NCBI GenBank assembly: GCA_944325865.1 | Contig: CALVBS010000002.1 | Span: 310,001-374,000, forward strand | Direction of reading: 5' to 3' | Source of the DNA: Candidatus Gastranaerophilales bacterium | Lineage (GTDB): Bacteria; Cyanobacteriota; Vampirovibrionia; Gastranaerophilales; Gastranaerophilaceae | Length of the DNA stretch: 64,000 nucleotides | Shown here: positions 1 to 64,000 of the stretch, piece by piece | Layout: each line of letters begins with the position of its first letter | Position numbering within the stretch: the first letter of the stretch is position 1 | Program-made: the position numbers and the translations under genes | Notes under the pieces: model-generated | The model's database searches: none | Told to the model about the DNA's origin: nothing | Seen by the model: the letters and a program-made list of their open reading frames with translations, nothing else

Positions 1-1
1 G

Positions 2-586
2 GTTAACTATATTGAACAAGGAAAACATAAAAAAGCTATTGACCTTTCAATATATATATGGGGCGGGTTATGCCTGTTAATCGCATTTGCAGCATTGTTT
101 ACCCCGCTGTATCTTCCTGATTGGCTCTATCAGGATATACTTTCAGCAAAATGGATGAGTATAGGATTTGTAACCTTCTGCGGTGCATCCAGCATTATTT
201 GTTTGATAAAAAACAAACCATGGGGAGTATTTTTTACCTATGTAATCTTTACTCTGCTGGTTTCGGCATTCTGCACAAAAGAATTTTTTAACATTGACTA
301 CAAATTCGGACAGAATGATTTGATGGAATTCGCGAAATACGCACGTCAAACAGGGGATGAATTACTTTCTTTCGGTGATACAAGACGTTATTCACTTCTA
401 TATTACTCAGGATATCATGTAAAATACATTGAACAGACAACTTCCGACAATCTGGCCGAATATCTTGAAGGCGGCGAAGATTTAATCTCAATACGTAAAA
501 AATATCTTGACAAATATGCAGAAAATATAGATTATAAAATTATACTTGACGGCAGAAAATATGCCTTAATAAGAGGAGTGAAATAA
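2..586 (+). CDS. ArnT-like glycosyltransferase, C-terminal part (partial at window edge)
   Basis: The reading frame is open from base 2, so this is the end of a gene that starts before the window. The visible part has at least two hydrophobic segments (IYIWGGLCLLIAFAALF and a second around IGFVTFCGASSIICLI), then a soluble tail with GDTRRYSLLYYSGY. That tail resembles the C-terminal domain of membrane glycosyltransferases of the PMT/ArnT (GT39/GT83-like) type, which move sugars from lipid carriers at the outer face of the inner membrane. Its stop codon overlaps the ATG of the next gene (TAATG), so the two are probably cotranslated. The family call rests on the overall look of the tail; the catalytic N-terminal half is outside the window. 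Confidence 0.6.
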   Translation, partial: VNYIEQGKHKKAIDLSIYIWGGLCLLIAFAALFTPLYLPDWLYQDILSAKWMSIGFVTFCGASSIICLIKNKPWGVFFTYVIFTLLVSAFCTKEFFNIDYKFGQNDLMEFAKYARQTGDELLSFGDTRRYSLLYYSGYHVKYIEQTTSDNLAEYLEGGEDLISIRKKYLDKYAENIDYKIILDGRKYALIRGVK

Positions 587-1137
587 TGCTGAAAAGATAT
601 GAAAAATTTCTGGAAGAATTTGACGGAGCTTTGTTAAAATACTTTGAACTTCACAAAGATTACATCAAATGTAAAAAAGGTTGTACAGATTGTTGTATAA
701 AAGGAGAATATCCATACTCACGTCTTGAGGCGGAATATCTCATGCAAGAATTTATGAATCTGCCAAAAGACATAAAAGACGATATCAGAAGAAATATCAT
801 CATTATAAAAGAAGAAAAACTTAAACATAAAGGTGAAAGATTTACATATACATGTCCGTTTCTGGTAAACAGCCAGTGTTCGGTCTATTCACACCGCGGG
901 ATAGACTGCCGTACTTACGGGCTGGCCTGTCTGCAACAGGACGGGAAGGTAAAATTGCCGAACTGTGCAACATTAGGGCTGAATTACAGTGAACTTTACA
1001 ACCCGAAAACAAAAGAATTAAATATTACAGATCCGATAAAACAGGATTTGAGAATTGATCACTGTCTGAGAAGTCCTCTTGCAGAAAAATACGAACTGGA
1101 ATGCGGAGAAATAAGACCTTTAATTGATTGGTTTTAA
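586..1137 (+). CDS. YkgJ-family cysteine-cluster protein
   Basis: This 183-residue soluble protein has the cysteine pattern of the YkgJ/CxxCxxCC family (PF03692): CKKGCTDCC near residues 28-36, then CPFL...CSVY and CRTYGLAC further on. These clusters probably bind zinc or an iron-sulfur centre; the biochemical role of the family is poorly defined. The start codon overlaps the stop of the glycosyltransferase gene, and about 290 bases of non-coding sequence follow. The pairing with a glycosyltransferase is seen directly; a functional link is inference. Confidence 0.8.
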   Translation: MLKRYEKFLEEFDGALLKYFELHKDYIKCKKGCTDCCIKGEYPYSRLEAEYLMQEFMNLPKDIKDDIRRNIIIIKEEKLKHKGERFTYTCPFLVNSQCSVYSHRGIDCRTYGLACLQQDGKVKLPNCATLGLNYSELYNPKTKELNITDPIKQDLRIDHCLRSPLAEKYELECGEIRPLIDWF

Positions 1138-1234
1138 AGTGTTTTCGTAAATATAAATCGATAAATATTCTCACTTTTTTGAAATTTTGTAAAATTTGTT
1201 AGGAAAAGGCTTAAAAAACATGTAAAAAAGAGTT

Positions 1235-1376
1235 ATACTACTAATGTAGTATTAAGTAGAAGGTTTTACATTGATTTCAAATTTATAATCTAAGCCATCT
1301 AAATGGCGGATTGTAAAACGCTTACGGGAAAAGTAGAATATGTTTAAGTAATGTTAAATTTGCATATAAATTTAAC
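1235..1376 (+). promoter_or_regulatory. Structured leader region upstream of the c-di-GMP enzyme
   Basis: Several symmetric elements lie in this 290-base gap. ATACTAC/GTAGTAT (1235-1252, loop taat) overlaps a TATACT that could serve as a -10 box, so it may be an operator. GTTTTACA (1263-1270) can pair with TGTAAAAC (1312-1319), enclosing a small GCCAT/ATGGC hairpin (1294-1307). A further 9-bp hairpin GTTAAATTT/AAATTTAAC spans 1353-1376. It does not match the consensus of a riboswitch I recognise, including the c-di-GMP classes. The function is unknown. Confidence 0.4.
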
Positions 1377-1426
1377 AATTTAAAATATTCACGGCTTTTA
1401 AAACTTACATCAGGCAGGTCAGAATT

Positions 1427-3397
1427 TTGGAAGAAAATACGGTTAAAGTCAATAAAAATACAACAAAAAAAAGTGCGGCCAAACCCGTTTCTGACAGGGT
1501 TTCCAATCCTATTGCAGCGGAAAAACCGCCGGCAAGGAAAAAATCTTCTTCAGGAACAAGAACATTAAAACAAACCGCAAAAGTAGCCGATTTGCCTTTA
1601 AGCCAGACTCCTGTTACTTCTCCCATAGATAATAATATAGTTGCAAAAATAAATAATTTTACACAGAGACGCAGTACAAACAAGCTCTATGGCGGATATC
1701 TGACGAATTCACTCTCGGCAAACAAAATAGTTAATTATCCTGAATTAATTCAAACACTCAACATTGCTTTGCAGGATAAAAAATCTGTCCACGAACTTTT
1801 TTCTGCCGTTCATGATGTTTTTACCGAAAAAATGAATTGCTCATTCACGGCTTACGGACTTTATCATGAAAAATCAAAATGTATAAATTTAAAACTGACC
1901 AATAAACTTGGAAGCACATATTCATCCAAAATTTTCACATCAAACGAGCAAAACCCTGCCGTTGAATGTTTTAACAGTGCAAACGCCGTAATGCTGAAAG
2001 ACAATTCTTTTTTGAAAATTCCGTATTTACAGAGTTCTTCTGTTATTATTCTACCCCTGATATCTATCGGGAAACCGCTGGGGGTTTTGATATTTGGTAA
2101 AGAAAATCTTGACTGCAATATAGGACTTTTATCGTTCATTGCAAGTTATATTGCAATGTTTATACATAATATTGATTTGCTTGAAAAAACAAATAAATTT
2201 GCCAATACTGACACATTGACATCACTTTATAATCACAGAGGATTTCAGGAAGTTCTTGCCGCAGAATTAAAACACGCGGAAGATACCGGAACAAATCTTT
2301 CTATTATAATGTTCGATATAAATAACATCTCAAAAATTAACAGAGAACTCGGACATGCAAAAGGCGACGAGGTAATAAAACTTCTTGCCGAAAAAATCAA
2401 ACAGAATATGCGTTCAGCTGATAAAGCAGGACGATATGGCGGCGATGAACTTGCAATTATCCTGCCGAACACCAATACAGCAGATGCAAAATATCTGGCA
2501 GAATATATAACATACTGTCTGTCATGTTGTTTTGTGGATGATGTGGGGCCGGTAAAAGTTTCTGTAGGCATTTCAACGTATCCGGAATGTTCAAAAAATC
2601 AGGAAAAACTACTTATACTTGCAGAACAAGCCATGTATATTTCGCAGGCAAAAGGTTACAAAGAAGGAATGTCCGCAATTATAAGTTCTTCAGACTTTAA
2701 CTTCTGGGATAACGATGCACTGAATTCATTTGCGGAAGTTATAGCAAAACGTCACTCACAGCTCGGCATTAATTTTGAAGACGAACTTGTACATAAATTT
2801 AACAACGAACAAATAATTTCACAAAACCATTTAATAGAAATGGTTACATCTCTTGCCGGAGCCATTGATGCGAAAGACCCTTATACAAAGGGCCACTCGA
2901 CATCGGTTTCAAGATATTCGGAAGCACTGGCAAGAGCAATTAATCTGCCTGAAGATGAAGTTCAAAGAATTACACTCGGGGCACTGCTTCATGATGTCGG
3001 GAAAATCGGCATTCCGGAACAGGTTCTTAAAAAACCCGGGAAACTTGAAGGCGAAGAATGGGAAATTATGAAACAGCATCCTGTTATAGGTGCTGAAAAG
3101 GTGCTGGCTCCAAATGAGGCTTTAAGCGACTTAATTCCTATTGTTAAGTATCACCATGAACACATAGACGGTTCAGGATATCCATGCGGATTGAAGGGAG
3201 AAGAGATTCCGCTTGCCGCAAGAATTGTTGCCGTTGCAGATACATACCATGCCCTGATAAGCGACAGACCGTACAGAAAAGGTATGACTGTAGAAAAAGC
3301 CTGCCAGATTCTGCAGGAAGGTGCAGGAAAACTCTGGGATGCTGATCTTGTAAGACACTTTATTGCTATCGCTCCATCGCTTGCAACAAGTATTTAA
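1427..3397 (+). CDS. GAF-GGDEF-HD-GYP cyclic-di-GMP enzyme
   Basis: This 656-residue cytoplasmic protein has a Lys/Ser-rich disordered N-terminus (1-85), a GAF-like sensor domain (about 118-250), a GGDEF domain (about 255-415) and an HD-GYP domain (about 468-650). The GGDEF active site reads YGGDEL (337-342), with Leu for the usual Phe. An intact product-inhibition site RSAD (329-332) sits five residues upstream. The HD-GYP part keeps HD (522-523), HHE (576-578) and DGSGYP (581-586), so c-di-GMP phosphodiesterase activity is likely. Both synthesis and breakdown are therefore possible in one protein. The start is a TTG with an AGG-containing site upstream; no ATG fits. The gene is single and faces dnaB tail to tail with a 20-base gap. 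Confidence 0.9.
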   Translation: MEENTVKVNKNTTKKSAAKPVSDRVSNPIAAEKPPARKKSSSGTRTLKQTAKVADLPLSQTPVTSPIDNNIVAKINNFTQRRSTNKLYGGYLTNSLSANKIVNYPELIQTLNIALQDKKSVHELFSAVHDVFTEKMNCSFTAYGLYHEKSKCINLKLTNKLGSTYSSKIFTSNEQNPAVECFNSANAVMLKDNSFLKIPYLQSSSVIILPLISIGKPLGVLIFGKENLDCNIGLLSFIASYIAMFIHNIDLLEKTNKFANTDTLTSLYNHRGFQEVLAAELKHAEDTGTNLSIIMFDINNISKINRELGHAKGDEVIKLLAEKIKQNMRSADKAGRYGGDELAIILPNTNTADAKYLAEYITYCLSCCFVDDVGPVKVSVGISTYPECSKNQEKLLILAEQAMYISQAKGYKEGMSAIISSSDFNFWDNDALNSFAEVIAKRHSQLGINFEDELVHKFNNEQIISQNHLIEMVTSLAGAIDAKDPYTKGHSTSVSRYSEALARAINLPEDEVQRITLGALLHDVGKIGIPEQVLKKPGKLEGEEWEIMKQHPVIGAEKVLAPNEALSDLIPIVKYHHEHIDGSGYPCGLKGEEIPLAARIVAVADTYHALISDRPYRKGMTVEKACQILQEGAGKLWDADLVRHFIAIAPSLATSI

Positions 3398-3417
3398 TAT
3401 CAATATAAATAAATATC

Positions 3418-4797
3418 TTAGAACGCATCAGTTTTAATAGGATTTTTAAATTTAGTAATATTACCCTGGAAGAGAAGCTTAATAGTTGCAAGTCCGCCAT
3501 TTCTGTGTTTTGCGACAATAATTTCGGATTCACCTTTGTTAACCGCTTTTATTGCTTCTTCCTCTTCACCCTCCGCTTTCTTGTAATATTCGTCACGATA
3601 AATAAACATTACAATATCAGCGTCCTGTTCGATAGACCCTGATTCACGCAGGTCAGAAAGCATAGGTCGTTTATCGGTTCTGCTTTCTACTGCACGGGAA
3701 AGCTGCGAAAGTGCAATTACCGGAACATCAAGTTCTTTTGCAAGAATTTTCAAACCTCTTGATATTGCTGAAATCTGCTGCATACGGTCTTCTCTTCCGC
3801 TTCCTTCCATTAACTGAAGATAGTCAATAAGTATTAACCCGAGATTTTTTTCTTCCATTTTTAAACGGCGGCATTTTGCACGGATATCCGTAATCGTACA
3901 TCCGCTTGTATCATCAATATAGATAGGAGCCTGTGCAAAAGAATTCATTGCATCGGCAAGCTTTTCCCAATCTTTACTTTGCATATTGCCTGTTTTTATT
4001 CTCTGGGAATCAATTTCCGCTTCAGAACAAAGCATACGTTGAACCAGCTGATCCTTTGACATTTCAAGAGAGAATATTGCCACAGGAGTTTTCGCTCTTA
4101 TTGCTACGTTTTGTGCTATGTTCAGTGCAAATGCTGTTTTACCCATTGCAGGACGTGCAGCAAGAATTATCAAGTCTGATTTTTGTAATCCGTTTAATAC
4201 TGCATCCAAATCAAAAAATCCCGTAGGCACGCCTAAAAGTTCGTCTTTGTGGTTATATCTGTACTCAATTTTTTCGTATGTATTAAGAACCAAATCTTTT
4301 ACATGAACCAGATCCGAAGTTGATTTTCTTGACGCAATATCAAAGATTAATTTTTCAGCATTATCAAGAGAAGTGTCAATCGGATTCATGTCATAGCCGA
4401 AAGATACAATTTCCGAACCTGCATTAATCAAGGCTCTTTTTATAGCTTTTTCCTGAATAATTTTTACATAATATTCAATATTAGAAGTTGTAATTGCATT
4501 AAAACTCAAATCGTTAATAAAAGAACGTCCGCCGACGGATTCAAGTTTTGAATTATAACTCAACACATCCGAAACTGAAATAATATCAATTTTTTCGTTT
4601 TGATTAAAAAGCTGAAGCATAGCTTCATAAATATATCTGTGAGCAGGTTTATAGAAACTGTCCGCCTTCAAAGTCTCAACAACTTTTGTCAAAACTCTGG
4701 GGTTTACAAGAATAGCACCGAGAACGGCTTCTTCCGCTTCTATATTTTGAGGTAATAAATTTAAATCCTGTTTATTTTTGTCTTTAACGGCAGGCAT
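3418..4797 (-). CDS. dnaB: Replicative DNA helicase DnaB
   Basis: This 459-residue protein matches DnaB over its full length. It has the N-terminal primase-interacting domain starting at LLPQNIEAEEAVLGAIL, a linker, and a RecA-like motor. The motor shows Walker A ARPAMGKT (214-221), IFSLEMS, Walker B LILIDYLQL (321-329), and SQLSRAVE with DLRESGSIEQDAD further on. It unwinds DNA ahead of the replication fork as a hexamer. No intein is present. The gene stands alone on the minus strand between the c-di-GMP enzyme and a solute-binding protein gene. Confidence 0.97.
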   Translation of the reverse strand: MPAVKDKNKQDLNLLPQNIEAEEAVLGAILVNPRVLTKVVETLKADSFYKPAHRYIYEAMLQLFNQNEKIDIISVSDVLSYNSKLESVGGRSFINDLSFNAITTSNIEYYVKIIQEKAIKRALINAGSEIVSFGYDMNPIDTSLDNAEKLIFDIASRKSTSDLVHVKDLVLNTYEKIEYRYNHKDELLGVPTGFFDLDAVLNGLQKSDLIILAARPAMGKTAFALNIAQNVAIRAKTPVAIFSLEMSKDQLVQRMLCSEAEIDSQRIKTGNMQSKDWEKLADAMNSFAQAPIYIDDTSGCTITDIRAKCRRLKMEEKNLGLILIDYLQLMEGSGREDRMQQISAISRGLKILAKELDVPVIALSQLSRAVESRTDKRPMLSDLRESGSIEQDADIVMFIYRDEYYKKAEGEEEEAIKAVNKGESEIIVAKHRNGGLATIKLLFQGNITKFKNPIKTDAF

Positions 4798-4884
4798 GTT
4801 TCCAACTCCTTTTCAACTTAATTAATATGATATAACATCAAGATTACAAAAACCCATGCCATTTAACATATTGTTACTTTATAT

Positions 4885-5667
4885 CTATTTCCGTCTTTCG
4901 ACGCCCCATTTTTTTTCAAGCTGCCTGATAACCCCCATTGCTTTCAAATTTTCCAGTGCAAAATCTACTCTTTTTTTAAGCCTTTCAGATTTTTCTCCCT
5001 TACGAAACGCTATTGCATAAGGTTCAATAGAATACCTGTGAGGTAACAGCTTCACCGAACGATTCTGCAACGCTAAATTCATGAGCATAATATCATCGGC
5101 AATCAGAGCATCACCCTGCCCGCTGACAAGAGCCTGGAATGCATCTGTATATGTTTTAAATCCCAATACTGTTGCCTCTGGAACATTTCTTTTAATACTG
5201 TCTTCGCCTGTCGAACCGAAAACAATAATCACACGCCTGTTATTAAGGTGTCTGAGTGAATTTACATGACTTAAGGATTTTACCATTAAAGCCTGTCCCG
5301 CTATATAGTAAGGAGCTGAAAAATCAACAACAAGAAGTCTCTGATCAGTAATGGACATTGTTGCTATAAGCATATCGACCTGTTTTGAATTTAATTTTTC
5401 AATTCTGTTTTCAGCAGTCACCGGAACAAATTCAACAGCACCGGAATTGCCTAGCAAAGCCTTTGCCATATACTGTGCAAGTTCAATATCGTACCCCACG
5501 AGATTGCCCTTCAGGTCACGAAAACCGAAAGGTCTTGTATCTGTTCTAACCCCGACAATGATTTTTCCGCGTTTAGTTATTTCAGCCAAATCATCATTTC
5601 TGCCGGTACAACCGCAGGTAACAAGCATAACAAGAAACAATAAGCAGAGTAACTTTTTAATCATCAA
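4885..5667 (-). CDS. Amino-acid-type ABC transporter substrate-binding lipoprotein
   Basis: This 260-residue extracytoplasmic solute-binding protein is of family 3 (SBP_bac_3). It has a lipoprotein signal with Cys18 and Cys20 (VTCGC), Cys20 being the better lipobox cysteine because Gly precedes it. The opening ITKRGKIIVGVRTDTRPFG, followed by LVGYDIELAQYMA, is the classic family-3 start, and FSAPYYIAGQALMV follows. It should bind a polar amino acid or similar solute for an ABC importer. No permease or ATPase gene is adjacent, so the partner is encoded elsewhere, or the protein acts as a sensor. The gene lies 16 bases downstream of the 203-residue secreted protein on the same strand, so the two are probably cotranscribed. 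Confidence 0.88.
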   Translation of the reverse strand: MMIKKLLCLLFLVMLVTCGCTGRNDDLAEITKRGKIIVGVRTDTRPFGFRDLKGNLVGYDIELAQYMAKALLGNSGAVEFVPVTAENRIEKLNSKQVDMLIATMSITDQRLLVVDFSAPYYIAGQALMVKSLSHVNSLRHLNNRRVIIVFGSTGEDSIKRNVPEATVLGFKTYTDAFQALVSGQGDALIADDIMLMNLALQNRSVKLLPHRYSIEPYAIAFRKGEKSERLKKRVDFALENLKAMGVIRQLEKKWGVERRK

Positions 5668-5683
5668 AATTTCCTTTTATGTC

Positions 5684-6295
5684 CTAATTATCATTTTTAT
5701 TTTTGTTTCGTTTGAATTTATTCCAGAAAGAATTTTGTTCTTTAAGTTTTTCAGTATATTCAGCCTGTGACATCTTGCAGCCAAAAGGCTTAACATCAGA
5801 AGGCTTTGAACCGTTTTTCTGAACTTTCTGATATTTTTTCAAATCATTACGTTTAAGTTTTCTAATCATACGATATTTTGCACGCTGATTAGAGTCAAGA
5901 ATTTTCATAAATTCTTTATCATATTTTGATGAAATTTTCTGAATATTTTTTCTTACACACTTTAACTGTTTTTCTGCCTGCTTAACAGCTTCTGCATTAT
6001 TTGCGGCCTCAGCATCCTTCAATTTTTTCTTATAAATACAGAAATTTTTTAATTCCGGTTCAAGCTCTATATAACGTTTGGTTTCAATTTCATCCTTACA
6101 CTTAATCTGTTTTGGTGTAAGATTCAATGAATTATAAATTACATCTCTTTGCATTTTAATTTTTTCAACAAGTCTTGTTGAATAATCATGCTGTTCTATG
6201 ATTGAAATTTCGCAAGAGGCCTCATCATCTGATGCATAAACCGCAGGAGTACACAAAACGGCCAAAACACCCGCCAAAATCAAACTTCTCTTCAT
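5684..6295 (-). CDS. Secreted Spy/CpxP-like helical protein, function unknown
   Basis: This 203-residue protein has a clear Sec signal (MKRSLILAGVLAVLCTPAVYA, cleavage after AYA-like site near 22). The rest is charged and helical. NLTPKQ and LDSNQRAKYRMIRKL resemble the LTxxQ repeats of periplasmic Spy/CpxP proteins. It carries several cysteines, including a pair of ELKNFC/QLKC sites and a late PFGCKM. A small extracytoplasmic chaperone or stress sensor role is possible, but the similarity is weak and based on pattern only. It is first in a two-gene unit with the solute-binding lipoprotein. Confidence 0.6.
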   Translation of the reverse strand: MKRSLILAGVLAVLCTPAVYASDDEASCEISIIEQHDYSTRLVEKIKMQRDVIYNSLNLTPKQIKCKDEIETKRYIELEPELKNFCIYKKKLKDAEAANNAEAVKQAEKQLKCVRKNIQKISSKYDKEFMKILDSNQRAKYRMIRKLKRNDLKKYQKVQKNGSKPSDVKPFGCKMSQAEYTEKLKEQNSFWNKFKRNKNKNDN

Positions 6296-6398
6296 AAAAC
6301 TCTCCTTAATAAATTTAAGACTTCCTTCTGATTACATATATTGTCGCATAACAATATTGAAATTTCAACAGTACACATTTTTATGGTAAATTTTAGCT

Positions 6399-6761
6399 AT
6401 GAATGAAATGAATTTGAAAAATTATGCCTACCTTGGCGACGCCGTGTGGGAACTGTTTATAAGAGAAAAAACTGTTAAAATTACGGAGAATGCTCAAAAA
6501 CTCCACAAAATAACCACGGCGAAGGTTAAAGCTTCTTATCAGGCAGAACTTTTGCATCTGCTTGAGGAAGAATTAACCGATGCTGAAAAAGAACTTGCAA
6601 GACGCGGAAGAAATCTGCCAATCCCTGTCGGCAGACGCCAGATTCAAAGCGAATACAGACAGGCAACCGCATTTGAAGCACTTATCGGCTGGTGGCACAA
6701 ACACGATAGGGAAAGACTCAAATATATATTAAATAAAATCGAAAATCAAATGGTATTTTAA
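6399..6761 (+). CDS. mrnC: Mini-ribonuclease III
   Basis: This 120-residue protein consists of an RNase III catalytic domain without the double-stranded RNA-binding domain, as in Mini-III. YLGDAVWELFIRE carries the conserved acidic cleft residue, and RRQIQSEYRQATAFEALIGW contains the second signature with its acidic residue. Mini-III matures 23S rRNA ends in Firmicutes and is also found in cyanobacteria-related lineages. The gene is 20 bases upstream of aroC, so the two are probably cotranscribed. A TATGGT-like -10 lies about 18 bases before the ATG, which would give a very short 5' leader. Confidence 0.92.
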   Translation: MNEMNLKNYAYLGDAVWELFIREKTVKITENAQKLHKITTAKVKASYQAELLHLLEEELTDAEKELARRGRNLPIPVGRRQIQSEYRQATAFEALIGWWHKHDRERLKYILNKIENQMVF

Positions 6762-6781
6762 AAAGTCATAAAGGGGAATTT

Positions 6782-7834
6782 ATGGAAAAATTCAGATTTT
6801 TAACATCAGGTGAAAGCCACGGAAAATGTTTAACGGCAATAATAGAAGGATTGCCGGCTAATATGGAAATTGACATTGATTTCATAAATTCCGAACTAAA
6901 AAGAAGACAATGTGGTTACGGCCGCGGCGGAAGAATGCAAATAGAGTCAGATACTGTTGAAATTCTCTCCGGTGTAAGGTTCGGCAAGACACTCGGTTCT
7001 CCGGTAACACTTGTTATCAAAAACAGGGACTTTGAAAATTGGCAAAAAATTCTCAGCTCCAACCCGAAAGATATAAATTCCGATAAAGCATTCACCACTT
7101 ACCGTCCCGGTCACGCTGATTACGCAGGCAGTATAAAATACCATCAGAAAGATTTAAGAAACATACTCGAACGTTCCAGTGCAAGAAAAACAGCCATAGA
7201 AGTTGCTGTAGGTGCTGTTGCTAAATTATTTTTAAAAAACTTTGGAATTGGATGGTCTTCAAAAATCATACAAATAGGCAACGGCAAAACAGAAGAAGAA
7301 ATGCACGCAGAAATTGACAGAGCCAAAGAAGCCGGTGACACCCTAGGCGGGAAATTTGAAGTAAGATACACAAATCTTCCTGTCGGCTTAGGTTCATACG
7401 TGCACTGGGACAGAAAAATAGACGGCAGGATAGCACAGGCTATAATGAGTATTCCAGCGGTCAAATCAGTCTCAATCGGAAATCATCATGCATATAAAAT
7501 GACAGGAAGCGAATATCATGACGAAATTTTCTGCGAAGACGGAAAAATTACAAGAAAAACCAACAATGCGGGAGGAATTGAAGGCGGAATGACAAATGGT
7601 GAAGATATTATAGTGACAGGGGTGATGAAACCGATACCTACACTCAAAAAACCGTTGAATTCCGTTGATTGTATAACACATGAAGCATCTGAAGCACATT
7701 TTGAGCGTTCCGATACATGTGCGGTCGAAGCATGTGCTGTGGTAGCCGAAGGACGATTAGCCTGCGTTCTCGCAAACGAAATTCTTTTAAAATATGGCGG
7801 CGACTGTATGGAAGATTATAAACATCTGTTTTAA
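6782..7834 (+). CDS. aroC: Chorismate synthase
   Basis: This 350-residue enzyme has the chorismate synthase hallmarks: GESHGKCLTAIIEGLPA at the N-terminus, RRQCGYGRGGRM, RPGHADYAGSIKY, ERSSARKTA and GGIEGGMTNGEDI. It converts 5-enolpyruvylshikimate-3-phosphate to chorismate, using reduced FMN, in the last shikimate step. An AAGGGGA ribosome-binding site precedes the ATG. The other shikimate genes here (aroK, aroB) are about 1 kb downstream on the opposite strand, separated by repeat-riddled pseudogenes. Confidence 0.97.
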   Translation: MEKFRFLTSGESHGKCLTAIIEGLPANMEIDIDFINSELKRRQCGYGRGGRMQIESDTVEILSGVRFGKTLGSPVTLVIKNRDFENWQKILSSNPKDINSDKAFTTYRPGHADYAGSIKYHQKDLRNILERSSARKTAIEVAVGAVAKLFLKNFGIGWSSKIIQIGNGKTEEEMHAEIDRAKEAGDTLGGKFEVRYTNLPVGLGSYVHWDRKIDGRIAQAIMSIPAVKSVSIGNHHAYKMTGSEYHDEIFCEDGKITRKTNNAGGIEGGMTNGEDIIVTGVMKPIPTLKKPLNSVDCITHEASEAHFERSDTCAVEACAVVAEGRLACVLANEILLKYGGDCMEDYKHLF

Positions 7835-7862
7835 ACCTTATTATTAAAAAAAATTTTTGATA

Positions 7863-8024
7863 TCACAAATTTATATTTGAATCAACAAGTTCAGGCAGGC
7901 TTACATCAAGAACATCCGCAATATGTTTTATATATAACAGTGTAGGATTTGTCAATCCACGCTCAACCTTACTGTAGTAACTTTTATCCACATCAAGCTT
8001 GCAGGCAACATCATCCTGAGAGAA
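7863..8024 (-). pseudogene. XRE-family HTH regulator, N-terminus lost to a repeat
   Basis: The reading frame ending at 7863 encodes the last two thirds of an XRE/Cro-type helix-turn-helix domain (FSQDDVACKLDVDKSYYSKV, then NPTLLYIKHIADVLDVSLPEL). The expected first helix and start codon are missing. Upstream the frame runs into a GC-rich repeat and reads as LNPPAHPCHLPYQG, which is not a protein domain. The frame can technically open at a TTG inside the repeat (8096), but the product would lack the first helix. I read this as a regulator broken by a repeat or by a deletion next to one. Confidence 0.7.
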
Positions 8025-8040
8025 AGGCAAAAGTGGGCTT

Positions 8041-8092
8041 AGGCTTTGCCTCCCTTGGTAAGGGAGGTGGCACGGATGTGCCGGAGGGTTTA
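8041..8092. repeat. GC-rich double-hairpin repeat, copy A
   Basis: The core contains CCTCCCTTGGTAAGGGAGG, a hairpin with CCTCCCTT/AAGGGAGG arms, followed by GGCACGGATGTGCC, a second hairpin, and then GGAGGGTTT. Nearly the same unit recurs at 8310-8364 and 11312-11361. It is far richer in GC than its surroundings and overlaps the broken N-terminus of the XRE gene. It looks like an interspersed repeat of the kind scattered in many gut bacterial genomes. Confidence 0.8.
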
Positions 8093-8274
8093 ACAAGTTT
8101 AGAACACCGAAAAGGAGAGATTCTGAATAGTGACAATTTTCTTGTGCTGCGACAGTTAACGTTTCAGAATGACAAAGAAGTTACATGTCATCCTGAACCG
8201 GCTGCAAAATCAGTAGAGACAAAGTCGAAACCGCATTTCATGCCACTGCATGGTATTTCGGTATCCCGTTGTAT

Positions 8275-8364
8275 AAAATCCCCCCTACCCCCCTTTACAA
8301 AAGGGGGCAAATCTATAGCCTCCCTTGGTAAGGGAGGTGGCACGGGAGTGCCGGAGGGTTTTTC
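8275..8364. repeat. GC-rich double-hairpin repeat, copy B, with adjoining C/G-run element
   Basis: CCTCCCTTGGTAAGGGAGG is followed by GGCACGGGAGTGCC and GGAGGGTTTTT, matching copy A with small changes in the second hairpin loop. Just before it (8279-8310) is a C-run/G-run stretch (CCCCCCTACCCCCC ... AAGGGGGCAAA) that can fold on itself. Together these fill the space between the broken XRE gene and the broken pilin gene. Confidence 0.8.
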
Positions 8365-8385
8365 ATTACACTCCACAGACAACCG

Positions 8386-8765
8386 CGAAGCTGCATTTAC
8401 CTTAGCGGAAGTATTAATAACCCTTGGAATAATCGGGATAGTAGCGGCAATGACACTGCCTGCACTAATGGCAAACGGGAGGAAGCAGGAAACGGTTGCG
8501 AGACTAAAGAAATTCAACAGTATGATGCTTCAGGCAATATTACTTTCAGAAAATGATAACGGGCCGTATGAATACTGGAACAAGGAAGAAACGACCGTTT
8601 ATACCATATTATAGCAATGCCACAGAAGAAAACTGGAATAACAGAGATTATCTGTTGAATACATGCAAATCAAAAGGGTCTGAGATTGGCAACAGCGGAG
8701 CATGTGCAAGGTTAATTGAGTTTGACGGGTGGGAAATAAGGGATGACTACCCTTTTAAAATTTAA
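8386..8765 (+). pseudogene. Type IV pilin/pseudopilin-like gene, truncated and frameshifted
   Basis: From about 8390 the frame encodes a classic prepilin N-terminal helix, AFTLAEVLITLGIIGIVAA, continuing to ...GRKQETVARLKKFN. The cleavage-site leader and start codon are missing, replaced by repeat B. The frame then ends at 8614 after GPYEYWNKEE. A second frame (to 8765) continues with FIPYYSNATEENWNN, C-x-C-rich sequence and the end WEIRDDYPFKI, which looks like the distal part of the same pilin family. A deletion or frameshift around 8585-8600 separates the two. The gene is dead in this state. Confidence 0.72.
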
Positions 8766-8775
8766 CTCCGGTATA

Positions 8776-9852
8776 TTAATGTTTCATTAGCAAAAGTTCT
8801 TCTTCGGTTAGTTTATACTCTGCAACCTGAGAATAATCAACCGGCAGAATAAAAGTTATTTTATCGAAATCTGCTTTTTTATCCATTTTCATAATTTTAA
8901 TTAATTTTTCCAACGGATAATCAGGAATTTTTTTAAAATGAAACTTTTTGATTACATCATCAGCAAAGTATTTATAATTAACATCGATTAAATTCTTTTT
9001 AACCGCAAGGTTAAATGCAAATTCCATACCTTTCACTACAGCTTCACCATGAGTATATTTCTTGTATTTAGTAAATTTCTCCACAGCATGCCCGTAAGTG
9101 TGTCCAAAATTCAAGATTTTTCTCAATCCGCCTTCTTTTTCATCCTGCTCGACAACTGCGGCCTTTAATTTAATACAGATTAAAATTAACTGTTCAAGTA
9201 TTTCCGAATCCCGTAAAAGAACCCTTTCGGCATTATCAGTTAAAAAATTAGTCAAATTTAACTCTTCATCACATTTACAGCTTTTTTCAATAAAAGTATA
9301 TTTAACAACTTCTCCAAGACCCGTTTTAAATTGTCTGTCATCAAGCGTTTTTAAAAAATCAGTATATATCAGAACAGCCTTTGGCTGATAAAAAGAACCT
9401 ATTAGATTTTTACCAAAATCCGTATCAATTCCGGTCTTTCCTCCGACAGAACTGTCAACACATGCCAGTAGAGTCGTCGGCACCTGTATGTAATCAATTC
9501 CACGCATATAAGTAGATGCCGCAAATCCCGCAATATCACCTACAACGCCGCCTCCGATTGCAATTATCGTATCACTGCGGGTAAGCTGAAGTTTTAGTGC
9601 ACGCTGTAGAATTTTTTTGTAATTTTTGAAATTCTTTTCTTTTTCTCCGTCTCTAAGGATTAATGTTTCCTCTTTCTCAAATCCGAGTTTTCTGCCATAA
9701 AGTTTATTTACTTTTTCTGAAATAACAACCAGAATTTTTTTCCCTCTGGTATAGGTATGAATTTTTTCTTTAATTTCCGAAACATCATTTCCGCTGATTA
9801 TTAACGGATAAGATTTTTCCTGTTCTTTAATTTTTATGGAAACACTAACCAT
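8776..9852 (-). CDS. aroB: 3-dehydroquinate synthase
   Basis: This 358-residue enzyme makes 3-dehydroquinate from DAHP, the second shikimate step, with NAD and a divalent metal. Visible motifs are GGGVVGDIAGFAAST, PTTLLACVDSSVGGKTGID, KNLIGSFYQP and GLGEVVKYTFIE. The metal-ligand region HTYGHAVEK and HGEAV is also present. Its start overlaps the end of aroK by 8 bases, so aroK-aroB is a translationally coupled pair on the minus strand. Confidence 0.97.
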   Translation of the reverse strand: MVSVSIKIKEQEKSYPLIISGNDVSEIKEKIHTYTRGKKILVVISEKVNKLYGRKLGFEKEETLILRDGEKEKNFKNYKKILQRALKLQLTRSDTIIAIGGGVVGDIAGFAASTYMRGIDYIQVPTTLLACVDSSVGGKTGIDTDFGKNLIGSFYQPKAVLIYTDFLKTLDDRQFKTGLGEVVKYTFIEKSCKCDEELNLTNFLTDNAERVLLRDSEILEQLILICIKLKAAVVEQDEKEGGLRKILNFGHTYGHAVEKFTKYKKYTHGEAVVKGMEFAFNLAVKKNLIDVNYKYFADDVIKKFHFKKIPDYPLEKLIKIMKMDKKADFDKITFILPVDYSQVAEYKLTEEELLLMKH

Positions 9853-10360
9853 TCCTGATGACCTTTAGAATCTCTACAACTATATCATAAGGACTTTTGC
9901 CGGAAGTGTCAATCACAACATCAGCTTTTTCGTAATTTGTCTCTCTTTTTTTCAGAATTTCTTCAATTCTTTCTATTGAAAAATTTTTAGAAAGAAGCGG
10001 TCTGTGTGTCTCTGCCTTTATCCGATTAAAAATCTCCTGAGCGGAAGCTTTTAAATAAATGGTAAGACAGTTTTCAAGAATGATTTTTCTGTTCATTTCA
10101 TCTTCAAATGCCCCGCCTCCAAATGAAATAATCTGCTTTTTGCCGGCCATAAATTTTCTTATTTTTTCACTCTCAAGAGTCCGAAAACGTACTTCGCCAA
10201 AACGTAAAAAAATTTCGGATATTTTCTTACCGGAACCCTTTTCTATCTCTGCATCAATATCAACAAGCACATAATCTTTTAAAATTCTGCTTAATTCTTT
10301 TGCGATGGTGGTTTTACCGCTTCCCATCATGCCTATAAAACCGATATTATTTTTCATCAA
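9845..10360 (-). CDS. aroK: Shikimate kinase
   Basis: This 171-residue P-loop kinase phosphorylates shikimate. It shows Walker A GMMGSGKTT, the shikimate-binding DIDAEIE (D-x-D type), FRTLE, the GGGAF loop and the lid segment HRPLL. It is first in the aroK-aroB pair on the minus strand. The divergent metallophosphoesterase gene starts 80 bases away. Confidence 0.95.
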   Translation of the reverse strand: MMKNNIGFIGMMGSGKTTIAKELSRILKDYVLVDIDAEIEKGSGKKISEIFLRFGEVRFRTLESEKIRKFMAGKKQIISFGGGAFEDEMNRKIILENCLTIYLKASAQEIFNRIKAETHRPLLSKNFSIERIEEILKKRETNYEKADVVIDTSGKSPYDIVVEILKVIRNG

Positions 10361-10440
10361 ACCTCTTACATGAATTAAGTTTTGCGGAATCTCTTTTATA
10401 ACTCTATATTACAACAAATATTTATAGTACAATATCCCGT

Positions 10441-11205
10441 ATGAAATATCTGTTACTTATAGGATTCTTACTTCTGCTTTATGCCTTTTTGGTAGAACCG
10501 AATATTTTGACAATTAAACATGTGCGGATAAAAAATGAAAAATTAAACGGTTTAAAAATTGTTTTTGCAACGGATTTTCATTTTAAACCGTATGAAAAAT
10601 ACAGGCTGAAAAGAATTGTAAGGGCAATAAACAAACAGAATGCAGACATTATTTTGCTTGGAGGAGATTACGTCAACGGACACAAAAAGGGTGCAAATCT
10701 TGATGTAAATATAATAGCAAAAGAATTTTCCGATATGAAATCAAAAAACGGAACATTTGCGGTTATGGGAAACCATGACGGCTGGCAGGGGCGGCATGAA
10801 ATAATTGATTTATTTGAAAAAAACGGTATTGAAGTTCTGGAAAACCGCTGTAAAAATTTTGAAAAATTCACGATTGCCGGTGTCGAAGACTTACAGACTG
10901 CTAATCCCGATATAGAAAAAGCTTTAAAGGAAGCTGAACAGCCCGTAATTCTTTTGAGCCATACCCCTGATATTATCTCGGAAGTTCCGGATGGTACAGT
11001 TCTGACTCTTGCCGGTCATACCCATGGAGGTCAGGTTGTCTTTCATAAACCGATTACAGTTCCTTCCAAATACGGTACAAAATACGCATATGGATTATTT
11101 GCTACAGATTGCGGAAAAATGTTTGTATCAAAAGGCTTAGGAACAAGTATTCTTCCTTTACGGTTCAACTGCCTGCCTGAAATTGTCGTTATTGAGTTTG
11201 AATAA
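10441..11205 (+). CDS. Calcineurin-like metallophosphoesterase (YkuE/LpxH-like group), membrane-anchored
   Basis: This 254-residue protein has an N-terminal hydrophobic anchor (LLLIGFLLLLYAFLV) and a complete metallophosphoesterase core. The core motifs are ATDFHF (D-x-H), GGDYVNG (GD), GNHDG (GNHD), LLSHTPD and AGHTHGGQ (GH-x-H). This subgroup includes YkuE-like and UDP-diacylglucosamine-hydrolase-like enzymes; the substrate cannot be told from sequence. TACAAT lies only 7 bases before the ATG, so the transcript may be leaderless or nearly so. A repeat-bearing gap follows. Confidence 0.9.
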   Translation: MKYLLLIGFLLLLYAFLVEPNILTIKHVRIKNEKLNGLKIVFATDFHFKPYEKYRLKRIVRAINKQNADIILLGGDYVNGHKKGANLDVNIIAKEFSDMKSKNGTFAVMGNHDGWQGRHEIIDLFEKNGIEVLENRCKNFEKFTIAGVEDLQTANPDIEKALKEAEQPVILLSHTPDIISEVPDGTVLTLAGHTHGGQVVFHKPITVPSKYGTKYAYGLFATDCGKMFVSKGLGTSILPLRFNCLPEIVVIEFE

Positions 11206-11311
11206 AAAAATATCTCTTTTTAAGGGATGTACCTCGTGATTGACGGATAGCTTGGCTCAGTAACATCTAAAAATCAGCCTTCTCTTTCACCTTTACAAAA
11301 TGCGGCTTAAG

Positions 11312-11361
11312 CTTTGCCTCCCTTTTAAGGGAGGTGGCACGGATGTGCCGGAGGGTTTTTA
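11312..11361. repeat. GC-rich double-hairpin repeat, copy C
   Basis: CCTCCCTTTTAAGGGAGG and then GGCACGGATGTGCC and GGAGGGTTTTT repeat the layout of copies A and B, with a shorter first loop. It sits in the 290-base gap between the metallophosphoesterase gene and the 435-residue membrane protein gene. Nothing else was recognised in that gap. Ending in a T-run, this copy could also act as a terminator for the upstream gene. Confidence 0.78.
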
Positions 11362-11494
11362 AACCATAACCATTAACGCGGCAATATCAAAGAAACATAA
11401 AAATCTCTTCTATTTATTCTCCTCTTTCTTCAATTCACAACTTCAACAAACTCCACTGGCAAAAAATTTTCTTCAGAAGGTTTAAATTAACATA

Positions 11495-12802
11495 ATGATT
11501 GTGCAATCAACACAAAACAATACGGTTTCTTTCAAACAAAGCTCCGTATTTAATACTATGGCAAATATCGAATCGAATATCCTCCTCAATAAAGGAATTA
11601 CGGATATAGGAGGCTTTGTAATCCCGCAGGCGATTATGTCAAACAATAAAGATGAATCTGTGGAAAGAGTCTTTAAATCTTTATTGTACTTCATATTTAC
11701 TTTTATATCGCCGTTTCTGCTTCTTCCTTTTATAAATAAATATGCCCTGAAATCAAATAAAATTCTTGAGAATTTATCCGGGAAAGAGAAAAAAATCATT
11801 GAGGTTCCTAAAAAATATCTTACTCAAGGAACTGATAAAATGCTTGAAGGAATAAAAAAAACTGCACACAATATTTTTGGCGACGAAAATAAATTTAATC
11901 CTATAATTGAAAAATTTCCCGACAAAGAAGAATTACGGAAAAAATTGATAAATGCACACACGGAAATTCTTTTTACGGATTTTCTTACAACAAACCTTAT
12001 GGTTGCATCAATACCATGGCTTGGTAATGCACTTACTAAATACCGAACAAAACGTTCCGGATATTCCGGAACATATAAAATGGCAGATGAAGAATTTACC
12101 AGAAAAGCCGCAGAAAAACACAACAAAACAAAAAACCTGCGTCAGGCTGCAACCCTCGGACTTGCAATTTTACCGGCATTAACAATTCCGTTTGCACTGA
12201 GAAAAGGTATGCTTAATGGTTCCTCCGGTAATAACAAAATTCTTAAATGGTTTAACAAAAATGCCTCCGAATTTGATTATAAAAATTCGATTTATATGAG
12301 CCGCCTGACTGCACTAATTATGTGGCTTACAAGCGATTATTTTCCATACCAGCTTGCCTGCCGCGACAAGTATGAATACCGCGACACAGTAATCCGCGGA
12401 ACCAGCATCGGGCTTGTATTCTGGGGCGGAGATTTATTTTTAAAAAATACATTTTCAAAATTTTCCGATAAAGTTTTTAAAACTAATTTGATGAATAAAA
12501 CGGAAAAAAGACCTTACCGCTTGAGTGAATTAAAAAATGCCGAAAATATAGAAGAATTGAAACAACTTCCTAAAGCAATTCTTAACCGTACTCGAAACGC
12601 CGGAGTCGGGCTGTATGCACTTAATCTTGCCATAATAATGGGCACTTTAGGATTCGGACTTCCGGCAGGATTAAACAAGCTGCTCCGCACAAAAGTGACT
12701 GAAGACAAAAAGAAAATAAATAATAGTTTACTTACTTACGACAGGCTCTTTGACCTCCACAGGAACTTCAGCGGTTTTAGGCTTCTTAAACATAATGAGT
12801 AA
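11495..12802 (+). CDS. Lineage-specific membrane protein of a family also found at 58.7-60.7 kb
   Basis: This 435-residue protein is not of a named family I recognise. It opens with a short polar tag ending VSFKQ. Hydrophobic stretches follow: LLYFIFTFISPFLLLPF, a segment around LGLAILPALTIPFAL, another in TALIMWLTSDYF, and a late LYALNLAIIMGTLGFGLPAG. A central CRDKYEYRDTVIRG segment recalls the DN/DR...RKY...EG signature of the three genes near 59-60 kb, so I regard them as one family. Its end overlaps the end of the convergent emrB gene by 75 bases, which leaves the exact C-terminus a little uncertain. Confidence 0.6.
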   Translation: MIVQSTQNNTVSFKQSSVFNTMANIESNILLNKGITDIGGFVIPQAIMSNNKDESVERVFKSLLYFIFTFISPFLLLPFINKYALKSNKILENLSGKEKKIIEVPKKYLTQGTDKMLEGIKKTAHNIFGDENKFNPIIEKFPDKEELRKKLINAHTEILFTDFLTTNLMVASIPWLGNALTKYRTKRSGYSGTYKMADEEFTRKAAEKHNKTKNLRQAATLGLAILPALTIPFALRKGMLNGSSGNNKILKWFNKNASEFDYKNSIYMSRLTALIMWLTSDYFPYQLACRDKYEYRDTVIRGTSIGLVFWGGDLFLKNTFSKFSDKVFKTNLMNKTEKRPYRLSELKNAENIEELKQLPKAILNRTRNAGVGLYALNLAIIMGTLGFGLPAGLNKLLRTKVTEDKKKINNSLLTYDRLFDLHRNFSGFRLLKHNE

Positions 12803-14317
12803 AGGAATTACAAGGAAACATAAAATCCCGAAAATTCTGAAAGAATCTATAAATGCCCATAAATTTGCCTGTTCGACAAGCTGGCCATACATAGAATATT
12901 GAGCCATATAATGTGCAACAGACTGTTGAGCATAAGCGGATAAAGCTCCTGCCGTTGACTGCACTCTGTCAATAAAAGCAGGATTCAAATCATGACATTT
13001 GCCAACCAGCATATACTGGTGAACCTGAGCAAATCTTGTAAGCATTGTTGCAACAAGAGAAGTTCCTACCGCACTCCCGATATTTTTCAAAAGGTTTTGA
13101 ATACCTGTTGCATTAGTCATCTGCTCATTTTTCAAAGTTTCAACCGAAAGGTTCATAATAGGAACCATTGACAGCCCCATTCCCATTCCCATAAAGAAGT
13201 TCGGAATAGCAATATTCATATTGGAAATCTGCAGATTCAGCATACCAAAAGCAAGTCCTGCACCCCCGATAAGTGACAATCCGATTACAACCATTAACCG
13301 GTTATCGAGCCTGTTAGAAAGAGTTGCGGTAATAACCATGGCAAGCATACTGCCAAACCCCCGGGGCATCATAGTAGCTCCGCTTAAAAATGCAGTATAT
13401 CCCATCATACTCTGTAAAAATTGAGGAAGAATTACAAGCGAAGCATACAACACAGCCTGAATTACCACCTGTATAATTGTTCCTGCTGTATAATTCCGGT
13501 CTTTAAATACCTTTAAATCAATCAAAGTATCTTTTCTTGTAAGTTGTGAATGAAAAAACAAAATACAAGCAACCATGGAAATACCAAAAGTCCATCGTAT
13601 CCATGTTGCGGCAAACCAGTCGTCATTGTTACCCTTATCAAGTACTGTCTGAAAAGTTACAAGCCATATCGTAAGATAAAAAAATCCGAGTCCGTCTATT
13701 TTTACTTTTTTCTGTTTTTTAGCATAAGGCGGATCTTCAACGAGTTTATGAGAAAGAATGGCTGCAGCACATCCGAACGGAACATTTATATAAAAAATCC
13801 ACGGCCATGTCCAGTTGTCAGTAATCCACCCGCCGAGAACAGGACCTATGATTGGTGCAAGAATTACTCCCATACCAAATATTGACATAGCAAGCCCGCG
13901 TTTCTCTTTTGGAAAACTTTCAACCATTATTGCCTGAGATATAGGCAAAATGCCGCCCCCGCCAAAACCTTGCAATACTCTGGCAAATATCATAAATTCA
14001 ATATTCTTTGCCATACCGCACAGCATTGATGCTATTGTAAACATCAAAATACTTATTATAAAAAAGTTTTTACGTCCGAAAACTTTACTGAAAAAATCAA
14101 CAGCAGGAATAACTATACCTGCTGCAATCAAATAACTTGTTAAAATCCACATGGATTCATCACGCGTAGCGGAAAAACTGCCGGCCATATACGGCAATGC
14201 CACGTTTCCTATTGTACCGTCCAGTACATATATAAAAACCGAAAGCATTACAGGTATTACCATTATCCAGGGGTTAATCGAGGGCTTCCATTCTTCTTTC
14301 ATTTGTTCGTTTGACAT
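12728..14317 (-). CDS. emrB: EmrB/QacA-type MFS drug exporter (second copy)
   Basis: This 529-residue, 14-helix DHA2-family proton antiporter shows YVLDGTIGNVALPYMAGS (helix 1 with D), ARVLQGFGGGGILPISQA (motif C region) and GMGVILAPIIGPVLGG. Together with EmrA and TolC it would export hydrophobic compounds across both membranes. It starts 8 bases after a paralogue that shares the same motifs (GGWITDNW against GGWITENW), so the pair arose by tandem duplication. It is last in the marR-emrA-emrB-emrB unit. Confidence 0.92.
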   Translation of the reverse strand: MSNEQMKEEWKPSINPWIMVIPVMLSVFIYVLDGTIGNVALPYMAGSFSATRDESMWILTSYLIAAGIVIPAVDFFSKVFGRKNFFIISILMFTIASMLCGMAKNIEFMIFARVLQGFGGGGILPISQAIMVESFPKEKRGLAMSIFGMGVILAPIIGPVLGGWITDNWTWPWIFYINVPFGCAAAILSHKLVEDPPYAKKQKKVKIDGLGFFYLTIWLVTFQTVLDKGNNDDWFAATWIRWTFGISMVACILFFHSQLTRKDTLIDLKVFKDRNYTAGTIIQVVIQAVLYASLVILPQFLQSMMGYTAFLSGATMMPRGFGSMLAMVITATLSNRLDNRLMVVIGLSLIGGAGLAFGMLNLQISNMNIAIPNFFMGMGMGLSMVPIMNLSVETLKNEQMTNATGIQNLLKNIGSAVGTSLVATMLTRFAQVHQYMLVGKCHDLNPAFIDRVQSTAGALSAYAQQSVAHYMAQYSMYGQLVEQANLWAFIDSFRIFGILCFLVIPLLIMFKKPKTAEVPVEVKEPVVSK

Positions 14318-14325
14318 AATTTATA

Positions 14326-15882
14326 TCAACTCTCTATTTTTTTCTCACTCTTTAATATAAACATAACAGGAATCAAAATAAAACATGCAATAGCAAAAAC
14401 TTTAAAAGTTGTCATATATGCACAAAGCGTTGATTGCTGAATAAGCTGGTTATATAGCATCTTTCCTGCCATATAGGTAGCATTCATCATATCTCCGGCC
14501 TGATGTATAAATGATGCGGCATAAGAATTTATTCTGTCGGCATAAACATTATTTAAATCTGTCAGAGATTTAACAAGCCCGTTCTGATGAACCTGCGAAA
14601 ATCTTGAAATCATTGTTGCAACAAGAGATGTACCGATTGCCCCGCCGATTGTTTTTAACAAATTCTGCAGTCCCGAAGCATTTGTCATCTGATCATCTCT
14701 TAAAGTTATGCATGATAATGTCGTGATAGGCATCATTGTAAACACCAGCCCGAGTCCGAATACAAAGTTCGGGATAACGATATTCATCATACTGATTTGC
14801 AAATTCAATTCACTGAACATCCAGCCGCCGAGTCCCATACAAAAAAGACCCAGAATACCGTAATTTCTGTAGCTTATACGACCGCCAATCCCTGCAAAAA
14901 GTGCAAGAGCAGTAAAAGCCCCAAGACCCCTCGGCATAATAGCAACACCGCTTGTAAATGCATCATATCCCATCATATTCTGGAGTAACTGCGGAAGAAT
15001 TGCAAGTGATGCGAGCAATACCCCGTTCAGCAATATAAGCATTATTGTTCCGCAAAGGTAATTCATATCCTTTAAAACATCAAGTTTTACCAGAGGTTTT
15101 TTGCCTTTTACCTGGGAAATAAAGAATAATATACATCCGGCAACCGCAATAGCCGTCAACCAGCAAATCCACGGAGCATTAAACCAATCCGCATCATTCC
15201 CCTTATCAAATACAATCTGCAAAGGTATAAGCCATACACAAAGCCATAAAAATCCGAATTTATCAAGATGCGTATTCGGCTGGCGTCTTGCATAAGGCGG
15301 ATCTTCAAGAAATTTTTTCGCAAGAGCAATACACAAAAAACCAAACGGAACATTTATAAAGAAAATATACGGCCACGACCAGTTTTCAGTAATCCATCCG
15401 CCCATAACCGGCCCGAGAATAGGTGCAACAACAACAACCAGACCAAAAACAGCCATTGCCTTGTTTCTTGCCTCACCCTTAAAAGCCTCCATTGTAATTG
15501 CCTGAGCCATCGGCATAAGACATCCGCCGCCGAACCCCTGCATTGCACGGGCTATTACTATCATTCCGATTGAATTTGCAATACCGCAGAGAAATGACGC
15601 CAGTGTAAAAATAAAAACACCAAGCATAAAACAGTTTTTTCGCCCCATAAATTTACAGAAAAAATCAATCATAGGAATAACAATACTGCTAGCCATTAAA
15701 TAACTGGTTAAAACCCATATAGATTCCTGATTACTGACAGAATATGTACCCGCAATATGAGGCAAAGCAACATTTGCTACTGTTTCATCAAGTGCATACA
15801 TAAATGTAGCAAGAATTACCGGCATTATTATAAGCCAAGGATTCGTTTTCGGTTTCCATTCTTCAATTTCTTCGTTAGACAT
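14326..15882 (-). CDS. emrB: EmrB/QacA-type MFS drug exporter (first copy)
   Basis: This 518-residue, 14-helix DHA2-family exporter shows YALDETVANVALPHIAG, ARAMQGFGGGCLMPMAQA and VVAPILGPVMGGWITENW. It is the inner-membrane motor of an EmrAB-TolC pump. It lies 92 bases after emrA, with an 11-bp hairpin in between, and 8 bases before a paralogue. Having two different EmrB subunits beside one EmrA suggests that the pump can use either for different substrates, or that they pair; this is inference. Confidence 0.92.
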   Translation of the reverse strand: MSNEEIEEWKPKTNPWLIIMPVILATFMYALDETVANVALPHIAGTYSVSNQESIWVLTSYLMASSIVIPMIDFFCKFMGRKNCFMLGVFIFTLASFLCGIANSIGMIVIARAMQGFGGGCLMPMAQAITMEAFKGEARNKAMAVFGLVVVVAPILGPVMGGWITENWSWPYIFFINVPFGFLCIALAKKFLEDPPYARRQPNTHLDKFGFLWLCVWLIPLQIVFDKGNDADWFNAPWICWLTAIAVAGCILFFISQVKGKKPLVKLDVLKDMNYLCGTIMLILLNGVLLASLAILPQLLQNMMGYDAFTSGVAIMPRGLGAFTALALFAGIGGRISYRNYGILGLFCMGLGGWMFSELNLQISMMNIVIPNFVFGLGLVFTMMPITTLSCITLRDDQMTNASGLQNLLKTIGGAIGTSLVATMISRFSQVHQNGLVKSLTDLNNVYADRINSYAASFIHQAGDMMNATYMAGKMLYNQLIQQSTLCAYMTTFKVFAIACFILIPVMFILKSEKKIES

Positions 15883-15913
15883 ATATTTCCCTTAAAAAAT
15901 TTATTTGATAATT

Positions 15914-15959
15914 AAAAGAGGCAACTCATCAATTTTATTTTTATGATTTTGCCTCTTTT
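15914..15959 (-). terminator. Intercistronic hairpin between emrA and emrB
   Basis: Arms AAAAGAGGCAA (15914-15924) and TTGCCTCTTTT (15949-15959) are perfectly complementary over 11 bp around a 24-base AT-rich loop. Read on the minus strand, the stem is followed by only a short T stretch, so it is a partial terminator or an RNA-stability element that could lower emrB expression relative to emrA. Confidence 0.5.
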
Positions 15960-15974
15960 TAAACCTCTCCCTTT

Positions 15975-17009
15975 TTATTTTTGCTGTTCTCCTGATTCTC
16001 TTATTTTAACTTTAGGGATTACTGACATACCCGGAACGATGTTGTATTCATTCGGATCGATTTCTTCAGTAAAGACAATTTTTACCGGAATTCTCTGTAC
16101 AATTTTTACGAATGAACCTACAGCGTTTTCCGGAGGGAACAAACTTGATTTTGCACCGGAACTTCTCTGAATACTGTCAATTTTTCCTTTAAATACCTTG
16201 TGCGGATATGTATCAATCTTAATATCAACAGACTGACCCGGTTTCATGTGTTCTAATTGATTTTCTTTAAAGTTGGCAACAATCCATACATCGTTAGGAA
16301 CAATTACAAACAGAGGAGAACCAGGCTGAACATACATACCTACTTCAACTCTTCTGTTAGAAACAGTGCCGTCCTGCGGGGCAATAACTTTCGTATAAGA
16401 AAGATTCAGCTCTGCCTGTTCTTTCAACGCCTTCAATTCGTTAATTTCAGCATCTGCAACCTTATTATTTTGCTGCGACATAACAGCCTGATCTGCAGTC
16501 GTTAAGTTAGCCTGAGCAGAATCATATTTTGCCTGTGCATCATCAAGCGTCTGTTTTGAAACCGCTCCGGATTCATACAATGCAGTATATCTGTCTAAAT
16601 CTCGTTTTGCGTTTTCAATATTTGTTTGAGAAGCTGCATAATTAGCTTTTGCATTAGTCTGGTTAAGCAAAGCTCTTTCATATCTTGCCGTTGCCTGAGC
16701 AAGTGCAACTTCATAATCTGTTTTATCAATTTCCGCAACTACCATACCGGCTTTAATAGGCTGGTTATCAGTTACATAAACTTTCGTAATATGACCGCTT
16801 ACTTTTGGAGAAACCTGAACCGTTGTAGTTTCGACATAGGCATCATCCGTTGACTGATACATCAGTGCTTCGTGTACAAAATAGCCTGCACCGGCTAAAA
16901 TTAATATACCTAAAATAGCACCTATTGTTCTTTTTCTCCCTTTAGGGGCTTCTTTTTTCTCCTCATTCTGAGTTTCTGTTGTTTTTTCTTCTTCCATTTT
17001 ATACCTCAT
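15975..17009 (-). CDS. emrA: EmrA/HlyD-type membrane fusion protein
   Basis: This 344-residue periplasmic adaptor has a charged cytoplasmic start, one membrane anchor (TIGAILGILILAGAGYFV), and the lipoyl/barrel half-motif QSTDDAYVETTTVQVSPKVS with GHITKVYVTDNQPIKAG. A long coiled-coil hairpin (about residues 115-205) and the second lipoyl half with VIAPQDGTVSNRRVEVGMYV follow. It joins the EmrB transporter to TolC. It follows marR by 8 bases in the same operon. Confidence 0.93.
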   Translation of the reverse strand: MRYKMEEEKTTETQNEEKKEAPKGRKRTIGAILGILILAGAGYFVHEALMYQSTDDAYVETTTVQVSPKVSGHITKVYVTDNQPIKAGMVVAEIDKTDYEVALAQATARYERALLNQTNAKANYAASQTNIENAKRDLDRYTALYESGAVSKQTLDDAQAKYDSAQANLTTADQAVMSQQNNKVADAEINELKALKEQAELNLSYTKVIAPQDGTVSNRRVEVGMYVQPGSPLFVIVPNDVWIVANFKENQLEHMKPGQSVDIKIDTYPHKVFKGKIDSIQRSSGAKSSLFPPENAVGSFVKIVQRIPVKIVFTEEIDPNEYNIVPGMSVIPKVKIRESGEQQK

Positions 17010-17017
17010 ACTGTATA

Positions 17018-17491
17018 TTATATTTTCATGTCAATCAGTTCTTCAAAACTTAAACGAAGACGCTTAAGCGAACTTTGAATTTTTTCAATATCATCCAGTT
17101 TAATTTTACAAGTTAGACGCTGTTCATTAAACATCATTTCTAATTTTTTATTTATATATGTTAAAGTTTCCTCGCCTTTTTCTGTTATTTTAACTTTTTT
17201 TACAAGTCTGTTGTTTCTTGTATCTATGCATCTTTCAATAAGTTGTTTTTCTTCCAGAGAACTTATTATTTTACCTGTATTGGCTCTGTCTTTTAATATT
17301 AATTTTGCAAGATCTCTCTGGCAAATATTAGGATTACAAGAAATTGTATCAAGAGCGGCATGCTCATCCCCTCCGATTCCAGCATCTATTTTTTCAAAAA
17401 ATTGCAACCCCAGCAGTCTTAAAACTTTGGCAGTCTTTTCCAATTCGTAGTATATACTGTCCGTAAAATGTTTAATTACTTTTTCTTCCAT
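17018..17491 (-). CDS. MarR-family transcriptional regulator of the pump
   Basis: This 157-residue winged-helix protein shows NICQRDLAKLILKDRANTGK (recognition region), SSLEEKQLIER and the wing DTRNNRLVKKVKITEKG. The family binds short inverted repeats and is released by phenolic or other small molecules. It is the first gene of the emrA-emrB-emrB operon and is divergent from tolC. The shared 93-130 base gap contains a perfect inverted repeat that should be its operator. Confidence 0.92.
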   Translation of the reverse strand: MEEKVIKHFTDSIYYELEKTAKVLRLLGLQFFEKIDAGIGGDEHAALDTISCNPNICQRDLAKLILKDRANTGKIISSLEEKQLIERCIDTRNNRLVKKVKITEKGEETLTYINKKLEMMFNEQRLTCKIKLDDIEKIQSSLKRLRLSFEELIDMKI

Positions 17492-17525
17492 ATTATTTCA
17501 ATTCTTTTTTATTATTTTAATTTGT

Positions 17526-17555
17526 GTTGTAAAAAAAATATGTTGCATTTACAAC
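17526..17555. promoter_or_regulatory. Probable MarR operator between marR and tolC
   Basis: GTTGTAAA (17526-17533) and TTTACAAC (17548-17555) form a perfect 8-bp inverted repeat in the divergent control region. A related ATTGTAAAAAATGC lies at 17574-17587, just at the tolC side. The position between the divergent regulator and outer-membrane gene is where an autoregulated MarR protein would be expected to bind. Confidence 0.6.
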
Positions 17556-17617
17556 AATAGTATGCTAACATATCATTGTAAAAAATGCAAGTTAATATTT
17601 TAGTAAGGAATACAACA

Positions 17618-19018
17618 TTGAAAAAGATACTAGCAACAATACTTTTAGCAAGTTTAACCACCATGACATTTACACCGGCCATGGCAGAAGATAATATTAA
17701 ACAAATAAATAATAACACCCCAAAACAATTCAAAAGCATGGTTAAAAAGGATAAAAAAATTTCCGACGATTACAAATATGCATATGTGAACATGGATTTC
17801 TGGGAAAATTTCAACGATGATATTCTTAATGAATATATTACAAAAGCTATCACCAATAACTATGATTTGAAAATGGCAACACTTGCTGTTGAAGAATATT
17901 ACTATAATACAAGATTACAATTTTCAAACGAACTTCCGAAAGTAACTGCAGGGTACGCACCGAACTACGTAAAAATGCCTGGGAGTTCTGATGCCGACTG
18001 GATGTTTGCAACTCCTGCAATCGCCCAGTATGAAATTGATATATTCTTAAAAAACAGAGATAAAACAAAATCAGCAAAAAAATTATACGAAGCATCAAAA
18101 TTTGATGAACGTGCGGCATACATCTCCGTAGCGGCTGCCGTTGGTACAGCTTATTTAAATATAGTAAGACTTGATAAGCTTATAGATTTGCAAAAAGAAA
18201 TTGTTGATTTACGTCAGGAAATATATGACCTTATGCTGGCAAGAAACAAAGAAGGCATAACCTCAACTGCAGACACGGTTAAAGCAAACAAATCTCTCGT
18301 ACAGGGTCAGATTGATTTAGTTGACCTTGAAAAGCAGAGAGATTACCTGCTGCACCAGCTTGCTGTTTTAATCGGAGAAAGTCCTGCAAATATTGCTGAA
18401 TTAAAAAGAACACCTTATGAACAGATAAAATATACAGGTGTAATACCTGCAGAAATTTCATCTGATATTATTGTTCAAAGACCTGACTATTTGAAAGCAG
18501 AAAAAATGGTTGAAAAAGCAGGAATTGATGTAAGAGTTGCAAAAAAAGAATTTTTGCCGTCATTTAATTTAACCGGCCTCGCATTATTTAATGCTGCAAA
18601 TATCGGAAGCTCATGGTCAACTAAAAGTATGCTTGCATCAATAGGTGCAGCCGGATTACTCCCGATATTTACAGGAGGTTCTCTTATATCTAATTTGAGA
18701 TTAAAGAAAACTCAATACGAAAGAATCCTTCAGAATTACTATAAAACTAACCTGACAGCAATTCAGGAAGTAAATGATGCACTGGTATCAGTAAAAAAAG
18801 ATACAGAAAAAATGGAACAAACAAAAAAGCAGGCAGAATTGGAAAAAACAGATTATATGTTCAACAGAGATAAATATAATCAGGGAACAATTTCAAAGCT
18901 GGATTTAATTCAATTTAAAGAAAACCTGCTTTCTATAGATAAGCTCGTAGCCCAGCAGCAAATTGAATGTATGGTTGATTACATCAGCCTGTACAAAGCT
19001 GCAGGAAGCAAATTGTAA
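17618..19018 (+). CDS. tolC: TolC-like outer-membrane efflux channel
   Basis: This outer membrane factor of the RND/EmrAB type has a signal peptide LKKILATILLASLTTMTFTP ending at AMA. The mature protein has two repeats of long helices, with DFWENFNDDILNEYITKAI and the family motif RPDYLKAEKMVEKAGIDVRVAKK, plus LPSFNLTGL. I place the start at TTG 17618, because AAGGA lies 9 bases before it and the signal peptide then begins LKK. An in-frame ATG at 17585 has no ribosome-binding site. The channel completes the pump encoded divergently. The missing N-terminal lipobox cysteine argues for a TolC-like rather than an OprM-like lipoprotein form. Confidence 0.9.
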   Translation: MKKILATILLASLTTMTFTPAMAEDNIKQINNNTPKQFKSMVKKDKKISDDYKYAYVNMDFWENFNDDILNEYITKAITNNYDLKMATLAVEEYYYNTRLQFSNELPKVTAGYAPNYVKMPGSSDADWMFATPAIAQYEIDIFLKNRDKTKSAKKLYEASKFDERAAYISVAAAVGTAYLNIVRLDKLIDLQKEIVDLRQEIYDLMLARNKEGITSTADTVKANKSLVQGQIDLVDLEKQRDYLLHQLAVLIGESPANIAELKRTPYEQIKYTGVIPAEISSDIIVQRPDYLKAEKMVEKAGIDVRVAKKEFLPSFNLTGLALFNAANIGSSWSTKSMLASIGAAGLLPIFTGGSLISNLRLKKTQYERILQNYYKTNLTAIQEVNDALVSVKKDTEKMEQTKKQAELEKTDYMFNRDKYNQGTISKLDLIQFKENLLSIDKLVAQQQIECMVDYISLYKAAGSKL

Positions 19019-19068
19019 CCTTCAAAAACAAAATAATCATCACCTCTTTACTTTATTAAGTAAAGCCT

Positions 19069-19098
19069 GCCGGTATCACAACATACCGGCTTTTTTTT
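19069..19098 (+). terminator. Rho-independent terminator after tolC
   Basis: GCCGGTAT (19069-19076) and ATACCGGC (19083-19090) form a perfect 8-bp GC-rich stem with loop cacaac, followed directly by eight T. It lies 50 bases after the tolC stop codon. Confidence 0.92.
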
Positions 19099-19184
19099 AA
19101 TATAAAAAACAATATAAAAAGTCCAATCGGGTAGTATTTTTAACTGGTTATTCCATAATTTTTTTTTTATGCTAAGTTTATAGT

Positions 19185-21266
19185 ATGAAAATTTTAGTTA
19201 AAACAAAAAAGATTTTGGCAGCAACATTATTAATATCAATGTTGTCAGTAAATATTCCAGCATTGGCTGAAAATTCTGCAGCTGCGGAAATTCCTACAGT
19301 AAAAGTACAATCAGAGAATGCAGTCAGAACAAATACAAATGTAATCTCACCGGAACTGGAGAAAGAATTAAAAAGTAACCTTTCGGCAGTTTACGGTTCA
19401 AAGAATGTTGACGAAATTTATAATAATATAGTCAATATTGCACAAAAAGCCGTAAAAGACCGTCCGCAAAATCTTATTCAGGAAGATATCAACAGAAAAT
19501 CAGACTGGTATAAAGATGAAATTATTTATATGTTTTATGTTGACCAGTTCGGTGTAATCAATCCTGAAAAACCTAATTCTTTTAAAGATTCTATTCAAAT
19601 GCTTGATTATTTAAAAGACTTAGGTGTAACAACACTATATATAATGCCGTTTGCAGACTCTCCGATGAATGATTCGGGTTTCGACGTAAAAAATCCGCAG
19701 AATGTAAGAAAAGATTTGGGCGGAATGCCTGAATTTAAAGAATTTGTCATTGCCGCAAAACAAAAGGGATTCAAAATCAAGGCTGATTTAATTTTAAATC
19801 ATTTCTCAGACCAGCACGAATGGTTTCAGGCTGCACTCAAAGGTGACCTTGATAAACTTAATTACTTTGTTGTAAGAGAAGAAATGCCTGAATACAAAAA
19901 ATATGTTGATCCGAAAAGAGGTACCGTTATTGAATATAAAGAACCTAACGGCAAGATTTCAAAAAGAAGACTAATTTTCCCTGAAATTACAGAAAACCAT
20001 TACAGAAAAGTTACGATAAACGGCAAAGATTATTATGTTTATCATACCTTCTATCCATTCCAGCTTGATATTAACTGGGAAAATCCGAAAGTTTTGTATT
20101 ACTGTCTTGAAACAGTAAGCTATTGGGCAAATCTCGGTATTGATATTTTCAGAATGGATGCTATTCCTTACCTCATGAAAGAAGAAGGTTCTACGGCCGA
20201 AAATCTTGACAAAACACATAATATTATAAAAATTATAAGTCTATACCTTCAGGCAACGGCACCACGCTCGGTTATTCAGGCTGAAGCATGCCAGATTCCA
20301 AAAGATATTTTACCTTACTTTGGTAAGGAAAGAACCATTACAACCAATATAGACAATAAACCGGTTGAGTTAAAACGTACGGACGAAATTCAGATTGCAT
20401 ATCATTTCCCGTACATGCCTGCACTCTGGGCAGCCTTTATAACCGGAAATAACAAATATTTTGCAGAAGCAAATAAAGCTACTCCCGGTATTCCGGAATC
20501 TACAAGCTGGGCAACATTCCTGAGAGTTCATGATGAACTTACGCTTGAAATGGTCAGTCCTGAAGTCAGACAGGTTATCTATGATGCCCTTGAACCTCTC
20601 GGAGCGGAATTTCGAAAAGGTTTCGGCGTGAGCGGAAGAGCCGCAAACTTTTTGAATAATAATGCGGACAGAATTATAATGGCATATTCGACTCTGCTTT
20701 CATTGCCGGGAATTCCGATTATATACTACGGTGATGAAATTGCAGCACAGAATAACTTCTCTTATGCAAAAAAAGCCGCTAAAAAAAGAGAACAAACACA
20801 AAAGAAAAATAAACTGAAACTTCTTTCATTCTTTGACAGTCGTGATATAAACCGTGGCGTTTTAACCTATGATGCTTTCTATTCCACTATGAGAAAACCA
20901 AAAGGAAGCAGTCTTGCAACAAAAGTTCATGCCGAAGTTAAGCATATGATAGCGTTAAGAAAACAAACGCCTGCACTTTCACGTGGTTCATTCACTCTGT
21001 TAAAAACAAAATCAGAAAAGGATTTTGCATATATCAGAGAGTATGAAGGTCAAAAATATCTGATTATACATAATCTTGACAGCAACAAACGCGTTGCGGA
21101 AATTGATTTACCTGTCGGAATTGTATTTAAACCGACCAAAAAAGATTATGTTTATCTGGAAAACATTCTTAACGGCGAAAAATACAAAGTTAAAGTTTCG
21201 CCGACGCAAAAGACAACACGCCTTTTAATGTATCCTTATGCTACTGTTTGGCTGAAAATAATTTAG
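19185..21266 (+). CDS. Secreted GH13 enzyme resembling trehalose synthase (TreS)
   Basis: This 693-residue protein has a Sec signal peptide (cleavage after ALA near 28), an N-terminal region of about 80 residues and a GH13 barrel. Barrel motifs are DLILNH (201-206), FRMDA with the nucleophile D325, acid/base E367 in QAEAC, and HDE (449-451). The segment GIDIFRMDAIPYL, then EEGSTAENLDKTH, and later ATFLRVHDELTLEMV closely follow maltose alpha-glucosyltransferase (TreS, GH13_16). TreS interconverts maltose and trehalose in the cytoplasm, so a signal peptide is unusual here. There is no maltokinase domain. A secreted enzyme acting on host or dietary alpha-glucans is possible. The 3' end overlaps the convergent acyltransferase gene by 26 bases. 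Confidence 0.85.
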   Translation: MKILVKTKKILAATLLISMLSVNIPALAENSAAAEIPTVKVQSENAVRTNTNVISPELEKELKSNLSAVYGSKNVDEIYNNIVNIAQKAVKDRPQNLIQEDINRKSDWYKDEIIYMFYVDQFGVINPEKPNSFKDSIQMLDYLKDLGVTTLYIMPFADSPMNDSGFDVKNPQNVRKDLGGMPEFKEFVIAAKQKGFKIKADLILNHFSDQHEWFQAALKGDLDKLNYFVVREEMPEYKKYVDPKRGTVIEYKEPNGKISKRRLIFPEITENHYRKVTINGKDYYVYHTFYPFQLDINWENPKVLYYCLETVSYWANLGIDIFRMDAIPYLMKEEGSTAENLDKTHNIIKIISLYLQATAPRSVIQAEACQIPKDILPYFGKERTITTNIDNKPVELKRTDEIQIAYHFPYMPALWAAFITGNNKYFAEANKATPGIPESTSWATFLRVHDELTLEMVSPEVRQVIYDALEPLGAEFRKGFGVSGRAANFLNNNADRIIMAYSTLLSLPGIPIIYYGDEIAAQNNFSYAKKAAKKREQTQKKNKLKLLSFFDSRDINRGVLTYDAFYSTMRKPKGSSLATKVHAEVKHMIALRKQTPALSRGSFTLLKTKSEKDFAYIREYEGQKYLIIHNLDSNKRVAEIDLPVGIVFKPTKKDYVYLENILNGEKYKVKVSPTQKTTRLLMYPYATVWLKII

Positions 21267-22317
21267 CCTTAATATACTTTTGCAAAACGCCGGCGTAAGT
21301 TGTAATTACCATTGTCAGGACAAAGTATAAGAATGTTGTCTGTACAGGATTATAAATCCAGTAAATATTGTGCAAAGCTCTTTCGGCAATCGGTATTCCG
21401 TTAATTTTAAAGAAAACGACCGTAATCAGATACATTACCAGAAGATGATTTGCCATTATATGATAAGTTGTTTCGCCCATATATTTCAAAAATTTTATAT
21501 CTTTAAAATACGGATAAACAAGATTTACCGTAAATAAACTTGCCCATATCCCTGTCAAAGATGTTAATACAGGAACAATAATCTGGTCATCAAATCTTGC
21601 CCACACAAGTACATAACTTAAACCTATACCGTGCTGAGGATCATAATCCCTGTTAAACAGCCACAATATTGACTGAAAAACCAGAATTACCCCGAGCCAC
21701 TTCGGTGTGAAAATATCATGTTTATCCTTAATATGATGCATATAAAAATACCCCAGATAAACAAAAAACATTGAAAAAACCGTTCTGAAAATCAAAAGAT
21801 TAACCGGCGTAACAGGAATACTTTTTATTACAGGAATTGATAAAAAACCAAAAATCAAAAATATAGCCAGATGTACAAATTTATTCTGCGTCAATTTAAA
21901 CAAAAATTTCATAAAAAACAGAAATGCCGTCATTGTAATAAACAACTGCGGTACAAACCATAACGGACAGGACAGTTCAAGCTGGTGTCCGTTCAAAAAC
22001 GGAGTCAGGAAAAAATTCTTCCACGTAACAGGTTCACCCCACCATTTCCCTGTAAAATGAAAAATTATATAAGTCACAGCAACATAAAATATTTCATAAA
22101 GAAAATAGGGCAAAATTAAACTTTTCAAACGTCTTTTAACAAACGTAACCGTATCATTTAAATATTTTTCTTTAAACAACATTCCCGAAATAAAGAAAAA
22201 TAAAGCAAGCTGAAATGAATACGGAGGAAACATGCCGAGCATTGAAAACTCCAGATGTCCCGAAACTACAAGCATTATAGCAAAAGCTTTTAAAAGATTA
22301 ATTTTTTCCGAAAACAT
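21241..22317 (-). CDS. Acyltransferase 3 family membrane protein
   Basis: This polytopic protein has about ten helices and the OafA/OpgC/NeuO-like signature LLKAFAIMLVVSGHL (with the catalytic-type His) and FFFISGMLFKEKYL. The family transfers acetyl or other acyl groups to sugars or glycans at the membrane. I place the start at the ATG at 22317, giving MFSEKINLLKAF. The longer frame to 22359 adds a basic stretch (KLTVRRVRD) not typical of the family. The gene stands alone on the minus strand; its substrate is not predictable. Confidence 0.85.
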   Translation of the reverse strand: MFSEKINLLKAFAIMLVVSGHLEFSMLGMFPPYSFQLALFFFISGMLFKEKYLNDTVTFVKRRLKSLILPYFLYEIFYVAVTYIIFHFTGKWWGEPVTWKNFFLTPFLNGHQLELSCPLWFVPQLFITMTAFLFFMKFLFKLTQNKFVHLAIFLIFGFLSIPVIKSIPVTPVNLLIFRTVFSMFFVYLGYFYMHHIKDKHDIFTPKWLGVILVFQSILWLFNRDYDPQHGIGLSYVLVWARFDDQIIVPVLTSLTGIWASLFTVNLVYPYFKDIKFLKYMGETTYHIMANHLLVMYLITVVFFKINGIPIAERALHNIYWIYNPVQTTFLYFVLTMVITTYAGVLQKYIKAKLFSAKQ

Positions 22318-22463
22318 ATCTCTAACCCGTCTGACTGTCAACTTTATGATTATACACAAAAAATAAAATCCGTAAATGATGTAAATTATTTCGTTAAAAT
22401 TATCTTACCGGGCAATGTTTATATTGGAGCAAACAGGTTTCAATCAAAAAAAAGGAGGACTTT

Positions 22464-23213
22464 ATGACTGAAACTAATGAAAATGAAATCTTATACCATG
22501 AAGAAATTGTTGAAACCTGTGAAATAAAACCAAATCCGCGAGTATTAATGATAGTTACAAATTCAGACCATTTTGACGAACATCATAAAACAGGGGTATG
22601 GTTTGAAGAATTTGCGATTCCTTATTTAAAATTTAAAAAAGAAGGTTTTTTTGTAACAACATCAAGCCTTAATGGCGGTCCAGCCCCGATTGATCCGGCA
22701 AGTGAAAATATTATTGACGATATAAAATGGCATGAGGCCAAAAAAGCTCTTGAAGATACTACACCGCTTGAAAGTATTGATTATAATTTTTATGATGCAG
22801 TTGTTTTCCCGGGCGGCCATGGCCCGATGTTTGATATTGCCGAAAGTGAATTAATCGGTGAAATAGTAAGTTCTTTTGATAAGAAAAAGAAACTTATTGC
22901 AGCAATATGCCATGGGCCGGCAGGACTTTTAAAAGCAATGAGTGACGGAAAAGCTTTTGTTAACGAAAAAAAGTTAACCTGTTTTACAAATTCCGAAGAA
23001 ACCAGTGCAAAAAAAGATAAACTTACGCCATTCTCTCTTGAAGATGCACTAAAAGAAAAAGGGGCATTATTTATTGCATTATCTGACGGAGCTGTTAATG
23101 TAATAAAAGACAAAAATCTCATAACTGCACAAAATTACCAATCGGCCGAAGAATTTGCCCTTGCGGTAATCAAATATTTAAAAAATAATCAGAATAATGC
23201 TTGCAGCATGTAA
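22464..23213 (+). CDS. DJ-1/PfpI family protein, Hsp31-like
   Basis: This 249-residue protein shows a KTGVWFEEFAIPYLKF opening (the conserved Glu of the triad region), VVFPGGHGPMFD and the nucleophile elbow AAICHGPAGLL with the reactive Cys. This layout matches Hsp31-type glyoxalase III/holdase proteins, which detoxify methylglyoxal. AAAGGAGGA lies 7 bases upstream of the ATG, a strong ribosome-binding site. A terminator follows within 60 bases. Confidence 0.88.
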   Translation: MTETNENEILYHEEIVETCEIKPNPRVLMIVTNSDHFDEHHKTGVWFEEFAIPYLKFKKEGFFVTTSSLNGGPAPIDPASENIIDDIKWHEAKKALEDTTPLESIDYNFYDAVVFPGGHGPMFDIAESELIGEIVSSFDKKKKLIAAICHGPAGLLKAMSDGKAFVNEKKLTCFTNSEETSAKKDKLTPFSLEDALKEKGALFIALSDGAVNVIKDKNLITAQNYQSAEEFALAVIKYLKNNQNNACSM

Positions 23214-23247
23214 GCAGTTAATCTTAAAAATGTAGGATAAAATTTTA

Positions 23248-23269
23248 CCCTCTTCTATTAAGAAGAGGG
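23248..23269. terminator. Convergent terminator between DJ-1 gene and the 62-residue gene
   Basis: CCCTCTTCT and AGAAGAGGG form a perfect 9-bp stem around loop atta. On the plus strand a T-rich stretch (tctaaatttttt) follows. It sits between two convergent genes and probably serves both. Confidence 0.8.
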
Positions 23270-23332
23270 TCTAAATTTTTTAAAAGAATTTTCCATTCTT
23301 TAATAATTTTAACTATTATTTATTAAATTAAA

Positions 23333-23521
23333 TTATTTTTTTACATCATCTTTAATAACTATTAAATTGTTCATGATTTTCATTGCACATGTCGGAAGAA
23401 CAACATGCTCAAGCCCGTCTGCGATGCCGATAATTTTCCCTGCACCTAGGACGACTTCTTCTCCTTTGTACATAAATTTGTAATCAGTATCTCTGTCTGA
23501 GCGGATAGTTACTTTTTGCAT
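23333..23521 (-). CDS. Small conserved-looking protein, function unknown
   Basis: This 62-residue protein begins MQKVTIRSDRDTDYKFMYKG and is not recognised. It looks like a small beta-rich fold and has no membrane segment. AAGGAAAAAAG precedes its ATG. It follows the minimal nucleotidyltransferase gene by 31 bases on the same strand and is probably the last gene of the hisS unit, ahead of a terminator. Confidence 0.6.
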   Translation of the reverse strand: MQKVTIRSDRDTDYKFMYKGEEVVLGAGKIIGIADGLEHVVLPTCAMKIMNNLIVIKDDVKK

Positions 23522-23552
23522 TCTTTTTTCCTTTCGTTCTTATATTGTAACA

Positions 23553-23891
23553 TTATTCCTTATCTTCCATAATCCCCAGAGGGTTAAAAAATAAACCTTC
23601 TTCCATTACTTCTCTGTAGATTTCCTCATCTTTTTCAAATTGTTCCTGTGTATAAGGATAGAGATCAATCCCCACATCCAATGCAGTTTCAATTTTACCG
23701 ACAATAGGCCAGATTTGTTCGCGTTTTGATTTGTCTTCATTTTCAAACAGGGCAACAATTTCTATATCTTCATCTTCATGCTCTTTCCCGTCAAGAAAAC
23801 TTCCGAAAAGATATAAACCCTTATAATCTTCAAATGTACGTTTAAAAGCTATAGACAGCCGTTTTATTACCTCATTAACCTGACTTGCCAT
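23553..23891 (-). CDS. MNT-type minimal nucleotidyltransferase
   Basis: This 112-residue protein has the pol-beta-like nucleotidyltransferase pattern: LYLFGSFLDGKEHEDEDIEI (GS...D-x-D) with a third acidic residue in VGIDLYPY. Such small proteins often act as antitoxins or toxin-modifying AMP transferases with HEPN partners, but no HEPN gene is adjacent. It starts 21 bases after hisS and precedes the 62-residue gene, so it is likely cotranscribed with them. Confidence 0.8.
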   Translation of the reverse strand: MASQVNEVIKRLSIAFKRTFEDYKGLYLFGSFLDGKEHEDEDIEIVALFENEDKSKREQIWPIVGKIETALDVGIDLYPYTQEQFEKDEEIYREVMEEGLFFNPLGIMEDKE

Positions 23892-23912
23892 TATTAAACT
23901 CCTTGTTGTTAA

Positions 23913-25151
23913 TTACTTTAATTCATTGAGGACTTCTGTTGCCGGAACCGTAACCTGCGTCGATGTTTCCAGATTTTTGACGGATACCGTATTATTTTTT
24001 ATCTCGTCTTCGCCGAGAATAATTGCATATTTAGAGACTTTAGAAGCTTTTTCAAGCTGTTTTGTAAACTTTTTGTTGGCCAAATCAAATTCAACATTTT
24101 TGCCGGCTTTTCGTAATTTTTCGGCAAGTTCAAAAGCATCTGCAGGAGAATTTGATACAATAAATCCATCCAACGGCTTCGGTTCAATTTTCGGGAGTAA
24201 AGAATTTAATCTTTCCATTCCCATTGCCCAGCCGACAGCAGGAGTATCTTCTCCGCCGAGATTTCTAACAAGACTGTCGTATCTGCCGCCGCCGCAGACA
24301 GCATTTTGAGAACCCAGATTATTTGATTTTATTTCAAATACCGTCCTGTTATAGTAATCCAAACCTCTGACCAGAAGCTTATTTTCAACATATTTTATTT
24401 TTAATCTGTCAAGATAAGATTTTAATTCTTTAAAATGTTCGGCACACTCTTCACAGATAAAATCCGAAAGAATGACCTTTTTAATCTCCGGTTTATCAAA
24501 AATTGCCTGACAGGATTCAACTTTGCAGTCAAGAAGTCTGAGCGGATTTTTTTCATAACGATTTTGACAGTCCTCACAGAGATTATCAAATTCAGGTTTT
24601 AACACTTCTTTTATTTTTTGTTTGTAAGCCTCACGGCATTCAGGACAGCCGAGTGAATTTATCTCGACTTCTAGGTCATTTAATCCCAGAGCTTTTAAAT
24701 AATTAACGGCAAGTAAAATAGCCTCCGCATCAGCCGTAGGCTGTTTAATCCCGAACATTTCAATTCCTACCTGATGAAACTGACGCTGACGACCGGCTTG
24801 CGGACGTTCATATCTGAACATTGGCCCCTTATACCAGAGTTTAACAGGTGCAGACAGTCTTGACATACCGTTTTCAATAAAAGAACGTACAACACCTGCC
24901 GTGTTTTCAGGACGAAGAGTTAAAGAACGATCACTTTTTTCAAAAGTGTACATTTCTTTATTAACAATATCAGTAGTATCGCCTACCCCGCGGGCAAACA
25001 GCTCGGTTGCCTCAAAAATCGGGGTACGAATTTCTTTGTAACCGTATTTAGTGAAAACTTCCAGTGCTGTTTCTTCCAGTCTGTGCCAGTTTTCTATATC
25101 CTGAGGTAAAATGTCTTTTGTCCCTTTAATCACGTTAATTATTTTTGTCAT
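23913..25151 (-). CDS. hisS: Histidyl-tRNA synthetase
   Basis: This class II synthetase shows IKGTKDILPQDIENWHRLE, motif 2 RYERPQAGRQRQFHQVGIE, the histidine-A motif LVRGLDYYNRTVFE and motif 3 AVGWAMGMERL. A treble-cleft cysteine cluster is visible (CPEC, CEDC, CEEC). I place the start at the ATG at 25151. A longer frame opens at a TTG (25190), but that codon lies upstream of a perfect promoter whose -10 is inside the extension. With the ATG start the transcript would be leaderless. Two small genes follow in the same direction. Confidence 0.95.
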   Translation of the reverse strand: MTKIINVIKGTKDILPQDIENWHRLEETALEVFTKYGYKEIRTPIFEATELFARGVGDTTDIVNKEMYTFEKSDRSLTLRPENTAGVVRSFIENGMSRLSAPVKLWYKGPMFRYERPQAGRQRQFHQVGIEMFGIKQPTADAEAILLAVNYLKALGLNDLEVEINSLGCPECREAYKQKIKEVLKPEFDNLCEDCQNRYEKNPLRLLDCKVESCQAIFDKPEIKKVILSDFICEECAEHFKELKSYLDRLKIKYVENKLLVRGLDYYNRTVFEIKSNNLGSQNAVCGGGRYDSLVRNLGGEDTPAVGWAMGMERLNSLLPKIEPKPLDGFIVSNSPADAFELAEKLRKAGKNVEFDLANKKFTKQLEKASKVSKYAIILGEDEIKNNTVSVKNLETSTQVTVPATEVLNELK

Positions 25152-25157
25152 AAAGTC

Positions 25158-25186
25158 ATTATAGCCATTTGAGCTTAAAATGTCAA
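25158..25186 (-). promoter_or_regulatory. Consensus sigma-70-type promoter of hisS, giving a leaderless mRNA
   Basis: On the minus strand TTGACA (25186-25181) and TATAAT (25163-25158) are separated by exactly 17 bases. Only six bases (gacttt) lie between the -10 box and the ATG at 25151. Transcription should begin at or next to the A of the start codon. This also decides the hisS start. Confidence 0.85.
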
Positions 25187-25322
25187 ACAAAATTTGAATA
25201 AAACCGCATGGTATAAGGAAAAATCCTACATTTTATAAAAACGGATATTAAATTTCCTACTTAAAATAGTGGATGTAAGTTAATGTTGTTTGGATATAAT
25301 AATCTTATCTTGGAGGCTGTTT

Positions 25323-26120
25323 ATGGTTTTGAAAACACTTACCGGAGAATTTGCCAGGCTGGAAACGGTTAATTCTATCGTTTTATCCGGTTCAAGAGCA
25401 AGTCTAATACATGACGGGTATTCTGATTATGATATATATGTTTATTCAAAAGAACCGATTCCTATAAAATACAGAGAAAATCTTATCAAAAAATTCACAA
25501 ACAAATATTCTGTAGGAAACACATTTTTTGAAGACAGCGACGAGTTTTTTACGGAAAATCCGCCGCAAATGTATTTTGATATAATGTACAGACGTCTTGA
25601 CTGGGTTTATCATGAAATAGAAGCCGTATGGAGAAAACATCAGGCAAAACTCGGATATACAACTTGTTTTTTAGACAACATAAAAAACTCTAAAATTCTT
25701 TTTGACAGAAGTGAAGAATTTCAAAGAATTTTAGACGAACTTCATGAGCCTTATCCTGATGCACTTGCAATAAATATTATACGCAAAAATTATCCTATGC
25801 TCAGAAGAAGATGTGCCATGCCTTATTACGAACAAGTTGAGCTGGCCGTTAAAAGACAGGATTTAGTAAGCCAGAACCATCGAACAGCAGCTCTTCTGGC
25901 AAGTTATTTTGATATAATTTTTGCAATTAATAAAAAAACCCATCCCGGAGAAAAGAAACTTGTCCAGTATGCGACAAAACTTTGTCCAAAACTCCCTAAA
26001 GACTTTCAGGCAGATATTCAAAATGTAGTTCAGTCAGTCGGAACCGACGGAATACTTAATACATTAACAAAACTACTGGATGAACTTGATATACTATTAA
26101 AGAATGAAGGCTTGGTTTAG
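25323..26120 (+). CDS. DUF4037-type nucleotidyltransferase
   Basis: The nucleotidyltransferase motif VLSGSRASLIHDGYSDYDIY (GS...D-x-D) lies near the N-terminus. A helical DUF4037-like tail follows, with WVYHEIEAVWRKHQ and ILFDRSEEFQR. Members probably add nucleotides to small molecules or proteins, and the substrate is unknown. I choose ATG 25323, since TGGAGG lies 7 bases upstream. A longer frame from TTG 25290 would start inside the TATAAT-like -10 (25295-25300). The gene is divergent from hisS. Confidence 0.82.
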   Translation: MVLKTLTGEFARLETVNSIVLSGSRASLIHDGYSDYDIYVYSKEPIPIKYRENLIKKFTNKYSVGNTFFEDSDEFFTENPPQMYFDIMYRRLDWVYHEIEAVWRKHQAKLGYTTCFLDNIKNSKILFDRSEEFQRILDELHEPYPDALAINIIRKNYPMLRRRCAMPYYEQVELAVKRQDLVSQNHRTAALLASYFDIIFAINKKTHPGEKKLVQYATKLCPKLPKDFQADIQNVVQSVGTDGILNTLTKLLDELDILLKNEGLV

Positions 26121-26482
26121 TATATAACCGAAAATATTATTTGCTGTTATACAGAACTACGCCCAAACGACATTAACCTTAAATCCGGTGCTGAAATTTC
26201 CATCCGCCCTTCGCATGTCGTGCAAGGTTATCTTGTATGATTTCCACATTTAACAAATCCAAATAGCTGCACATAAGCAAGCCTGTTTGCACTCACTCAC
26301 AATCAACTTTTCTAACATCACTCTAAATCTTCGCATCTTTACATTATCGCGAAAATTTTTCTGAAATTTAAACACCCTTTTGAGAAAAAAAGAGTCTTAT
26401 CGTATGACAAGACTTATAAATATACATTTACCCCACACTCTTTATATCATACAAAAATATTTTTGTCAAGTAGTTAATATAA
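26121..26482. other. Intergenic stretch without a recognised gene
   Basis: These 360 bases between a nucleotidyltransferase gene and hxlR hold no coding frame I can support. Two hairpins are visible: AGTCTTATC/GACAAGACT at 26393-26414 with loop gtat, and ACAAAAA/TTTTTGT near 26453-26468, which on the minus strand could end hxlR transcription. The central 200 bases are less AT-rich than usual for a gap here and could hide a small RNA, but I recognise none. Confidence 0.4.
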
Positions 26483-26824
26483 TTATTTTCTTTTTTCTAT
26501 AAGTTTTAATAACTGTTTATATGCCGAACCCCATTCCGCCATAGAGTCCAAAACCACCGCCAGACTGTAGCCTACGTCTGTCAATGTATAATCAACACGG
26601 GGCGGAATTTGTGCATAAACTTTTCTTTCAACAAGTCCTGAATCTTCCATATCTCTTAAATTTGATGTCAAGACTTTTTGAGTAATTGTTCCGAGAGATT
26701 TTTTTAATTCACCGAAACGCTTTGTACCGGTTAGTAATTCTCTTATAATCAGGACTTTCCAGCGTGAATTAAGCATCATTAATGTTGTTTCTACAGGACA
26801 TTTCGGAAGGTCTTTTGCAAGCAT
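26483..26824 (-). CDS. HxlR-family transcriptional regulator
   Basis: This 113-residue winged-helix protein shows CPVETTLMMLNSRWKVLIIR, TKRFGELKKSLGTITQKVL and a wing with VDYTLTDVG. HxlR proteins sense thiol or carbonyl stress, and Cys12 in the CPVE motif is the usual redox-sensitive residue. A repeat of TAGTAT/ATACTA and two ATACCTTA-like boxes (26836-26877) lies directly upstream and may be its own operator. A target gene is not obvious nearby. Confidence 0.9.
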   Translation of the reverse strand: MLAKDLPKCPVETTLMMLNSRWKVLIIRELLTGTKRFGELKKSLGTITQKVLTSNLRDMEDSGLVERKVYAQIPPRVDYTLTDVGYSLAVVLDSMAEWGSAYKQLLKLIEKRK

Positions 26825-26835
26825 GCATTCTCCTT

Positions 26836-26877
26836 TAGTATCTTATTAATACCTTATTTCTCATAAATACTACCTTA
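26836..26877 (-). promoter_or_regulatory. Repeated boxes upstream of hxlR (possible operator)
   Basis: TAGTAT (26836-26841) is an inverted match of ATACTA (26867-26872), and ACCTTA occurs twice (26851-26856 and 26872-26877). HxlR-type regulators bind paired short boxes near their own start. The assignment rests on position and symmetry only. Confidence 0.45.
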
Positions 26878-26910
26878 GCATAACTCAATAATACAGGCAA
26901 ATTGTAAAAA

Positions 26911-27345
26911 TTAATTCTTCCGGTTTCTTATTTTATCAAAACAATCTTTTAAAATTTTATTACACTCTTCTTCCATTATACCGCCGTAAACTTTAAGTTT
27001 TGAATTTGCCGGCTGCCTTACATCAATAACAGAACCTAATGCCCCGTAGTTTGTATCATACGAACCGAAATAAACGGCTCTTATTCCGCTTTGAACAATC
27101 GCCCATGCACACATAGGGCATGGCTCAAGGGTTACATACAAATCACAATCATAAAGCCGCCAGCTGCCCAGTTTTTTAGCAGCTTCACGGAGTGCAAGAA
27201 TTTCGGCATGTGCACTCACATCATTCAAAGTTTCCTTACGGTTACAGGCAGAAGCAATAATTTCATTGTCTTTAACAATTACGGCACCTATTGCGATTTC
27301 ATTTTCGCAATTTTTAGCAGCATCCAGTGCATGTTTCATAAACAT
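26911..27345 (-). CDS. tadA: tRNA-adenosine deaminase (TadA-like)
   Basis: This 144-residue zinc deaminase shows the TadA pattern: IGAVIVKDNEII, NDVSAHAEILALREA (HAE with catalytic Glu) and LYVTLEPCPMCAWAIVQS (PCxxC). It makes inosine at position 34 of tRNA-Arg. Close relatives include guanine deaminases, but the HAE/PCPMC spacing and GALGSVIDV favour TadA. The start codon overlaps the histidine kinase stop (TAATG), an unusual pairing. Confidence 0.88.
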   Translation of the reverse strand: MFMKHALDAAKNCENEIAIGAVIVKDNEIIASACNRKETLNDVSAHAEILALREAAKKLGSWRLYDCDLYVTLEPCPMCAWAIVQSGIRAVYFGSYDTNYGALGSVIDVRQPANSKLKVYGGIMEEECNKILKDCFDKIRNRKN

Positions 27346-29030
27346 TACACGCTGACCTCATCGGTGGCAAGTTCTAAATCAACTTCAACACAAAATCCGC
27401 AATCTTCCGTTGAAGATAATTTTATAGAACCCTTCATAGCTTCCACAAGACCTTTTACTATAAATAATCCCAACCCTGTACCGCGGGTGGTTCTGGTTGT
27501 ATTGTCATCAAGCCGTATAAATTTCTCAAACAGTCTGTTTAATTTATCTTCAGGAATAACATCGCATTCATTCTGCACATATATCTTTGCCATATTATCT
27601 TCCACAACCGCATCAACATAAATCTTTGTATCAGGATAAGCGTATTTCATGGCATTCTCGATTAAGTTGGTAAACACCTGTTCAAGTCTGTTTTTGTCTC
27701 CTGAAACTTCTGGAAAATCTTCACCCACATTAACGACAACTTCCTTGTTATCTCTGTTTTTTACGAGAAGCAGTGCATTTTCAATAACTTCATAAAGCCA
27801 CACACTTTCGACATTGGTTCGCAAACGCATGCCTTCAATATCCGGAATAGTAAGCAAATCCTCAATTAAATGTTTTAATCTTTCTGACTGTTCCTTTATG
27901 ATTCTCAGAGATTTTTGCTTGGTAGCCTCATCAATTTGAATATCCTGCCTCATAAGTCTTGTTGTGTAACCCTGAATACTTGTCAGCGGTGTTCTCAATT
28001 CATGGCTTACCGTATCAATAAGATTTGAACGAAATTCATTAAGCTGTTTAAGTTCAATATTATTCTTTTTTAGCTGAACATAAGACTTATGAATTTCACC
28101 GGCCATTCTGTTAAATTCAAAAGCCAGAAAAACAATTTCGTGAGGTGTAAAAACTGTTGTTAAAAGTCTAATCTGACGTTCATAATTCCCTTTGGAAATA
28201 GCTATAATCCCTTTAAACAACTGTCTGATATTAATATACAGGTAATAAATATAAAGTGCCGTTATAAAAATTATCACAAGAGTTGCAAAAAGGAATGAAA
28301 GAATAATTTTTGCTCTGTTAGAATAAATAGCTTTGTTTGTGACATTTTCTGTTGTATTAACAATAATCGTAATAGGAGGATTTTTCTTATGAACATAAAC
28401 GAGAGGCTGGTTTTTAACATTACCAAAGATAACAGGTTTATTTGCCTTTAAATTTTTTGGCAGAAGTGTCATTGTTTCGGAGAATACTTCATCCGTATAA
28501 TTGTGAGCGGCAATAAGCTTGCCCTCGTTTGTCATTACATAAATTTGCCTTGCATCATCCTGAAGAGATTGGAATAACTCATCCTGCAGTGCTTCAAGAG
28601 TATAAGTTGCAACAAGAAAGGACTTTTCATCAAGCGGAATTGAAATTGTAGCCTTATTTAGCTCCAAGTTAGCATCATGAATTTTTTGAAGGTGTTCTTT
28701 ACTTTTTATTATCTCAAGTTTTTCACAATTTTCAAAATTCTTTGCGGTTAACTGAATAAATTTTTCTTTCTGCTTCTCGGTAGGAAGATTATTAATAGCA
28801 AAAGCTACAAGTTGGAGGTTATTATTAATTGTATTACTGAAAAAATCAATTTCATCAGATACCATATTTGCAATCAAAACAGCGGATTCTCTCAGCTGAT
28901 AACGCATGGACTGCTGGTTAATATTATTGATAATAAAACCGCTAACAGTCATCGGAATTAAAACAGCAAAGAAAAATACTATTGCAATCTGTTCAACAAT
29001 TTTAAGTCTTTTAAATTTAAAATAACCCAT
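27345..29030 (-). CDS. Membrane sensor histidine kinase
   Basis: This 561-residue protein has a first membrane helix (about 13-35) and an extracytoplasmic sensor of about 200 residues. The second helix (about 241-266) is followed by a HAMP linker. Then come HisKA with the phospho-accepting H343 (DTVSHELRTPLTSIQGY), an ATP-binding domain with NLIENAMKYAYPD, and GTGLGLFIVKGLVEAM. It lies 6 bases after the response regulator on the same strand. The sensed signal cannot be told. Confidence 0.93.
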   Translation of the reverse strand: MGYFKFKRLKIVEQIAIVFFFAVLIPMTVSGFIINNINQQSMRYQLRESAVLIANMVSDEIDFFSNTINNNLQLVAFAINNLPTEKQKEKFIQLTAKNFENCEKLEIIKSKEHLQKIHDANLELNKATISIPLDEKSFLVATYTLEALQDELFQSLQDDARQIYVMTNEGKLIAAHNYTDEVFSETMTLLPKNLKANKPVIFGNVKNQPLVYVHKKNPPITIIVNTTENVTNKAIYSNRAKIILSFLFATLVIIFITALYIYYLYINIRQLFKGIIAISKGNYERQIRLLTTVFTPHEIVFLAFEFNRMAGEIHKSYVQLKKNNIELKQLNEFRSNLIDTVSHELRTPLTSIQGYTTRLMRQDIQIDEATKQKSLRIIKEQSERLKHLIEDLLTIPDIEGMRLRTNVESVWLYEVIENALLLVKNRDNKEVVVNVGEDFPEVSGDKNRLEQVFTNLIENAMKYAYPDTKIYVDAVVEDNMAKIYVQNECDVIPEDKLNRLFEKFIRLDDNTTRTTRGTGLGLFIVKGLVEAMKGSIKLSSTEDCGFCVEVDLELATDEVSV

Positions 29031-29036
29031 ACGTGT

Positions 29037-29750
29037 TTACTCCTCTGCAAACGGAGTAAGTTTATATCCTACATTGGTTACTGTATGGAGATACTTAGGA
29101 GTTTTCGGATTTGGTTCAATTTTATTACGCAAACCACCCACATGAACCCTTAGCATTCTTACATCTTCATTGCTATCATATCCCCAGACTTCATCAAGAA
29201 GAGTTGCAAGCGTAACAGGATGATTAAAGTGCTGCATAAGACTGTACAGAATTTCAAACTCGGTCGGAGTAAGTTTTGTTCTCTTATTAACAACGACACA
29301 TTCAAGCGTTTCCGGAAAAATCTGAATATCTCCGGCATTAAGGATTTCATCGGAAAGTGATGTTTTATCCTCTACCTGATTTCTTCTCAAAAGAACTTTG
29401 ATACGCAGCAAAACTTCCTGAATATCAAAAGGCTTAACCAGATAATCATCCGCACCACAGTCAAAACCTTCTGTTTTATCGTCAATAGTACCTTTTGCGG
29501 TGAGCATTAAAATCGGAATAGCCAATTTTGCCTGACGAATGTTTTTTGCGACATCAAAACCATTCATCTTAGGCATCATAACATCAAGAAGAATCAGGTC
29601 ATAACTATTATTCAGGGCCTTATTTAAACCTTCAAGCCCGTCTTTGGCAGTATCGACAAAGTAACCGCTCTGTGCTACATCAAATTCAAGAAGTTCTCTG
29701 ATTTCATCATCATCATCAACAATTAAGATACGTTTTTGTAATCCTGTCAT
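29037..29750 (-). CDS. OmpR-family response regulator
   Basis: This 237-residue protein has a receiver domain with the acidic pocket VDDDDEI, phospho-acceptor D56 in LILLDVMMPKMNG and the switch Lys in VKPFD. A winged-helix DNA-binding domain follows, with LTPTEFEILYSLMQH, EVWGYDSNEDVRMLRVHVGG and TVTNVGYKL. It is first in the response regulator-kinase-tadA unit, whose promoter should lie in the gap before 29841. Confidence 0.94.
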   Translation of the reverse strand: MTGLQKRILIVDDDDEIRELLEFDVAQSGYFVDTAKDGLEGLNKALNNSYDLILLDVMMPKMNGFDVAKNIRQAKLAIPILMLTAKGTIDDKTEGFDCGADDYLVKPFDIQEVLLRIKVLLRRNQVEDKTSLSDEILNAGDIQIFPETLECVVVNKRTKLTPTEFEILYSLMQHFNHPVTLATLLDEVWGYDSNEDVRMLRVHVGGLRNKIEPNPKTPKYLHTVTNVGYKLTPFAEE

Positions 29751-29840
29751 AATACCCCTTTAAGTTATATCTTATTTTATAAAGACAAACAATATTTTTC
29801 AATCTATTATAAAGATAATTAAAGCGGATAAAATTTAACT

Positions 29841-29872
29841 AAAAAGAGCCGGCTTTATTGCCGGCTCTTTTT
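29841..29872 (-). terminator. Strong hairpin terminator
   Basis: AAAAAGAGCCGGC (29841-29853) pairs fully with GCCGGCTCTTTTT (29860-29872) around loop tttatt. It ends the zinc-ribbon gene at 29900 on the minus strand and is flanked by A and T runs, so it would work in both directions. Confidence 0.9.
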
Positions 29873-29899
29873 AAACAAATCTATATATTAAGAAATTAA

Positions 29900-30175
29900 T
29901 TAACTTTCTGCCATTTTACTAAAACATTCTTTGCAATAGACTTCTTTATCCGGAGCAGGTCTGAAAGGAACCTGTGTTTGAGCTCCGCATTTTGAACAAA
30001 CGGCATCATACATTTTTCTGTGTCTTCTGTTGTTCATTCTGCGTTTTTTGCGGCATTCCGGACATCTCTTCGGTTTGTTTACAAGACCTTTTTCTGCGTA
30101 AAACTCCTGTTCACCGACTGTGAAGACAAATTCTGCACCGCAGTCTTCACATACTAGTTTTTCATCTTCGTACAT
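29900..30175 (-). CDS. Small zinc-ribbon protein
   Basis: This 91-residue protein has four CxxC pairs: CEDC, CPEC, CSKC and CKEC. The first pair is followed by GAEFVFTVGEQEFYAEKGL, which matches small 'zinc-ribbon/CxxC' proteins common in gut and environmental bacteria. The second half is basic (KKRRMNNRRHRK), suggesting nucleic-acid binding. The function is undefined. The gene is monocistronic between a terminator and a 190-base gap. Confidence 0.82.
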   Translation of the reverse strand: MYEDEKLVCEDCGAEFVFTVGEQEFYAEKGLVNKPKRCPECRKKRRMNNRRHRKMYDAVCSKCGAQTQVPFRPAPDKEVYCKECFSKMAES

Positions 30176-30363
30176 TTTGATTCTCCTGATTAGGTACTGT
30201 CAAGGATAAAATATATCCTTATCAGCCTATTATACTCTATATACTGAAATTATGCAAGTGGGTAATGTCAAAAAGCTTAATATACGTGAATTATCAATAG
30301 AGCAAAATCGTTTTATTCATTTTCAATTATAATAGGAATGAGGCTACACAAGAAAACATCCGG

Positions 30364-32133
30364 CTAGGACAGTTCACGTATAAGCTCGTGTGCTTCTTCA
30401 CATTCAGGGAAAATTTCAACAGCCTTTTCCAGTGCCTTTAAGGCCGAATCTTTGTCATCAAGATTTTTATAACATTTTGCCGAATTAAGCAAAATATTTA
30501 CATTCATAGGACTGTCTTCCAGCAGACTTTTGAAAATATTGTTCGCCTGCATGTAATCACCAAGCTCATAGTAACATAATGCAAGAAGATTTTTCACTTC
30601 ATTATTTTTCTCAAGTTCGTATGATTTTATTAAAAATCTCTTCGCTTCTTCATAATCTTTTAAAAGAAATCTTATTTTACCTGATATAAAAAGTAAAAAT
30701 CCGCTCTGAACCGATTTTGAAACAGCTTTGTCAATTTGTTCGCATGCTGTTTGCAAATCATCGGTATGCATTTTATTTAATGCGGAAAAAGCAAGTATTT
30801 CAGAGTTATCAGGTTCTTTTTCGAGAGCTTTTTGATAATATTCATCAGCTTTTTTAAAATCTGTTGTTGCGTGAAGATAATTTGCATATTCGTAGAGAAT
30901 CTTGCCGTCATCAGGTGCAGCCTCAAGTGCTTTTTCAAACTCATCCTTCGCATAATCAAAAAGACGTTTGCTCAAATAAATTACACCTAAATCTTTATGT
31001 GCATCTGCAAAATCCGGCTTAAGTTCAACAACTTTTTTTAAGATTTTTTCTGCCCTGTCCATATCATTTGTCATTGTGCACAGGTGTGCAAATTCATAAT
31101 AAATTTCAAAAGAAACATTTCCCTGCACAAGAATTTTTTCATAAATTTCTTTTGCCTGCTGTATCTGTCCTATTTTTATAAACAGACTCGCAAGTTTCTG
31201 CCCCATAGAAACGGATTTCGGATTTAATGCAACAAGTCTTGCAAGAATACCTATGGCATAATTATATTCGCCTGTCATCTCGTAACAGCAAGCCAGATTG
31301 TATTGATAATTCTGTTTTTCCGGATGATGTGTCACCAGAATTTTGTAATGTTTTATAGCATTTTCCCAATCTTCCAGCTTAACTTCCGACAGTGCAAGTG
31401 CCGTAAGATAGCTGTCATTTGGTTCAATTACATAAGCCTTTTTAAAATATTCGCATGCTTCTTTGTGTTCATTTCTCATCTGCAAAATTGATGCAATATT
31501 AAAATATGTTATAGAATTTTTCGGGTCAAGTTCCGAGGCTTTCACAAAATTCTCATAAGCTTTTTCCAGATTACCTATAGTTACATATGACGTACCGAGG
31601 TTGTTATAAAGCTGGGCATGATCGGGATTAAGTTCAAGAGCTTTTTCAAGGTATTCAAGGCTCTCCTGAAATTTTTTCATTGCCATATAAGCAGTACCGA
31701 TTATGTAATAAAGCGTATAATCCTCTTTTTCAAATTCCAGAGCCTTTTTAGCAAGCTCAATAGCCTGTTCTTCCTCATTGGATTTAACATAAAGAACACA
31801 AAGACATTTGTAAGCCTCTATATAATTTTCTCTGAGCTTGAGGACTTCCTGATATGCGGCTTTTGCATGTATAATATCGTTCTGACAGTCGTAGCAGCTT
31901 GCAAGATAAAACCAGCTTGCCGCATCATCAGGACAATATTTTACAACTGTTTCGTAATTACTCTGTCCTTCCTTGTAATTTTCCAAATTAACATTGCATA
32001 AACCCAAAAGTTTTAATTCTTCAATATGTTTTTCATCATCAGTAACAATTTTCTCCAGAAGTTTCTTTGCTTCTTTAAACTCTTTTCTTGCTACCATATC
32101 GGTTATTTCAGCTAAATCAATATTCTTTTTCAT
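30364..32133 (-). CDS. Tetratricopeptide-repeat protein
   Basis: This 589-residue protein is made almost wholly of TPR units of 34 residues; about 15 can be followed, e.g. YEAMLY-type AQLYNNLGTSYVTIGNLEKA and DAHKDLGVIYLSKRLFDYA. There is no signal peptide, so it is a cytoplasmic scaffold for protein complexes. No catalytic domain is fused. Partner proteins cannot be named from the context. Confidence 0.9.
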   Translation of the reverse strand: MKKNIDLAEITDMVARKEFKEAKKLLEKIVTDDEKHIEELKLLGLCNVNLENYKEGQSNYETVVKYCPDDAASWFYLASCYDCQNDIIHAKAAYQEVLKLRENYIEAYKCLCVLYVKSNEEEQAIELAKKALEFEKEDYTLYYIIGTAYMAMKKFQESLEYLEKALELNPDHAQLYNNLGTSYVTIGNLEKAYENFVKASELDPKNSITYFNIASILQMRNEHKEACEYFKKAYVIEPNDSYLTALALSEVKLEDWENAIKHYKILVTHHPEKQNYQYNLACCYEMTGEYNYAIGILARLVALNPKSVSMGQKLASLFIKIGQIQQAKEIYEKILVQGNVSFEIYYEFAHLCTMTNDMDRAEKILKKVVELKPDFADAHKDLGVIYLSKRLFDYAKDEFEKALEAAPDDGKILYEYANYLHATTDFKKADEYYQKALEKEPDNSEILAFSALNKMHTDDLQTACEQIDKAVSKSVQSGFLLFISGKIRFLLKDYEEAKRFLIKSYELEKNNEVKNLLALCYYELGDYMQANNIFKSLLEDSPMNVNILLNSAKCYKNLDDKDSALKALEKAVEIFPECEEAHELIRELS

Positions 32134-32187
32134 ACCTGAATTATACCATAAAGATTTTAAGACCCAAATACAACAAACAATATAAAA

Positions 32188-32216
32188 GCGGAACGTATAT
32201 AAAAATTACGCTCCGC
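32188..32216 (-). terminator. Terminator after enolase
   Basis: On the minus strand GCGGAGCGTA and TACGTTCCGC form a 10-bp stem with one G-U pair, followed by TTTTAT. It lies just after the enolase stop codon and before the TPR gene promoter region. Confidence 0.8.
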
Positions 32217-32237
32217 AATCATTATTAAGAAAAAATT

Positions 32238-33557
<1,320 letters not shown>

Positions 33558-33600
33558 TTAGTACACCTCATTTGTCGTCATAATGGCATAAAATTTTTAT

Positions 33601-34980
33601 TTATGCAAGTAATCGGTTATGCAATTTCTCACGCACTTTGACAATAATATATTTTATACTGCCAAAATATCCAAAAAACAGAATCGTAGATGCACTTATC
33701 CAGGCAATCGGCCCTGAATAAAATATTCCGATATATCCGAACTTTACAGCAAGATACACTGCAGCAAAAGATCGCACTACAAGTTCTGCAATACAGGCAA
33801 TGAGCGGGAAGAATGTTTCTCCCATGCCCTGCAAAGCATTTCGGTAAATAAAAATTTGTCCCAAAAAGAAATAAAATATAGTGCTTATCAATAAATATCT
33901 GTGAGCAATATCAATAACTTCAGGTGTTGCTGTCCCAATGAATTCTCTGATAATATCAGTTCCCCAATAACGCATAACAAGTGCCATTACTATACTCAAA
34001 ATCACGTTTATGGTGGAAGTTTTAATAACTCCGAGCCTGATTCTCTTAAATTTTCTTGCTCCGAAATTCTGTGCAACGTAAGATGCTAATGCCACCCCGA
34101 ATGACATCATTGGTAATGTAGCAATTTGTTCTATTCTTAATGCAGCTGTAACAGCCGCAATTACATTTGAACCGAAAGTGTTACATACACTCTGTATAAT
34201 AATAATACCTATTCCGATAATCGAAAACTGAACAGCCATCGGAACTCCGACCCTTAAATGTTCATATGCGGAATTATAGAAGTTTTTATCAAATTTTATC
34301 AGCCAGTCACTCTTTTTCAAATGAAGTATCGGAAACTTATACTTAACATAAATCAAGCAGAGAATAATAGAAATTGCCTGCGACAAAATAACGGCAATAG
34401 CGGAACCGGGAACTCCCATATTAAACTGTTGGATAAAAACAAGTGCAAGAATAATATTAATTAATGAGGCTGCAATAAGACAATAAAGAGGGGTTTTACT
34501 ATCCCCGAGAGCCCTTATAATACTTGCAAGCATATTATATATAGTGGTAGAAATAAGCCCCAGTACAACAATTTCCACATACCAGAAGGCATCGTGATAA
34601 ATATTGTCGGGAATATTCAACCAGTGCAAAACAGGATTTATAAAAATTGAAAATAATATAGTAAATGCAAAAGTAACAACCGTGCTTAAAATAGTGGAAA
34701 CAACAACGGAATCTTTAACACCGTCAATATCTTTTGCACCGTATCTCTGTCCCGTAACCACCGCAAATCCGTTAGTCAGCCCGACAATGACAAATACTAT
34801 CAGAAAAAATAACGGAGCCACAGCCCCGACAGCCGCAAAAGATTCCACTCCGAGAAGTCTGCCGACAATAACTAAATCCGCAATGTTATACAACTGCTGA
34901 AAAATATTCCCGATTAAAAGCGGAACTGAAAATAGCAGAATTAATTTTAACGGCTCTCCCTTAGTTAAATCTTTAATCAT
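33601..34980 (-). CDS. MATE-family efflux transporter
   Basis: This 459-residue protein with 12 predicted helices shows PLLIGNIFQQLYNIADLVIVGRLLG and a later matching half with GVPMAVQFSIIGIG, the two-lobed MATE layout. It exports cationic compounds with a sodium or proton gradient. It stands alone between enolase and the Met-type tRNA. Specificity is not predictable. Confidence 0.93.
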   Translation of the reverse strand: MIKDLTKGEPLKLILLFSVPLLIGNIFQQLYNIADLVIVGRLLGVESFAAVGAVAPLFFLIVFVIVGLTNGFAVVTGQRYGAKDIDGVKDSVVVSTILSTVVTFAFTILFSIFINPVLHWLNIPDNIYHDAFWYVEIVVLGLISTTIYNMLASIIRALGDSKTPLYCLIAASLINIILALVFIQQFNMGVPGSAIAVILSQAISIILCLIYVKYKFPILHLKKSDWLIKFDKNFYNSAYEHLRVGVPMAVQFSIIGIGIIIIQSVCNTFGSNVIAAVTAALRIEQIATLPMMSFGVALASYVAQNFGARKFKRIRLGVIKTSTINVILSIVMALVMRYWGTDIIREFIGTATPEVIDIAHRYLLISTIFYFFLGQIFIYRNALQGMGETFFPLIACIAELVVRSFAAVYLAVKFGYIGIFYSGPIAWISASTILFFGYFGSIKYIIVKVREKLHNRLLA

Positions 34981-35155
34981 ATAATGTAATTATATAGCAA
35001 AAATTTTTATTTAAGTAAAAAGTGCTTGAAATTAAAAATCTTTTATGTGAGAATAAAAGCTGTCGGTTCAGTAACCTGCAAATAAAAAATAAAATTTGTA
35101 GAGCAATACCCAAGACAGCTGAATCGTATGAAAATCAAATAAATATTTAAAATAT

Positions 35156-35229
35156 GGCTGGGTAGCTCAGTTGGTGAGAGCGTACGGCTCATACCCGTAA
35201 GGTCGAGAGTTCGAATCTCTCCCCAGCTA
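35156..35229 (+). tRNA. tRNA with CAT anticodon (Met)
   Basis: A full cloverleaf can be drawn. Acceptor GGCTGGG pairs with CCCAGCT (one G-U), the D arm contains AGCTCAGTTGGTGAGAGC, the anticodon arm ACGGCTCATACCCGT carries CAT, and the T arm contains GAGAGTTCGAATCTCTC. The closed first pair (G-U rather than the C-A mismatch) argues against initiator tRNA. An elongator Met or a lysidine-modified Ile tRNA remains possible. The CCA end is not encoded. The accessory region starts just downstream. Confidence 0.95.
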
Positions 35230-35276
35230 TTTTAATTAGAGGATTTCAGATACCCTCTTTTTTAATGCTTATTGTT

Positions 35277-35333
35277 CATTGTATTTGAGCAGACATTTCA
35301 ATCATTGTATTTTAACGGGACATTTTGTCTGAA
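35277..35333. repeat. Direct repeat pair just after the tRNA
   Basis: CATTGTATTT occurs twice with a 26-base period (35277 and 35303). Each copy is followed by a related ACATTT (...GCAGACATTT, ...GGGACATTTT). Paired boxes like this can be recombinase or transposase binding sites at an element edge. The remaining gap to 35600 holds a CCGGAAAA/TTTTCCGG hairpin and a TTGACA, but no gene I can support. Confidence 0.45.
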
Positions 35334-35600
35334 CGAATAAAAGGATTATTCGGTAAGGTTGGCTTTGTGTGGGCGTTTTCAGGTCGGAAAAATTAAGTGT
35401 TCCCCAAAAATCAAACCGGAAAACCGGACTTTTTCCGGACTGTACGGATAGATCGAGATTTGTATATTATCAGTGAGTACTGTGCATGAGGGATTCTGAC
35501 ATAATATATGCCGAGTTTGACATATAAGTCGGAAGTTTAATCCATAATGGGTTTATGCTATTATTTTCTCGTAAATTACAAATTTATAAAAGGTAACAAA

Positions 35601-35849
35601 ATGAGAAAAGCATCTGAACAAGACTATTTTCCATATAGTTCAAAACTTGTGTGTTATATTAAACTTACAAAAGATAAAGAAATACGACAAATCCAAAACT
35701 ATGTACAAGAAAAGTGTGATATTTATTTCCGTGTAAAAAATGAAGGTAGCAAATTATATGCTGTATGGCCGGGGCAATATAGTAGTGACCTTTTTGAAAT
35801 AGACGATATTGAACTGTACGGAAAAGAATATGTTAAAGAATTAAAATAA
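35601..35849 (+). CDS. Small hypothetical protein
   Basis: This 82-residue soluble protein is not recognised; it starts MRKASEQDYFPYSSKLVCYI and ends ELYGKEYVKELK. I place the start at the ATG at 35601, which has AAAGGT upstream; an earlier in-frame ATG at 35547 lacks one. It lies in the accessory region between the tRNA and the Dnd-like operon and is on the opposite strand to its neighbours. Confidence 0.5.
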   Translation: MRKASEQDYFPYSSKLVCYIKLTKDKEIRQIQNYVQEKCDIYFRVKNEGSKLYAVWPGQYSSDLFEIDDIELYGKEYVKELK

Positions 35850-35901
35850 TTTAAATGGCATTTAAATGCCGTTTAAAAGGTGTTTTATGAGTGTTCAAAA
35901 A

Positions 35902-36135
35902 TCATATTCGTTCGATGTACCAGTTTGACATTCCAAAATGATTGAAATTCCACTGTAGTTCAAAATAAAAATTAAACTCCAAAGAATTATCGTCTTTGAA
36001 GTTCCAAGAGTATTTATTGAGTTGTGTTTTGCGGTAGCTTTCAAATGCATCCTGGATTTCTTTTGCAAACCTTTTTCTAAATTCAGAGTAAGGAATATCT
36101 AATGTTTCTTTCGTCAATTTATTTTTCAAAATCAT
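35902..36135 (-). CDS. Small hypothetical protein (second of a pair)
   Basis: A frame ending at 35902 encodes about 77 residues from ATG 36135 (MILKNKLTKETLDIPYSEFR...), with a Trp/Phe/Asn-rich end. It overlaps the end of the gene upstream by 17 bases, which supports cotranslation. A longer frame to 36204 would overlap the upstream gene heavily and is less likely. No family is recognised. Confidence 0.5.
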   Translation of the reverse strand: MILKNKLTKETLDIPYSEFRKRFAKEIQDAFESYRKTQLNKYSWNFKDDNSLEFNFYFELQWNFNHFGMSNWYIERI

Positions 36136-36319
36136 CTTCAAATCCTCTGATATTATCAAGTTCGATGTTGTATCGTTTCCCGTTTTTATCAACACAAGTT
36201 GCAAAATCTACAGTTTTATCTGCATATTTGTTTTTCCATAAACAAATCAATAAACCTATTTCTTGCATTTTTAAGTTTAAAATCTTAGTTCCGTACAACG
36301 TGTAATCTTTTTTAACCAT
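36119..36319 (-). CDS. Small hypothetical protein (first of a pair)
   Basis: This 66-residue protein is not recognised. It contains a KNKYADKTVDFATCVDKNGKR segment with a WxNK-type strand pattern. AAAGGAACAT precedes the ATG. It is followed by a second small gene with a 17-base overlap. The two form a mini-operon between the tRNA and the defence operon. Confidence 0.5.
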   Translation of the reverse strand: MVKKDYTLYGTKILNLKMQEIGLLICLWKNKYADKTVDFATCVDKNGKRYNIELDNIRGFEDDFEK

Positions 36320-36404
36320 ATTATGTTCCTTTCAAGCTAAACTATTCATTGCTCTTGCGTGAAGAAATATCAAGTATATGTACTTAAAACGTATCATTTC
36401 GACA

Positions 36405-36515
36405 TGATTTTTTTACAAGTTTGTTCGGATTTATAAAAAGTCGTGCGTAAAATGCAGTCAATTGTATAAAAAGTCGTACAGAAAAATGTGAAAACCATGC
36501 ATAAAAAATCTTGAA
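36405..36515. repeat. Cluster of short A-rich repeats resembling transposon-end boxes
   Basis: ATAAAAAGTCGTGCGTAAAA (36432-36451), ATAAAAAGTCGTACAGAAAA (36461-36480) and ATAAAAAATCTTGAAAAT (36499-36516) recur with gaps of 9-18 bases. They resemble the ATAAAAAGTCATGTAAAAAA boxes at 54006-54120 in the same orientation. This could be the leftover end of another copy of the same element family. Confidence 0.4.
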
Positions 36516-36554
36516 AATGTTTTAAACAATATTTAAACACCTTTTAAACAGCAT

Positions 36555-36776
36555 TTAAATTCCAACTTCTTTTTCGTGCTCTATAAAGAATGCATTTAAA
36601 ACATCTGCGTCGTTGCGTAGGTGCTTTACAACTGGTGCAAGATTATAGCATTCTTCTATCTCCGGTTGGTTTGCAACAAAGTAATCAATAACAACCGCGG
36701 TGTTATAAATATTTTCTGACCACTTGCTCAATTGCTTAAACTCCTTTTGAGAAATATTAAATCCGACTTTTTCCAT
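36555..36776 (-). CDS. Small helical hypothetical protein
   Basis: This 73-residue all-helical acidic protein, beginning MEKVGFNISQKEFKQLSKWS, is not recognised. A GGAGG-like site lies upstream of its ATG. It follows the Dnd-like operon by 63 bases in the same direction and could be its last gene or an independent one. Confidence 0.5.
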   Translation of the reverse strand: MEKVGFNISQKEFKQLSKWSENIYNTAVVIDYFVANQPEIEECYNLAPVVKHLRNDADVLNAFFIEHEKEVGI

Positions 36777-36839
36777 ACAACCTCCTTCGTCGTGTTGTAT
36801 TCATCACTCAAAGTCTGGATAAAATCAAGCAAATAAATT

Positions 36840-37322
36840 TTATAGATTAATTCCTAAATCATCTACAATAGAATCATCAGCAATAGTAAATTCCTCAATT
36901 AGCTTACAAAGGTTTTCCATATCATCAGAACTTTTTTCTATAAGTTTTTCGTGTAAAATTTCAACTCCACCTAGTAAATATCTCAAGAATAAATCTTCAT
37001 CGGGTTTCGCAAGTTCTGTGTCAATATTCAAAAAAGCCTTTTTAATTCTTTCTTCTGGGGATTCTTCATGTTTAGAGTCCGCTAACATAATTAATTTATA
37101 AATAAAATATATAAATTCTTGTCTAGGTGTTAACTGACTTAAAAATATTGTTTTCTTAAAATCGGAACTATCTGGCTCAGCTTTTCTTTTATATATAAAT
37201 CCTATTAACGGAGCAGTAACATATATCTGCCAAAAGTAATCGAAATATTTCTTTTCTGTTAATTCAACAAACATAGTAGCGTGTTTGCCTGTGACATTAA
37301 AATCTCTAGATATTAGCGTCAT
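36840..37322 (-). CDS. 160-residue protein, last gene of the Dnd-like operon
   Basis: The family is not recognised. It begins MTLISRDFNVTGKHATMFVEL and is helical and acidic toward the end. It starts inside the end of the DndD-like gene (17-base overlap), so it is translated together with it. In canonical dnd operons the gene after dndD is dndE, a small protein of about 110 residues. This one lies in that position but lacks a DndE signature I can see. It is a candidate functional substitute, which is inference from position only. Confidence 0.65.
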   Translation of the reverse strand: MTLISRDFNVTGKHATMFVELTEKKYFDYFWQIYVTAPLIGFIYKRKAEPDSSDFKKTIFLSQLTPRQEFIYFIYKLIMLADSKHEESPEERIKKAFLNIDTELAKPDEDLFLRYLLGGVEILHEKLIEKSSDDMENLCKLIEEFTIADDSIVDDLGINL

Positions 37323-39369
37323 TGATATCAGCCTCCTTTACGTTTGTTTCAAGAACATCTTTTGCATTACCGTCTAAAGTTGCTGCTTTCATTGTATAAT
37401 ACTTGCCAATTTTGTCATGCAGTTGTTCTTTTATTAGCATTCCTTCCATATCTTTAGAAAATATTATAATTTGTTCAGTTAAATCTGGTAATTTTTTGCA
37501 AGCAATTGTTGCAGATTCTCTGTCAAAAGCCGAGAAAGGTGCATCTAAAACTAATGGATATGGTTCTGTCATTAAGAATTGGCCTGCTTCTTCATTTTCA
37601 TATTTTTTATAATGAATCTGCTGTGCTAGAAATAAAACAGAAGTTATAAAAGCTAAAACAATAAATACACTTTGCGCACCTGAAGTATCAATAACATCAT
37701 TAACACCTAGTGTATCTGTAATGGAAAGTTTGTATTTTTCATTCAAATTAATTTTATAACTGCTAGTAAATACTGATGAATATATTTCATTCATTTTATT
37801 AACCATGCTTGTACGCAAAGCCGTCTCATTCGTTTCTAAATGAGATTTTAATACATTGGCTATATATTTTGTATGATTAATACAGTCACAAACATGTTTG
37901 TTTGCTTCATCTTCTTGTGCAATTTTTTGTAATTCTTTTTCATATGCTTTTAATTGAGATTCGTATTGAATATTATTAGTTTTTTTAGTTGAAATATTTC
38001 TTACTAAAGATTTTATTGTTTGCTCATTTTCACTACGTTCTATTTCGTATTGGGCAGTATCTTTATGAGCTTTTAAATGTTTCTTTAAGTCAGTAATTAC
38101 TTCATAATTTTTATCAATTTCACTTTGTCGACTCATTTGTAATTGTTTATATTGATTAAACAATAAACTTAAATTAGGGATAGTATCTTTGTCTGTTTTA
38201 GCCTTTGCATATGAAATATATTCAGATATTGTAGCTCCTATATATTTTGGAGGAACATAATCTAATAGTTTCACGAGATTTGAATGACATTCGCTCCCTA
38301 TATCTAATTTACTCCCACAAATACAAGTTCCTCGTTTTAATAAAAATTCAATTGTTTTGTTATTAACATTTGGAACATTTTTGTCATCGACTTTTGTTTC
38401 TTTTAACATTTTAAGAACTTCAGGAACAATATGAGGTAGACAATAACTCGCAATTTGATTAGCAAAATTACTTAAAAAAGAGCTTTTAGTAGTTTCCATG
38501 AGTTTCTCTAATTCATCAACTTTACTTTGTTTAATATCAATCTCTTCTTGTTGTTTCTTACCATCAGCCCATTTTTTTATTTCATTAGTTAATTTCGCAT
38601 TGCGTTCTGTCAAAATTTCTAAATCATTTTCGGCATTTTTTATATCATCAATATTTTTTCCAATCTGGTTTTCTAAATCTTCCATTGAATTTTGTATTTT
38701 TTCTATTTTTGCATTTGCATTTCCGTTGTAACGTTTTTGAAATATCGTTTGAACCGAATTTTGTTGCACTACTAAATGCTTAATAGTATTTTCAATGGAT
38801 TCCATTCCTAATATTTTTTTTACCGCAGCAGAAAAATCTGTACTTGAAGTCTTCTCTTGTACATTTTTGCCAAAGCTATTAATTTGTTCGGCTCTTAAAA
38901 AGAAATAGTCTGCTAAATCTTGTGGTATTATTATGTTCAATGTGTCTTGAACTTTATCGGGAGGAATAGGCTTTGTTAAACCGGTTTCAGGATCTTTATA
39001 TGTAATATATAAATCCGATTTATCTGGTTGTATAATAGATTTAGCACCATACATCATTGGATTATTTTTATAATTTTGCGTTCTTTTAACACAATAATCA
39101 TTGTTCCCATATTGTAATCGCACCTCAACTTCAACAGAAACTTCACTGCGAGGAGGTAATTCATTTTGAATTTTTCTGTTTAACAAAATGCCATTTGTAA
39201 AATTTGTTTTTCCGAATAAACACCAAGTAAAAGCATTTGCAATTGTGGTTTTACCTGTATAATTATTTGCCATTATAAATGTTACATTTTTATCTTTATC
39301 TGTCGAGAAAGAGATTTCTTCGTCTATAAATTGTCTGAAGTTTTTAAATTTGATCGATTTTAATAACAT
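37306..39369 (-). CDS. DndD-like SMC/Rad50-type ATPase
   Basis: This 687-residue protein has an N-terminal ATPase half with Walker A ANNYTGKT (34-41) and FTWCLFGKTNF. Long coiled coils (about 190-300 and 400-520) flank a hook with CIC (349-351) and C361. The C-terminal half carries the signature SGAQS (563-567) and Walker B LVLDAPFSAFD (606-616). DndD has this build and works with DndC in inserting sulfur into the DNA backbone, probably by opening or nicking DNA. The first Gly of the P-loop is Ala. Its start overlaps the 63-residue gene's stop (TAATG). It could also be a generic AAA_23 protein, but the setting favours DndD. Confidence 0.82.
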   Translation of the reverse strand: MLLKSIKFKNFRQFIDEEISFSTDKDKNVTFIMANNYTGKTTIANAFTWCLFGKTNFTNGILLNRKIQNELPPRSEVSVEVEVRLQYGNNDYCVKRTQNYKNNPMMYGAKSIIQPDKSDLYITYKDPETGLTKPIPPDKVQDTLNIIIPQDLADYFFLRAEQINSFGKNVQEKTSSTDFSAAVKKILGMESIENTIKHLVVQQNSVQTIFQKRYNGNANAKIEKIQNSMEDLENQIGKNIDDIKNAENDLEILTERNAKLTNEIKKWADGKKQQEEIDIKQSKVDELEKLMETTKSSFLSNFANQIASYCLPHIVPEVLKMLKETKVDDKNVPNVNNKTIEFLLKRGTCICGSKLDIGSECHSNLVKLLDYVPPKYIGATISEYISYAKAKTDKDTIPNLSLLFNQYKQLQMSRQSEIDKNYEVITDLKKHLKAHKDTAQYEIERSENEQTIKSLVRNISTKKTNNIQYESQLKAYEKELQKIAQEDEANKHVCDCINHTKYIANVLKSHLETNETALRTSMVNKMNEIYSSVFTSSYKINLNEKYKLSITDTLGVNDVIDTSGAQSVFIVLAFITSVLFLAQQIHYKKYENEEAGQFLMTEPYPLVLDAPFSAFDRESATIACKKLPDLTEQIIIFSKDMEGMLIKEQLHDKIGKYYTMKAATLDGNAKDVLETNVKEADINDANI

Positions 39370-39560
39370 TATGACAACCTCTCGATTATTCCGGCAATTT
39401 TTCTTGCCATTTCTGCATCCGAATCCTTATTTGTTCTATTCATATTATCTTTTTCTATTTTTAGAATTTGGTTAACCATACGTTTTCTTTTATCTCTGAT
39501 TTCGTTTTCCACCGGAATTTCTACTGATTCAATGTCGTTATTATCTTCCATTTGAGCCAC
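39369..39560 (-). CDS. 63-residue charged protein in the Dnd-like operon
   Basis: This very small, strongly charged and helical protein begins MAQMEDNNDIESVEIPVENE and ends MARKIAGIIERLS. It is not recognised. A GGAGTGGC ribosome-binding site precedes it, it lies 10 bases after the helicase gene, and it is coupled to dndD by TAATG. Tight packing between two large genes suggests that it is real and part of the complex, perhaps as a linker or a short DndE-like subunit. Confidence 0.6.
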   Translation of the reverse strand: MAQMEDNNDIESVEIPVENEIRDKRKRMVNQILKIEKDNMNRTNKDSDAEMARKIAGIIERLS

Positions 39561-39570
39561 TCCTTAATGA

Positions 39571-41748
39571 TTACAATATATCATGAACATCAGGACTATC
39601 ATATAAATTATAAGAGTTTATTAAGTCCCAAATTAATTCATCGTTATTTTTTACTTTATTTAATGCTAAACTGTTAAATTCTTGCATTCTCGCAAATTCT
39701 CTTCTTACAAGTCCTTGTTCATACTGCTGTTCGTATATTGATAGAATCTGAGATTCCTCAACAGGACGTGGTAATGTAATAAAATCAAATATTTCGGCAT
39801 ATTCTTTGCCTTTTGCCTTCCTTAATACACGCCCCCTACGTTGGACATATTCTTTAGGATTTGTCGTACTTGCAAGAATAAATGCTGTTTGTATTTCTGG
39901 GATATTGAAACCTTCATCTAAACATTTAATAGCGACTAAAACTTGAATCATATCGCCTTTGCCAAATATTTCTTTAATATCCTTTCGTTCTTTCATATTT
40001 TCTTCAGCTGTAAATTTTGCAACACTCATCTCTAAATCGTTACCAAGCATTTTACACACCGCATTTATTTGTCGGATAGAATCATCCTTATTTGAATTAG
40101 GAGCTTCAATAGTTGTTGCACCACAATATACAAGCAAATGATTTTTATTTTTATATGGCATTATTTTTTCTTTTAAAGTTGATAACTTATTTTCTGCTCC
40201 TGCAATAAGTTTTGCTCTTTTTAATAAATATGGTTTAGCGGCTTCAGGAATATGTTTCTTATCGCTACCAGCAATATATTTAGCAATTTTTTTTGTTAAT
40301 AATTTGTATTCAGTTAATTCATCAGTAGTCAAATAAACAATAACAGGATAATAATAATATGGAGTTAGCATTTCTGCATCAATTGCCATTTTTAGTGTAT
40401 ATTCAATACATTTATCTCCAAAATAATCAAATATTGCATTGGTTCCTTCATCGTCACCATATCTTTCAATGGTAGCTGATAAAGCTAACCTATAATCAAA
40501 ATTTTCTGGTAAATTCTTTCTAATTGTTTCTGCACCAAAATAATGAGCTTCATCAACCATAAGAAGTGATTTATTATCAATGCGAGAAATTTGTTCTTGT
40601 ACAAAATCAGAATAAAAAGTTGCATTTGTTGTTATAAAACAAAAGAATTTGCTACCTTCAATCTTATTATTATGGTAATCTATTGCACTTTTTAACTTAT
40701 TCTTCCAATCTTTTTGAGAGGAAGCTCCATATCCAACAATTGGAGTTATATTAAATAATATAAGATCCTCGACCCATTGTTCAACTAAATGAATAAAAGG
40801 ACAGCAAATAACAACAGCTAAATCGGAATTGCTATGATTATACAAATTTACCAATGCTCCTAAACCAGTGTATGTCTTACCAGTACCTGTTGCCATATCA
40901 AATATGCCCTGATAATTTTTGTTTGCCCAATTTGTGATTGCATTTTCTTGATAATCTCTCAAACGTGCAAATGGAAGTTTTGGAATGTTTCTTTCTTTTA
41001 TATTTGTAATGGTAGTATTCTCAGGAGTTGTACCTTTCATTGCATTCATTACAAAATTTTTCTCTGTTTGATCAATATCTTCGTCAAATGTTTCTTTTTT
41101 ATATGTTTGAAGTTTGTCTAATGCAACTTTAGGGAAATCGATAACCTCTAATGATGTTGTTAAATTATTCCAAGTTTCTTCAAAATATTCTATTTTTTTG
41201 TTAGTTCTTGAGCCTTCAGCCCAAGATGTGAATGCATCAATTGATTCAAAATTAAGACTTATTGCTTGTTCACTCTCATTTAAAGATCCACTAAATGCAA
41301 CAGTATTCCCATCTGCATCAGTTAATATACCAATTTTTTCGTGGTATAGACCAAAAGGTTTTTTAAATGCAATTTTTATATCTAAAAAGCCATCTTCAAT
41401 CATATGTGAAAGGAAGTTGAGTCTTTCTTCCTCAATATAATTTTTAGGTTCTTTCCATTCTCTCATAATTGCTTTATCAATTATTTCGCGTTTATCATAA
41501 CCATCTTTCATTGCTTGAATATCTTGTTCCTGTAATTTAGGGGATGTAATAAGTCTCATTTTACCCCCATTTTTAACTAAATTAATTAACCCTTTTGAAA
41601 GTTCAATTAAAACAGAGGAAGAAAAAAAGCCCACGGCTCTGTCATATTTTTTCGCATTTGATAGTAGCGGAGTATAAAAATCCTCAACTATATTATCTGG
41701 TGTTCGGTATGACTCTTTAAGAGTATCTTTTAAATCTAAGAAATTCAT
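39571..41748 (-). CDS. PLD-nuclease-like domain fused to an SF2 helicase
   Basis: This 725-residue protein has an N-terminal phospholipase-D-type domain (about 1-200) with AVGFFSSSVLIEL, HEKIGIL (136-142) and FSGSLNESE (152-160). This is the HxK...GS/N-E pattern seen in restriction enzymes. An SF2 helicase follows, with RDYQENAI, Walker A MATGTGKT (285-292), VDEAHYFG and LALSATIERYGDDEG. The C-terminal half shows AIKCLDEGFNIPE and QRRGRVLRKAKGK. It is a candidate effector that could translocate on and cut unmodified DNA. A Type-III-restriction or Dnd-linked role fits the context. It lies 4 bases after the cysteine desulfurase gene. Confidence 0.85.
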   Translation of the reverse strand: MNFLDLKDTLKESYRTPDNIVEDFYTPLLSNAKKYDRAVGFFSSSVLIELSKGLINLVKNGGKMRLITSPKLQEQDIQAMKDGYDKREIIDKAIMREWKEPKNYIEEERLNFLSHMIEDGFLDIKIAFKKPFGLYHEKIGILTDADGNTVAFSGSLNESEQAISLNFESIDAFTSWAEGSRTNKKIEYFEETWNNLTTSLEVIDFPKVALDKLQTYKKETFDEDIDQTEKNFVMNAMKGTTPENTTITNIKERNIPKLPFARLRDYQENAITNWANKNYQGIFDMATGTGKTYTGLGALVNLYNHSNSDLAVVICCPFIHLVEQWVEDLILFNITPIVGYGASSQKDWKNKLKSAIDYHNNKIEGSKFFCFITTNATFYSDFVQEQISRIDNKSLLMVDEAHYFGAETIRKNLPENFDYRLALSATIERYGDDEGTNAIFDYFGDKCIEYTLKMAIDAEMLTPYYYYPVIVYLTTDELTEYKLLTKKIAKYIAGSDKKHIPEAAKPYLLKRAKLIAGAENKLSTLKEKIMPYKNKNHLLVYCGATTIEAPNSNKDDSIRQINAVCKMLGNDLEMSVAKFTAEENMKERKDIKEIFGKGDMIQVLVAIKCLDEGFNIPEIQTAFILASTTNPKEYVQRRGRVLRKAKGKEYAEIFDFITLPRPVEESQILSIYEQQYEQGLVRREFARMQEFNSLALNKVKNNDELIWDLINSYNLYDSPDVHDIL

Positions 41749-41752
41749 ATAT

Positions 41753-42898
41753 CTATGTATTTTCCTTTATATAATTTAGAACTTCATTTAATTTTTCAAA
41801 GTCATCATCGCCTGTAAAATAACTTGGACTAAATCTTACAGTTCCTGAAGGATATGTCCCCATATATTTATGTGAATCGGGAGCACAATGCAAGCCTGTC
41901 CTTACTGCGATACCATGTTCGCTCATGACTATACCTATATTCTCGCATGGGTATGTGTCAAAAATGGACGCAATAATTCCGACTTGTTTAAAATTAGGAT
42001 GAATAAAGGTTTTTATGTTATTATGCTTGCTTAATATCTGTAATAATTTATCAAAATTTTCTTTTTCTTTTTCATGAATTGCTTTTATTCCAGTTTCTTT
42101 TATCCATTTTAAAGAAGCATTTAGGCCTGCTATTGCCATAATATTAGGACTCCCGGCTTCAAATCTATCAGGGATGTTGGCTGGCATATTTATGTTTGCA
42201 GAATCAACTCCTGTTCCTCCAAAAATAAAAGTTTTAAGATTGTCTGATTTTTTTAGCACGAAACCAGCAATTCCTGTTGGTGCATAAAGAGTTTTATGCC
42301 CTGCAAAAATTACATAATCAAAGTGATTTACAATAGTTGTATCAAGCAATCCAGCGGTTTGCGACATATCTATAACTGTTTTGGCGGATACTTCATGTGC
42401 AAGTTTAGAAACGTCCTCAATTGGAAATATAAAACCAAACGAATTACTTGCGTGATTCATAATAACAAGTTTGGGTTTATCTATGTTAAATTGTGTTTTA
42501 ATAATGTTTAAATCATATTCAAGAGAGTTTTTATCGGGTTCTATATATTTAATTTTAATCTTATAACGGTTTTTTATTTGTTCTAAAGTCCTTAAAACTG
42601 CATTATGCTCAAACCTTGTAATAAACACAACATCATTTTCATGCCAATTCTGTCCAAATAATATTGTATTCATGGCAATTGTGGATGATGGTGTGAATAC
42701 AGTTTCATAATCCGCATTTGCCTGAAATAAATCAAGTATTAAATCCCTTGTTTCTCTTACTATGTTTGCAGCAATTGAAGCTTCTTTGTATTGCCCTCTT
42801 GAAACATTAACGCCATAATCACGATAAAACGAGTCCATAAAATCATAGACTTGTTCCGGTTTTGGAAATGTGGTTGCAGCATTATCAAAATAGTACAT
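41753..42898 (-). CDS. Cysteine desulfurase (DndA-like role)
   Basis: This 381-residue class V aminotransferase fold has the PLP lysine K202 (FAGHKTLYAP) and the catalytic cysteine C338 (RTGLHCAPDSHKYMGT). It takes sulfur from cysteine as a persulfide. The sequence type is that of the single-gene desulfurase subgroup rather than of IscS or SufS housekeeping enzymes. Inside an operon with a DndC-like enzyme it most likely supplies sulfur as DndA does. It overlaps the 1214-residue ATPase gene (TAATG) upstream. Confidence 0.9.
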   Translation of the reverse strand: MYYFDNAATTFPKPEQVYDFMDSFYRDYGVNVSRGQYKEASIAANIVRETRDLILDLFQANADYETVFTPSSTIAMNTILFGQNWHENDVVFITRFEHNAVLRTLEQIKNRYKIKIKYIEPDKNSLEYDLNIIKTQFNIDKPKLVIMNHASNSFGFIFPIEDVSKLAHEVSAKTVIDMSQTAGLLDTTIVNHFDYVIFAGHKTLYAPTGIAGFVLKKSDNLKTFIFGGTGVDSANINMPANIPDRFEAGSPNIMAIAGLNASLKWIKETGIKAIHEKEKENFDKLLQILSKHNNIKTFIHPNFKQVGIIASIFDTYPCENIGIVMSEHGIAVRTGLHCAPDSHKYMGTYPSGTVRFSPSYFTGDDDFEKLNEVLNYIKENT

Positions 42899-45800
42899 TA
42901 TATAAGAACCTTATTTATTATATCTACTAACACTTGTCTCTTTTCTTCTGAAGATAGAGATTCCCCGTACTCTTCCATCATCGCTTCAGCATCGTTATAT
43001 AATAATTTAGCCTGTGAAGAGTATTCCTTTTTCTCAAATGTTTTAAACTCTTCATGTCCAAAAGCATCTATATAACTAATTTTATAAAATTCTGTTTTAT
43101 TTTTACCTTGTTTAGCGATTTTATTACTATATGCTTCAATGTTATTCTTAAATTTTTCTAATGAAATATTGTACGATTCAATTGTTATTTGATCCCAATC
43201 ATCTATTCTTAATCCGGTTGAAGTTCTGGCAAGCATTTCAATAAATTTATTAGTATCTGCAGTCGGTTTCAAACACAATCCTAACATTTGCTCCTCACTG
43301 CTACTAAAGGCATGCGTTAAGACATCTTCACTAAATTGTTCTGACCAATCTTTTAATACTGATGATAAAGATGCTTTTTTATTCAAATTATTTGTAGCAA
43401 ACATCGATTTCATTTCATCGCTTAAAGTATTAATCAAATTAGCTTTTATATTATCAAGATATTCTTTTGCTGCTAATATATCTTGTTCTATTTTCAATGA
43501 GAATGTATCATATCCAAATATTTCAGGCAATTTATCAAATAAAAATTCTCTGGCATTAATTTCAGGTGCTTTTAAAGAATTTTTGAATTTTAAGATTCTC
43601 TTGTCAAGAGCTTTAGATTTATTTTTATCTACATATTCTGTAGTCATTTCCTTTGTATATTTCGGCAATTGAAAAAACCAACGCTGCATTGCCCTTACAA
43701 TGAATTCGAAGTTGTTATATTCTGTTTCTTCTTCATGCACATATTCAGAAAATGTATTTTTTAAATCTTCAATATATTTTTCTTTTTTTGTATCCCATTC
43801 TTCTAATGCAATATTGTAGTTGTATGGCTCTTCATTAATACTATCTAATAATTTTGCATTAATCTCGACTTCTTTTCCATTTTTAAGTATTACTGCGTAT
43901 TTTTTATAATGATGTAAAACACACGCAATATATATTGGAATTAAGCCCATTTTCATTCCAATATGATGATTAGGTTCGGTTAATATGTCATATAATTCTT
44001 TAAATGACAACTGCTTTTCAGAAGATTTAACTATAAATTTCTTTATTAAATTCAATACATTTTGTAATTTTTTGTTCTTTAAATTTTCTGTATTGATATA
44101 ATATTGACCGGCTTTTTCTACTAAAATCCCTTCGTTCTTAACTGTACTTCTCATAAAACTGACATCTTGACCTGTTGCAATTAGACCCAGATTTTCTTTT
44201 ATATTATTTTCTAATATACCTGCTATAACTTTACTTCTGCTGTTTATCGCTTGACTTGAAAGAATATTCTTATTCAATACTTCATTATTTATTATTGGAT
44301 AATCTTTGTATGTCTCTTCACAAATCTCTGATAATTTTTTAGAAAGTACTGAACGACGATTAATCAGTTCTTCGTGTCCATTATTGTAATATTTTGATTG
44401 ATTTAATTCCGGTCTTAAATATATATCTATAAAATCTGAAATGACATCAGATAATGCATTCAAAGAATATGATAATTCTTCCGATAATATTTCGTCATCG
44501 GTATTATCAATTAAATATTTAATGGCATCATACTTTATAATTTGTTCGTTAATATTATCTCTTTTCTTAGGAACTATAAATATAATTCTTTTGTTATTTA
44601 CATTTTTGTAGGCTTCTTTGAATACTATTTTTTTATCTTCGCTAATTTTAGGAATAACAGCAAATACAATACCATCTGCTCCATCTGATTTTATTACTTG
44701 TTCCCAATCAGTTATTCCATTTAAATCTTCTTGATTAACGAATTTAAAGTTAAAAAATCTGGTAACTTCATTACTATCGTTATATGCATTTGGATATAGC
44801 ACTTTATTTCCAACGAAATCATTTAAAATATCTTTTATTTCTACTAAATTTTTTCGTTCTTCAATAGTATCATTAATTTTTGCTTCTACATTAATATCTG
44901 TATGCTCTGTAATCCTCAAATAATTTCCATTTTCGATCTGTCTTATTATTCCTTTATTTTTTAAATTTGTAAAAGCTTGATTTAATTTTTGAAAATCTGA
45001 TACTGAGTTTTCGAAAATATTAGAGATTAAATTTACAGTAGGAGACAATAATTCAAAATGGTCATATATATATATTAAAGCAATTGTTTTAATAATCTTC
45101 TTCTCTAACAGTTCATTATTATTTAATTTATTTAATGCGGCATAAGCATTTTTCCAATATTTGTGTGTGTCTTTTTTATAATCTTCTGCTTTAAATAATG
45201 GTTCAAAATAATCATATATATAATCAGGCGTTAATATAGGAAAATCTTGATTATTATTCTTTAAAAACGAATAAAGTGTATGTTTCTGATTTCGCGATGA
45301 TAAGAATGTAAATATTGTTCTCTCGTTTTGAGCAATTTTTTCTGAAATATTTGGTAACAGAAATGTAGTTATTGCTTGTAAAGGATAACAACCTATAACA
45401 ATTTTTTCTATATCGTGATATTCAAGACTTGAGAAAGCTTTTGCCTCTTCCCATTTTTTTAACATATTATTAAAACGTTTTTCGTTATCTCTCAGGTAAT
45501 CTTTGTACCAGTTAGGTTCTTGGCATATGATTTTTGACATTAAATCGAATTGCTGTGATAAAGAAGTACTAAACTCAAGAGTTTTAAATCTATTTGATAC
45601 AGCTTTCCAAGCATCAATTTTATTTTTAGGTAATTTATCAACATAGTTTAAAATGCTTTGATGAGAAATTAACAAAATATGCAATTGTTGTTCTTTAGTA
45701 CGGCAACAATTTTCAGCAAAATCTTGTAATGTTTTTATTTCTGCTGCCGATGTTTTATTTAGATTCCCTTCGAGAAATTTACTAAACTCATCATAAATAA

Positions 45801-46542
45801 CATAAATCCCGGTATAACCTTCTTTTTTAAGCGATTTATTGACGGAATTATATAATTCAATAACGTCAATATTTGATATAGGATTAAATTCACTTCCCGC
45901 GGTAAGACTAGGATAAATTTCTTTAAAATTTTCATAATAATCAATATTATAATTTTTTAATTCTGTAATATAGTTGTTAACACTACAATCAATATTCTTT
46001 TTGAATTGATTATATGTAGCTTCATAGTTTTTTTGCCAGTTCAAAATAGTTGTTATAGCAGATTTAAAATATGTATCCGGCATTACATGATCAAGATTGG
46101 CATTTTTCAATGCGGTATTTAATCCAGACATTAATGCCTGTCGTATTCCCATACTACTGCCTTGTATAATAACTGGGAACATCTTCTTTTTACTATCCAA
46201 GTAATTTTTTGTATATGTGCATAATTCAGATTCACCTTTTGTATTTTGCGTACTCTGACAAATATATGACAATAAGTTTGAAAACAATTCCGGTTCTTTT
46301 CTGTACAATAATGAAGCAATTATCAATGCTAAATGGGATTTACCTTTACCATATGCTCCAACAAATATTTTTGCACGGTCATTTGAAGTATTTGATGTGC
46401 TTAACATTATATCTTCTATAATTTCAATTGCACTTGGTGTTGGTATATAGTTTTTAATTTTATCATCGCTGTTAATATCGTATGCAATGTTTATTGCATA
46501 TTGAAAATCTTGCATAATGTTAATATTTTTTGTCAAATCCAT
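42898..46542 (-). CDS. Large P-loop ATPase of the defence operon (BrxC/PglY-like layout)
   Basis: This 1214-residue protein has an N-terminal ATPase with Walker A GAYGKGKS (62-69) and a Walker B-type IYVIYDE (246-252). A sensor-like ISHQS and a very long helical C-terminal part (about 550-1214) without a known domain follow. The G-x-x-G-x-GKSH P-loop and the size recall BrxC/PglY and related giant defence ATPases. It probably couples sensing to the helicase-nuclease or controls modification, which is inference. It lies between the DUF4007 gene (11-base gap) and the desulfurase gene (overlap). Confidence 0.72.
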   Translation of the reverse strand: MDLTKNINIMQDFQYAINIAYDINSDDKIKNYIPTPSAIEIIEDIMLSTSNTSNDRAKIFVGAYGKGKSHLALIIASLLYRKEPELFSNLLSYICQSTQNTKGESELCTYTKNYLDSKKKMFPVIIQGSSMGIRQALMSGLNTALKNANLDHVMPDTYFKSAITTILNWQKNYEATYNQFKKNIDCSVNNYITELKNYNIDYYENFKEIYPSLTAGSEFNPISNIDVIELYNSVNKSLKKEGYTGIYVIYDEFSKFLEGNLNKTSAAEIKTLQDFAENCCRTKEQQLHILLISHQSILNYVDKLPKNKIDAWKAVSNRFKTLEFSTSLSQQFDLMSKIICQEPNWYKDYLRDNEKRFNNMLKKWEEAKAFSSLEYHDIEKIVIGCYPLQAITTFLLPNISEKIAQNERTIFTFLSSRNQKHTLYSFLKNNNQDFPILTPDYIYDYFEPLFKAEDYKKDTHKYWKNAYAALNKLNNNELLEKKIIKTIALIYIYDHFELLSPTVNLISNIFENSVSDFQKLNQAFTNLKNKGIIRQIENGNYLRITEHTDINVEAKINDTIEERKNLVEIKDILNDFVGNKVLYPNAYNDSNEVTRFFNFKFVNQEDLNGITDWEQVIKSDGADGIVFAVIPKISEDKKIVFKEAYKNVNNKRIIFIVPKKRDNINEQIIKYDAIKYLIDNTDDEILSEELSYSLNALSDVISDFIDIYLRPELNQSKYYNNGHEELINRRSVLSKKLSEICEETYKDYPIINNEVLNKNILSSQAINSRSKVIAGILENNIKENLGLIATGQDVSFMRSTVKNEGILVEKAGQYYINTENLKNKKLQNVLNLIKKFIVKSSEKQLSFKELYDILTEPNHHIGMKMGLIPIYIACVLHHYKKYAVILKNGKEVEINAKLLDSINEEPYNYNIALEEWDTKKEKYIEDLKNTFSEYVHEEETEYNNFEFIVRAMQRWFFQLPKYTKEMTTEYVDKNKSKALDKRILKFKNSLKAPEINAREFLFDKLPEIFGYDTFSLKIEQDILAAKEYLDNIKANLINTLSDEMKSMFATNNLNKKASLSSVLKDWSEQFSEDVLTHAFSSSEEQMLGLCLKPTADTNKFIEMLARTSTGLRIDDWDQITIESYNISLEKFKNNIEAYSNKIAKQGKNKTEFYKISYIDAFGHEEFKTFEKKEYSSQAKLLYNDAEAMMEEYGESLSSEEKRQVLVDIINKVLI

Positions 46543-46553
46543 TTTTCCACCCT

Positions 46554-47435
46554 TTAAATACTTAAACTTTCATAATATTTTTTAAGACACTCTATAAATG
46601 ACATTTTTGTCTGTAATTTTACAATATCAAGCCCTGCAGATCTTACGACCCTTATTAATCCTTGGTTCTGCAAATTATCTAAATACTGTGCAACTTGGAT
46701 TTTGTCAAGATTAAAAATTTTACCAATGTTACCAGGATCTTTTTCTATTTTAGAGATTTTTATATCAGTTGCTTTTTCTTTTTCATTTTCTCTAATTATG
46801 ATTGCCAAGATTATAAGCGGGTTAATTGTCGCAAAACTTGGTGCCATTTTAGAGTATATTTTATTCTTTTTATCCAGTAGTTTTATAAGACCTAATTCAG
46901 TTAATGGCGATTCGATATTGCTTTCGGGGTTAAAATCTCTACTATTTGATTTAAAATAAGTTTTGATAATACAATCAAAATCATCTCCTAGTGATTTCTC
47001 TGACACCTGTGTTTCTGGTTCTTCAACACTAATGTAGGATTGAATATCTGATATAAAAGATTCTTTTGTAATTTCATTCATATTGTAAATATTGAAGAAA
47101 TAATACCAAGCTGTCGCCTGTTCCTTATTTGAAACCAACATGTAATGAAGAATACAGAAAGTACCATCTTCCTCCATAAACAAATCGTTATCCCATATTA
47201 ATTGTCCAAGTTCAGTAAACTCTTGATATTTTTGAGTAGTACCAGTCTCTTCTGTCAAACCAAATACCTGTAACCAATAACGCAGAGCTTTGACCATATT
47301 CGACCCAATACCAAGCTCATCCATAGGATTAATATTTTTATCAACAAATAATCTTGGATTATCTTTTATATGTTTCATTCCTTTATGCAACCAGCCTTTT
47401 CTGATTGCAAAAGTATCATGTGCTCTGAACTTCAT
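46554..47435 (-). CDS. DUF4007 family protein
   Basis: This 293-residue protein matches the DUF4007 profile as I know it: FRAHDTFAIRKGWLHKGMKH, LGIGSNMVKALRYWLQVFGL, and LGQLIWDNDLFMEEDGTFCI. DUF4007 genes are repeatedly found beside PAPS-reductase-like genes in phosphorothioation-type loci. A C-terminal winged-helix-like region (NLDKIQVAQYLDNLQNQGLI) suggests DNA binding. It starts 10 bases after the DndC-like gene. Confidence 0.85.
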   Translation of the reverse strand: MKFRAHDTFAIRKGWLHKGMKHIKDNPRLFVDKNINPMDELGIGSNMVKALRYWLQVFGLTEETGTTQKYQEFTELGQLIWDNDLFMEEDGTFCILHYMLVSNKEQATAWYYFFNIYNMNEITKESFISDIQSYISVEEPETQVSEKSLGDDFDCIIKTYFKSNSRDFNPESNIESPLTELGLIKLLDKKNKIYSKMAPSFATINPLIILAIIIRENEKEKATDIKISKIEKDPGNIGKIFNLDKIQVAQYLDNLQNQGLIRVVRSAGLDIVKLQTKMSFIECLKKYYESLSI

Positions 47436-47445
47436 AGATATTCTC

Positions 47446-49164
47446 CTACTTTTTTGCTTTTGTTACTAGGTATCCAGCCATTAAACAACCGGCATCAAGG
47501 TATTTTGCTGTCACACACATTTTGCAATGTCTACATTTGTTTGCGTCTATCTTATATGTATTTTGGTTAACTGTTATTGCTCCAAAATTACATACAGATT
47601 CACACTTTAAGCATTTTCTACAACTATTATATTTTCTAATTTGGTATCCAATCATTCTTTGTAAATCATCATGTTTTTGAACATTCATAGTTTTTACTTT
47701 TATTGCGTACTCATAATTTTGCTGCTGAAATGGTTGCAATGACATTATAGGTATGTTTGTCGCAATGTCAAGCACTAATACCTCTTTTAATAATTTTCTA
47801 CCGAGTTCTTTCGAAACTTTACCAAACGGTGTAAAAAGTGTATAAAAATCATCTGTTATCGGTTTATTTAATTGATAAATTTTTGCATTTTCTTCAGCAG
47901 TACAATTTGTATATTTTATTTTTACATCTTCGGCGGCTATTAAGCCATTTCCACCCTGACGAGCTTTCCACTTTCCTGTATCAACATAAACTTCAGCATC
48001 AGGTTTACCAATTTTTTTAGCGAAATTGACTAAAAACTCTCTCCATTTAGTTGATTCTTCCGGCATGTATATTCTCGATAGGAAAGCGGCTCTATCGTTA
48101 TTGTTAGGACAACACCAACAACCAACTCTATCGTATCCGAGTTTATAAGCATCATTAAAATCAATATTTTCTCCAAGCATATAGAGCCAAATATCAATGT
48201 CTTTCCAATAAAATATAGGTGAAGCAACCACCTGTTTTTTGATTTTTATCGATTCTGCATTATCTTCAATTCTATTGTATTTGCTTCTACTAACAGATTC
48301 ACATTTTCTTATGCCATAAAATGTCAAAAGCTTTTTGTCTCGATAAAGATTGGATAAAATCCTGGTTATAGGTCCTGTTTTAAACATAGTACAGCACCAG
48401 CGCATAACTCTTGATGGTGGCCCTATATCTTCACATACGTGATAAAACTTCTGTTCTTTATTTTTAGAAATTTTTAAAATAATTTTGGGATTATCTTTTC
48501 TAAAACGTTTTAAATATTCATATGTAAGAGGGAATTCTAGTGTTGTATCTCCAAAAATATGTACAAGACCTGGATTACTCAATGCTCTAACAACGAGATC
48601 AGCTACAACCGTTGAGTCTTTCCCTCCAGAAAATGATATGACTATATTTTCGGCAGGATAATCTTTTACAGCATCTTTTATAAAATTAAATGCTTCGTCC
48701 TTAAGATAGGAAAGCCTTTCTTTATTTATTCTAACAAATTTTTGTATGTACTCTGAAAATTTATTTTTTTCGTTATCGACATGGTATTTTTCTAATTCTT
48801 TAATAATGCTATTTGTATCCATTTGTAGACATTTAGAAAATGAAACAAGAACCAATTCTCCATCAATATAATAGCGATTATTAGCACACCATACAGAACT
48901 ATTTATATATTTTAAAGGAATTTTCTTAACGATTTCCATTAATAGACGTTCTTGAGGGAATACAGGTCGTAAATCAGCCGCAAAATATTTTATCTTTTTC
49001 CCACATTCAGGGCAATTATCTAAATTACTATTACAAGGTCTAATTATGGGCACATTACAATGACTACACCAATATATTTCAATAGGTATATCTTCAACTG
49101 TTATTTCTCCACATACTTCGCAGATTTTGTTATCAGTTTCTCTATTACAAGATTTGCACCACAA
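47446..49164 (-). CDS. DndC-like PAPS-reductase-fold enzyme with zinc ribbons and a ferredoxin tail
   Basis: Numbered from an upstream TTG at 49305, the protein has two zinc ribbons (C50/C53/C62/C65 and C80/C83/C98/C101). It then has an ATP-pyrophosphatase PP-loop SGGKDST (226-232). Two cysteine clusters follow, RWCC (302-305) and GCWCC (395-399), as in DndC iron-sulfur enzymes. The tail has CRKCLKCESVC (562-572) and CRHCKMC (591-597), a two-cluster ferredoxin pattern. It would activate DNA phosphate with ATP and transfer sulfur. I prefer the TTG at 49164, because GAGGG lies 7 bases before it and it begins LWCKSCN; the extension to 49305 looks non-coding. It is first of eight tightly packed genes. 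Confidence 0.85.
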   Translation of the reverse strand: MWCKSCNRETDNKICEVCGEITVEDIPIEIYWCSHCNVPIIRPCNSNLDNCPECGKKIKYFAADLRPVFPQERLLMEIVKKIPLKYINSSVWCANNRYYIDGELVLVSFSKCLQMDTNSIIKELEKYHVDNEKNKFSEYIQKFVRINKERLSYLKDEAFNFIKDAVKDYPAENIVISFSGGKDSTVVADLVVRALSNPGLVHIFGDTTLEFPLTYEYLKRFRKDNPKIILKISKNKEQKFYHVCEDIGPPSRVMRWCCTMFKTGPITRILSNLYRDKKLLTFYGIRKCESVSRSKYNRIEDNAESIKIKKQVVASPIFYWKDIDIWLYMLGENIDFNDAYKLGYDRVGCWCCPNNNDRAAFLSRIYMPEESTKWREFLVNFAKKIGKPDAEVYVDTGKWKARQGGNGLIAAEDVKIKYTNCTAEENAKIYQLNKPITDDFYTLFTPFGKVSKELGRKLLKEVLVLDIATNIPIMSLQPFQQQNYEYAIKVKTMNVQKHDDLQRMIGYQIRKYNSCRKCLKCESVCNFGAITVNQNTYKIDANKCRHCKMCVTAKYLDAGCLMAGYLVTKAKK

Positions 49165-49292
49165 AATTTTTCCCTCTTTGGCGTATTGAATCCACAAATT
49201 CTTCTTCCAATACGAATTAAGTTTAGCATAAAAATGATGAAAAATCTTTTTATAGTAAAATATTAACAATATATATTTATAATGGTATTCTA

Positions 49293-49568
49293 CTAAATAC
49301 AACAATAATTAACATCTAAAATATGGATAATATATCTTTCAAAATCTTGGTTGTAGCGTTCGCCGGTGATAAGTTTTGAAACGTAGCTCTCAGTAAGTTT
49401 CAATCTTTTTGCAAGCATTTTTTGTGGCATATTTTTCTGCAGCATTTTGAAACGTATCATTCTTTCCCTGCGATACAGAAAATGGCTTCCACCGTCTTTC
49501 ATATTATTTGGGCTTTTTGCCATTTTTTGCTCAAGCAATTCAATCTGTTTTCTCAATTCTTTACGCAT
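49293..49568 (-). CDS. Small helix-turn-helix DNA-binding protein
   Basis: This 91-residue basic protein has a coiled N-terminus and then an HTH: KMLAKRLKLTESYVSKLITG. AAGGAG precedes its ATG. It lies 130 bases ahead of the Dnd-like operon in the same direction and faces the SAM riboswitch gene across a shared control region. It may be the local repressor of the operon. Its closeness to a transposon end also leaves open a role as the element's repressor. Confidence 0.75.
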   Translation of the reverse strand: MRKELRKQIELLEQKMAKSPNNMKDGGSHFLYRRERMIRFKMLQKNMPQKMLAKRLKLTESYVSKLITGERYNQDFERYIIHILDVNYCCI

Positions 49569-49666
49569 AAAAACTCCTTAAAATTAGTTGGGGTTGGCAT
49601 TAGGGTACACACATTTTAACTCATTTTACGAAAACATCAAGTCATAAAAATTACAAATTGATTAAT

Positions 49667-49692
49667 TTGACATTTTTTGTTAGTATTATACA
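49667..49692 (+). promoter_or_regulatory. Possible promoter of the riboswitch transcript
   Basis: TTGACA (49667-49672) is followed 14 bases later by TATACA (49687-49692). The -35 box is perfect, but the spacing is short and the -10 imperfect. It is placed correctly to start a transcript a few bases before the riboswitch stem P1 at 49707. Confidence 0.4.
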
Positions 49693-49706
49693 AAGTTAAT
49701 AGAAAT

Positions 49707-49825
49707 ACCTATAAAGAGTGTACGAGGGACAAGCCCGTTGACTACACAGCAACCTATTAAGTTAGGTGCTAAAGCTTGAATGATAGGTGGATATTAGGAA
49801 ACCTATCGCTATGGGTTTCTTTTTT
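49707..49825 (+). promoter_or_regulatory. SAM-I-type riboswitch with transcription attenuator
   Basis: The aptamer follows the S-box consensus: AAAGAG, then GAGGGACAAGCCCG (49724-49737), a UUGA kink-turn-like piece, CAGCAACC (49747-49754), and GGTGCTAA (49765-49772). P1 forms between ACCTAT (49707-49712) and ATAGGT (49783-49788); P3 forms between ACCTA (49752-49756) and TAGGT (49763-49767). The expected P4 is very short or absent. GATAGGT (49782-49788) can instead pair with ACCTATC (49801-49807) as an antiterminator. The alternative GAAACC/GGTTTC hairpin (49798-49819), followed by T6, is a terminator. This is the logic of an OFF switch: SAM binding holds P1, frees the terminator and stops transcription. 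Confidence 0.82.
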
Positions 49826-49871
49826 GTTGCTCTTATAGATTTGTAGTACTAAATGAAAAAGGAGAACAACT

Positions 49872-50480
49872 ATGGAACAACAAGAAGAAAAAAGTTTGAA
49901 AAACTACTACGCAAAATGCGTACTAAGAAACAAATTCGGGTTATCAGGTGATTTAGCAGAAGTTGTATCAAAATTAATGCTAAATTTCTATGACAAATTT
50001 TTTGAAAACTTTGATCCTGAAAAGGCAAAACATTACCGAAATGCGGCATCAAATATGATGATGGATCCAAGACCTAACTACAATGCCAAGATAGATTTTT
50101 ACATAGGTTTAATGGATAAAGACACAAAATCATACCACTACACAAAGGAACAAGCTAAGCAGAAAGTTTTTGAAGTTTTGGGTGATTGCACAATAACGGA
50201 TGCAACAGGTTGTTATACAAATGAAAAAGGTGAACGTATCATAATGGACACCCTTGTTGCAACTAAAATATTGGAGCGGGTTCCAAAAGATTATCAGCAC
50301 GATACATCTTATAAATTAAAAGAGATTTTTAATCAGTCAAGTATAATTAATGCAGGAAATACCTGTGAGATTAGATATAATAATGAATCGCCAGAGACAA
50401 TACGTTATATTCAAGATATGATGGACGAATATGATTTATTCTGGGAAGAAGCCGAACAAGCCATGAACGCGGGATGGTAA
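49872..50480 (+). CDS. Riboswitch-controlled protein of unknown function
   Basis: This 202-residue acidic, mainly helical protein matches no family I recognise. It begins MEQQEEKSLKNYYAKCVLRN and has a middle strand-rich piece TITDATGCYTNEKGERIIMD. There is no signal peptide, membrane segment or methionine/SAM-enzyme motif. AAAGGAGAA lies 6 bases before the ATG, 47 bases after the attenuator. Being behind a SAM riboswitch suggests a link to methionine, SAM or methylation status. Its place at the front of the transposition genes suggests instead a role for the element. Confidence 0.75.
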   Translation: MEQQEEKSLKNYYAKCVLRNKFGLSGDLAEVVSKLMLNFYDKFFENFDPEKAKHYRNAASNMMMDPRPNYNAKIDFYIGLMDKDTKSYHYTKEQAKQKVFEVLGDCTITDATGCYTNEKGERIIMDTLVATKILERVPKDYQHDTSYKLKEIFNQSSIINAGNTCEIRYNNESPETIRYIQDMMDEYDLFWEEAEQAMNAGW

Positions 50481-50573
50481 CATCAAATTCTGAGCTGGTT
50501 TGTGTCTGAATGATACAAACCAGCTCGGAAACAGTTCTATTCTTCCGAGTTACGAGCAATAAATGTTAAAGCG

Positions 50574-52562
50574 ATGAACGAAGAAAAATACATTACAATC
50601 AAAGAATTAGCGGAACTCAAAGGTGTAAGTACCCGAGCAATCCGGCTTTCTTTGAAGAAATATGTAATCAGAGAAATTACTGTCAAAGGCGGAAAAAGTT
50701 TTGAGATTTTGTTATCAAGTATTGAACCGGAGCTTCAGGGAAAATATTATTCAAAAATTATTCCGACTTATGAAGTTAAACAACTTCCTGTGCCAACAGA
50801 TTTTCATAAACCTAATAAAGCAAAAATTATTGCACTTGCAAGATTGGATTTATTGAGCCTTTGGCAAAAAGAACGAAAAAATCAAAGTAATAAAACACAA
50901 TTTGATAAGGATTTTTTGAGTGCTTATAACGCACAGGTTTTATATCCCGAGATTTATGCAAAACTCGGAAATGTTTCAATAGGCACACTTCAAAGGTGGA
51001 AGAGAATTTTAGGGAACAGCAATAATTATGAACTTTTAATTCCAAATTACCATTATGAAGATTATTCAAGAACATGTCTAACAGAGCACGAAAAGCAGAT
51101 CTTTTTAAAACTGCTTTTGCATCCGAATAAATTCAGTATCGGGAAAGCGACTTCTTTAACACAATATGTTTTAAAAACTCAGGGTGCGGAATATATTCCT
51201 GCTCCACCAACATTCAGAAAATTTGCCAATTGGTATAAAGCAAATTATTACGACAAGTGGACACTTTTAAGGGATGGCGAAAAAGCTTTAAAAGAAGAAG
51301 TTATTCCGCATATAAAAAGAGATATTTCTAAAATTGAAGTCGGAGATGTTTTGGTTGCTGACGGAAAAAGATTAAATTTTCAGGTAATAAATCCGTTTAC
51401 AGGAAAACCCTGCCGAGCAACATTAATTGGCTTCTTGGATTGGAAAGCAACTGCGCTTGTCGGGTATGAAATAATGATTGAAGAAAATACGCAGAATATA
51501 GCGTCGGCTCTGCGTAATGCAATATTGAATCTGAGCAAAATCCCGAAGTTTGTTTACTTAGATAACGGTAGAGCATTCAGGGGTAAATATTTCACAGGTA
51601 GTGCAAAATTTGATGAGATTGGTTTAAAAGGTATTTATGAAAAACTCGGTATAACAACAGTTTTTGCGAATCCGTATAATGCGAGAGCAAAAGTAATTGA
51701 ACGATTCTTTTTAGAAATGCAAGAAAGTTTTGAAAAGCTGCTTCCAAGTTACATAGGAACAAACATAGAAAACAAACCGGTAAGATTAAGAAGGAACGAA
51801 AAATTTCACTCTGAGATTCATCGGGAATTTGTGCCAACTATTCAACAAATAATTCAGATGATAAACAGCTGGCTTGAGTATAAAAATTCTTTTCCGTGTC
51901 CGAATAATAAATCAAAAACCATTCAGGAAATGCTTAATAGCATTGAAAAACAGGAAATAAACCCAAGAGAACTTGATGATTTGATGCTGGCGCAAGAAAT
52001 TAAAACAATTAAAAGTCAGGGGATAAGATTTTTGAAATCGGATTACTATAATGATGCCCTTTATGGCTTAAGGCAGAAAGTAATAATAAAATACAGTTTG
52101 TTTGATTTAAGTTACATTAATGTTTATACAATATCAGGTAAGTTTTTATGCCGAGCAGACAGAATTACACTAACTCATCCGCTTGCACACTATACCGGAG
52201 AAATTAATGATATAGAAGATTACAAACAGAAAATTCAAAAACAAAAACAACTTAAAAATAAAACAATAAAGGCTTGCAAAGAATTTTTAAATATTGAAGA
52301 TTTAGAAATTTTAGAATGCCGATTGGAAGAAAAAGAAGAAGAAATACATTTACCCCTGCCAAGTATTCAACAGATAGAAATCAAAAAAGAAAAACCGGAA
52401 AAATATAATCCCGCGGTAAGACCGTTATTCAAAACAAGCAGAGAAAGATATGAATACCTGATGGAGCACGGTTGCACATGCAATGACGATAGAATCTGGC
52501 TTAAAGCATATAAAGAATCAAAGGAGTTCAAAGAATATGAAACCAAAATTTGTACTGACTAA
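50574..52562 (+). CDS. Mu/TnsB-type DDE transposase
   Basis: This 662-residue protein has an N-terminal winged HTH (KYITIKELAELKGVSTRAIR), further DNA-binding domains and a retroviral-integrase-fold core. The catalytic triad reads D263 (VLVADGKRL), D330 (FVYLDNGRAF) and E376 (ARAKVIERFF). A Mu-type C-terminal beta domain (KVIIKYSLFDLSYINVY) and a helical tail complete it. It should cut and join the element ends, with the AAA protein choosing the target. It overlaps the next gene by 26 bases. The length matches MuA and TnsB. Confidence 0.92.
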   Translation: MNEEKYITIKELAELKGVSTRAIRLSLKKYVIREITVKGGKSFEILLSSIEPELQGKYYSKIIPTYEVKQLPVPTDFHKPNKAKIIALARLDLLSLWQKERKNQSNKTQFDKDFLSAYNAQVLYPEIYAKLGNVSIGTLQRWKRILGNSNNYELLIPNYHYEDYSRTCLTEHEKQIFLKLLLHPNKFSIGKATSLTQYVLKTQGAEYIPAPPTFRKFANWYKANYYDKWTLLRDGEKALKEEVIPHIKRDISKIEVGDVLVADGKRLNFQVINPFTGKPCRATLIGFLDWKATALVGYEIMIEENTQNIASALRNAILNLSKIPKFVYLDNGRAFRGKYFTGSAKFDEIGLKGIYEKLGITTVFANPYNARAKVIERFFLEMQESFEKLLPSYIGTNIENKPVRLRRNEKFHSEIHREFVPTIQQIIQMINSWLEYKNSFPCPNNKSKTIQEMLNSIEKQEINPRELDDLMLAQEIKTIKSQGIRFLKSDYYNDALYGLRQKVIIKYSLFDLSYINVYTISGKFLCRADRITLTHPLAHYTGEINDIEDYKQKIQKQKQLKNKTIKACKEFLNIEDLEILECRLEEKEEEIHLPLPSIQQIEIKKEKPEKYNPAVRPLFKTSRERYEYLMEHGCTCNDDRIWLKAYKESKEFKEYETKICTD

Positions 52563-53223
52563 AAATGTAAAAGGATTTATCAACCTGATTCATAACCTAA
52601 AAAATAAACCTGATAATATTTCCAAAATTGGTCTGGTTTATGGAAACGCCGGACTTGGCAAAACCAAAACGGCTTTGTATTTATCAATTCAATATGATGC
52701 GATTTATGTTAGGGCAACAAATTCAATGAGTCCAAAATGGATGCTTGAAGAAATAGCAAAAGAACTTGATGAAATTCCAAGATTTTATACAGCAGATATA
52801 TTCAGGCAATGTGTTAATACTCTGAAAACAAATCCGCAGATGATTATAGTTGATGAAATTGATTATCTGTTAAAAGACTTCAGAACAATAGAAACTTTAA
52901 GAGATTTGCATGATGAAACAGGAGTTCAGATTATTCTGGTCGGAATGCAGCTAGCAAAACACAAACTCAAAAAGCATACGCATTTATTTGACAGAATATC
53001 AGAAATTTATAATTTTACTGAATTTGAATATTCTGATATCAAGCAGATTACAGAAGAATTATCCGAAGTTGAAATAACAAAAGATGCTGTACTTTTAATC
53101 CATAACAAAGTAAAAAGCTTCCGACAAATTGTAAATACAATTGATACTTTTGAAAAAGTAGCGCAGGCAAACGGATTAACGCAAATTGACGAAAATATAG
53201 CTCAGGAGGTGCTCGGTGGATAA
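52537..53223 (+). CDS. MuB/TnsC-type AAA ATPase of the transposon
   Basis: This protein of about 228 residues has Walker A GNAGLGKTKT and Walker B MIIVDEIDYL. Arginine-finger-type GVQIILVGMQLAKHK and a C-terminal helical lid follow. MuB and TnsC bind target DNA and activate the transposase. I place the start at the ATG at 52537, which has AAGGAG 7 bases upstream; a longer frame opens at 52483. It overlaps the transposase gene end and is followed by an overlapping third gene. Confidence 0.9.
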   Translation: MKPKFVLTKNVKGFINLIHNLKNKPDNISKIGLVYGNAGLGKTKTALYLSIQYDAIYVRATNSMSPKWMLEEIAKELDEIPRFYTADIFRQCVNTLKTNPQMIIVDEIDYLLKDFRTIETLRDLHDETGVQIILVGMQLAKHKLKKHTHLFDRISEIYNFTEFEYSDIKQITEELSEVEITKDAVLLIHNKVKSFRQIVNTIDTFEKVAQANGLTQIDENIAQEVLGG

Positions 53224-54007
53224 AATTTTAAAAGTCGCAAAAAGGTTAAAAACATTTACTCTCGAAGATATCGTAATGTTCGGCGAAATAGATGCAGATA
53301 TCGCCGGAAAATTTTTGCAAGAATCAGAAAACATAAAATCATGCGAAAATAAGTTTGAATATGTCGAAATCGTAAAAACTGAAGATAAATTTAAAATTAT
53401 TGATAAAAATATTCCGAGTAAAAATTCAGATATTATTGTAGTTACTGCTTGCAAGATATTTTTAGAAAATTGCCAGAATAGAAATATAACCCATAACACT
53501 TTAAACGCATACAGAACTTTTATAAATGCACATATTACCCCATATTTTAAAGATTTTAAATTAAAAGATATTAAAATTTCTGATGTTGAAAATTTCAGAA
53601 AAACTATGCAAAATAAACAAATTTCTGAACGAAGAATTAAAAATATTCTTGCACTCCTGAATCAGATAATAAAATATTTTCAAAATGAAGGTTATATTGA
53701 TAAAACCTGCGTTTTTGAAGTAAAAAGAATTGCAAATATTCCCAAAAGACAAATTCAAATTTTAACTCCGGAACAACTGTCGCAACTTTTTAAAATTCTG
53801 AAAAATAAATATCCATATATGCTTCCTATTGTTCAAAAATTAATCACATTAAAACAGCCTTTGAACACTATTTTAACAGGTGGTGAACAACAAAAGAAAT
53901 CATTGAAACGAAAAATAAGAAAAGATTTTTATAAGATAAAGCAAGAGCTTGGACTTACAAACTATATGTTTGATGATTTAAAGTTCTGTCAAAAATGTGT
54001 AGATTGA
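53216..54007 (+). CDS. Tyrosine-recombinase-like protein without catalytic residues
   Basis: This 263-residue protein has an N-terminal winged HTH (about 1-55) and an SAM-like core-binding domain (about 75-165), NTLNAYRTFINAHITPYFK, as in phage integrases. After LTPEQLSQLFKIL (184-195), where a recombinase would have its first catalytic Arg, the domain is short. The later FDDLK (252-256) sits where HxLR would be, and no Tyr nucleophile follows. It is therefore probably a DNA-binding accessory factor. It starts with GTG behind AGGAGGTG, overlapping the AAA gene by 8 bases. Confidence 0.8.
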   Translation: MDKILKVAKRLKTFTLEDIVMFGEIDADIAGKFLQESENIKSCENKFEYVEIVKTEDKFKIIDKNIPSKNSDIIVVTACKIFLENCQNRNITHNTLNAYRTFINAHITPYFKDFKLKDIKISDVENFRKTMQNKQISERRIKNILALLNQIIKYFQNEGYIDKTCVFEVKRIANIPKRQIQILTPEQLSQLFKILKNKYPYMLPIVQKLITLKQPLNTILTGGEQQKKSLKRKIRKDFYKIKQELGLTNYMFDDLKFCQKCVD

Positions 54008-54120
54008 AATAAAAAGTCATGTAAAAAAGTGTTTGTTTGACATGAATTTGTGCGTAAAAAAGTGTAAAACCGCATTGATTTTTTGGGTAAAAAAGTGTAA
54101 AATCATGTTAGGTATTAATG
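54006..54120 (+). repeat. Array of short repeats at the transposon right end
   Basis: Boxes of the form TAAAAAAGTGT recur at 54020-54032, 54056-54067, 54090-54101 and, weaker, at 54120-54128 (gtaaaaaggtg). An AAATAAAAAGTCATG start lies at 54006. Their spacing of about 30-35 bases is that of TnsB/MuA binding-site arrays. The AAA/DUF4143 gene starts only a few bases beyond them. Confidence 0.75.
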
Positions 54121-54135
54121 TAAAAAGGTGCGAGC

Positions 54136-55434
54136 ATGAAAAGAAAATTACTGGAAAATCTTATAGAATGGAAAAACAAAGAGGGACATAAACCACTGAT
54201 TCTTGAAGGTGCAAGACAAGTCGGCAAAACATGGTTAATGCAAGAATTCGGGAAAACTCAGTATAAAAAGGTTGCATATATTAACTTTGATCGAAATTTA
54301 AAAATGCGTGAAAATTTCGAAATTGATTTGGATACAAAACGATTAATCACGGCAATTAGTCTTGATGCAGAATTTAAAATCACGCCCGAAGATACTTTAA
54401 TTATTTTTGATGAAATACAGGAATGTCCAAGGGCAATAACTTCGCTAAAATATTTTAATGAAGATGCTCCAGAATATGATATTGTTGCTGCAGGTAGTTT
54501 GCTTGGTGTTGCTCATCATTCAGGAACAGGTTTTCCTGTTGGCAAAGTTGAATTTTTAAGACTTTACCCATTGAGTTTTACCGAATTTTTGGATGCGATG
54601 GGTAAAGAACAATATGTTGAATTGATAGAAAAACAAGACTTCCAAATGATAAAACTTTTTAATAACAAATTTGAAGACTTGCTTAAACAATATTGTTATG
54701 TCGGAGGAATGCCGGAAGCAGTTCAGGATTTTGTCAATAATAAAGATTTTAATCAGGTACGAACAATTCAAGAACGTATATTATCATCTTATGAAATGGA
54801 TTTTTCAAAACATATACCGTCAAATACTGTAGAAAAAGCACGTATGTTATGGAACTCAATTCATACACAGCTTGCAAAAGAAAATAAAAAATTTATTTAT
54901 AATGCAATTAAGAAAGGTGCAAGAGCAAAAGAATTTGAAACAGCTTTAACATGGTTAAGAAATAACGGACTTGTCTATCAAGTTCATAAAATTACAAAAC
55001 CTGGTTTACCAATTGGTGCATATACTGATTTGGATGCATTTAAACTTTTTGTATTGGATGTTGGTTTGTTGGGAGCACTATCCGGACTTGAAGCAAAAAC
55101 GATACTCGGTAAATATGAGATATTCCAAGAATTTAAAGGCGCAATTACAGAACAGTATGTTTTACAACAATTTAAAAGTATAGGGATACCTGTATACTAT
55201 TGGACAAATGAAACAAGTCGTTCGGAAGTTGATTTTGTTATTCAAAAAGAATCTAAAGTTATTCCTGTTGAAGTCAAAGCCGCTACAAATTTAAAGGCAA
55301 GGAGTTTAAAAATATATATGGAGCAATTTAAACCTGAATTAGCACTGAGAACTTCTTTAGCAGATTATAAAAAGACAGAAAATCTTGTGGATATACCATT
55401 GTATGCAATAGAAATAATTAAAGAGGAATTATGA
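54136..55434 (+). CDS. AAA_14/DUF4143 ATPase
   Basis: This 432-residue protein has an N-terminal AAA domain with Walker A GARQVGKTWLMQEF and Walker B LIIFDEIQECPRA, then AAGSLLGV. The C-terminal DUF4143 domain contains TEQYVLQQF and SEVDFVIQ, a PD-(D/E)XK-like fold that usually lacks activity but here keeps E-V-D-F and a following VEVKA. Such proteins are common single genes in gut bacteria. Here the stop overlaps the OLD-family gene start (ATGA), so it is part of the defence unit. Confidence 0.88.
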   Translation: MKRKLLENLIEWKNKEGHKPLILEGARQVGKTWLMQEFGKTQYKKVAYINFDRNLKMRENFEIDLDTKRLITAISLDAEFKITPEDTLIIFDEIQECPRAITSLKYFNEDAPEYDIVAAGSLLGVAHHSGTGFPVGKVEFLRLYPLSFTEFLDAMGKEQYVELIEKQDFQMIKLFNNKFEDLLKQYCYVGGMPEAVQDFVNNKDFNQVRTIQERILSSYEMDFSKHIPSNTVEKARMLWNSIHTQLAKENKKFIYNAIKKGARAKEFETALTWLRNNGLVYQVHKITKPGLPIGAYTDLDAFKLFVLDVGLLGALSGLEAKTILGKYEIFQEFKGAITEQYVLQQFKSIGIPVYYWTNETSRSEVDFVIQKESKVIPVEVKAATNLKARSLKIYMEQFKPELALRTSLADYKKTENLVDIPLYAIEIIKEEL

Positions 55435-57037
55435 TAAAAAAAATTATAATAAAAAATTATAAACAATTTGAGGATTTTAGTCTTGACCTAAATCCTGATA
55501 TTAATATAATAGTTGGAAATAATGAAGCAGGCAAAACAACTTTATTTGAGGCTATAAATCTTGGACTTACACAAAAACTAAATGGTAGATTGATTGCACA
55601 AGAGCTGACACCATATCTTTTTAATATTAAAGCAAGGGATCTATATTTAAAGGAATTGAAAGAGAATCCAAAAACTGCAAAACTACCTGAGATACTTATT
55701 GAGATTTACTTTACTGACGATATTAGTGGAGATTTTAAAGGAAGCATAAATTCATTAAAAGAAGATTGTGCGGGTGTTTCTTTAAGAATATGTTTTGACA
55801 GTGATTTTCAAAAAGAGTACGAAAAATATATAATTGAACCTGAAAAAGTTAAAGAAATACCAATAGAATATTATAAAGTTGAATGGTATAGTTTTGCAAG
55901 TAATCCATTTAGATTTTTGGAACTGCCTATAAAATCACATTTAATCGATAATATTGAACATAGATATATACAAGGATCAGATAAATATATTGCTGAACTT
56001 GTTGGAGACTATTTAGATGAAACACAAAAGTCATTATTGGCACTAAAATATAGACAATTGAAAGAAGAATTTACAGGAGATGAAAAAATAAAAAGCATTA
56101 ATGATGAGTTTCAAAGTACAGGAACTTCTATCTCTGATAAAAATGTCCAAATTTCAATTGATATATCTGCAAAGAATTCTTGGGATTCTATATTATCACT
56201 ATATTTTGATGATATACCTTTTAAATTTATTGGCAAAGGTGAACAAAATTCTGTAAAAATAAAATTGGCATTAAAAGAAAAACTTGAACAATCAGATATA
56301 ATTATGATAGAAGAACCGGAAACAAGTCTGTCTTTTTCAAATTTAAATAAATTAGTAAGTGTTATTTCCAAAGTGTGCGAAGGTAAACAATTACTAATTA
56401 GTACTCACAGTTCTTTTGTTGCAAATAAAACCGGTATTGATAAATTAATTCTATTAAACAAGAATAAAAGTTTTAAAATAGCTGATTTATCCCCGGATAC
56501 ATATGAATATTTTAAAAAATTGTCCGGTTATGATACTTTGCGTATGATTCTTGCAACTAAAAGCATTTTAGTTGAAGGACCATCTGATGAATTGATTATT
56601 CAAAAAGCATATTATGATACATACGATAAACTACCAATAGAAGAAGGTACAGATGTAATAGCTGTCTCATCTTTAGCGTTTAAAAGATTTCTCGAAATTG
56701 CAAAAGGATTGAACCTTAATACGGTTGTGGTTACTGATAATGATGGTAATATAGCAAAACTAAAAGAAAAATATAGTGATTATTTAAATGAAGAGAATAT
56801 AAAAATATGTTTTTCAGCAGATGCAAATCTTAATACTTTAGAACCAAATATGTATGCAGCAAATGGATACGATAAATTAAAGGTGCTGTTTACAAGACCG
56901 GCCAACGATACAGAAGAACAATTTAAAAAATTTTTTATATCAAAAACAACAAAACAAAAGTTGCATTAACTATTTTTGATACAGAAAAAGGGACTGTAGA
57001 TTTTCCACAGTATATAAAAGATGCCATTAAAAAATAA
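55431..57037 (+). CDS. OLD-family (GajA-like) ATPase-nuclease with a frameshift near the end
   Basis: The protein has an N-terminal ABC-type ATPase with Walker A GNNEAGKT (29-36) and Walker B IIMIEEPE (290-297). A TOPRIM nuclease domain follows with E382 (VEGPSDE) and DND (436-438). The frame stops at 56969 (512 residues). Shifting one base at the A5 run 56942-56946 restores reading into VALTIFDTEKGTVDFPQYIK up to 57037, which fits the family's ending. The intact gene would be about 535 residues. It pairs with a UvrD-like helicase, the Gabija arrangement. The break may be a mutation, a phase-variable tract or a sequence error. Confidence 0.82.
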
Positions 57038-58154
57038 TATTTTAATACACTCAACAGCAGGCTCCGGGAAAACAACTTGTTTAGTCAAAGTTGCATTGAA
57101 TAATGCTGATAAAAAAATTTTAATAACAACTTATACGAGAAACAATGCTCAAGAAATTAAAAATAAATTTGTTGAATTAAATGGCTATGTACCGAAAAAT
57201 GTAGAAATCACAACTTGGGAAACATTTCTACTTAAAAATTGTATAAGACCTTATCAAAATCTAATGGGCTTTGAAGATAGAATTTATCAAGTCTATTTTA
57301 CAAATACAGATCCACATTTAAGAAAAGGGAGTAATGGTAAATATTACTATACAATAAAGAAAAGTAATGACATTCAGCGATATTATTTAACTTCTAACGG
57401 CCGAATTTATTCTTGCAAAATATCTGAATTTGCTGATGATTGTCATAAAATGGTAAAAGGTAAAATGCTTCAGCGAATGGAAGAATGTTACGATTATATA
57501 TTTGTGGATGAAGCTCAAGATTTTGCCGGATATGATTTTGAAATAATGAATTTGATATTAAAATCTAAAAATATAAAATCAATTATTGTGGCAGACAAAA
57601 GACAAAATACCTTTGATACACACCATTCAAAGAAAAATAAAAAATATGCTGAAAATATTATAGAATGGTTTAAGGTTTTAGAAAATAAAAAACTTGCAAA
57701 GTTAAACTATTTAAATAATACTTGGCGTTGTAATCAACAAATTTGTGATATTGCAGATTCTTTATATCCAGAGTTACCTAAATCCATATCAAAAAATAAA
57801 ATTACCACAGAACATGACGGATTATTTTATGTGAAAAATAATAATTTAAAAAAATACATAAATAGGTATAATCCTGTTGTTTTAGCGTATGGCAAAAATT
57901 CTTGTAATGATTTAGAAACCGACATAAAGACAATGAATTTCGGAATCTCCAAAGGTTTGACTTTCGATAGGGTTATAATAAAACCAACAGAAAAAATTAT
58001 GAATTTTCTTAAATATGGTAATATTCCTGAGAAAGCAAAAGAAAAGCTCTATATTGCTATAACAAGAGCACGATACAGCGTGGGGTTTATAGTTCCAAAT
58101 GATATAGATTTAGATTCTTTTTATAATAAAAAAATTGTTGAGTGGTGTGAATAA
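57021..58154 (+). CDS. UvrD-like (GajB-like) helicase
   Basis: This 377-residue SF1 helicase shows Walker A STAGSGKTTC (11-20), motif II FVDEAQDF, NNTWRCNQQI, GISKGLTFDRVII and the motif VI LYIAITRARY. At 377 residues it is smaller than most GajB proteins (about 490). It keeps all core motifs, but the 1B/2B insertions appear reduced. Its start lies inside the restored end of the OLD gene, so the two were made as a coupled pair. In Gabija, GajB senses DNA termini and activates GajA. Confidence 0.86.
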   Translation: MPLKNNILIHSTAGSGKTTCLVKVALNNADKKILITTYTRNNAQEIKNKFVELNGYVPKNVEITTWETFLLKNCIRPYQNLMGFEDRIYQVYFTNTDPHLRKGSNGKYYYTIKKSNDIQRYYLTSNGRIYSCKISEFADDCHKMVKGKMLQRMEECYDYIFVDEAQDFAGYDFEIMNLILKSKNIKSIIVADKRQNTFDTHHSKKNKKYAENIIEWFKVLENKKLAKLNYLNNTWRCNQQICDIADSLYPELPKSISKNKITTEHDGLFYVKNNNLKKYINRYNPVVLAYGKNSCNDLETDIKTMNFGISKGLTFDRVIIKPTEKIMNFLKYGNIPEKAKEKLYIAITRARYSVGFIVPNDIDLDSFYNKKIVEWCE

Positions 58155-58745
58155 TTAATTTTAAACTTGACTGAACTTATATTTTTTAAGGGTAATTTTA
58201 GTTGTTTTGTAATGTGTTTAGAGTATTGATTTTACTGATATTTAAACGTGATAAATACTTCCGGCTTACTTCCGAGTTGAATAACACCCTTTTCAAATGG
58301 GACTTTTTTGTCCTGAATATGTCATCGCTACGATATAGAGTGTGTTTGAGTTATATTGATTTGCTTGGATTTATACTGGATTTTTTCGTGACAAAAAGTG
58401 GACAAAAAGAGTAGTTTCGTTACATTTGAGTCAATTCGTATAAAATCGCTATAACCACAACGTGTGGGCTAACATAGGCTAATTAATTACAATTCAAATG
58501 TCCCAAATAAACCCCAGTGAGATACGCACCAAATTTGAATTGTACGGATAATTTGATTATTTTGGAATAGTCCAGTTCCGCAAAATTTTAAAAATTTTAA
58601 AACAAAGTCTGTATAAAGATAACCATGGTAGTATAAAAGATATGTAAAAATATCCAAATTTAAATTTTTACCTGTCATCAAATCAACTGTCAGCTTGCAA
58701 TCATTATTTCAGGTGCTAATATGAAATTGCAAAAAGCTTAAAACA
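58155..58745. other. Right-edge intergenic region of the accessory segment
   Basis: No gene of more than about 70 codons can be supported. GGGACTTTTTTGTCCTGAA (58299-58317) is a near match to GGGACATTTTGTCTGAA at 35317-35333. ACAATTCAAAT (58490-58500) and ATTTGAATTGT (58532-58542) form an 11-bp inverted repeat with a 31-base spacer. A TGACAAAAAGTGGACAAAAA tandem lies near 58389-58408. A right boundary of the accessory segment is plausible here. Confidence 0.5.
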
Positions 58746-59261
58746 ATGAATAATTTAACTCCATTTCAAAAAAATTTTAAAAATTTATGTACATACCTCG
58801 GAAAAAATAATAAAGCTCTATATGGAGCTTTAACTATTGCAGCTTCCAAAGGCATTCTTCGTCCGACTTTTACAATGATGGATAATAAACAGGAGATTAA
58901 TTCCAGAAAATACACTGCTTTTAGAGAAGCTTTTACCGGTGCTGTCGCTTTTGTTGCTTATTTAATAACAGATAACCTTGTCGGTCAAGGTGCTAAATAT
59001 ATTGCTGAAAAAACAAACCATATACCGGAATTACCTAAAATAAAATCAACACTTTCTCTTATAAGTGTCAGTCTTACCGCACTTTTTGTTATTCCTGCAA
59101 TATGTAATGCAGGTACAAAACCTCTTATGAATATGGTACTAGGCTCCAATCAAAAGACACCACCCCAAAATCATATGTCTAAAGTTAATTTTCAAGGAGC
59201 TTCCCCTTCATATCATTTCAGAGATTTTTATAACTCCGGAATGAAGATTGGAGGTTTATAA
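58746..59261 (+). CDS. Lineage-specific short membrane protein (family with RP...MMDN...RKY)
   Basis: This 171-residue protein has two hydrophobic segments (AFTGAVAFVAYLITDN and LSLISVSLTALFVIPAI). It carries the signature RPTFTMMDN, then SRKYTAFREA. The same pattern (RPAAIMMDN...TRKYAATKEG) appears in the next gene, and weaker forms appear at 59990 and 11495. Near the C-terminus is the short tag KVNFQGAS. The function is unknown. It is coupled to the next gene by a TAATG overlap. Confidence 0.65.
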   Translation: MNNLTPFQKNFKNLCTYLGKNNKALYGALTIAASKGILRPTFTMMDNKQEINSRKYTAFREAFTGAVAFVAYLITDNLVGQGAKYIAEKTNHIPELPKIKSTLSLISVSLTALFVIPAICNAGTKPLMNMVLGSNQKTPPQNHMSKVNFQGASPSYHFRDFYNSGMKIGGL

Positions 59262-59872
59262 TGATTGATAAAGTTGCTAATATACTTTTAAATCCAAGAT
59301 TTGTAAATTTTGCTAATAACACCAAATACACGGTATCAACGGAATCTATATTTAAAGCAACAGGCAGACCGGCTGCTATTATGATGGATAATCATGTTGA
59401 TAAAGATACCAGAAAATATGCGGCAACAAAAGAAGGTTTATATCAGGCATTATGTCTTGCAATTTATCTTACAATGATTCCGTTAGTATTTCAAAAATAC
59501 GGATTTAAAATTGCACAAAAAATTCTAAAAGGTGACTCATCTTTACCTGCTTTTAAAAATGCTGCCGAATATTTAAATTATGCTAAACTCGCCAAAATGG
59601 ATAAAAAAGATCGGCAGGGACACAAACTACTTGCTAAAATTTCGAATACTTTAAAATCTTCACCCGAAGATAAATTAACACTAAAAGAACATTTGTTGTC
59701 AGATGATAAGCCCCCTGAATTTCCGACTGCAAAAGGGGCTATTGAATTGAGTAACCTTGTTGGAACAGTAATCGGGCTGGCGTGGATTGCCTCTGAATTA
59801 AGCAACTATATTCTTCACCCGATAATGTGCGGGCTCGGGTTTGAAAAACCTAAAAATAGTTCCAATAAATAA
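59261..59872 (+). CDS. Lineage-specific short membrane protein, paralogue
   Basis: This 203-residue protein has the signature GRPAAIMMDN, then TRKYAATKEGLYQ, aligned with that of the preceding gene. One hydrophobic stretch follows it (ALCLAIYLTMIPLVF) and another lies near the end (VGTVIGLAWIASELSNYIL). It lies in a TAATG overlap with the gene before. A run of AAAT units follows the stop codon. The function is unknown. Confidence 0.65.
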   Translation: MIDKVANILLNPRFVNFANNTKYTVSTESIFKATGRPAAIMMDNHVDKDTRKYAATKEGLYQALCLAIYLTMIPLVFQKYGFKIAQKILKGDSSLPAFKNAAEYLNYAKLAKMDKKDRQGHKLLAKISNTLKSSPEDKLTLKEHLLSDDKPPEFPTAKGAIELSNLVGTVIGLAWIASELSNYILHPIMCGLGFEKPKNSSNK

Positions 59873-59989
59873 ATAAATAAATAAATTATCACAATATTAA
59901 TAACATTTATTTTATGTTGACAAAAATACTTTCTGATGTAAGATATTTACGGTTAAAAAGACTACAAATAGATATAAAAAAATAAACCC

Positions 59990-60658
59990 ATGTTAGCACC
60001 AATATATACAAACTGCCCTGAAAAAACATTTGCAACTTTTGGTTTTAAACCTAAAAAAGATAACTTCTTTACAATTCCTAAAAGGAAACCGCTCACCATT
60101 GCCGAAAAGGTTTCAATAGGTGCCGGTACACTTATAGGAACAGCATTGCCCATAATACAGTTTTGCAGAAAACAAAAAGTCCCTGTTACAAAACTTAAAT
60201 ATAGGGAAAAAGAAATGATTTTACTCAGTACCGGCTCCATTACCGGCGGTGTACTCGGAGGGATAAGTTCTGACAGGAAAGTTGAACCGAAATATAAAAT
60301 TCATGAAGGAATTACCCAATTTTTTAATGCGGTCATACCTACATTACTAATTAATCCAATCTTGAAAACCTGTGAAAAGATTAAACCGCTAAACAACAAT
60401 AAGGCCAAAGCTCTTTTACTGCTTGGCGGTATATTTGGCGGAATGGCGGCAGGGGCTGAAATTTCCAACAAAATCAATGGTACAACAACACCTGCAACAA
60501 AAAGAAAAGTGAAAATTATTGATGCAATAGCAAATATTGATGTAATATCCGGTGCATTGGTTATGGCAAAATTTCCGTTAATAGGAAAACTTGGGTTAGA
60601 AAAATTTTTACCGCTGTTTTATATGTGGACAGGGTATGAATCAGGAAAAATGAGGTAA
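59990..60658 (+). CDS. Lineage-specific short membrane protein, third member
   Basis: This 222-residue protein has Gly-rich hydrophobic stretches (SIGAGTLIGTALPII, LLSTGSITGGVLGGI and LLLGGIFGGMAAG). A SSDRKVEPKYKIHEGI segment parallels the DN...RKY...EG signature of the neighbours. It is not in a known family. AT-rich sequence of about 120 bases separates it from the previous gene. Confidence 0.6.
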   Translation: MLAPIYTNCPEKTFATFGFKPKKDNFFTIPKRKPLTIAEKVSIGAGTLIGTALPIIQFCRKQKVPVTKLKYREKEMILLSTGSITGGVLGGISSDRKVEPKYKIHEGITQFFNAVIPTLLINPILKTCEKIKPLNNNKAKALLLLGGIFGGMAAGAEISNKINGTTTPATKRKVKIIDAIANIDVISGALVMAKFPLIGKLGLEKFLPLFYMWTGYESGKMR

Positions 60659-60719
60659 TAATTGTAGAAAGCTTCATCATTGATTCTATAAAACAGATAA
60701 TTTTTAGTAAAAATTATTC

Positions 60720-61835
60720 TTAACCTAACTTTCTTTTGAAAGTTCTGCCTGCAAGAGTAAGAGTTATTAAAGCTATAATAATTAATGGGATAAGGTTTGT
60801 AGTGACATCTTCTATACCCGTTCCCTTCAGGAAAATTCCACGTGTCAAAACCATAAAAAAGCGGACAGGATTAAGCCAGGTCAAATACTGCAAAGCAACA
60901 GGCATATCTTCTATCGGAGAAATAAATCCGGATAGCAAAACCGCAGGCATCATAAACGTCATTGCAGATAAAATAGCCTGCTGCTGGGTGTTGCAGACGG
61001 CAGATATGTAAAGTCCGACTCCGACTATTGCAAGCAGTGAAATAAAAATCGAAACCATAAACAGAAGAAATGATCCCGCAAAAGGTATTTGAAAAGATAC
61101 AATCACAATCCCTGTCATAACCATCGTTAATGCCATTGCAATAATCAACGGCGGTATAGATTTCCCTAGCAGAATTTCCAGAGAAGATAAAGGACTTACT
61201 ATAAGTTGATCAAAAGTTCCGAGTTCCCGTTCTCTTGCGATTGACAGGGATGTTAAGATTAAAGTTGTAACTAACGAAAGCATTGCAACAATTACGGTTA
61301 AAATATACCATTTGTATTCAAGATTCGGGTTAAACCAGTTGCGGACGGAGGTATTTATACCGACACCGTTCTTTTTGGAAGAAGTTTCCATACCGTAGCC
61401 GGAAATTATTTGCGATGCATAACCCGATGCGATGGATGCGGAATTTGTCTGCCTGCCGTCAGCCATAACTTGTACCGTTGCGGTTTTTCCTGATTTAATA
61501 TCACGGGAAAAATCATTATTTATCATTAATCCAATCTGGACTTTTTGAGTATCAAGTTTCTTTTTAAATTCCGCTTCGTTATCAACATAATAAAAATTCC
61601 TGAATCGCGGTGAGTTCTCAAATCTGGATAACAGTTCTCTGGATTCAACGCTTTGAGAACGGTCGAGTGTTACTACATCAATATTTTGCACTTCCATTGT
61701 TGCAGCGTTGGAAAAAATCAAAAGCTGTACTATCGGAAGTCCGATTATTATTCCTTTTGTTTTCGGATCATTCCATATTGTTATAAATTCTTTTTTCATC
61801 AATGCAAGAACCCTGCGGAAAAAATCTCTTATCAT
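60720..61835 (-). CDS. ABC-2 type exporter permease (YbhR/YhhJ-like), second
   Basis: This 371-residue protein has an N-terminal helix, a large extracytoplasmic loop (about 45-165) and five C-terminal helices. These include RERELGTFDQLIVSPLSSLEILLGK, the ABC-2 coupling region. It probably exports drugs or lipids with the ATPase at 62994. It starts 1 base after the stop of the first permease gene and is the last gene of the unit. Confidence 0.9.
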   Translation of the reverse strand: MIRDFFRRVLALMKKEFITIWNDPKTKGIIIGLPIVQLLIFSNAATMEVQNIDVVTLDRSQSVESRELLSRFENSPRFRNFYYVDNEAEFKKKLDTQKVQIGLMINNDFSRDIKSGKTATVQVMADGRQTNSASIASGYASQIISGYGMETSSKKNGVGINTSVRNWFNPNLEYKWYILTVIVAMLSLVTTLILTSLSIARERELGTFDQLIVSPLSSLEILLGKSIPPLIIAMALTMVMTGIVIVSFQIPFAGSFLLFMVSIFISLLAIVGVGLYISAVCNTQQQAILSAMTFMMPAVLLSGFISPIEDMPVALQYLTWLNPVRFFMVLTRGIFLKGTGIEDVTTNLIPLIIIALITLTLAGRTFKRKLG

Positions 61836-61836
61836 A

Positions 61837-62997
61837 TTAACTTCTCACCTGCCTTTCAGGCGTTCTCTCCCTCAAAGTACGGGTAGAAACTTTTTCCAAT
61901 CTTGTTGACGTGTTTTTATAGACAGCCGCAAACAAAATCAGTCCCAGTATTGTCAAATATATAGCATTAGCAATAACAATTTCGGGCACCGTTCCTGCCA
62001 TAAATTCACTTTCTATAAAAGAAACATAATATCTTGGCGGTAAAATTCTTGTTAAGTGCTGAAAAAATACCGGCATCGAATTTATAGGGAACATCAAACC
62101 TGAAAGCATTAATGCAGGCATAAATCCGACGCTCATGGCCACCATACTTGCCAAAAACTGGTTTTTTAAAACAGACGACACATTCAAACCTATTCCGAGA
62201 GATGTGAAAAGAAACAATCCGCTTACCAGTAATAATACAAGATAGTTTCCCCTGAACGGAATTTGAAAAATAACAACACAAAGGAAAATATTGAAAGCTA
62301 AAGACAACATACCGAGAATAAAATACGGAATGTATTTACCTAAGACAATATGAATTGTTTTTACGGAAGTTGAAAGCATTGCCTCCATTGTACCGCGTTC
62401 CCATTCACGTGCGACAACAAGCGAGGTTAATAAAATGCCTATTAAAGTCATAGTGATTGCTATTGAACCCGGTACAATAAAATAATGGCTGTTCAAATCA
62501 GGATTGTACCATGTACGGATTTCGGCATTTATTGCAGGCTGGTTGACAGAACTTGCGTATTTGCTTGAAATCAGCCAGTTGTTTGCAATAGCCGTCGCAT
62601 AACTTTGAACGTAATTTGCAGTATTAACTTCCGAGCCGTCAGTAATAACCAGAAGGTCAGCATTTTGCCCTCTGGCAAGCTTTGTCGAGAAATCATTAGG
62701 AATTATTACTGCTCCTTTAATTTTTGAACGGGTGATTGCCGCTTCGATATCTTTTATGTTGTCAAAATAAATAGAGTTAACGTACTTACTGTGTCCGAAA
62801 GACTTGACAAGCGTTGCAACTTCCGGTGTCGGATCGTCATTTTTAATTCCCATGGTTACTTTCACTGAATCAAGATTTATCCCGTACATATAAATCATAA
62901 TTGAGATGAAAGGCAATACAAATGCAATTATTATACTGCTCGGATCTCGGAGAATTTGTTTTATTTCTTTTTTTATGAGTGCCAAAAGTATTTTCAT
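61837..62997 (-). CDS. ABC-2 type exporter permease (YbhS-like), first
   Basis: This 386-residue protein has the same layout as its neighbour, with the coupling segment REWERGTMEAMLSTSVK and five helices at the C-terminal half. The two permeases probably form a heterodimer. It overlaps the ATPase gene by 4 bases (ATGA). Confidence 0.9.
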   Translation of the reverse strand: MKILLALIKKEIKQILRDPSSIIIAFVLPFISIMIYMYGINLDSVKVTMGIKNDDPTPEVATLVKSFGHSKYVNSIYFDNIKDIEAAITRSKIKGAVIIPNDFSTKLARGQNADLLVITDGSEVNTANYVQSYATAIANNWLISSKYASSVNQPAINAEIRTWYNPDLNSHYFIVPGSIAITMTLIGILLTSLVVAREWERGTMEAMLSTSVKTIHIVLGKYIPYFILGMLSLAFNIFLCVVIFQIPFRGNYLVLLLVSGLFLFTSLGIGLNVSSVLKNQFLASMVAMSVGFMPALMLSGLMFPINSMPVFFQHLTRILPPRYYVSFIESEFMAGTVPEIVIANAIYLTILGLILFAAVYKNTSTRLEKVSTRTLRERTPERQVRS

Positions 62998-64000
62998 TCT
63001 TTTTCACTCTCCTTTATCAATGTTATGAATGTTTCTTCCATTGTCGGCAACTCTCCCTCGCCACTTGTGGGAGCGGGTTTGGGTGCTGGGTTTAATTCTA
63101 AGGCTTTTCTTTTCAATTCCTCAGGCGTACCAAGAGCTATGGTTTCCCCGTGATAGAAAAGGCTTATTCTGTCGCAGTATTCCGCTTCATCCATAAAGTG
63201 TGTTGTCACAAGAATTGTTACCCCTTTTCTGGCAAGTGATGTAATATGGTTCCAAAAATCCCGCCGGGTGATAACATCAACACCTGATGTCGGCTCATCC
63301 AGAAACAATACCGGCGGATTATGTATTAATGCACACGCCATAGATAATCTCTGTTTCAGCCCCAGCGGAAGTTCTTCACTTTTCTGGTCCGCATAGTCTT
63401 TCAGCCCGAAAACTTCAATAATTTCTTTTACTCTTGAGGCACGATTTTTAAATTTTATCCCATAGGCTGAGGCAAAAAATTCAAGGTTTTCTCTGACGGT
63501 AAGACTCCCGTAAAGCGAAAACTTCTGTGCCATATAGCCTAAATTTGAACGTGCTTTTTCCGGATCTTTTGTAATATCAATCCCCATAATTCTGGCTGTT
63601 CCGTTTGTCGGTTTTGCAAGCCCGCACATCATCTTAAATGAAGTTGATTTTCCGGCACCGTTCGGCCCGAGAAGTCCGAAAATTTCTCCCTTTTGTATGC
63701 AGAATGAATTGTTTTTTACCGCATAAAAATTTCCGTATTTTTTTTCAAGATTATCAGCCTCAACTGTGCAGTCCTGAATATCTTTGAGCAGTGTATAATT
63801 TTCTGCAATTTTTGAATTTTCCTGCTTGTATCCGCCCATAAGATCAATTACTTTGTTTTCAAATTCCTGCGGTGTTGGTGCCAAGTCGTGCGGTTTTCCT
63901 TCATAAATTACCCTGCCTCTGTCAATTACAACCGCAGTATCAAAGCTGTGAGCCTCATCCAGATAAGCCGTTGACCATAAAACAGTAGTCTCAGGATTTA
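62994..64000 (-). CDS. ABC exporter ATPase with two fused nucleotide-binding domains (partial at window edge)
   Basis: The frame is open to the right edge, with LWSTAYLDEAHSFDTAVVI as the end of a first ATPase domain. The visible second domain has Walker A GPNGAGKST, the signature LPLGLKQRLSMA and Walker B PVLFLDEPTSGVD, then TTHFMDEAEYCD. This is the YbhF-type double-ATPase subunit partnering two ABC-2 permeases. A start within the window (63884) would wrongly cut it in two. Between the second domain and the C-terminal helix is NPAPKPAPTSGEGELP, which looks repeat-derived. It continues beyond 64000. Confidence 0.9.
   Translation of the reverse strand, partial: NPETTVLWSTAYLDEAHSFDTAVVIDRGRVIYEGKPHDLAPTPQEFENKVIDLMGGYKQENSKIAENYTLLKDIQDCTVEADNLEKKYGNFYAVKNNSFCIQKGEIFGLLGPNGAGKSTSFKMMCGLAKPTNGTARIMGIDITKDPEKARSNLGYMAQKFSLYGSLTVRENLEFFASAYGIKFKNRASRVKEIIEVFGLKDYADQKSEELPLGLKQRLSMACALIHNPPVLFLDEPTSGVDVITRRDFWNHITSLARKGVTILVTTHFMDEAEYCDRISLFYHGETIALGTPEELKRKALELNPAPKPAPTSGEGELPTMEETFITLIKESEKE
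63045..63092. repeat. GC-rich repeat embedded in the ABC ATPase gene
   Basis: The bases coding NPAPKPAPTSGEGELP are GC-rich and have the CTCTCCCTCGCCACTTGTGG-type look of palindromic interspersed repeats that in other genomes read as Pro-rich xPSPxPxPxGEG peptides. It sits in frame just before the last helix, so the gene tolerates it. Confidence 0.55.

Follow-up and report, generated by a model that had tools for sequence, protein, structure and literature searches.

Known SAM-responsive systems and the locus

Control of methionine metabolism is the textbook role of SAM-I riboswitches. The locus described here lies in a stretch of 64,000 nucleotides from Candidatus Gastranaerophilales bacterium (the window), and is probably a mobile riboswitch-gene cassette, in which a two-layer OFF switch would turn on a SAM-lyase-like protein when SAM is low. 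The leader of this cassette resembles the described SAM-I family (RF00162) in its core, its K-turn-bearing P2, its P3, its loop pseudoknot, and the predicted terminator/antiterminator OFF logic. However, unlike the family consensus, it has no P4, it carries a 3′ element that can pair with either the Shine-Dalgarno region or the P1 5′ strand, and the lineage to which it belongs precedes accessory genes, many of them on mobile DNA, rather than methionine genes. Translation is the main level of action of the SAM-I riboswitch of the Xanthomonas campestris met operon (PMC7270179), which, unlike the window leader, controls methionine synthesis, and for which the portion of that report drawn on here mentions no two-layer platform. 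Riboswitches borne by mobile elements and controlling a gene of the element itself have been described in Melnitz-like phages (PMC9004378), although these respond to glutamine and act on a different target.

The closest described relatives of the encoded protein are the SAM lyases Svi3-3 (6ZM9) and T3 SAMase, with which it shares a predicted PII-like ferredoxin fold and the equivalents of Gly56, Tyr58, and Gln104. Contrary to these enzymes, it has an additional N-terminal helical part, its family does not conserve Glu69, and its gene follows a SAM riboswitch. The fold is likewise that of the SAM-AMP lyases from Clostridium botulinum (9GAD) and phage (AcrIIIB4), the latter also having a two-part layout with an N-terminal domain (PMC12255297), whereas the catalytic Glu of these lyases is not conserved in the window family and neither CorA nor type III CRISPR genes are found among its neighbours. 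While the SAM-I class itself is well known, no report in the open-access literature was found that connects SAM riboswitches to phage genomes, to mobile elements, to anti-phage defence, or to a SAM lyase; the P4-less mobile lineage, the double platform, and the pairing with a SAM-lyase-like gene appear to be new in that literature.

A P4-less SAM-I aptamer

49706 to 49789, + strand: P4-less SAM-I (S-box) aptamer (RF00162, 57.3 bits; pseudoknot covariation)

A cmscan of the whole 64-kb window places this aptamer above the RF00162 gathering cut-off of 44.4 bits (E = 1.3e-10), with model positions 1–108 covered full-length and RF00162 as the top-scoring family of its clan. It is the single RF00162 match in the 2.0-Mb genome. 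The SAM-I element and S-box core proposed in the original prediction are thus upheld by the covariance model, and its description of a very short P4 can be sharpened, as the P4 positions expected in the consensus are absent altogether from the model alignment. The aptamer is therefore named a P4-less variant; the P4 hairpin is part of the consensus but peripheral, and the cut-off can be reached without it. The window aptamer retains P2 with its K-turn, P3, GCUAA in J3/4, and a loop pseudoknot between CAAGC in L2 and GCUUG in J3/4, which shows a compensatory change to CAGGC/GCCUG in leaders L025 and L117. The identity of the aptamer is established computationally, and the window leader is predicted to respond to SAM. 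A simple promoter scan of the + strand found no promoter upstream of the leader.

A two-layer expression platform

49706 to 49717, + strand: P1 5′ strand and J1/2, ACCUAUAAAGAG, also captured by the 3′ element (duplex and swap tests, about 110 leaders)
49782 to 49807, + strand: antiterminator, formed by the P1 3′ strand GATAGGT (49782–49788) and ACCTATC (49801–49807) (direct sequence reading)
49796 to 49825, + strand: intrinsic terminator with an 11-pair stem and a T run (terminator search)
49826 to 49838, + strand: 3′ element, GTTGCTCTTATAG, whose partner is the Shine-Dalgarno region or the P1 5′ strand (duplex and swap tests)
49860 to 49871, + strand: Shine-Dalgarno region, AGGAGAACAACT, maskable by the 3′ element (swap test)

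The P1 3′ strand pairs with the 5′ half of the terminator, so that a P1 closed by the ligand would allow termination. This layout of P1, antiterminator, and terminator, as well as the open reading frame of 202 residues behind it, agrees with the original description. The GATAGGT/ACCTATC-type arrangement recurs in the other leaders. The terminator search reports a terminator at 49796–49821, and three terminator-like sites were found in the region, compared to 0.4 +/- 0.6 in shuffled sequences.

The conserved 3′ element lies downstream of the terminator. Its duplex with the P1 5′ strand exceeds that of shuffles both in 97 accessory-gene leaders (mean z of -2.6) and in 13 metK leaders (mean z of -2.05), it favours its own P1 class over other P1 sequences in 84 of 110 leaders (Wilcoxon p = 4e-8), and compensatory pair types are present at the P1 positions of the duplex. 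Pairing between the 3′ element and the Shine-Dalgarno region of the same leader averages -11.8 kcal/mol, compared to -8.7 kcal/mol for swapped partners, and is the better one in 83 of 105 cases. Over about 110 leaders, both pairings covary. The window leader taken alone has moderate energies (-11.2 and -8.5 kcal/mol), and its own Shine-Dalgarno pairing does not stand out against the swaps. A Saccharofermentans-type subgroup (clusters 11, 15, 19, 25, 28, and 33) lacks the 3′ element. The anatomy of the switch and the covariation of its pairings are established computationally; from them, we infer an OFF-type platform of two layers, an intrinsic terminator and a 3′ element that masks the Shine-Dalgarno region.

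A cassette inserted in a Mu-like transposon

49293 to 49568, - strand: divergent Xre/HTH_3 regulator of the Mu-like transposon (PF01381; beside MuA in relatives)
49644 to 50500, + strand: inserted cassette with upstream sequence, riboswitch, gene for the 202-residue protein, and left hairpin arm (empty-site comparison)
50574 to 52562, + strand: MuA-like transposase (Mu-transpos_C, PF09299)
52483 to 53223, + strand: MuB/TniB-like ATPase (PF13401, PF05621)
53216 to 54007, + strand: third transposon gene, with a phage-integrase SAM-like N-domain (PF14659)

The host element holds a MuA-type DDE transposase, a MuB-type ATPase, and a divergent repressor, as expected of a Mu-like transposon, and relatives of its MuA are present in 101 of 146 genomes. 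Many of the closest transposon copies have the Xre and MuA genes facing each other and separated by only about 170–270 nt, which represents the empty site. When the window is aligned with such empty sites, the breakpoints fall near 49644 and 50501. They flank both the riboswitch and the gene, which therefore arrived together in a single cassette about 0.86 kb long. A second filled site (L155) comes from a different genome, where a related transposon carries this cassette at the corresponding position. Insertion of the cassette between the genes for the Xre repressor and MuA is thereby established computationally. The riboswitch was also considered as a general regulator of the transposon, an idea that was rejected on account of the close transposon copies without the leader; the cassette is present in a few copies only.

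Between the gene for the 202-residue protein and MuA lies a hairpin (50490–50528), with compensatory changes in L155, whose left arm comes from the cassette and whose right arm comes from the transposon. Positions 54043–54108, past the third transposon gene, hold direct repeats of 33 nt with GTAAAAAAGTGTAAAA, and similar motifs lie at 54020 and 54120; the repeats may be where the transposase binds the right end of the element. Inverted copies of the 33-nt repeats were not found.

Linkage of leader and gene

RF00162 matches occur in 13 of the 146 genomes of the host's family. Members of the 202-residue family are found in five of these genomes, the window genome included, and all five have the aptamer directly upstream. 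An order-wide profile search added two homologues with the aptamer (L206 and L207), and also L208, a remote protein of phage type that lacks the aptamer. The leader thus precedes seven of the seven close homologues retrieved by protein search. Short forms of about 105 residues retain the leader, the initial residues MEQQ, and the C-terminal domain. Several genera have leader and gene side by side at sites unrelated to one another, and other homologues of the gene lie between housekeeping genes or beside methyltransferases. This conserved linkage is established computationally. Together with the RF00162 match and the Mu-like transposon, it sustains the original proposal that a SAM-I leader stands before a non-housekeeping gene of a mobile element, and the survey of homologues for the leader came out in its favour.

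A protein with the predicted fold of SAM lyases

49872 to 50480, + strand: 202-residue protein (AlphaFold2 model, Foldseek, VIA-align, hmmsearch, hhalign)

Pfam, NCBIfam, and PADLOC scans gave no convincing match for this protein, and in PHROGs it matched phrog_3543, a phage family of unknown function (E 3.5e-5). No relatives were found among annotated phages. An AlphaFold2 model built from nine homologues (mean pLDDT 70, pTM 0.48; good core at residues 72–153, poor ends) suggests an N-terminal helical part (residues 1–68) followed by a SAM-lyase-like PII-fold domain (about 69–168). The top Foldseek match in the PDB is 6ZM9, a structure of product-bound Svi3-3, a phage SAM lyase (E 5e-5, probability 1.00, rmsd about 5 Å). 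In VIA-align, the first five ranks (Z from 10.0, for 6ZM9, to 7.8) are taken by Svi3-3 twice, the C. botulinum SAM-AMP lyase twice, and another SAM lyase. A sequence-profile search of the PDB also ranked a Svi3-3 chain first, although this match is not significant alone (E 0.35). Homology to phage proteins bearing Glu69 was obtained with hhalign (probability 93%, E 2.5e-7); a strong score from an alignment that contained the Svi3-3 piece itself is circular and was excluded from the evidence. According to the model, the monomer shares the PII-like fold of SAM lyases, and the protein may form a trimer. The absence of any methionine-pathway motif, as stated in the original prediction, must accordingly be revised, since Foldseek and VIA-align give this protein the fold of SAM-degrading enzymes.

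SAMases have few residues in common; in Svi3-3, Gly56, Glu69, and Gln104 belong to these, and the exchanges E69Q and E69A nearly abolish activity, lowering it 4500- and 1500-fold, respectively (PMC7877911). The equivalents of Gly56 and Gln104 (G113 and Q155) are invariant in the alignment of the 202-residue family, and that of Tyr58 is also kept in the window protein. Counted without gaps from the glycine, the Glu69 position holds D in the window subclade, N in the short forms, and K or R in two others, after a deletion; counted from the second glycine or aligned by HMMER, it holds M or L. Glu69 is present in the leaderless phage-type relatives L208, L236, and L237. The absence of a conserved Glu69 is established computationally, and it is for this reason that the protein is called SAM-lyase-like rather than a SAM lyase. 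A sub-threshold match to a type II hammerhead ribozyme (L208:2208–2278; 34.4 vs 37 bits) was noticed near one of the phage-type SAM-lyase-like genes.

A wider lineage of P4-less leaders

Searches with a pattern built from the core of the window leader gave eight contigs in IMG/VR and, in GTDB genomes, at least 118 places; these counts are not frequencies, as the pattern was chosen from the window leader. The hosts among the matches listed are bacteria of the gut and rumen and include Clostridia, Gastranaerophilales, rumen Alphaproteobacteria, Spirochaetales, Erysipelotrichaceae, and a Mycoplasmataceae MAG, among others. Also among the matches listed, 15 of the 122 distinct leaders with a downstream gene precede metK, and the others precede 33 further BLASTP clusters of unrelated, accessory target genes, which were called automatically, so some singleton clusters will be wrong. 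Among the matches listed, the following target families have the most leaders:

105-residue family: 25 leaders
Zn-ribbon family: 11 leaders
Family of the 202-residue protein: 9 leaders
Mixed cluster united by a common small domain: 9 leaders
N-formylglutamate amidohydrolase-like proteins: 7 leaders
IS1595-type transposases: 5 leaders

In 14 genomes searched without the pattern, the metK leaders matched by RF00162 are canonical (up to 84 bits) and the accessory-gene leaders are of the window type; a host metK leader (L209) has P4. The idea that mobile elements make use of SAM riboswitches extends beyond the window, as leaders of this lineage occur on the complete genome of Ruminococcus phage NatCom_28274, upstream of a cluster-0 gene, on viral contigs, and before IS1595-type transposases. 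One SAM-I lineage has become detached from metabolism and travels, with one accessory gene at a time, across phyla and into phages; it offers a handle on dozens of orphan families of genes with a common predicted input signal.

The family of about 105 residues (L098:3599–3898 and 24 relatives; cluster 0, the largest other family) is also found on phages and viral contigs. It yielded a confident AlphaFold2 model (pLDDT 92) without a match in the PDB. A common fold for the targets of the lineage was set aside, as no link of this cluster to SAM lyases was found, a weak negative with which such a link is still compatible. The Zn-ribbon family (L036:9266–9712) has a weak, sub-threshold similarity to Lar restriction-alleviation proteins. 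In L197 and L198 (both at 1300–1450), decayed SAM leaders below Rfam detection precede IS1595-like transposases, with remnants such as AATAGCAACCTGTAAGG. In a Saccharofermentans genome (L079), an open reading frame for a phage-type ssDNA-binding protein lies about 168 nt behind a SAM-I leader at 4296. A cyanobacterial match (L241) was discarded as a chance hit; it overlaps the gene region of an AAA-type ATPase.

Proposed mechanism and alternative readings

At high SAM, the SAM-bound aptamer would keep P1 closed and the terminator would form, while in any transcript that reads through, the 3′ element would hide the Shine-Dalgarno region. At low SAM, P1 would open, its 3′ strand entering the antiterminator and its 5′ strand taking the 3′ element, which would free the ribosome site and allow the SAM-lyase-like protein to be produced. 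Activation at low SAM is the direction that the sequence suggests. Such a compact design would draw a transcriptional and a translational layer from a single strand exchange. The protein, a relative of enzymes that destroy the very ligand of its leader, might then bind SAM, a SAM derivative, or MetK, acting while SAM drains. T3 SAM lyase binds and inhibits MetK (PMC11580459), which makes MetK a possible target here. Given the lost glutamate, a binder or antagonist of a ligand or of MetK is the favoured, if tentative, role for the protein, although Glu69-type lyases are rare in the host's family (1 of 146 genomes), which counts against an antagonist. A lyase for SAM-AMP or another derivative is doubtful, as is an active SAM lyase, and a role of some other kind is improbable.

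An active SAM lyase would create a positive feedback, in which a drop in SAM turns the gene on and the remaining SAM is drained, stopping growth or phage methylation. The predicted lyase fold, the three retained residues, and the OFF-type platform are consistent with this, and some lyase activity is possible because the window's subclade has Asp126 where gapless counting puts Glu69, as is seen in four close members. Nevertheless, a full-strength lyase is disfavoured: the catalytic glutamate is replaced in both alignments, the exchanges E69Q and E69A are nearly fatal to Svi3-3 activity, and an active lyase behind an OFF switch would lower SAM further, a runaway loop that would be a costly burden. 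Such a feedback, for which a phage enzyme that degrades SAM could be the trigger, is therefore rather unlikely. Cleavage or binding of SAM-AMP or a related signal, as by phage AcrIIIB4, keeps its place among the alternatives because AcrIIIB4 also has an extra N-terminal domain (PMC12255297); SAM-AMP lyase structures (9GAD and 9GAB) hold VIA-align ranks 3 and 4. However, the equivalent of their catalytic Glu71, which is the Glu69 position, is likewise not conserved, and type III CRISPR genes were not noticed near the seven loci, which leaves this reading unlikely.

Two further readings concern the leader rather than the protein. Its true target could be transposition, through SAM-gated read-through from the cassette gene into MuA and MuB, which lie on the same strand; the gap before MuA is 93 nt in both the window and L155. 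Leaders of the same lineage stand directly upstream of IS1595-type transposases, and that of L132 precedes an open reading frame resembling an IS630-type transposase. Most copies of the window-type MuA, however, have no leader, most homologues of the 202-residue gene are not beside MuA, and a conserved hairpin interrupts the gap, so that this target seems quite unlikely. Degenerate leaders do exist (L038, 27.9 bits; the relics before the transposases of L197 and L198), and the window leader could be a chance or decayed remnant left beside an unrelated gene by a rearrangement. This is highly improbable, as the core and platform are intact, the pairings covary, and the pair of leader and gene recurs at unrelated sites in several genera; the linkage in seven of seven homologues largely refutes it.

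The SAM-responsive cassette outlined at the start of this section remains the preferred reading. At the level of the whole lineage, a speculative extension, to which we give little weight, is that P4-less SAM-I leaders act as a SAM-depletion alarm, turning on accessory genes, one of them coding for a SAM-lyase relative with altered catalytic residues, when a phage or another element drains SAM. If so, the host or a resident element would counter SAM-degrading invaders, and a metabolic riboswitch would have been repurposed as a sensor of genetic conflict. The lineage in any case opens a way to ask whether bacteria or mobile elements sense the loss of SAM during phage attack.

Defence genes around the leaders

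The 150 genes flanking the leaders of the lineage show no dominant defence or phage family in Pfam and PADLOC scans, the recurrent families being WYL/WCX (3–4), HD (4), ADP-ribosylglycohydrolase (3), and scattered methyltransferases. The link to a defence locus raised in the original prediction is consequently not consistent across these neighbourhoods, and a defence-island explanation of the whole lineage was rejected for want of a common theme. The window itself does hold Ssp-like and Gabija-like genes. On the - strand beside the transposon core, 39571–49305 encodes an Ssp/Pbe-like set with SspA-, SspB-, and SspC-like proteins, a BrxP/SspD-like PAPS-reductase protein, and a PbeA-like helicase, which may form a defence system based on DNA phosphorothioation. 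On the + strand, a Gabija-like GajA/GajB pair occupies 55431–58154, preceded by a PDC-S01 ATPase at 54136–55434.

Follow-up and report, generated by a model that had tools for sequence, protein, structure and literature searches.

Behind the transposase and ATPase genes of a Mu-like transposon in a Candidatus Gastranaerophilales genome lies a third gene whose product resembles a tyrosine integrase deprived of its catalytic residues, and the question raised by this locus is what such a protein contributes to the movement of the element. A sequence-only reading of the locus had proposed that an integrase fold was turned here into a target selector, which may recognise tRNA or attachment sites. 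Here we examine the element, the protein and their relatives within the order. The window referred to throughout is the whole 64,000-nucleotide stretch of contig CALVBS010000002.1 that was analysed, and plain coordinates are positions in it.

The ends of the element could be fixed because near-identical copies (G127, G291, G112 and G244; 99.1-99.98 percent identity) have different flanks. The element and its surroundings comprise the following features:

35155-35230 (+), tRNA-Met (cat), presumed to have been targeted both by the element and by the adjoining older remnant (ARAGORN; occupied also in G012)
35270-35472 (no strand), stretch between tRNA and element, probably left from the end of an older element, containing TTTTAACGGGACATTTTGTCTGAACG (resembles short-clade left ends; common to two relatives past the same tRNA)
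35473-35477 (no strand), left copy of the 5-bp target-site duplication GTGAG (copy comparison and flank check)
35478-58516 (+), whole Mu-like element, 23,039 bp (near-identical copies with different flanks; target duplication)
35478-35536 (+), left end, TACTGTGCATGAGGGATTCTGACATAATATATGCCGAGTTTGACATATAAGTCGGAAG, in which an imperfect internal repeat probably provides transposase sites (conserved in the clade A copies)
36840-49305 (-), cargo: phosphorothioate defence genes SspA/B/C and SspD or BrxP-like, with PbeA/PbeC-like effectors (PADLOC models)
49293-49568 (-), small HTH_3 regulator heading the transposition module and divergent from it (Pfam; conserved in the G043 copy)
49872-50480 (+), 202-aa protein with no convincing match in family searches, absent from the G043 copy
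50574-52562 (+), MuA-like DDE transposase, 662 aa (phrog_310, E=6.7e-92; Mu-transpos_C, E=2.7e-13)
52483-53223 (+), MuB/TniB-like AAA+ ATPase, 246 aa or less (phrog_296, E=1.4e-46; AAA_22; TniB, E=5.4e-7)
53216-54007 (+), third gene, integrase-derived presumed target selector, 263 aa (Pfam, alignments, dN/dS, AF2 model)
54018-54131 (+), direct repeats around GTAAAAAAGTGT directly after the third gene, similar in relatives; candidate promoter, operator or protein-binding sites (sequence)
54136-58154 (+), cargo: PDC-S01 AAA/DUF4143 gene and Gabija GajA-GajB (Pfam, PADLOC)
58428-58516 (+), right end, finishing in GTCCCAAATAAACCCCA (same terminal sequence in 11 other loci, including overlapping retrievals of one site)
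58517-58521 (no strand), right copy of the 5-bp duplication GTGAG (copy comparison and flank check)

The element has the marks of a Mu-like transposon, namely a MuA-type DDE transposase (containing the motifs VADGKR, YLDNG and VIERFF), a MuB-type ATPase, GTGAG on both sides and a right end closing in CA. Many copies of the element begin with TG and all finish with CA; the window copy begins with TA. The 5-bp duplication was verified in the window element only, G291 and G244 showing none and the G127:C2 copy (L131, L190), a member of the window clade, having instead a 15-bp direct repeat, AAGACGAAAACTCCA, on both flanks. The locus had been described beforehand as a Mu/Tn7-like transposon with the integrase relative as its third gene; the Mu-like MuA-MuB operon and the third gene stand, and the likeness to Tn7 is loose, since neither TniQ (Pfam scan of operon and neighbouring proteins) nor TnsA (operon proteins) was recognised.

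This one transposon carries two defence systems, with the Ssp/Pbe phosphorothioate genes on its left side and, on its right, Gabija with PDC-S01; the cargo of the G043 relative differs, consisting of restriction genes and an OLD/UvrD pair. In L036, L037 and L033, too, the third gene is followed by direct repeats of the type AAAAGTCGTGTAAAAAATGTGCAA, and a small conserved protein (KNKLTKETL...NWYIER type) recurs in the window (35902-36204, minus strand), in L033 (5938-6261) and in L045 (4921-5154 and 9470-9703).

The third ORF starts with GTG and shares its first 8 nt with the MuB-like gene, the order being MuA-like, MuB-like and third gene. Its product consists of three parts:

53216-53386 (+), winged-helix domain, residues 1-57; the constant module, in relatives also fused to non-integrase domains (AF2 model, relatives)
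53432-53731 (+), core-binding (CB) domain, residues 73-172; the variable module, which follows the target tRNA in relatives (Pfam, model, Mantel tests)
53732-54004 (+), shrunken remnant of the catalytic domain, residues 173-263, under purifying selection (dN/dS 0.15; box comparison)

A Pfam match to Phage_int_SAM_3 covers residues 79-131 (E=1.6e-10), and the winged helix, the CB domain and a helical remnant are all visible in an AlphaFold model built from 22 aligned sequences (pLDDT 82); a single-sequence prediction (pLDDT 43) was set aside. Among the best structural matches of the CB domain is that of lambda Int (2oxo; Z 13.2, rmsd 1.8 Å over 93 residues), and residues 71-263 can be superposed on DNA-bound lambda Int (1z1b; Z 13.5, rmsd 4.4 Å over 185 residues). 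The fold prediction and alignment suggested by the sequence-only reading thus bear out its view that an integrase CB domain and a winged HTH are retained, and by its CB fold the protein belongs by descent to the tyrosine recombinase/integrase superfamily. As an enzyme it lacks the catalytic R-K-H-R-(H/W)-Y set of that superfamily. The loss of the Arg/His/Arg/Tyr residues, which had been read from FDDLK in box II and a missing Tyr, is confirmed: box I reads LKQPLN and not GxRxxE, box II FDDLK and not HDLRH, and the catalytic-box comparison found box III as well as the Tyr to be absent. An ordinary, active-looking integrase of the same genome (L003) retains R, K, H, R and Y (GMRRGE, HDLRH, Tyr). 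The observation of a dead recombinase is well supported. A pseudogene or frameshift was considered and rejected, as the missing catalytic part occurs in no other downstream frame and selection on the gene is purifying.

Homologues of the third protein were found in 24 of the 99 relatives searched, all of which are genome assemblies, many of them metagenomic, that share descent. Within the order Gastranaerophilales, 152 of 286 genomes have the MuB-like gene, and of 114 MuB contexts 113 have an ORF that begins where MuB stops; nearly all of these ORFs belong to the third-protein family, and a few run off the end of a contig. Two further members occur in the window's own genome, one beside tRNA-Ile (L038, G000:C7:69641-70150) and one that is cut by a contig end (L242, G000:C11:42012-42845). 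No relatives were found in the phage collection or viral contigs searched, and a phage origin is therefore not supported. The proteins form a size series, from 549-568 aa with an extra domain, through full-length forms of 357-364 aa and the window clade of about 260 aa, to forms of 164-205 aa that consist of winged helix and CB domain only. All nine full-length relatives compared have lost the box-II His and eight of them the Arg-I; the Tyr is kept in all nine and the Arg-II in most full-length forms. Box III and the Tyr are entirely absent from the window clade and the short clade. Despite these losses the gene is conserved: dN/dS is 0.15 in the window clade and again 0.15 in its C-terminal remnant, and in the elements at tRNA-Ile it is 0.046 overall and 0.025 for the CB domain, which is under stronger conservation there than MuB.

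Where the relatives insert was analysed with tRNA and tmRNA genes called by ARAGORN. Of 64 contexts from the short and the full-length clade that include 5 kb or more of sequence before MuB, 50 have a tRNA or tmRNA gene on the same strand in the 5 kb upstream of MuB, against 3.0 expected (38 tRNAs in 2.03 Mb), and none has one there on the opposite strand. Over all contexts, the nearest upstream tRNA or tmRNA gene is on the same strand and reads toward the element in 77 of 77 cases. In the window clade, with its long cargo between left end and MuB, an upstream tRNA was present in 11 of 19 well-covered contexts, always on the same strand. Because the elements share descent, binomial figures for this adjacency are descriptive only, and the variety of targets is the better argument for tRNA homing. 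About 20 kinds of tRNA gene, in addition to tmRNA, serve as targets, namely those for Ile, Leu (three), Met, Arg, Lys, Asp, Gly (two), Gln, Val (two), Ala (two), His, Thr, Ser (three) and Tyr, while six elements (L160, L164, L171, L176, L210 and L215) lie directly past tmRNA (ssrA). Left ends mostly start about 35-120 bp beyond the 3' end of the tRNA, past its terminator, and hence the tRNA stays whole. At several sites, left ends are stacked behind the same tRNA in one orientation. The comparison of insertion sites that had been suggested from the sequence therefore places the relatives downstream of tRNA and tmRNA genes in one orientation, and their tRNA-directed, oriented insertion is well supported.

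In the window, the left end lies 248 bp from tRNA-Met, behind the older remnant, and in G012 another member of the family occupies the same tRNA-Met with the same MATE gene adjoining. A clean empty tRNA-Met site was sought among relatives of the genus and none was found, as contigs end there or other elements occupy the site. Beyond the right end of L138, which was joined with L193 (G244:C30), a 20-bp duplication of the 3' end of tRNA-Val flanks the site, which indicates that the Mu-like element lies inside an older island of the integrase type.

What sets the address was examined in 57 elements with a tRNA or tmRNA gene within 8 kb by Mantel permutation, in which some effects of descent and of recombination between stacked elements may persist. 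The winged helix is much alike in all members and the CB domain is variable. CB identity correlates with a shared isoacceptor (r 0.47, p=0.0005, n=57), also when MuB identity is given (partial r 0.43, p=0.0005); once CB identity is given, neither MuB (0.06, p=0.13) nor the winged helix (0.05, p=0.20) predicts the isoacceptor. With close relatives left out (MuB identity below 80 percent), nearest neighbours share the isoacceptor in 23 of 57 cases by CB domain, in 3 of 57 by MuB and in 1 of 57 by winged helix. One CB type goes with tRNA-Ile across two MuB lineages, another with tRNA-Met and yet another with tmRNA, Ser, Lys and Arg. The T-arm as the sole recognised sequence is not supported, CB similarity not following it across different amino-acid types (partial r 0.05, p=0.14). 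The tmRNA targets, together with a tRNA 3' fragment near the left end of the element in G291, suggest that the 3' part of the tRNA gene matters.

Since relatives insert past tRNA genes in a fixed direction and the CB domain tracks the choice of tRNA, the third protein is the element's probable address reader. We put at about 0.74 the probability that it selects the target for a Mu-like transposon that homes to tRNA genes, with the winged helix as adaptor and the CB domain as reader of tRNA genes. The selector role that had been guessed at from the sequence accordingly gains support from oriented insertion, from the CB type following the isoacceptor and from purifying selection, all of it comparative evidence.

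The CB domain is not the sole route to tRNAs. No MuB element without a third gene, which could have served as a control, was found; elements with a divergent MuB (38-44 percent; L250-L258), and L249, mostly have the same winged helix fused to a different C-terminal domain of about 170 aa without a convincing Pfam or PDB match, and a same-strand tRNA lies within 5 kb in 4 of 10 of these non-integrase contexts. tRNA homing is thus more ancient or more widespread than the integrase domain. The CB domain is best regarded as one among several readers that can be joined to the winged-helix adaptor, and part of the choice of tRNA may lie with MuA, MuB or the winged helix. In L250-L254 the first set is followed, about 2-4 kb downstream, by another Mu-type transposase and another, more distant MuB-like gene, which looks like a combination of two transposition modules. 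The long third proteins of 549-568 aa belong to L246-L248, and that of L246 has a Mu I-gamma-like DNA-binding domain, of the end-binding kind, between the winged helix and the integrase part.

These sister and long forms bear on the likeliest alternative, namely that the tRNA preference stems from MuA, MuB, the winged helix or the DNA structure at tRNA terminators, the integrase part being accessory (in end-binding or transpososome assembly, for example) and the match between CB domain and tRNA being due to local exchange of third genes between stacked elements. The adjacency of the non-integrase elements to tRNAs, the common stacking at one tRNA and the end-binding domain of L246 would all agree with it. 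We nevertheless judge it unlikely, for MuB and winged-helix similarity predict no tRNA once the CB domain is known, local recombination would need to hit the CB half of the gene while sparing its neighbours, and the CB domain is more conserved than MuB in the tRNA-Ile elements.

The third protein could also be a dead recombinase that binds DNA to repress or otherwise regulate transposition, in the manner of MrpR (SPbeta) and SroF (phi3T). MrpR is without equivalents of Arg-I and His-II and keeps its Tyr, as the full-length forms do (PMC10516654), both proteins are matched by our model (Z 7-9), and repeats follow directly after the third gene. However, the gene stands last in the MuA-MuB operon, where it overlaps the MuB gene, the position of a repressor is taken by a separate HTH_3 gene, and regulation would leave the link between CB type and tRNA unexplained; we regard this role as quite improbable. 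That a decaying integrase was left as a chance passenger by an older island at the tRNA is scarcely credible: although the protein is shortened and has lost its catalytic set, and tRNA sites also host integrase-type islands (as with the tRNA-Val 3' duplication in G244), the element has a transposase, ends and a 5-bp duplication of its own, and the gene keeps its order across the taxonomic order, with intact frames and dN/dS of 0.03-0.2. Had this copy simply degraded, related elements with an active full-length integrase might be expected, and there is none among the nine full-length relatives; the fixed gene order, the purifying selection and the loss of catalytic residues even from full-length forms all argue that the third protein is not a decayed copy. 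That the protein still recombines DNA in trans, together with a partner enzyme, for instance in cointegrate resolution, is very improbable too, for the Tyr and mostly the Arg-II survive in full-length forms but all of these have lost the box-II His, and box III and the Tyr are wholly absent in the window and short clades.

As target selector, the third protein would bind a particular tRNA or tmRNA gene with its CB domain, which descends from a tyrosine integrase, and the winged helix would be the constant adaptor that presumably contacts the MuB-like ATPase or the MuA-like transposase. MuB would be loaded next to the tRNA gene and MuA would insert the element directly beyond the tRNA terminator, in one orientation and with a 5-bp duplication. 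As strand transfer is by the DDE transposase, recombinase chemistry would have become useless and then been lost, probably stepwise, with the catalytic residues going first and part or all of the catalytic domain following. On a broader proposal our judgement is evenly balanced: the Mu branch may have evolved its own modular address system, in which a winged-helix adaptor, analogous to TniQ and of unrelated origin, is combined with interchangeable dead-integrase CB domains that each read a particular tRNA or tmRNA gene, so that the target can be reprogrammed by the swap of one domain, with other C-terminal domains serving the same adaptor in the sister elements.

If true, a dead integrase has become a target selector in the Mu branch too, besides the Tn7-like Tn6022, and has done so in a simpler protein and without TniQ, while Mu-like elements, known for near-random insertion, would gain homing beside tRNA genes. 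It would also explain how defence islands build up at tRNA genes in these gut bacteria without an active integrase. With their matching CB domains, the roughly 20 target types make up a natural collection from which rules of DNA reading can be worked out, and a short selector (~170-190 aa) with a swappable reader would be a useful start for directed DNA insertion.

No published description of this element family was found in the open-access literature, and the element is best placed by comparison with known systems. With phage Mu it shares a MuA-like transposase (phrog_310), a MuB-like ATPase (phrog_296), TG...CA ends in many copies and a 5-bp duplication. Insertion of phage Mu is almost random, whereas the relatives of this element home to tRNA genes, and its cargo consists of defence genes. 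Ordinary tyrosine integrases (lambda Int fold, Tn1549 Int) have the CB fold in common with the third protein and many attach at tRNA genes, but here there is no catalysis and MuA inserts beyond the tRNA gene, leaving it intact. MrpR, a dead recombinase serving as a repressor (PMC10516654), and SroF likewise turn the tyrosine-recombinase fold into a non-catalytic DNA-binding protein, as is predicted here from structure; those, however, are prophage repressors outside any transposase operon.

Tn7-like elements reach tRNA genes via TnsD/TniQ or CRISPR guides (PMC11406308), and CRISPR guides have been reported for Mu-like transposons as well (PMC11656645). Oriented, site-specific insertion beside tRNA genes and a constant adaptor with a variable DNA reader are common to the guided Tn7-like elements and the present one, but here the reader is an integrase CB domain, no TniQ or CRISPR parts were recognised, and the operon proteins gave no match to the TnsA endonuclease and TniQ that go with TnsB-TnsC in Tn7-like elements. 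An unrelated solution to the need filled by TniQ/TnsD had been suggested for this locus, but it is not wholly unrelated to known solutions, given the precedent of TnsF of Tn6022 (PMC10293859). TnsF is an inactivated tyrosine recombinase which was shown by experiment to bind comM, to work through TniQ and to be required for transposition (Faure et al. 2023, PMC10293859); it has 498 aa, with zinc fingers in an N-terminal region of ~199 aa and tandem CB1-CB2 domains, belongs to a TnsABC element, and had no homologues in other systems that its authors could find by sequence (PMC10293859). Both are dead recombinases with a CB fold and a partial catalytic domain, found with DDE strand transfer and an AAA+ regulator. 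Compared with the published description of TnsF, the third protein has a winged helix and a single CB domain, with no zinc-finger region or cysteine-rich N-terminus, and it belongs to the MuA-MuB branch, in an operon where TniQ and TnsA were not recognised, with tRNA and tmRNA genes as targets and not comM. TnsF is hence the closest precedent for the third protein, from which it differs in architecture, partner and target.
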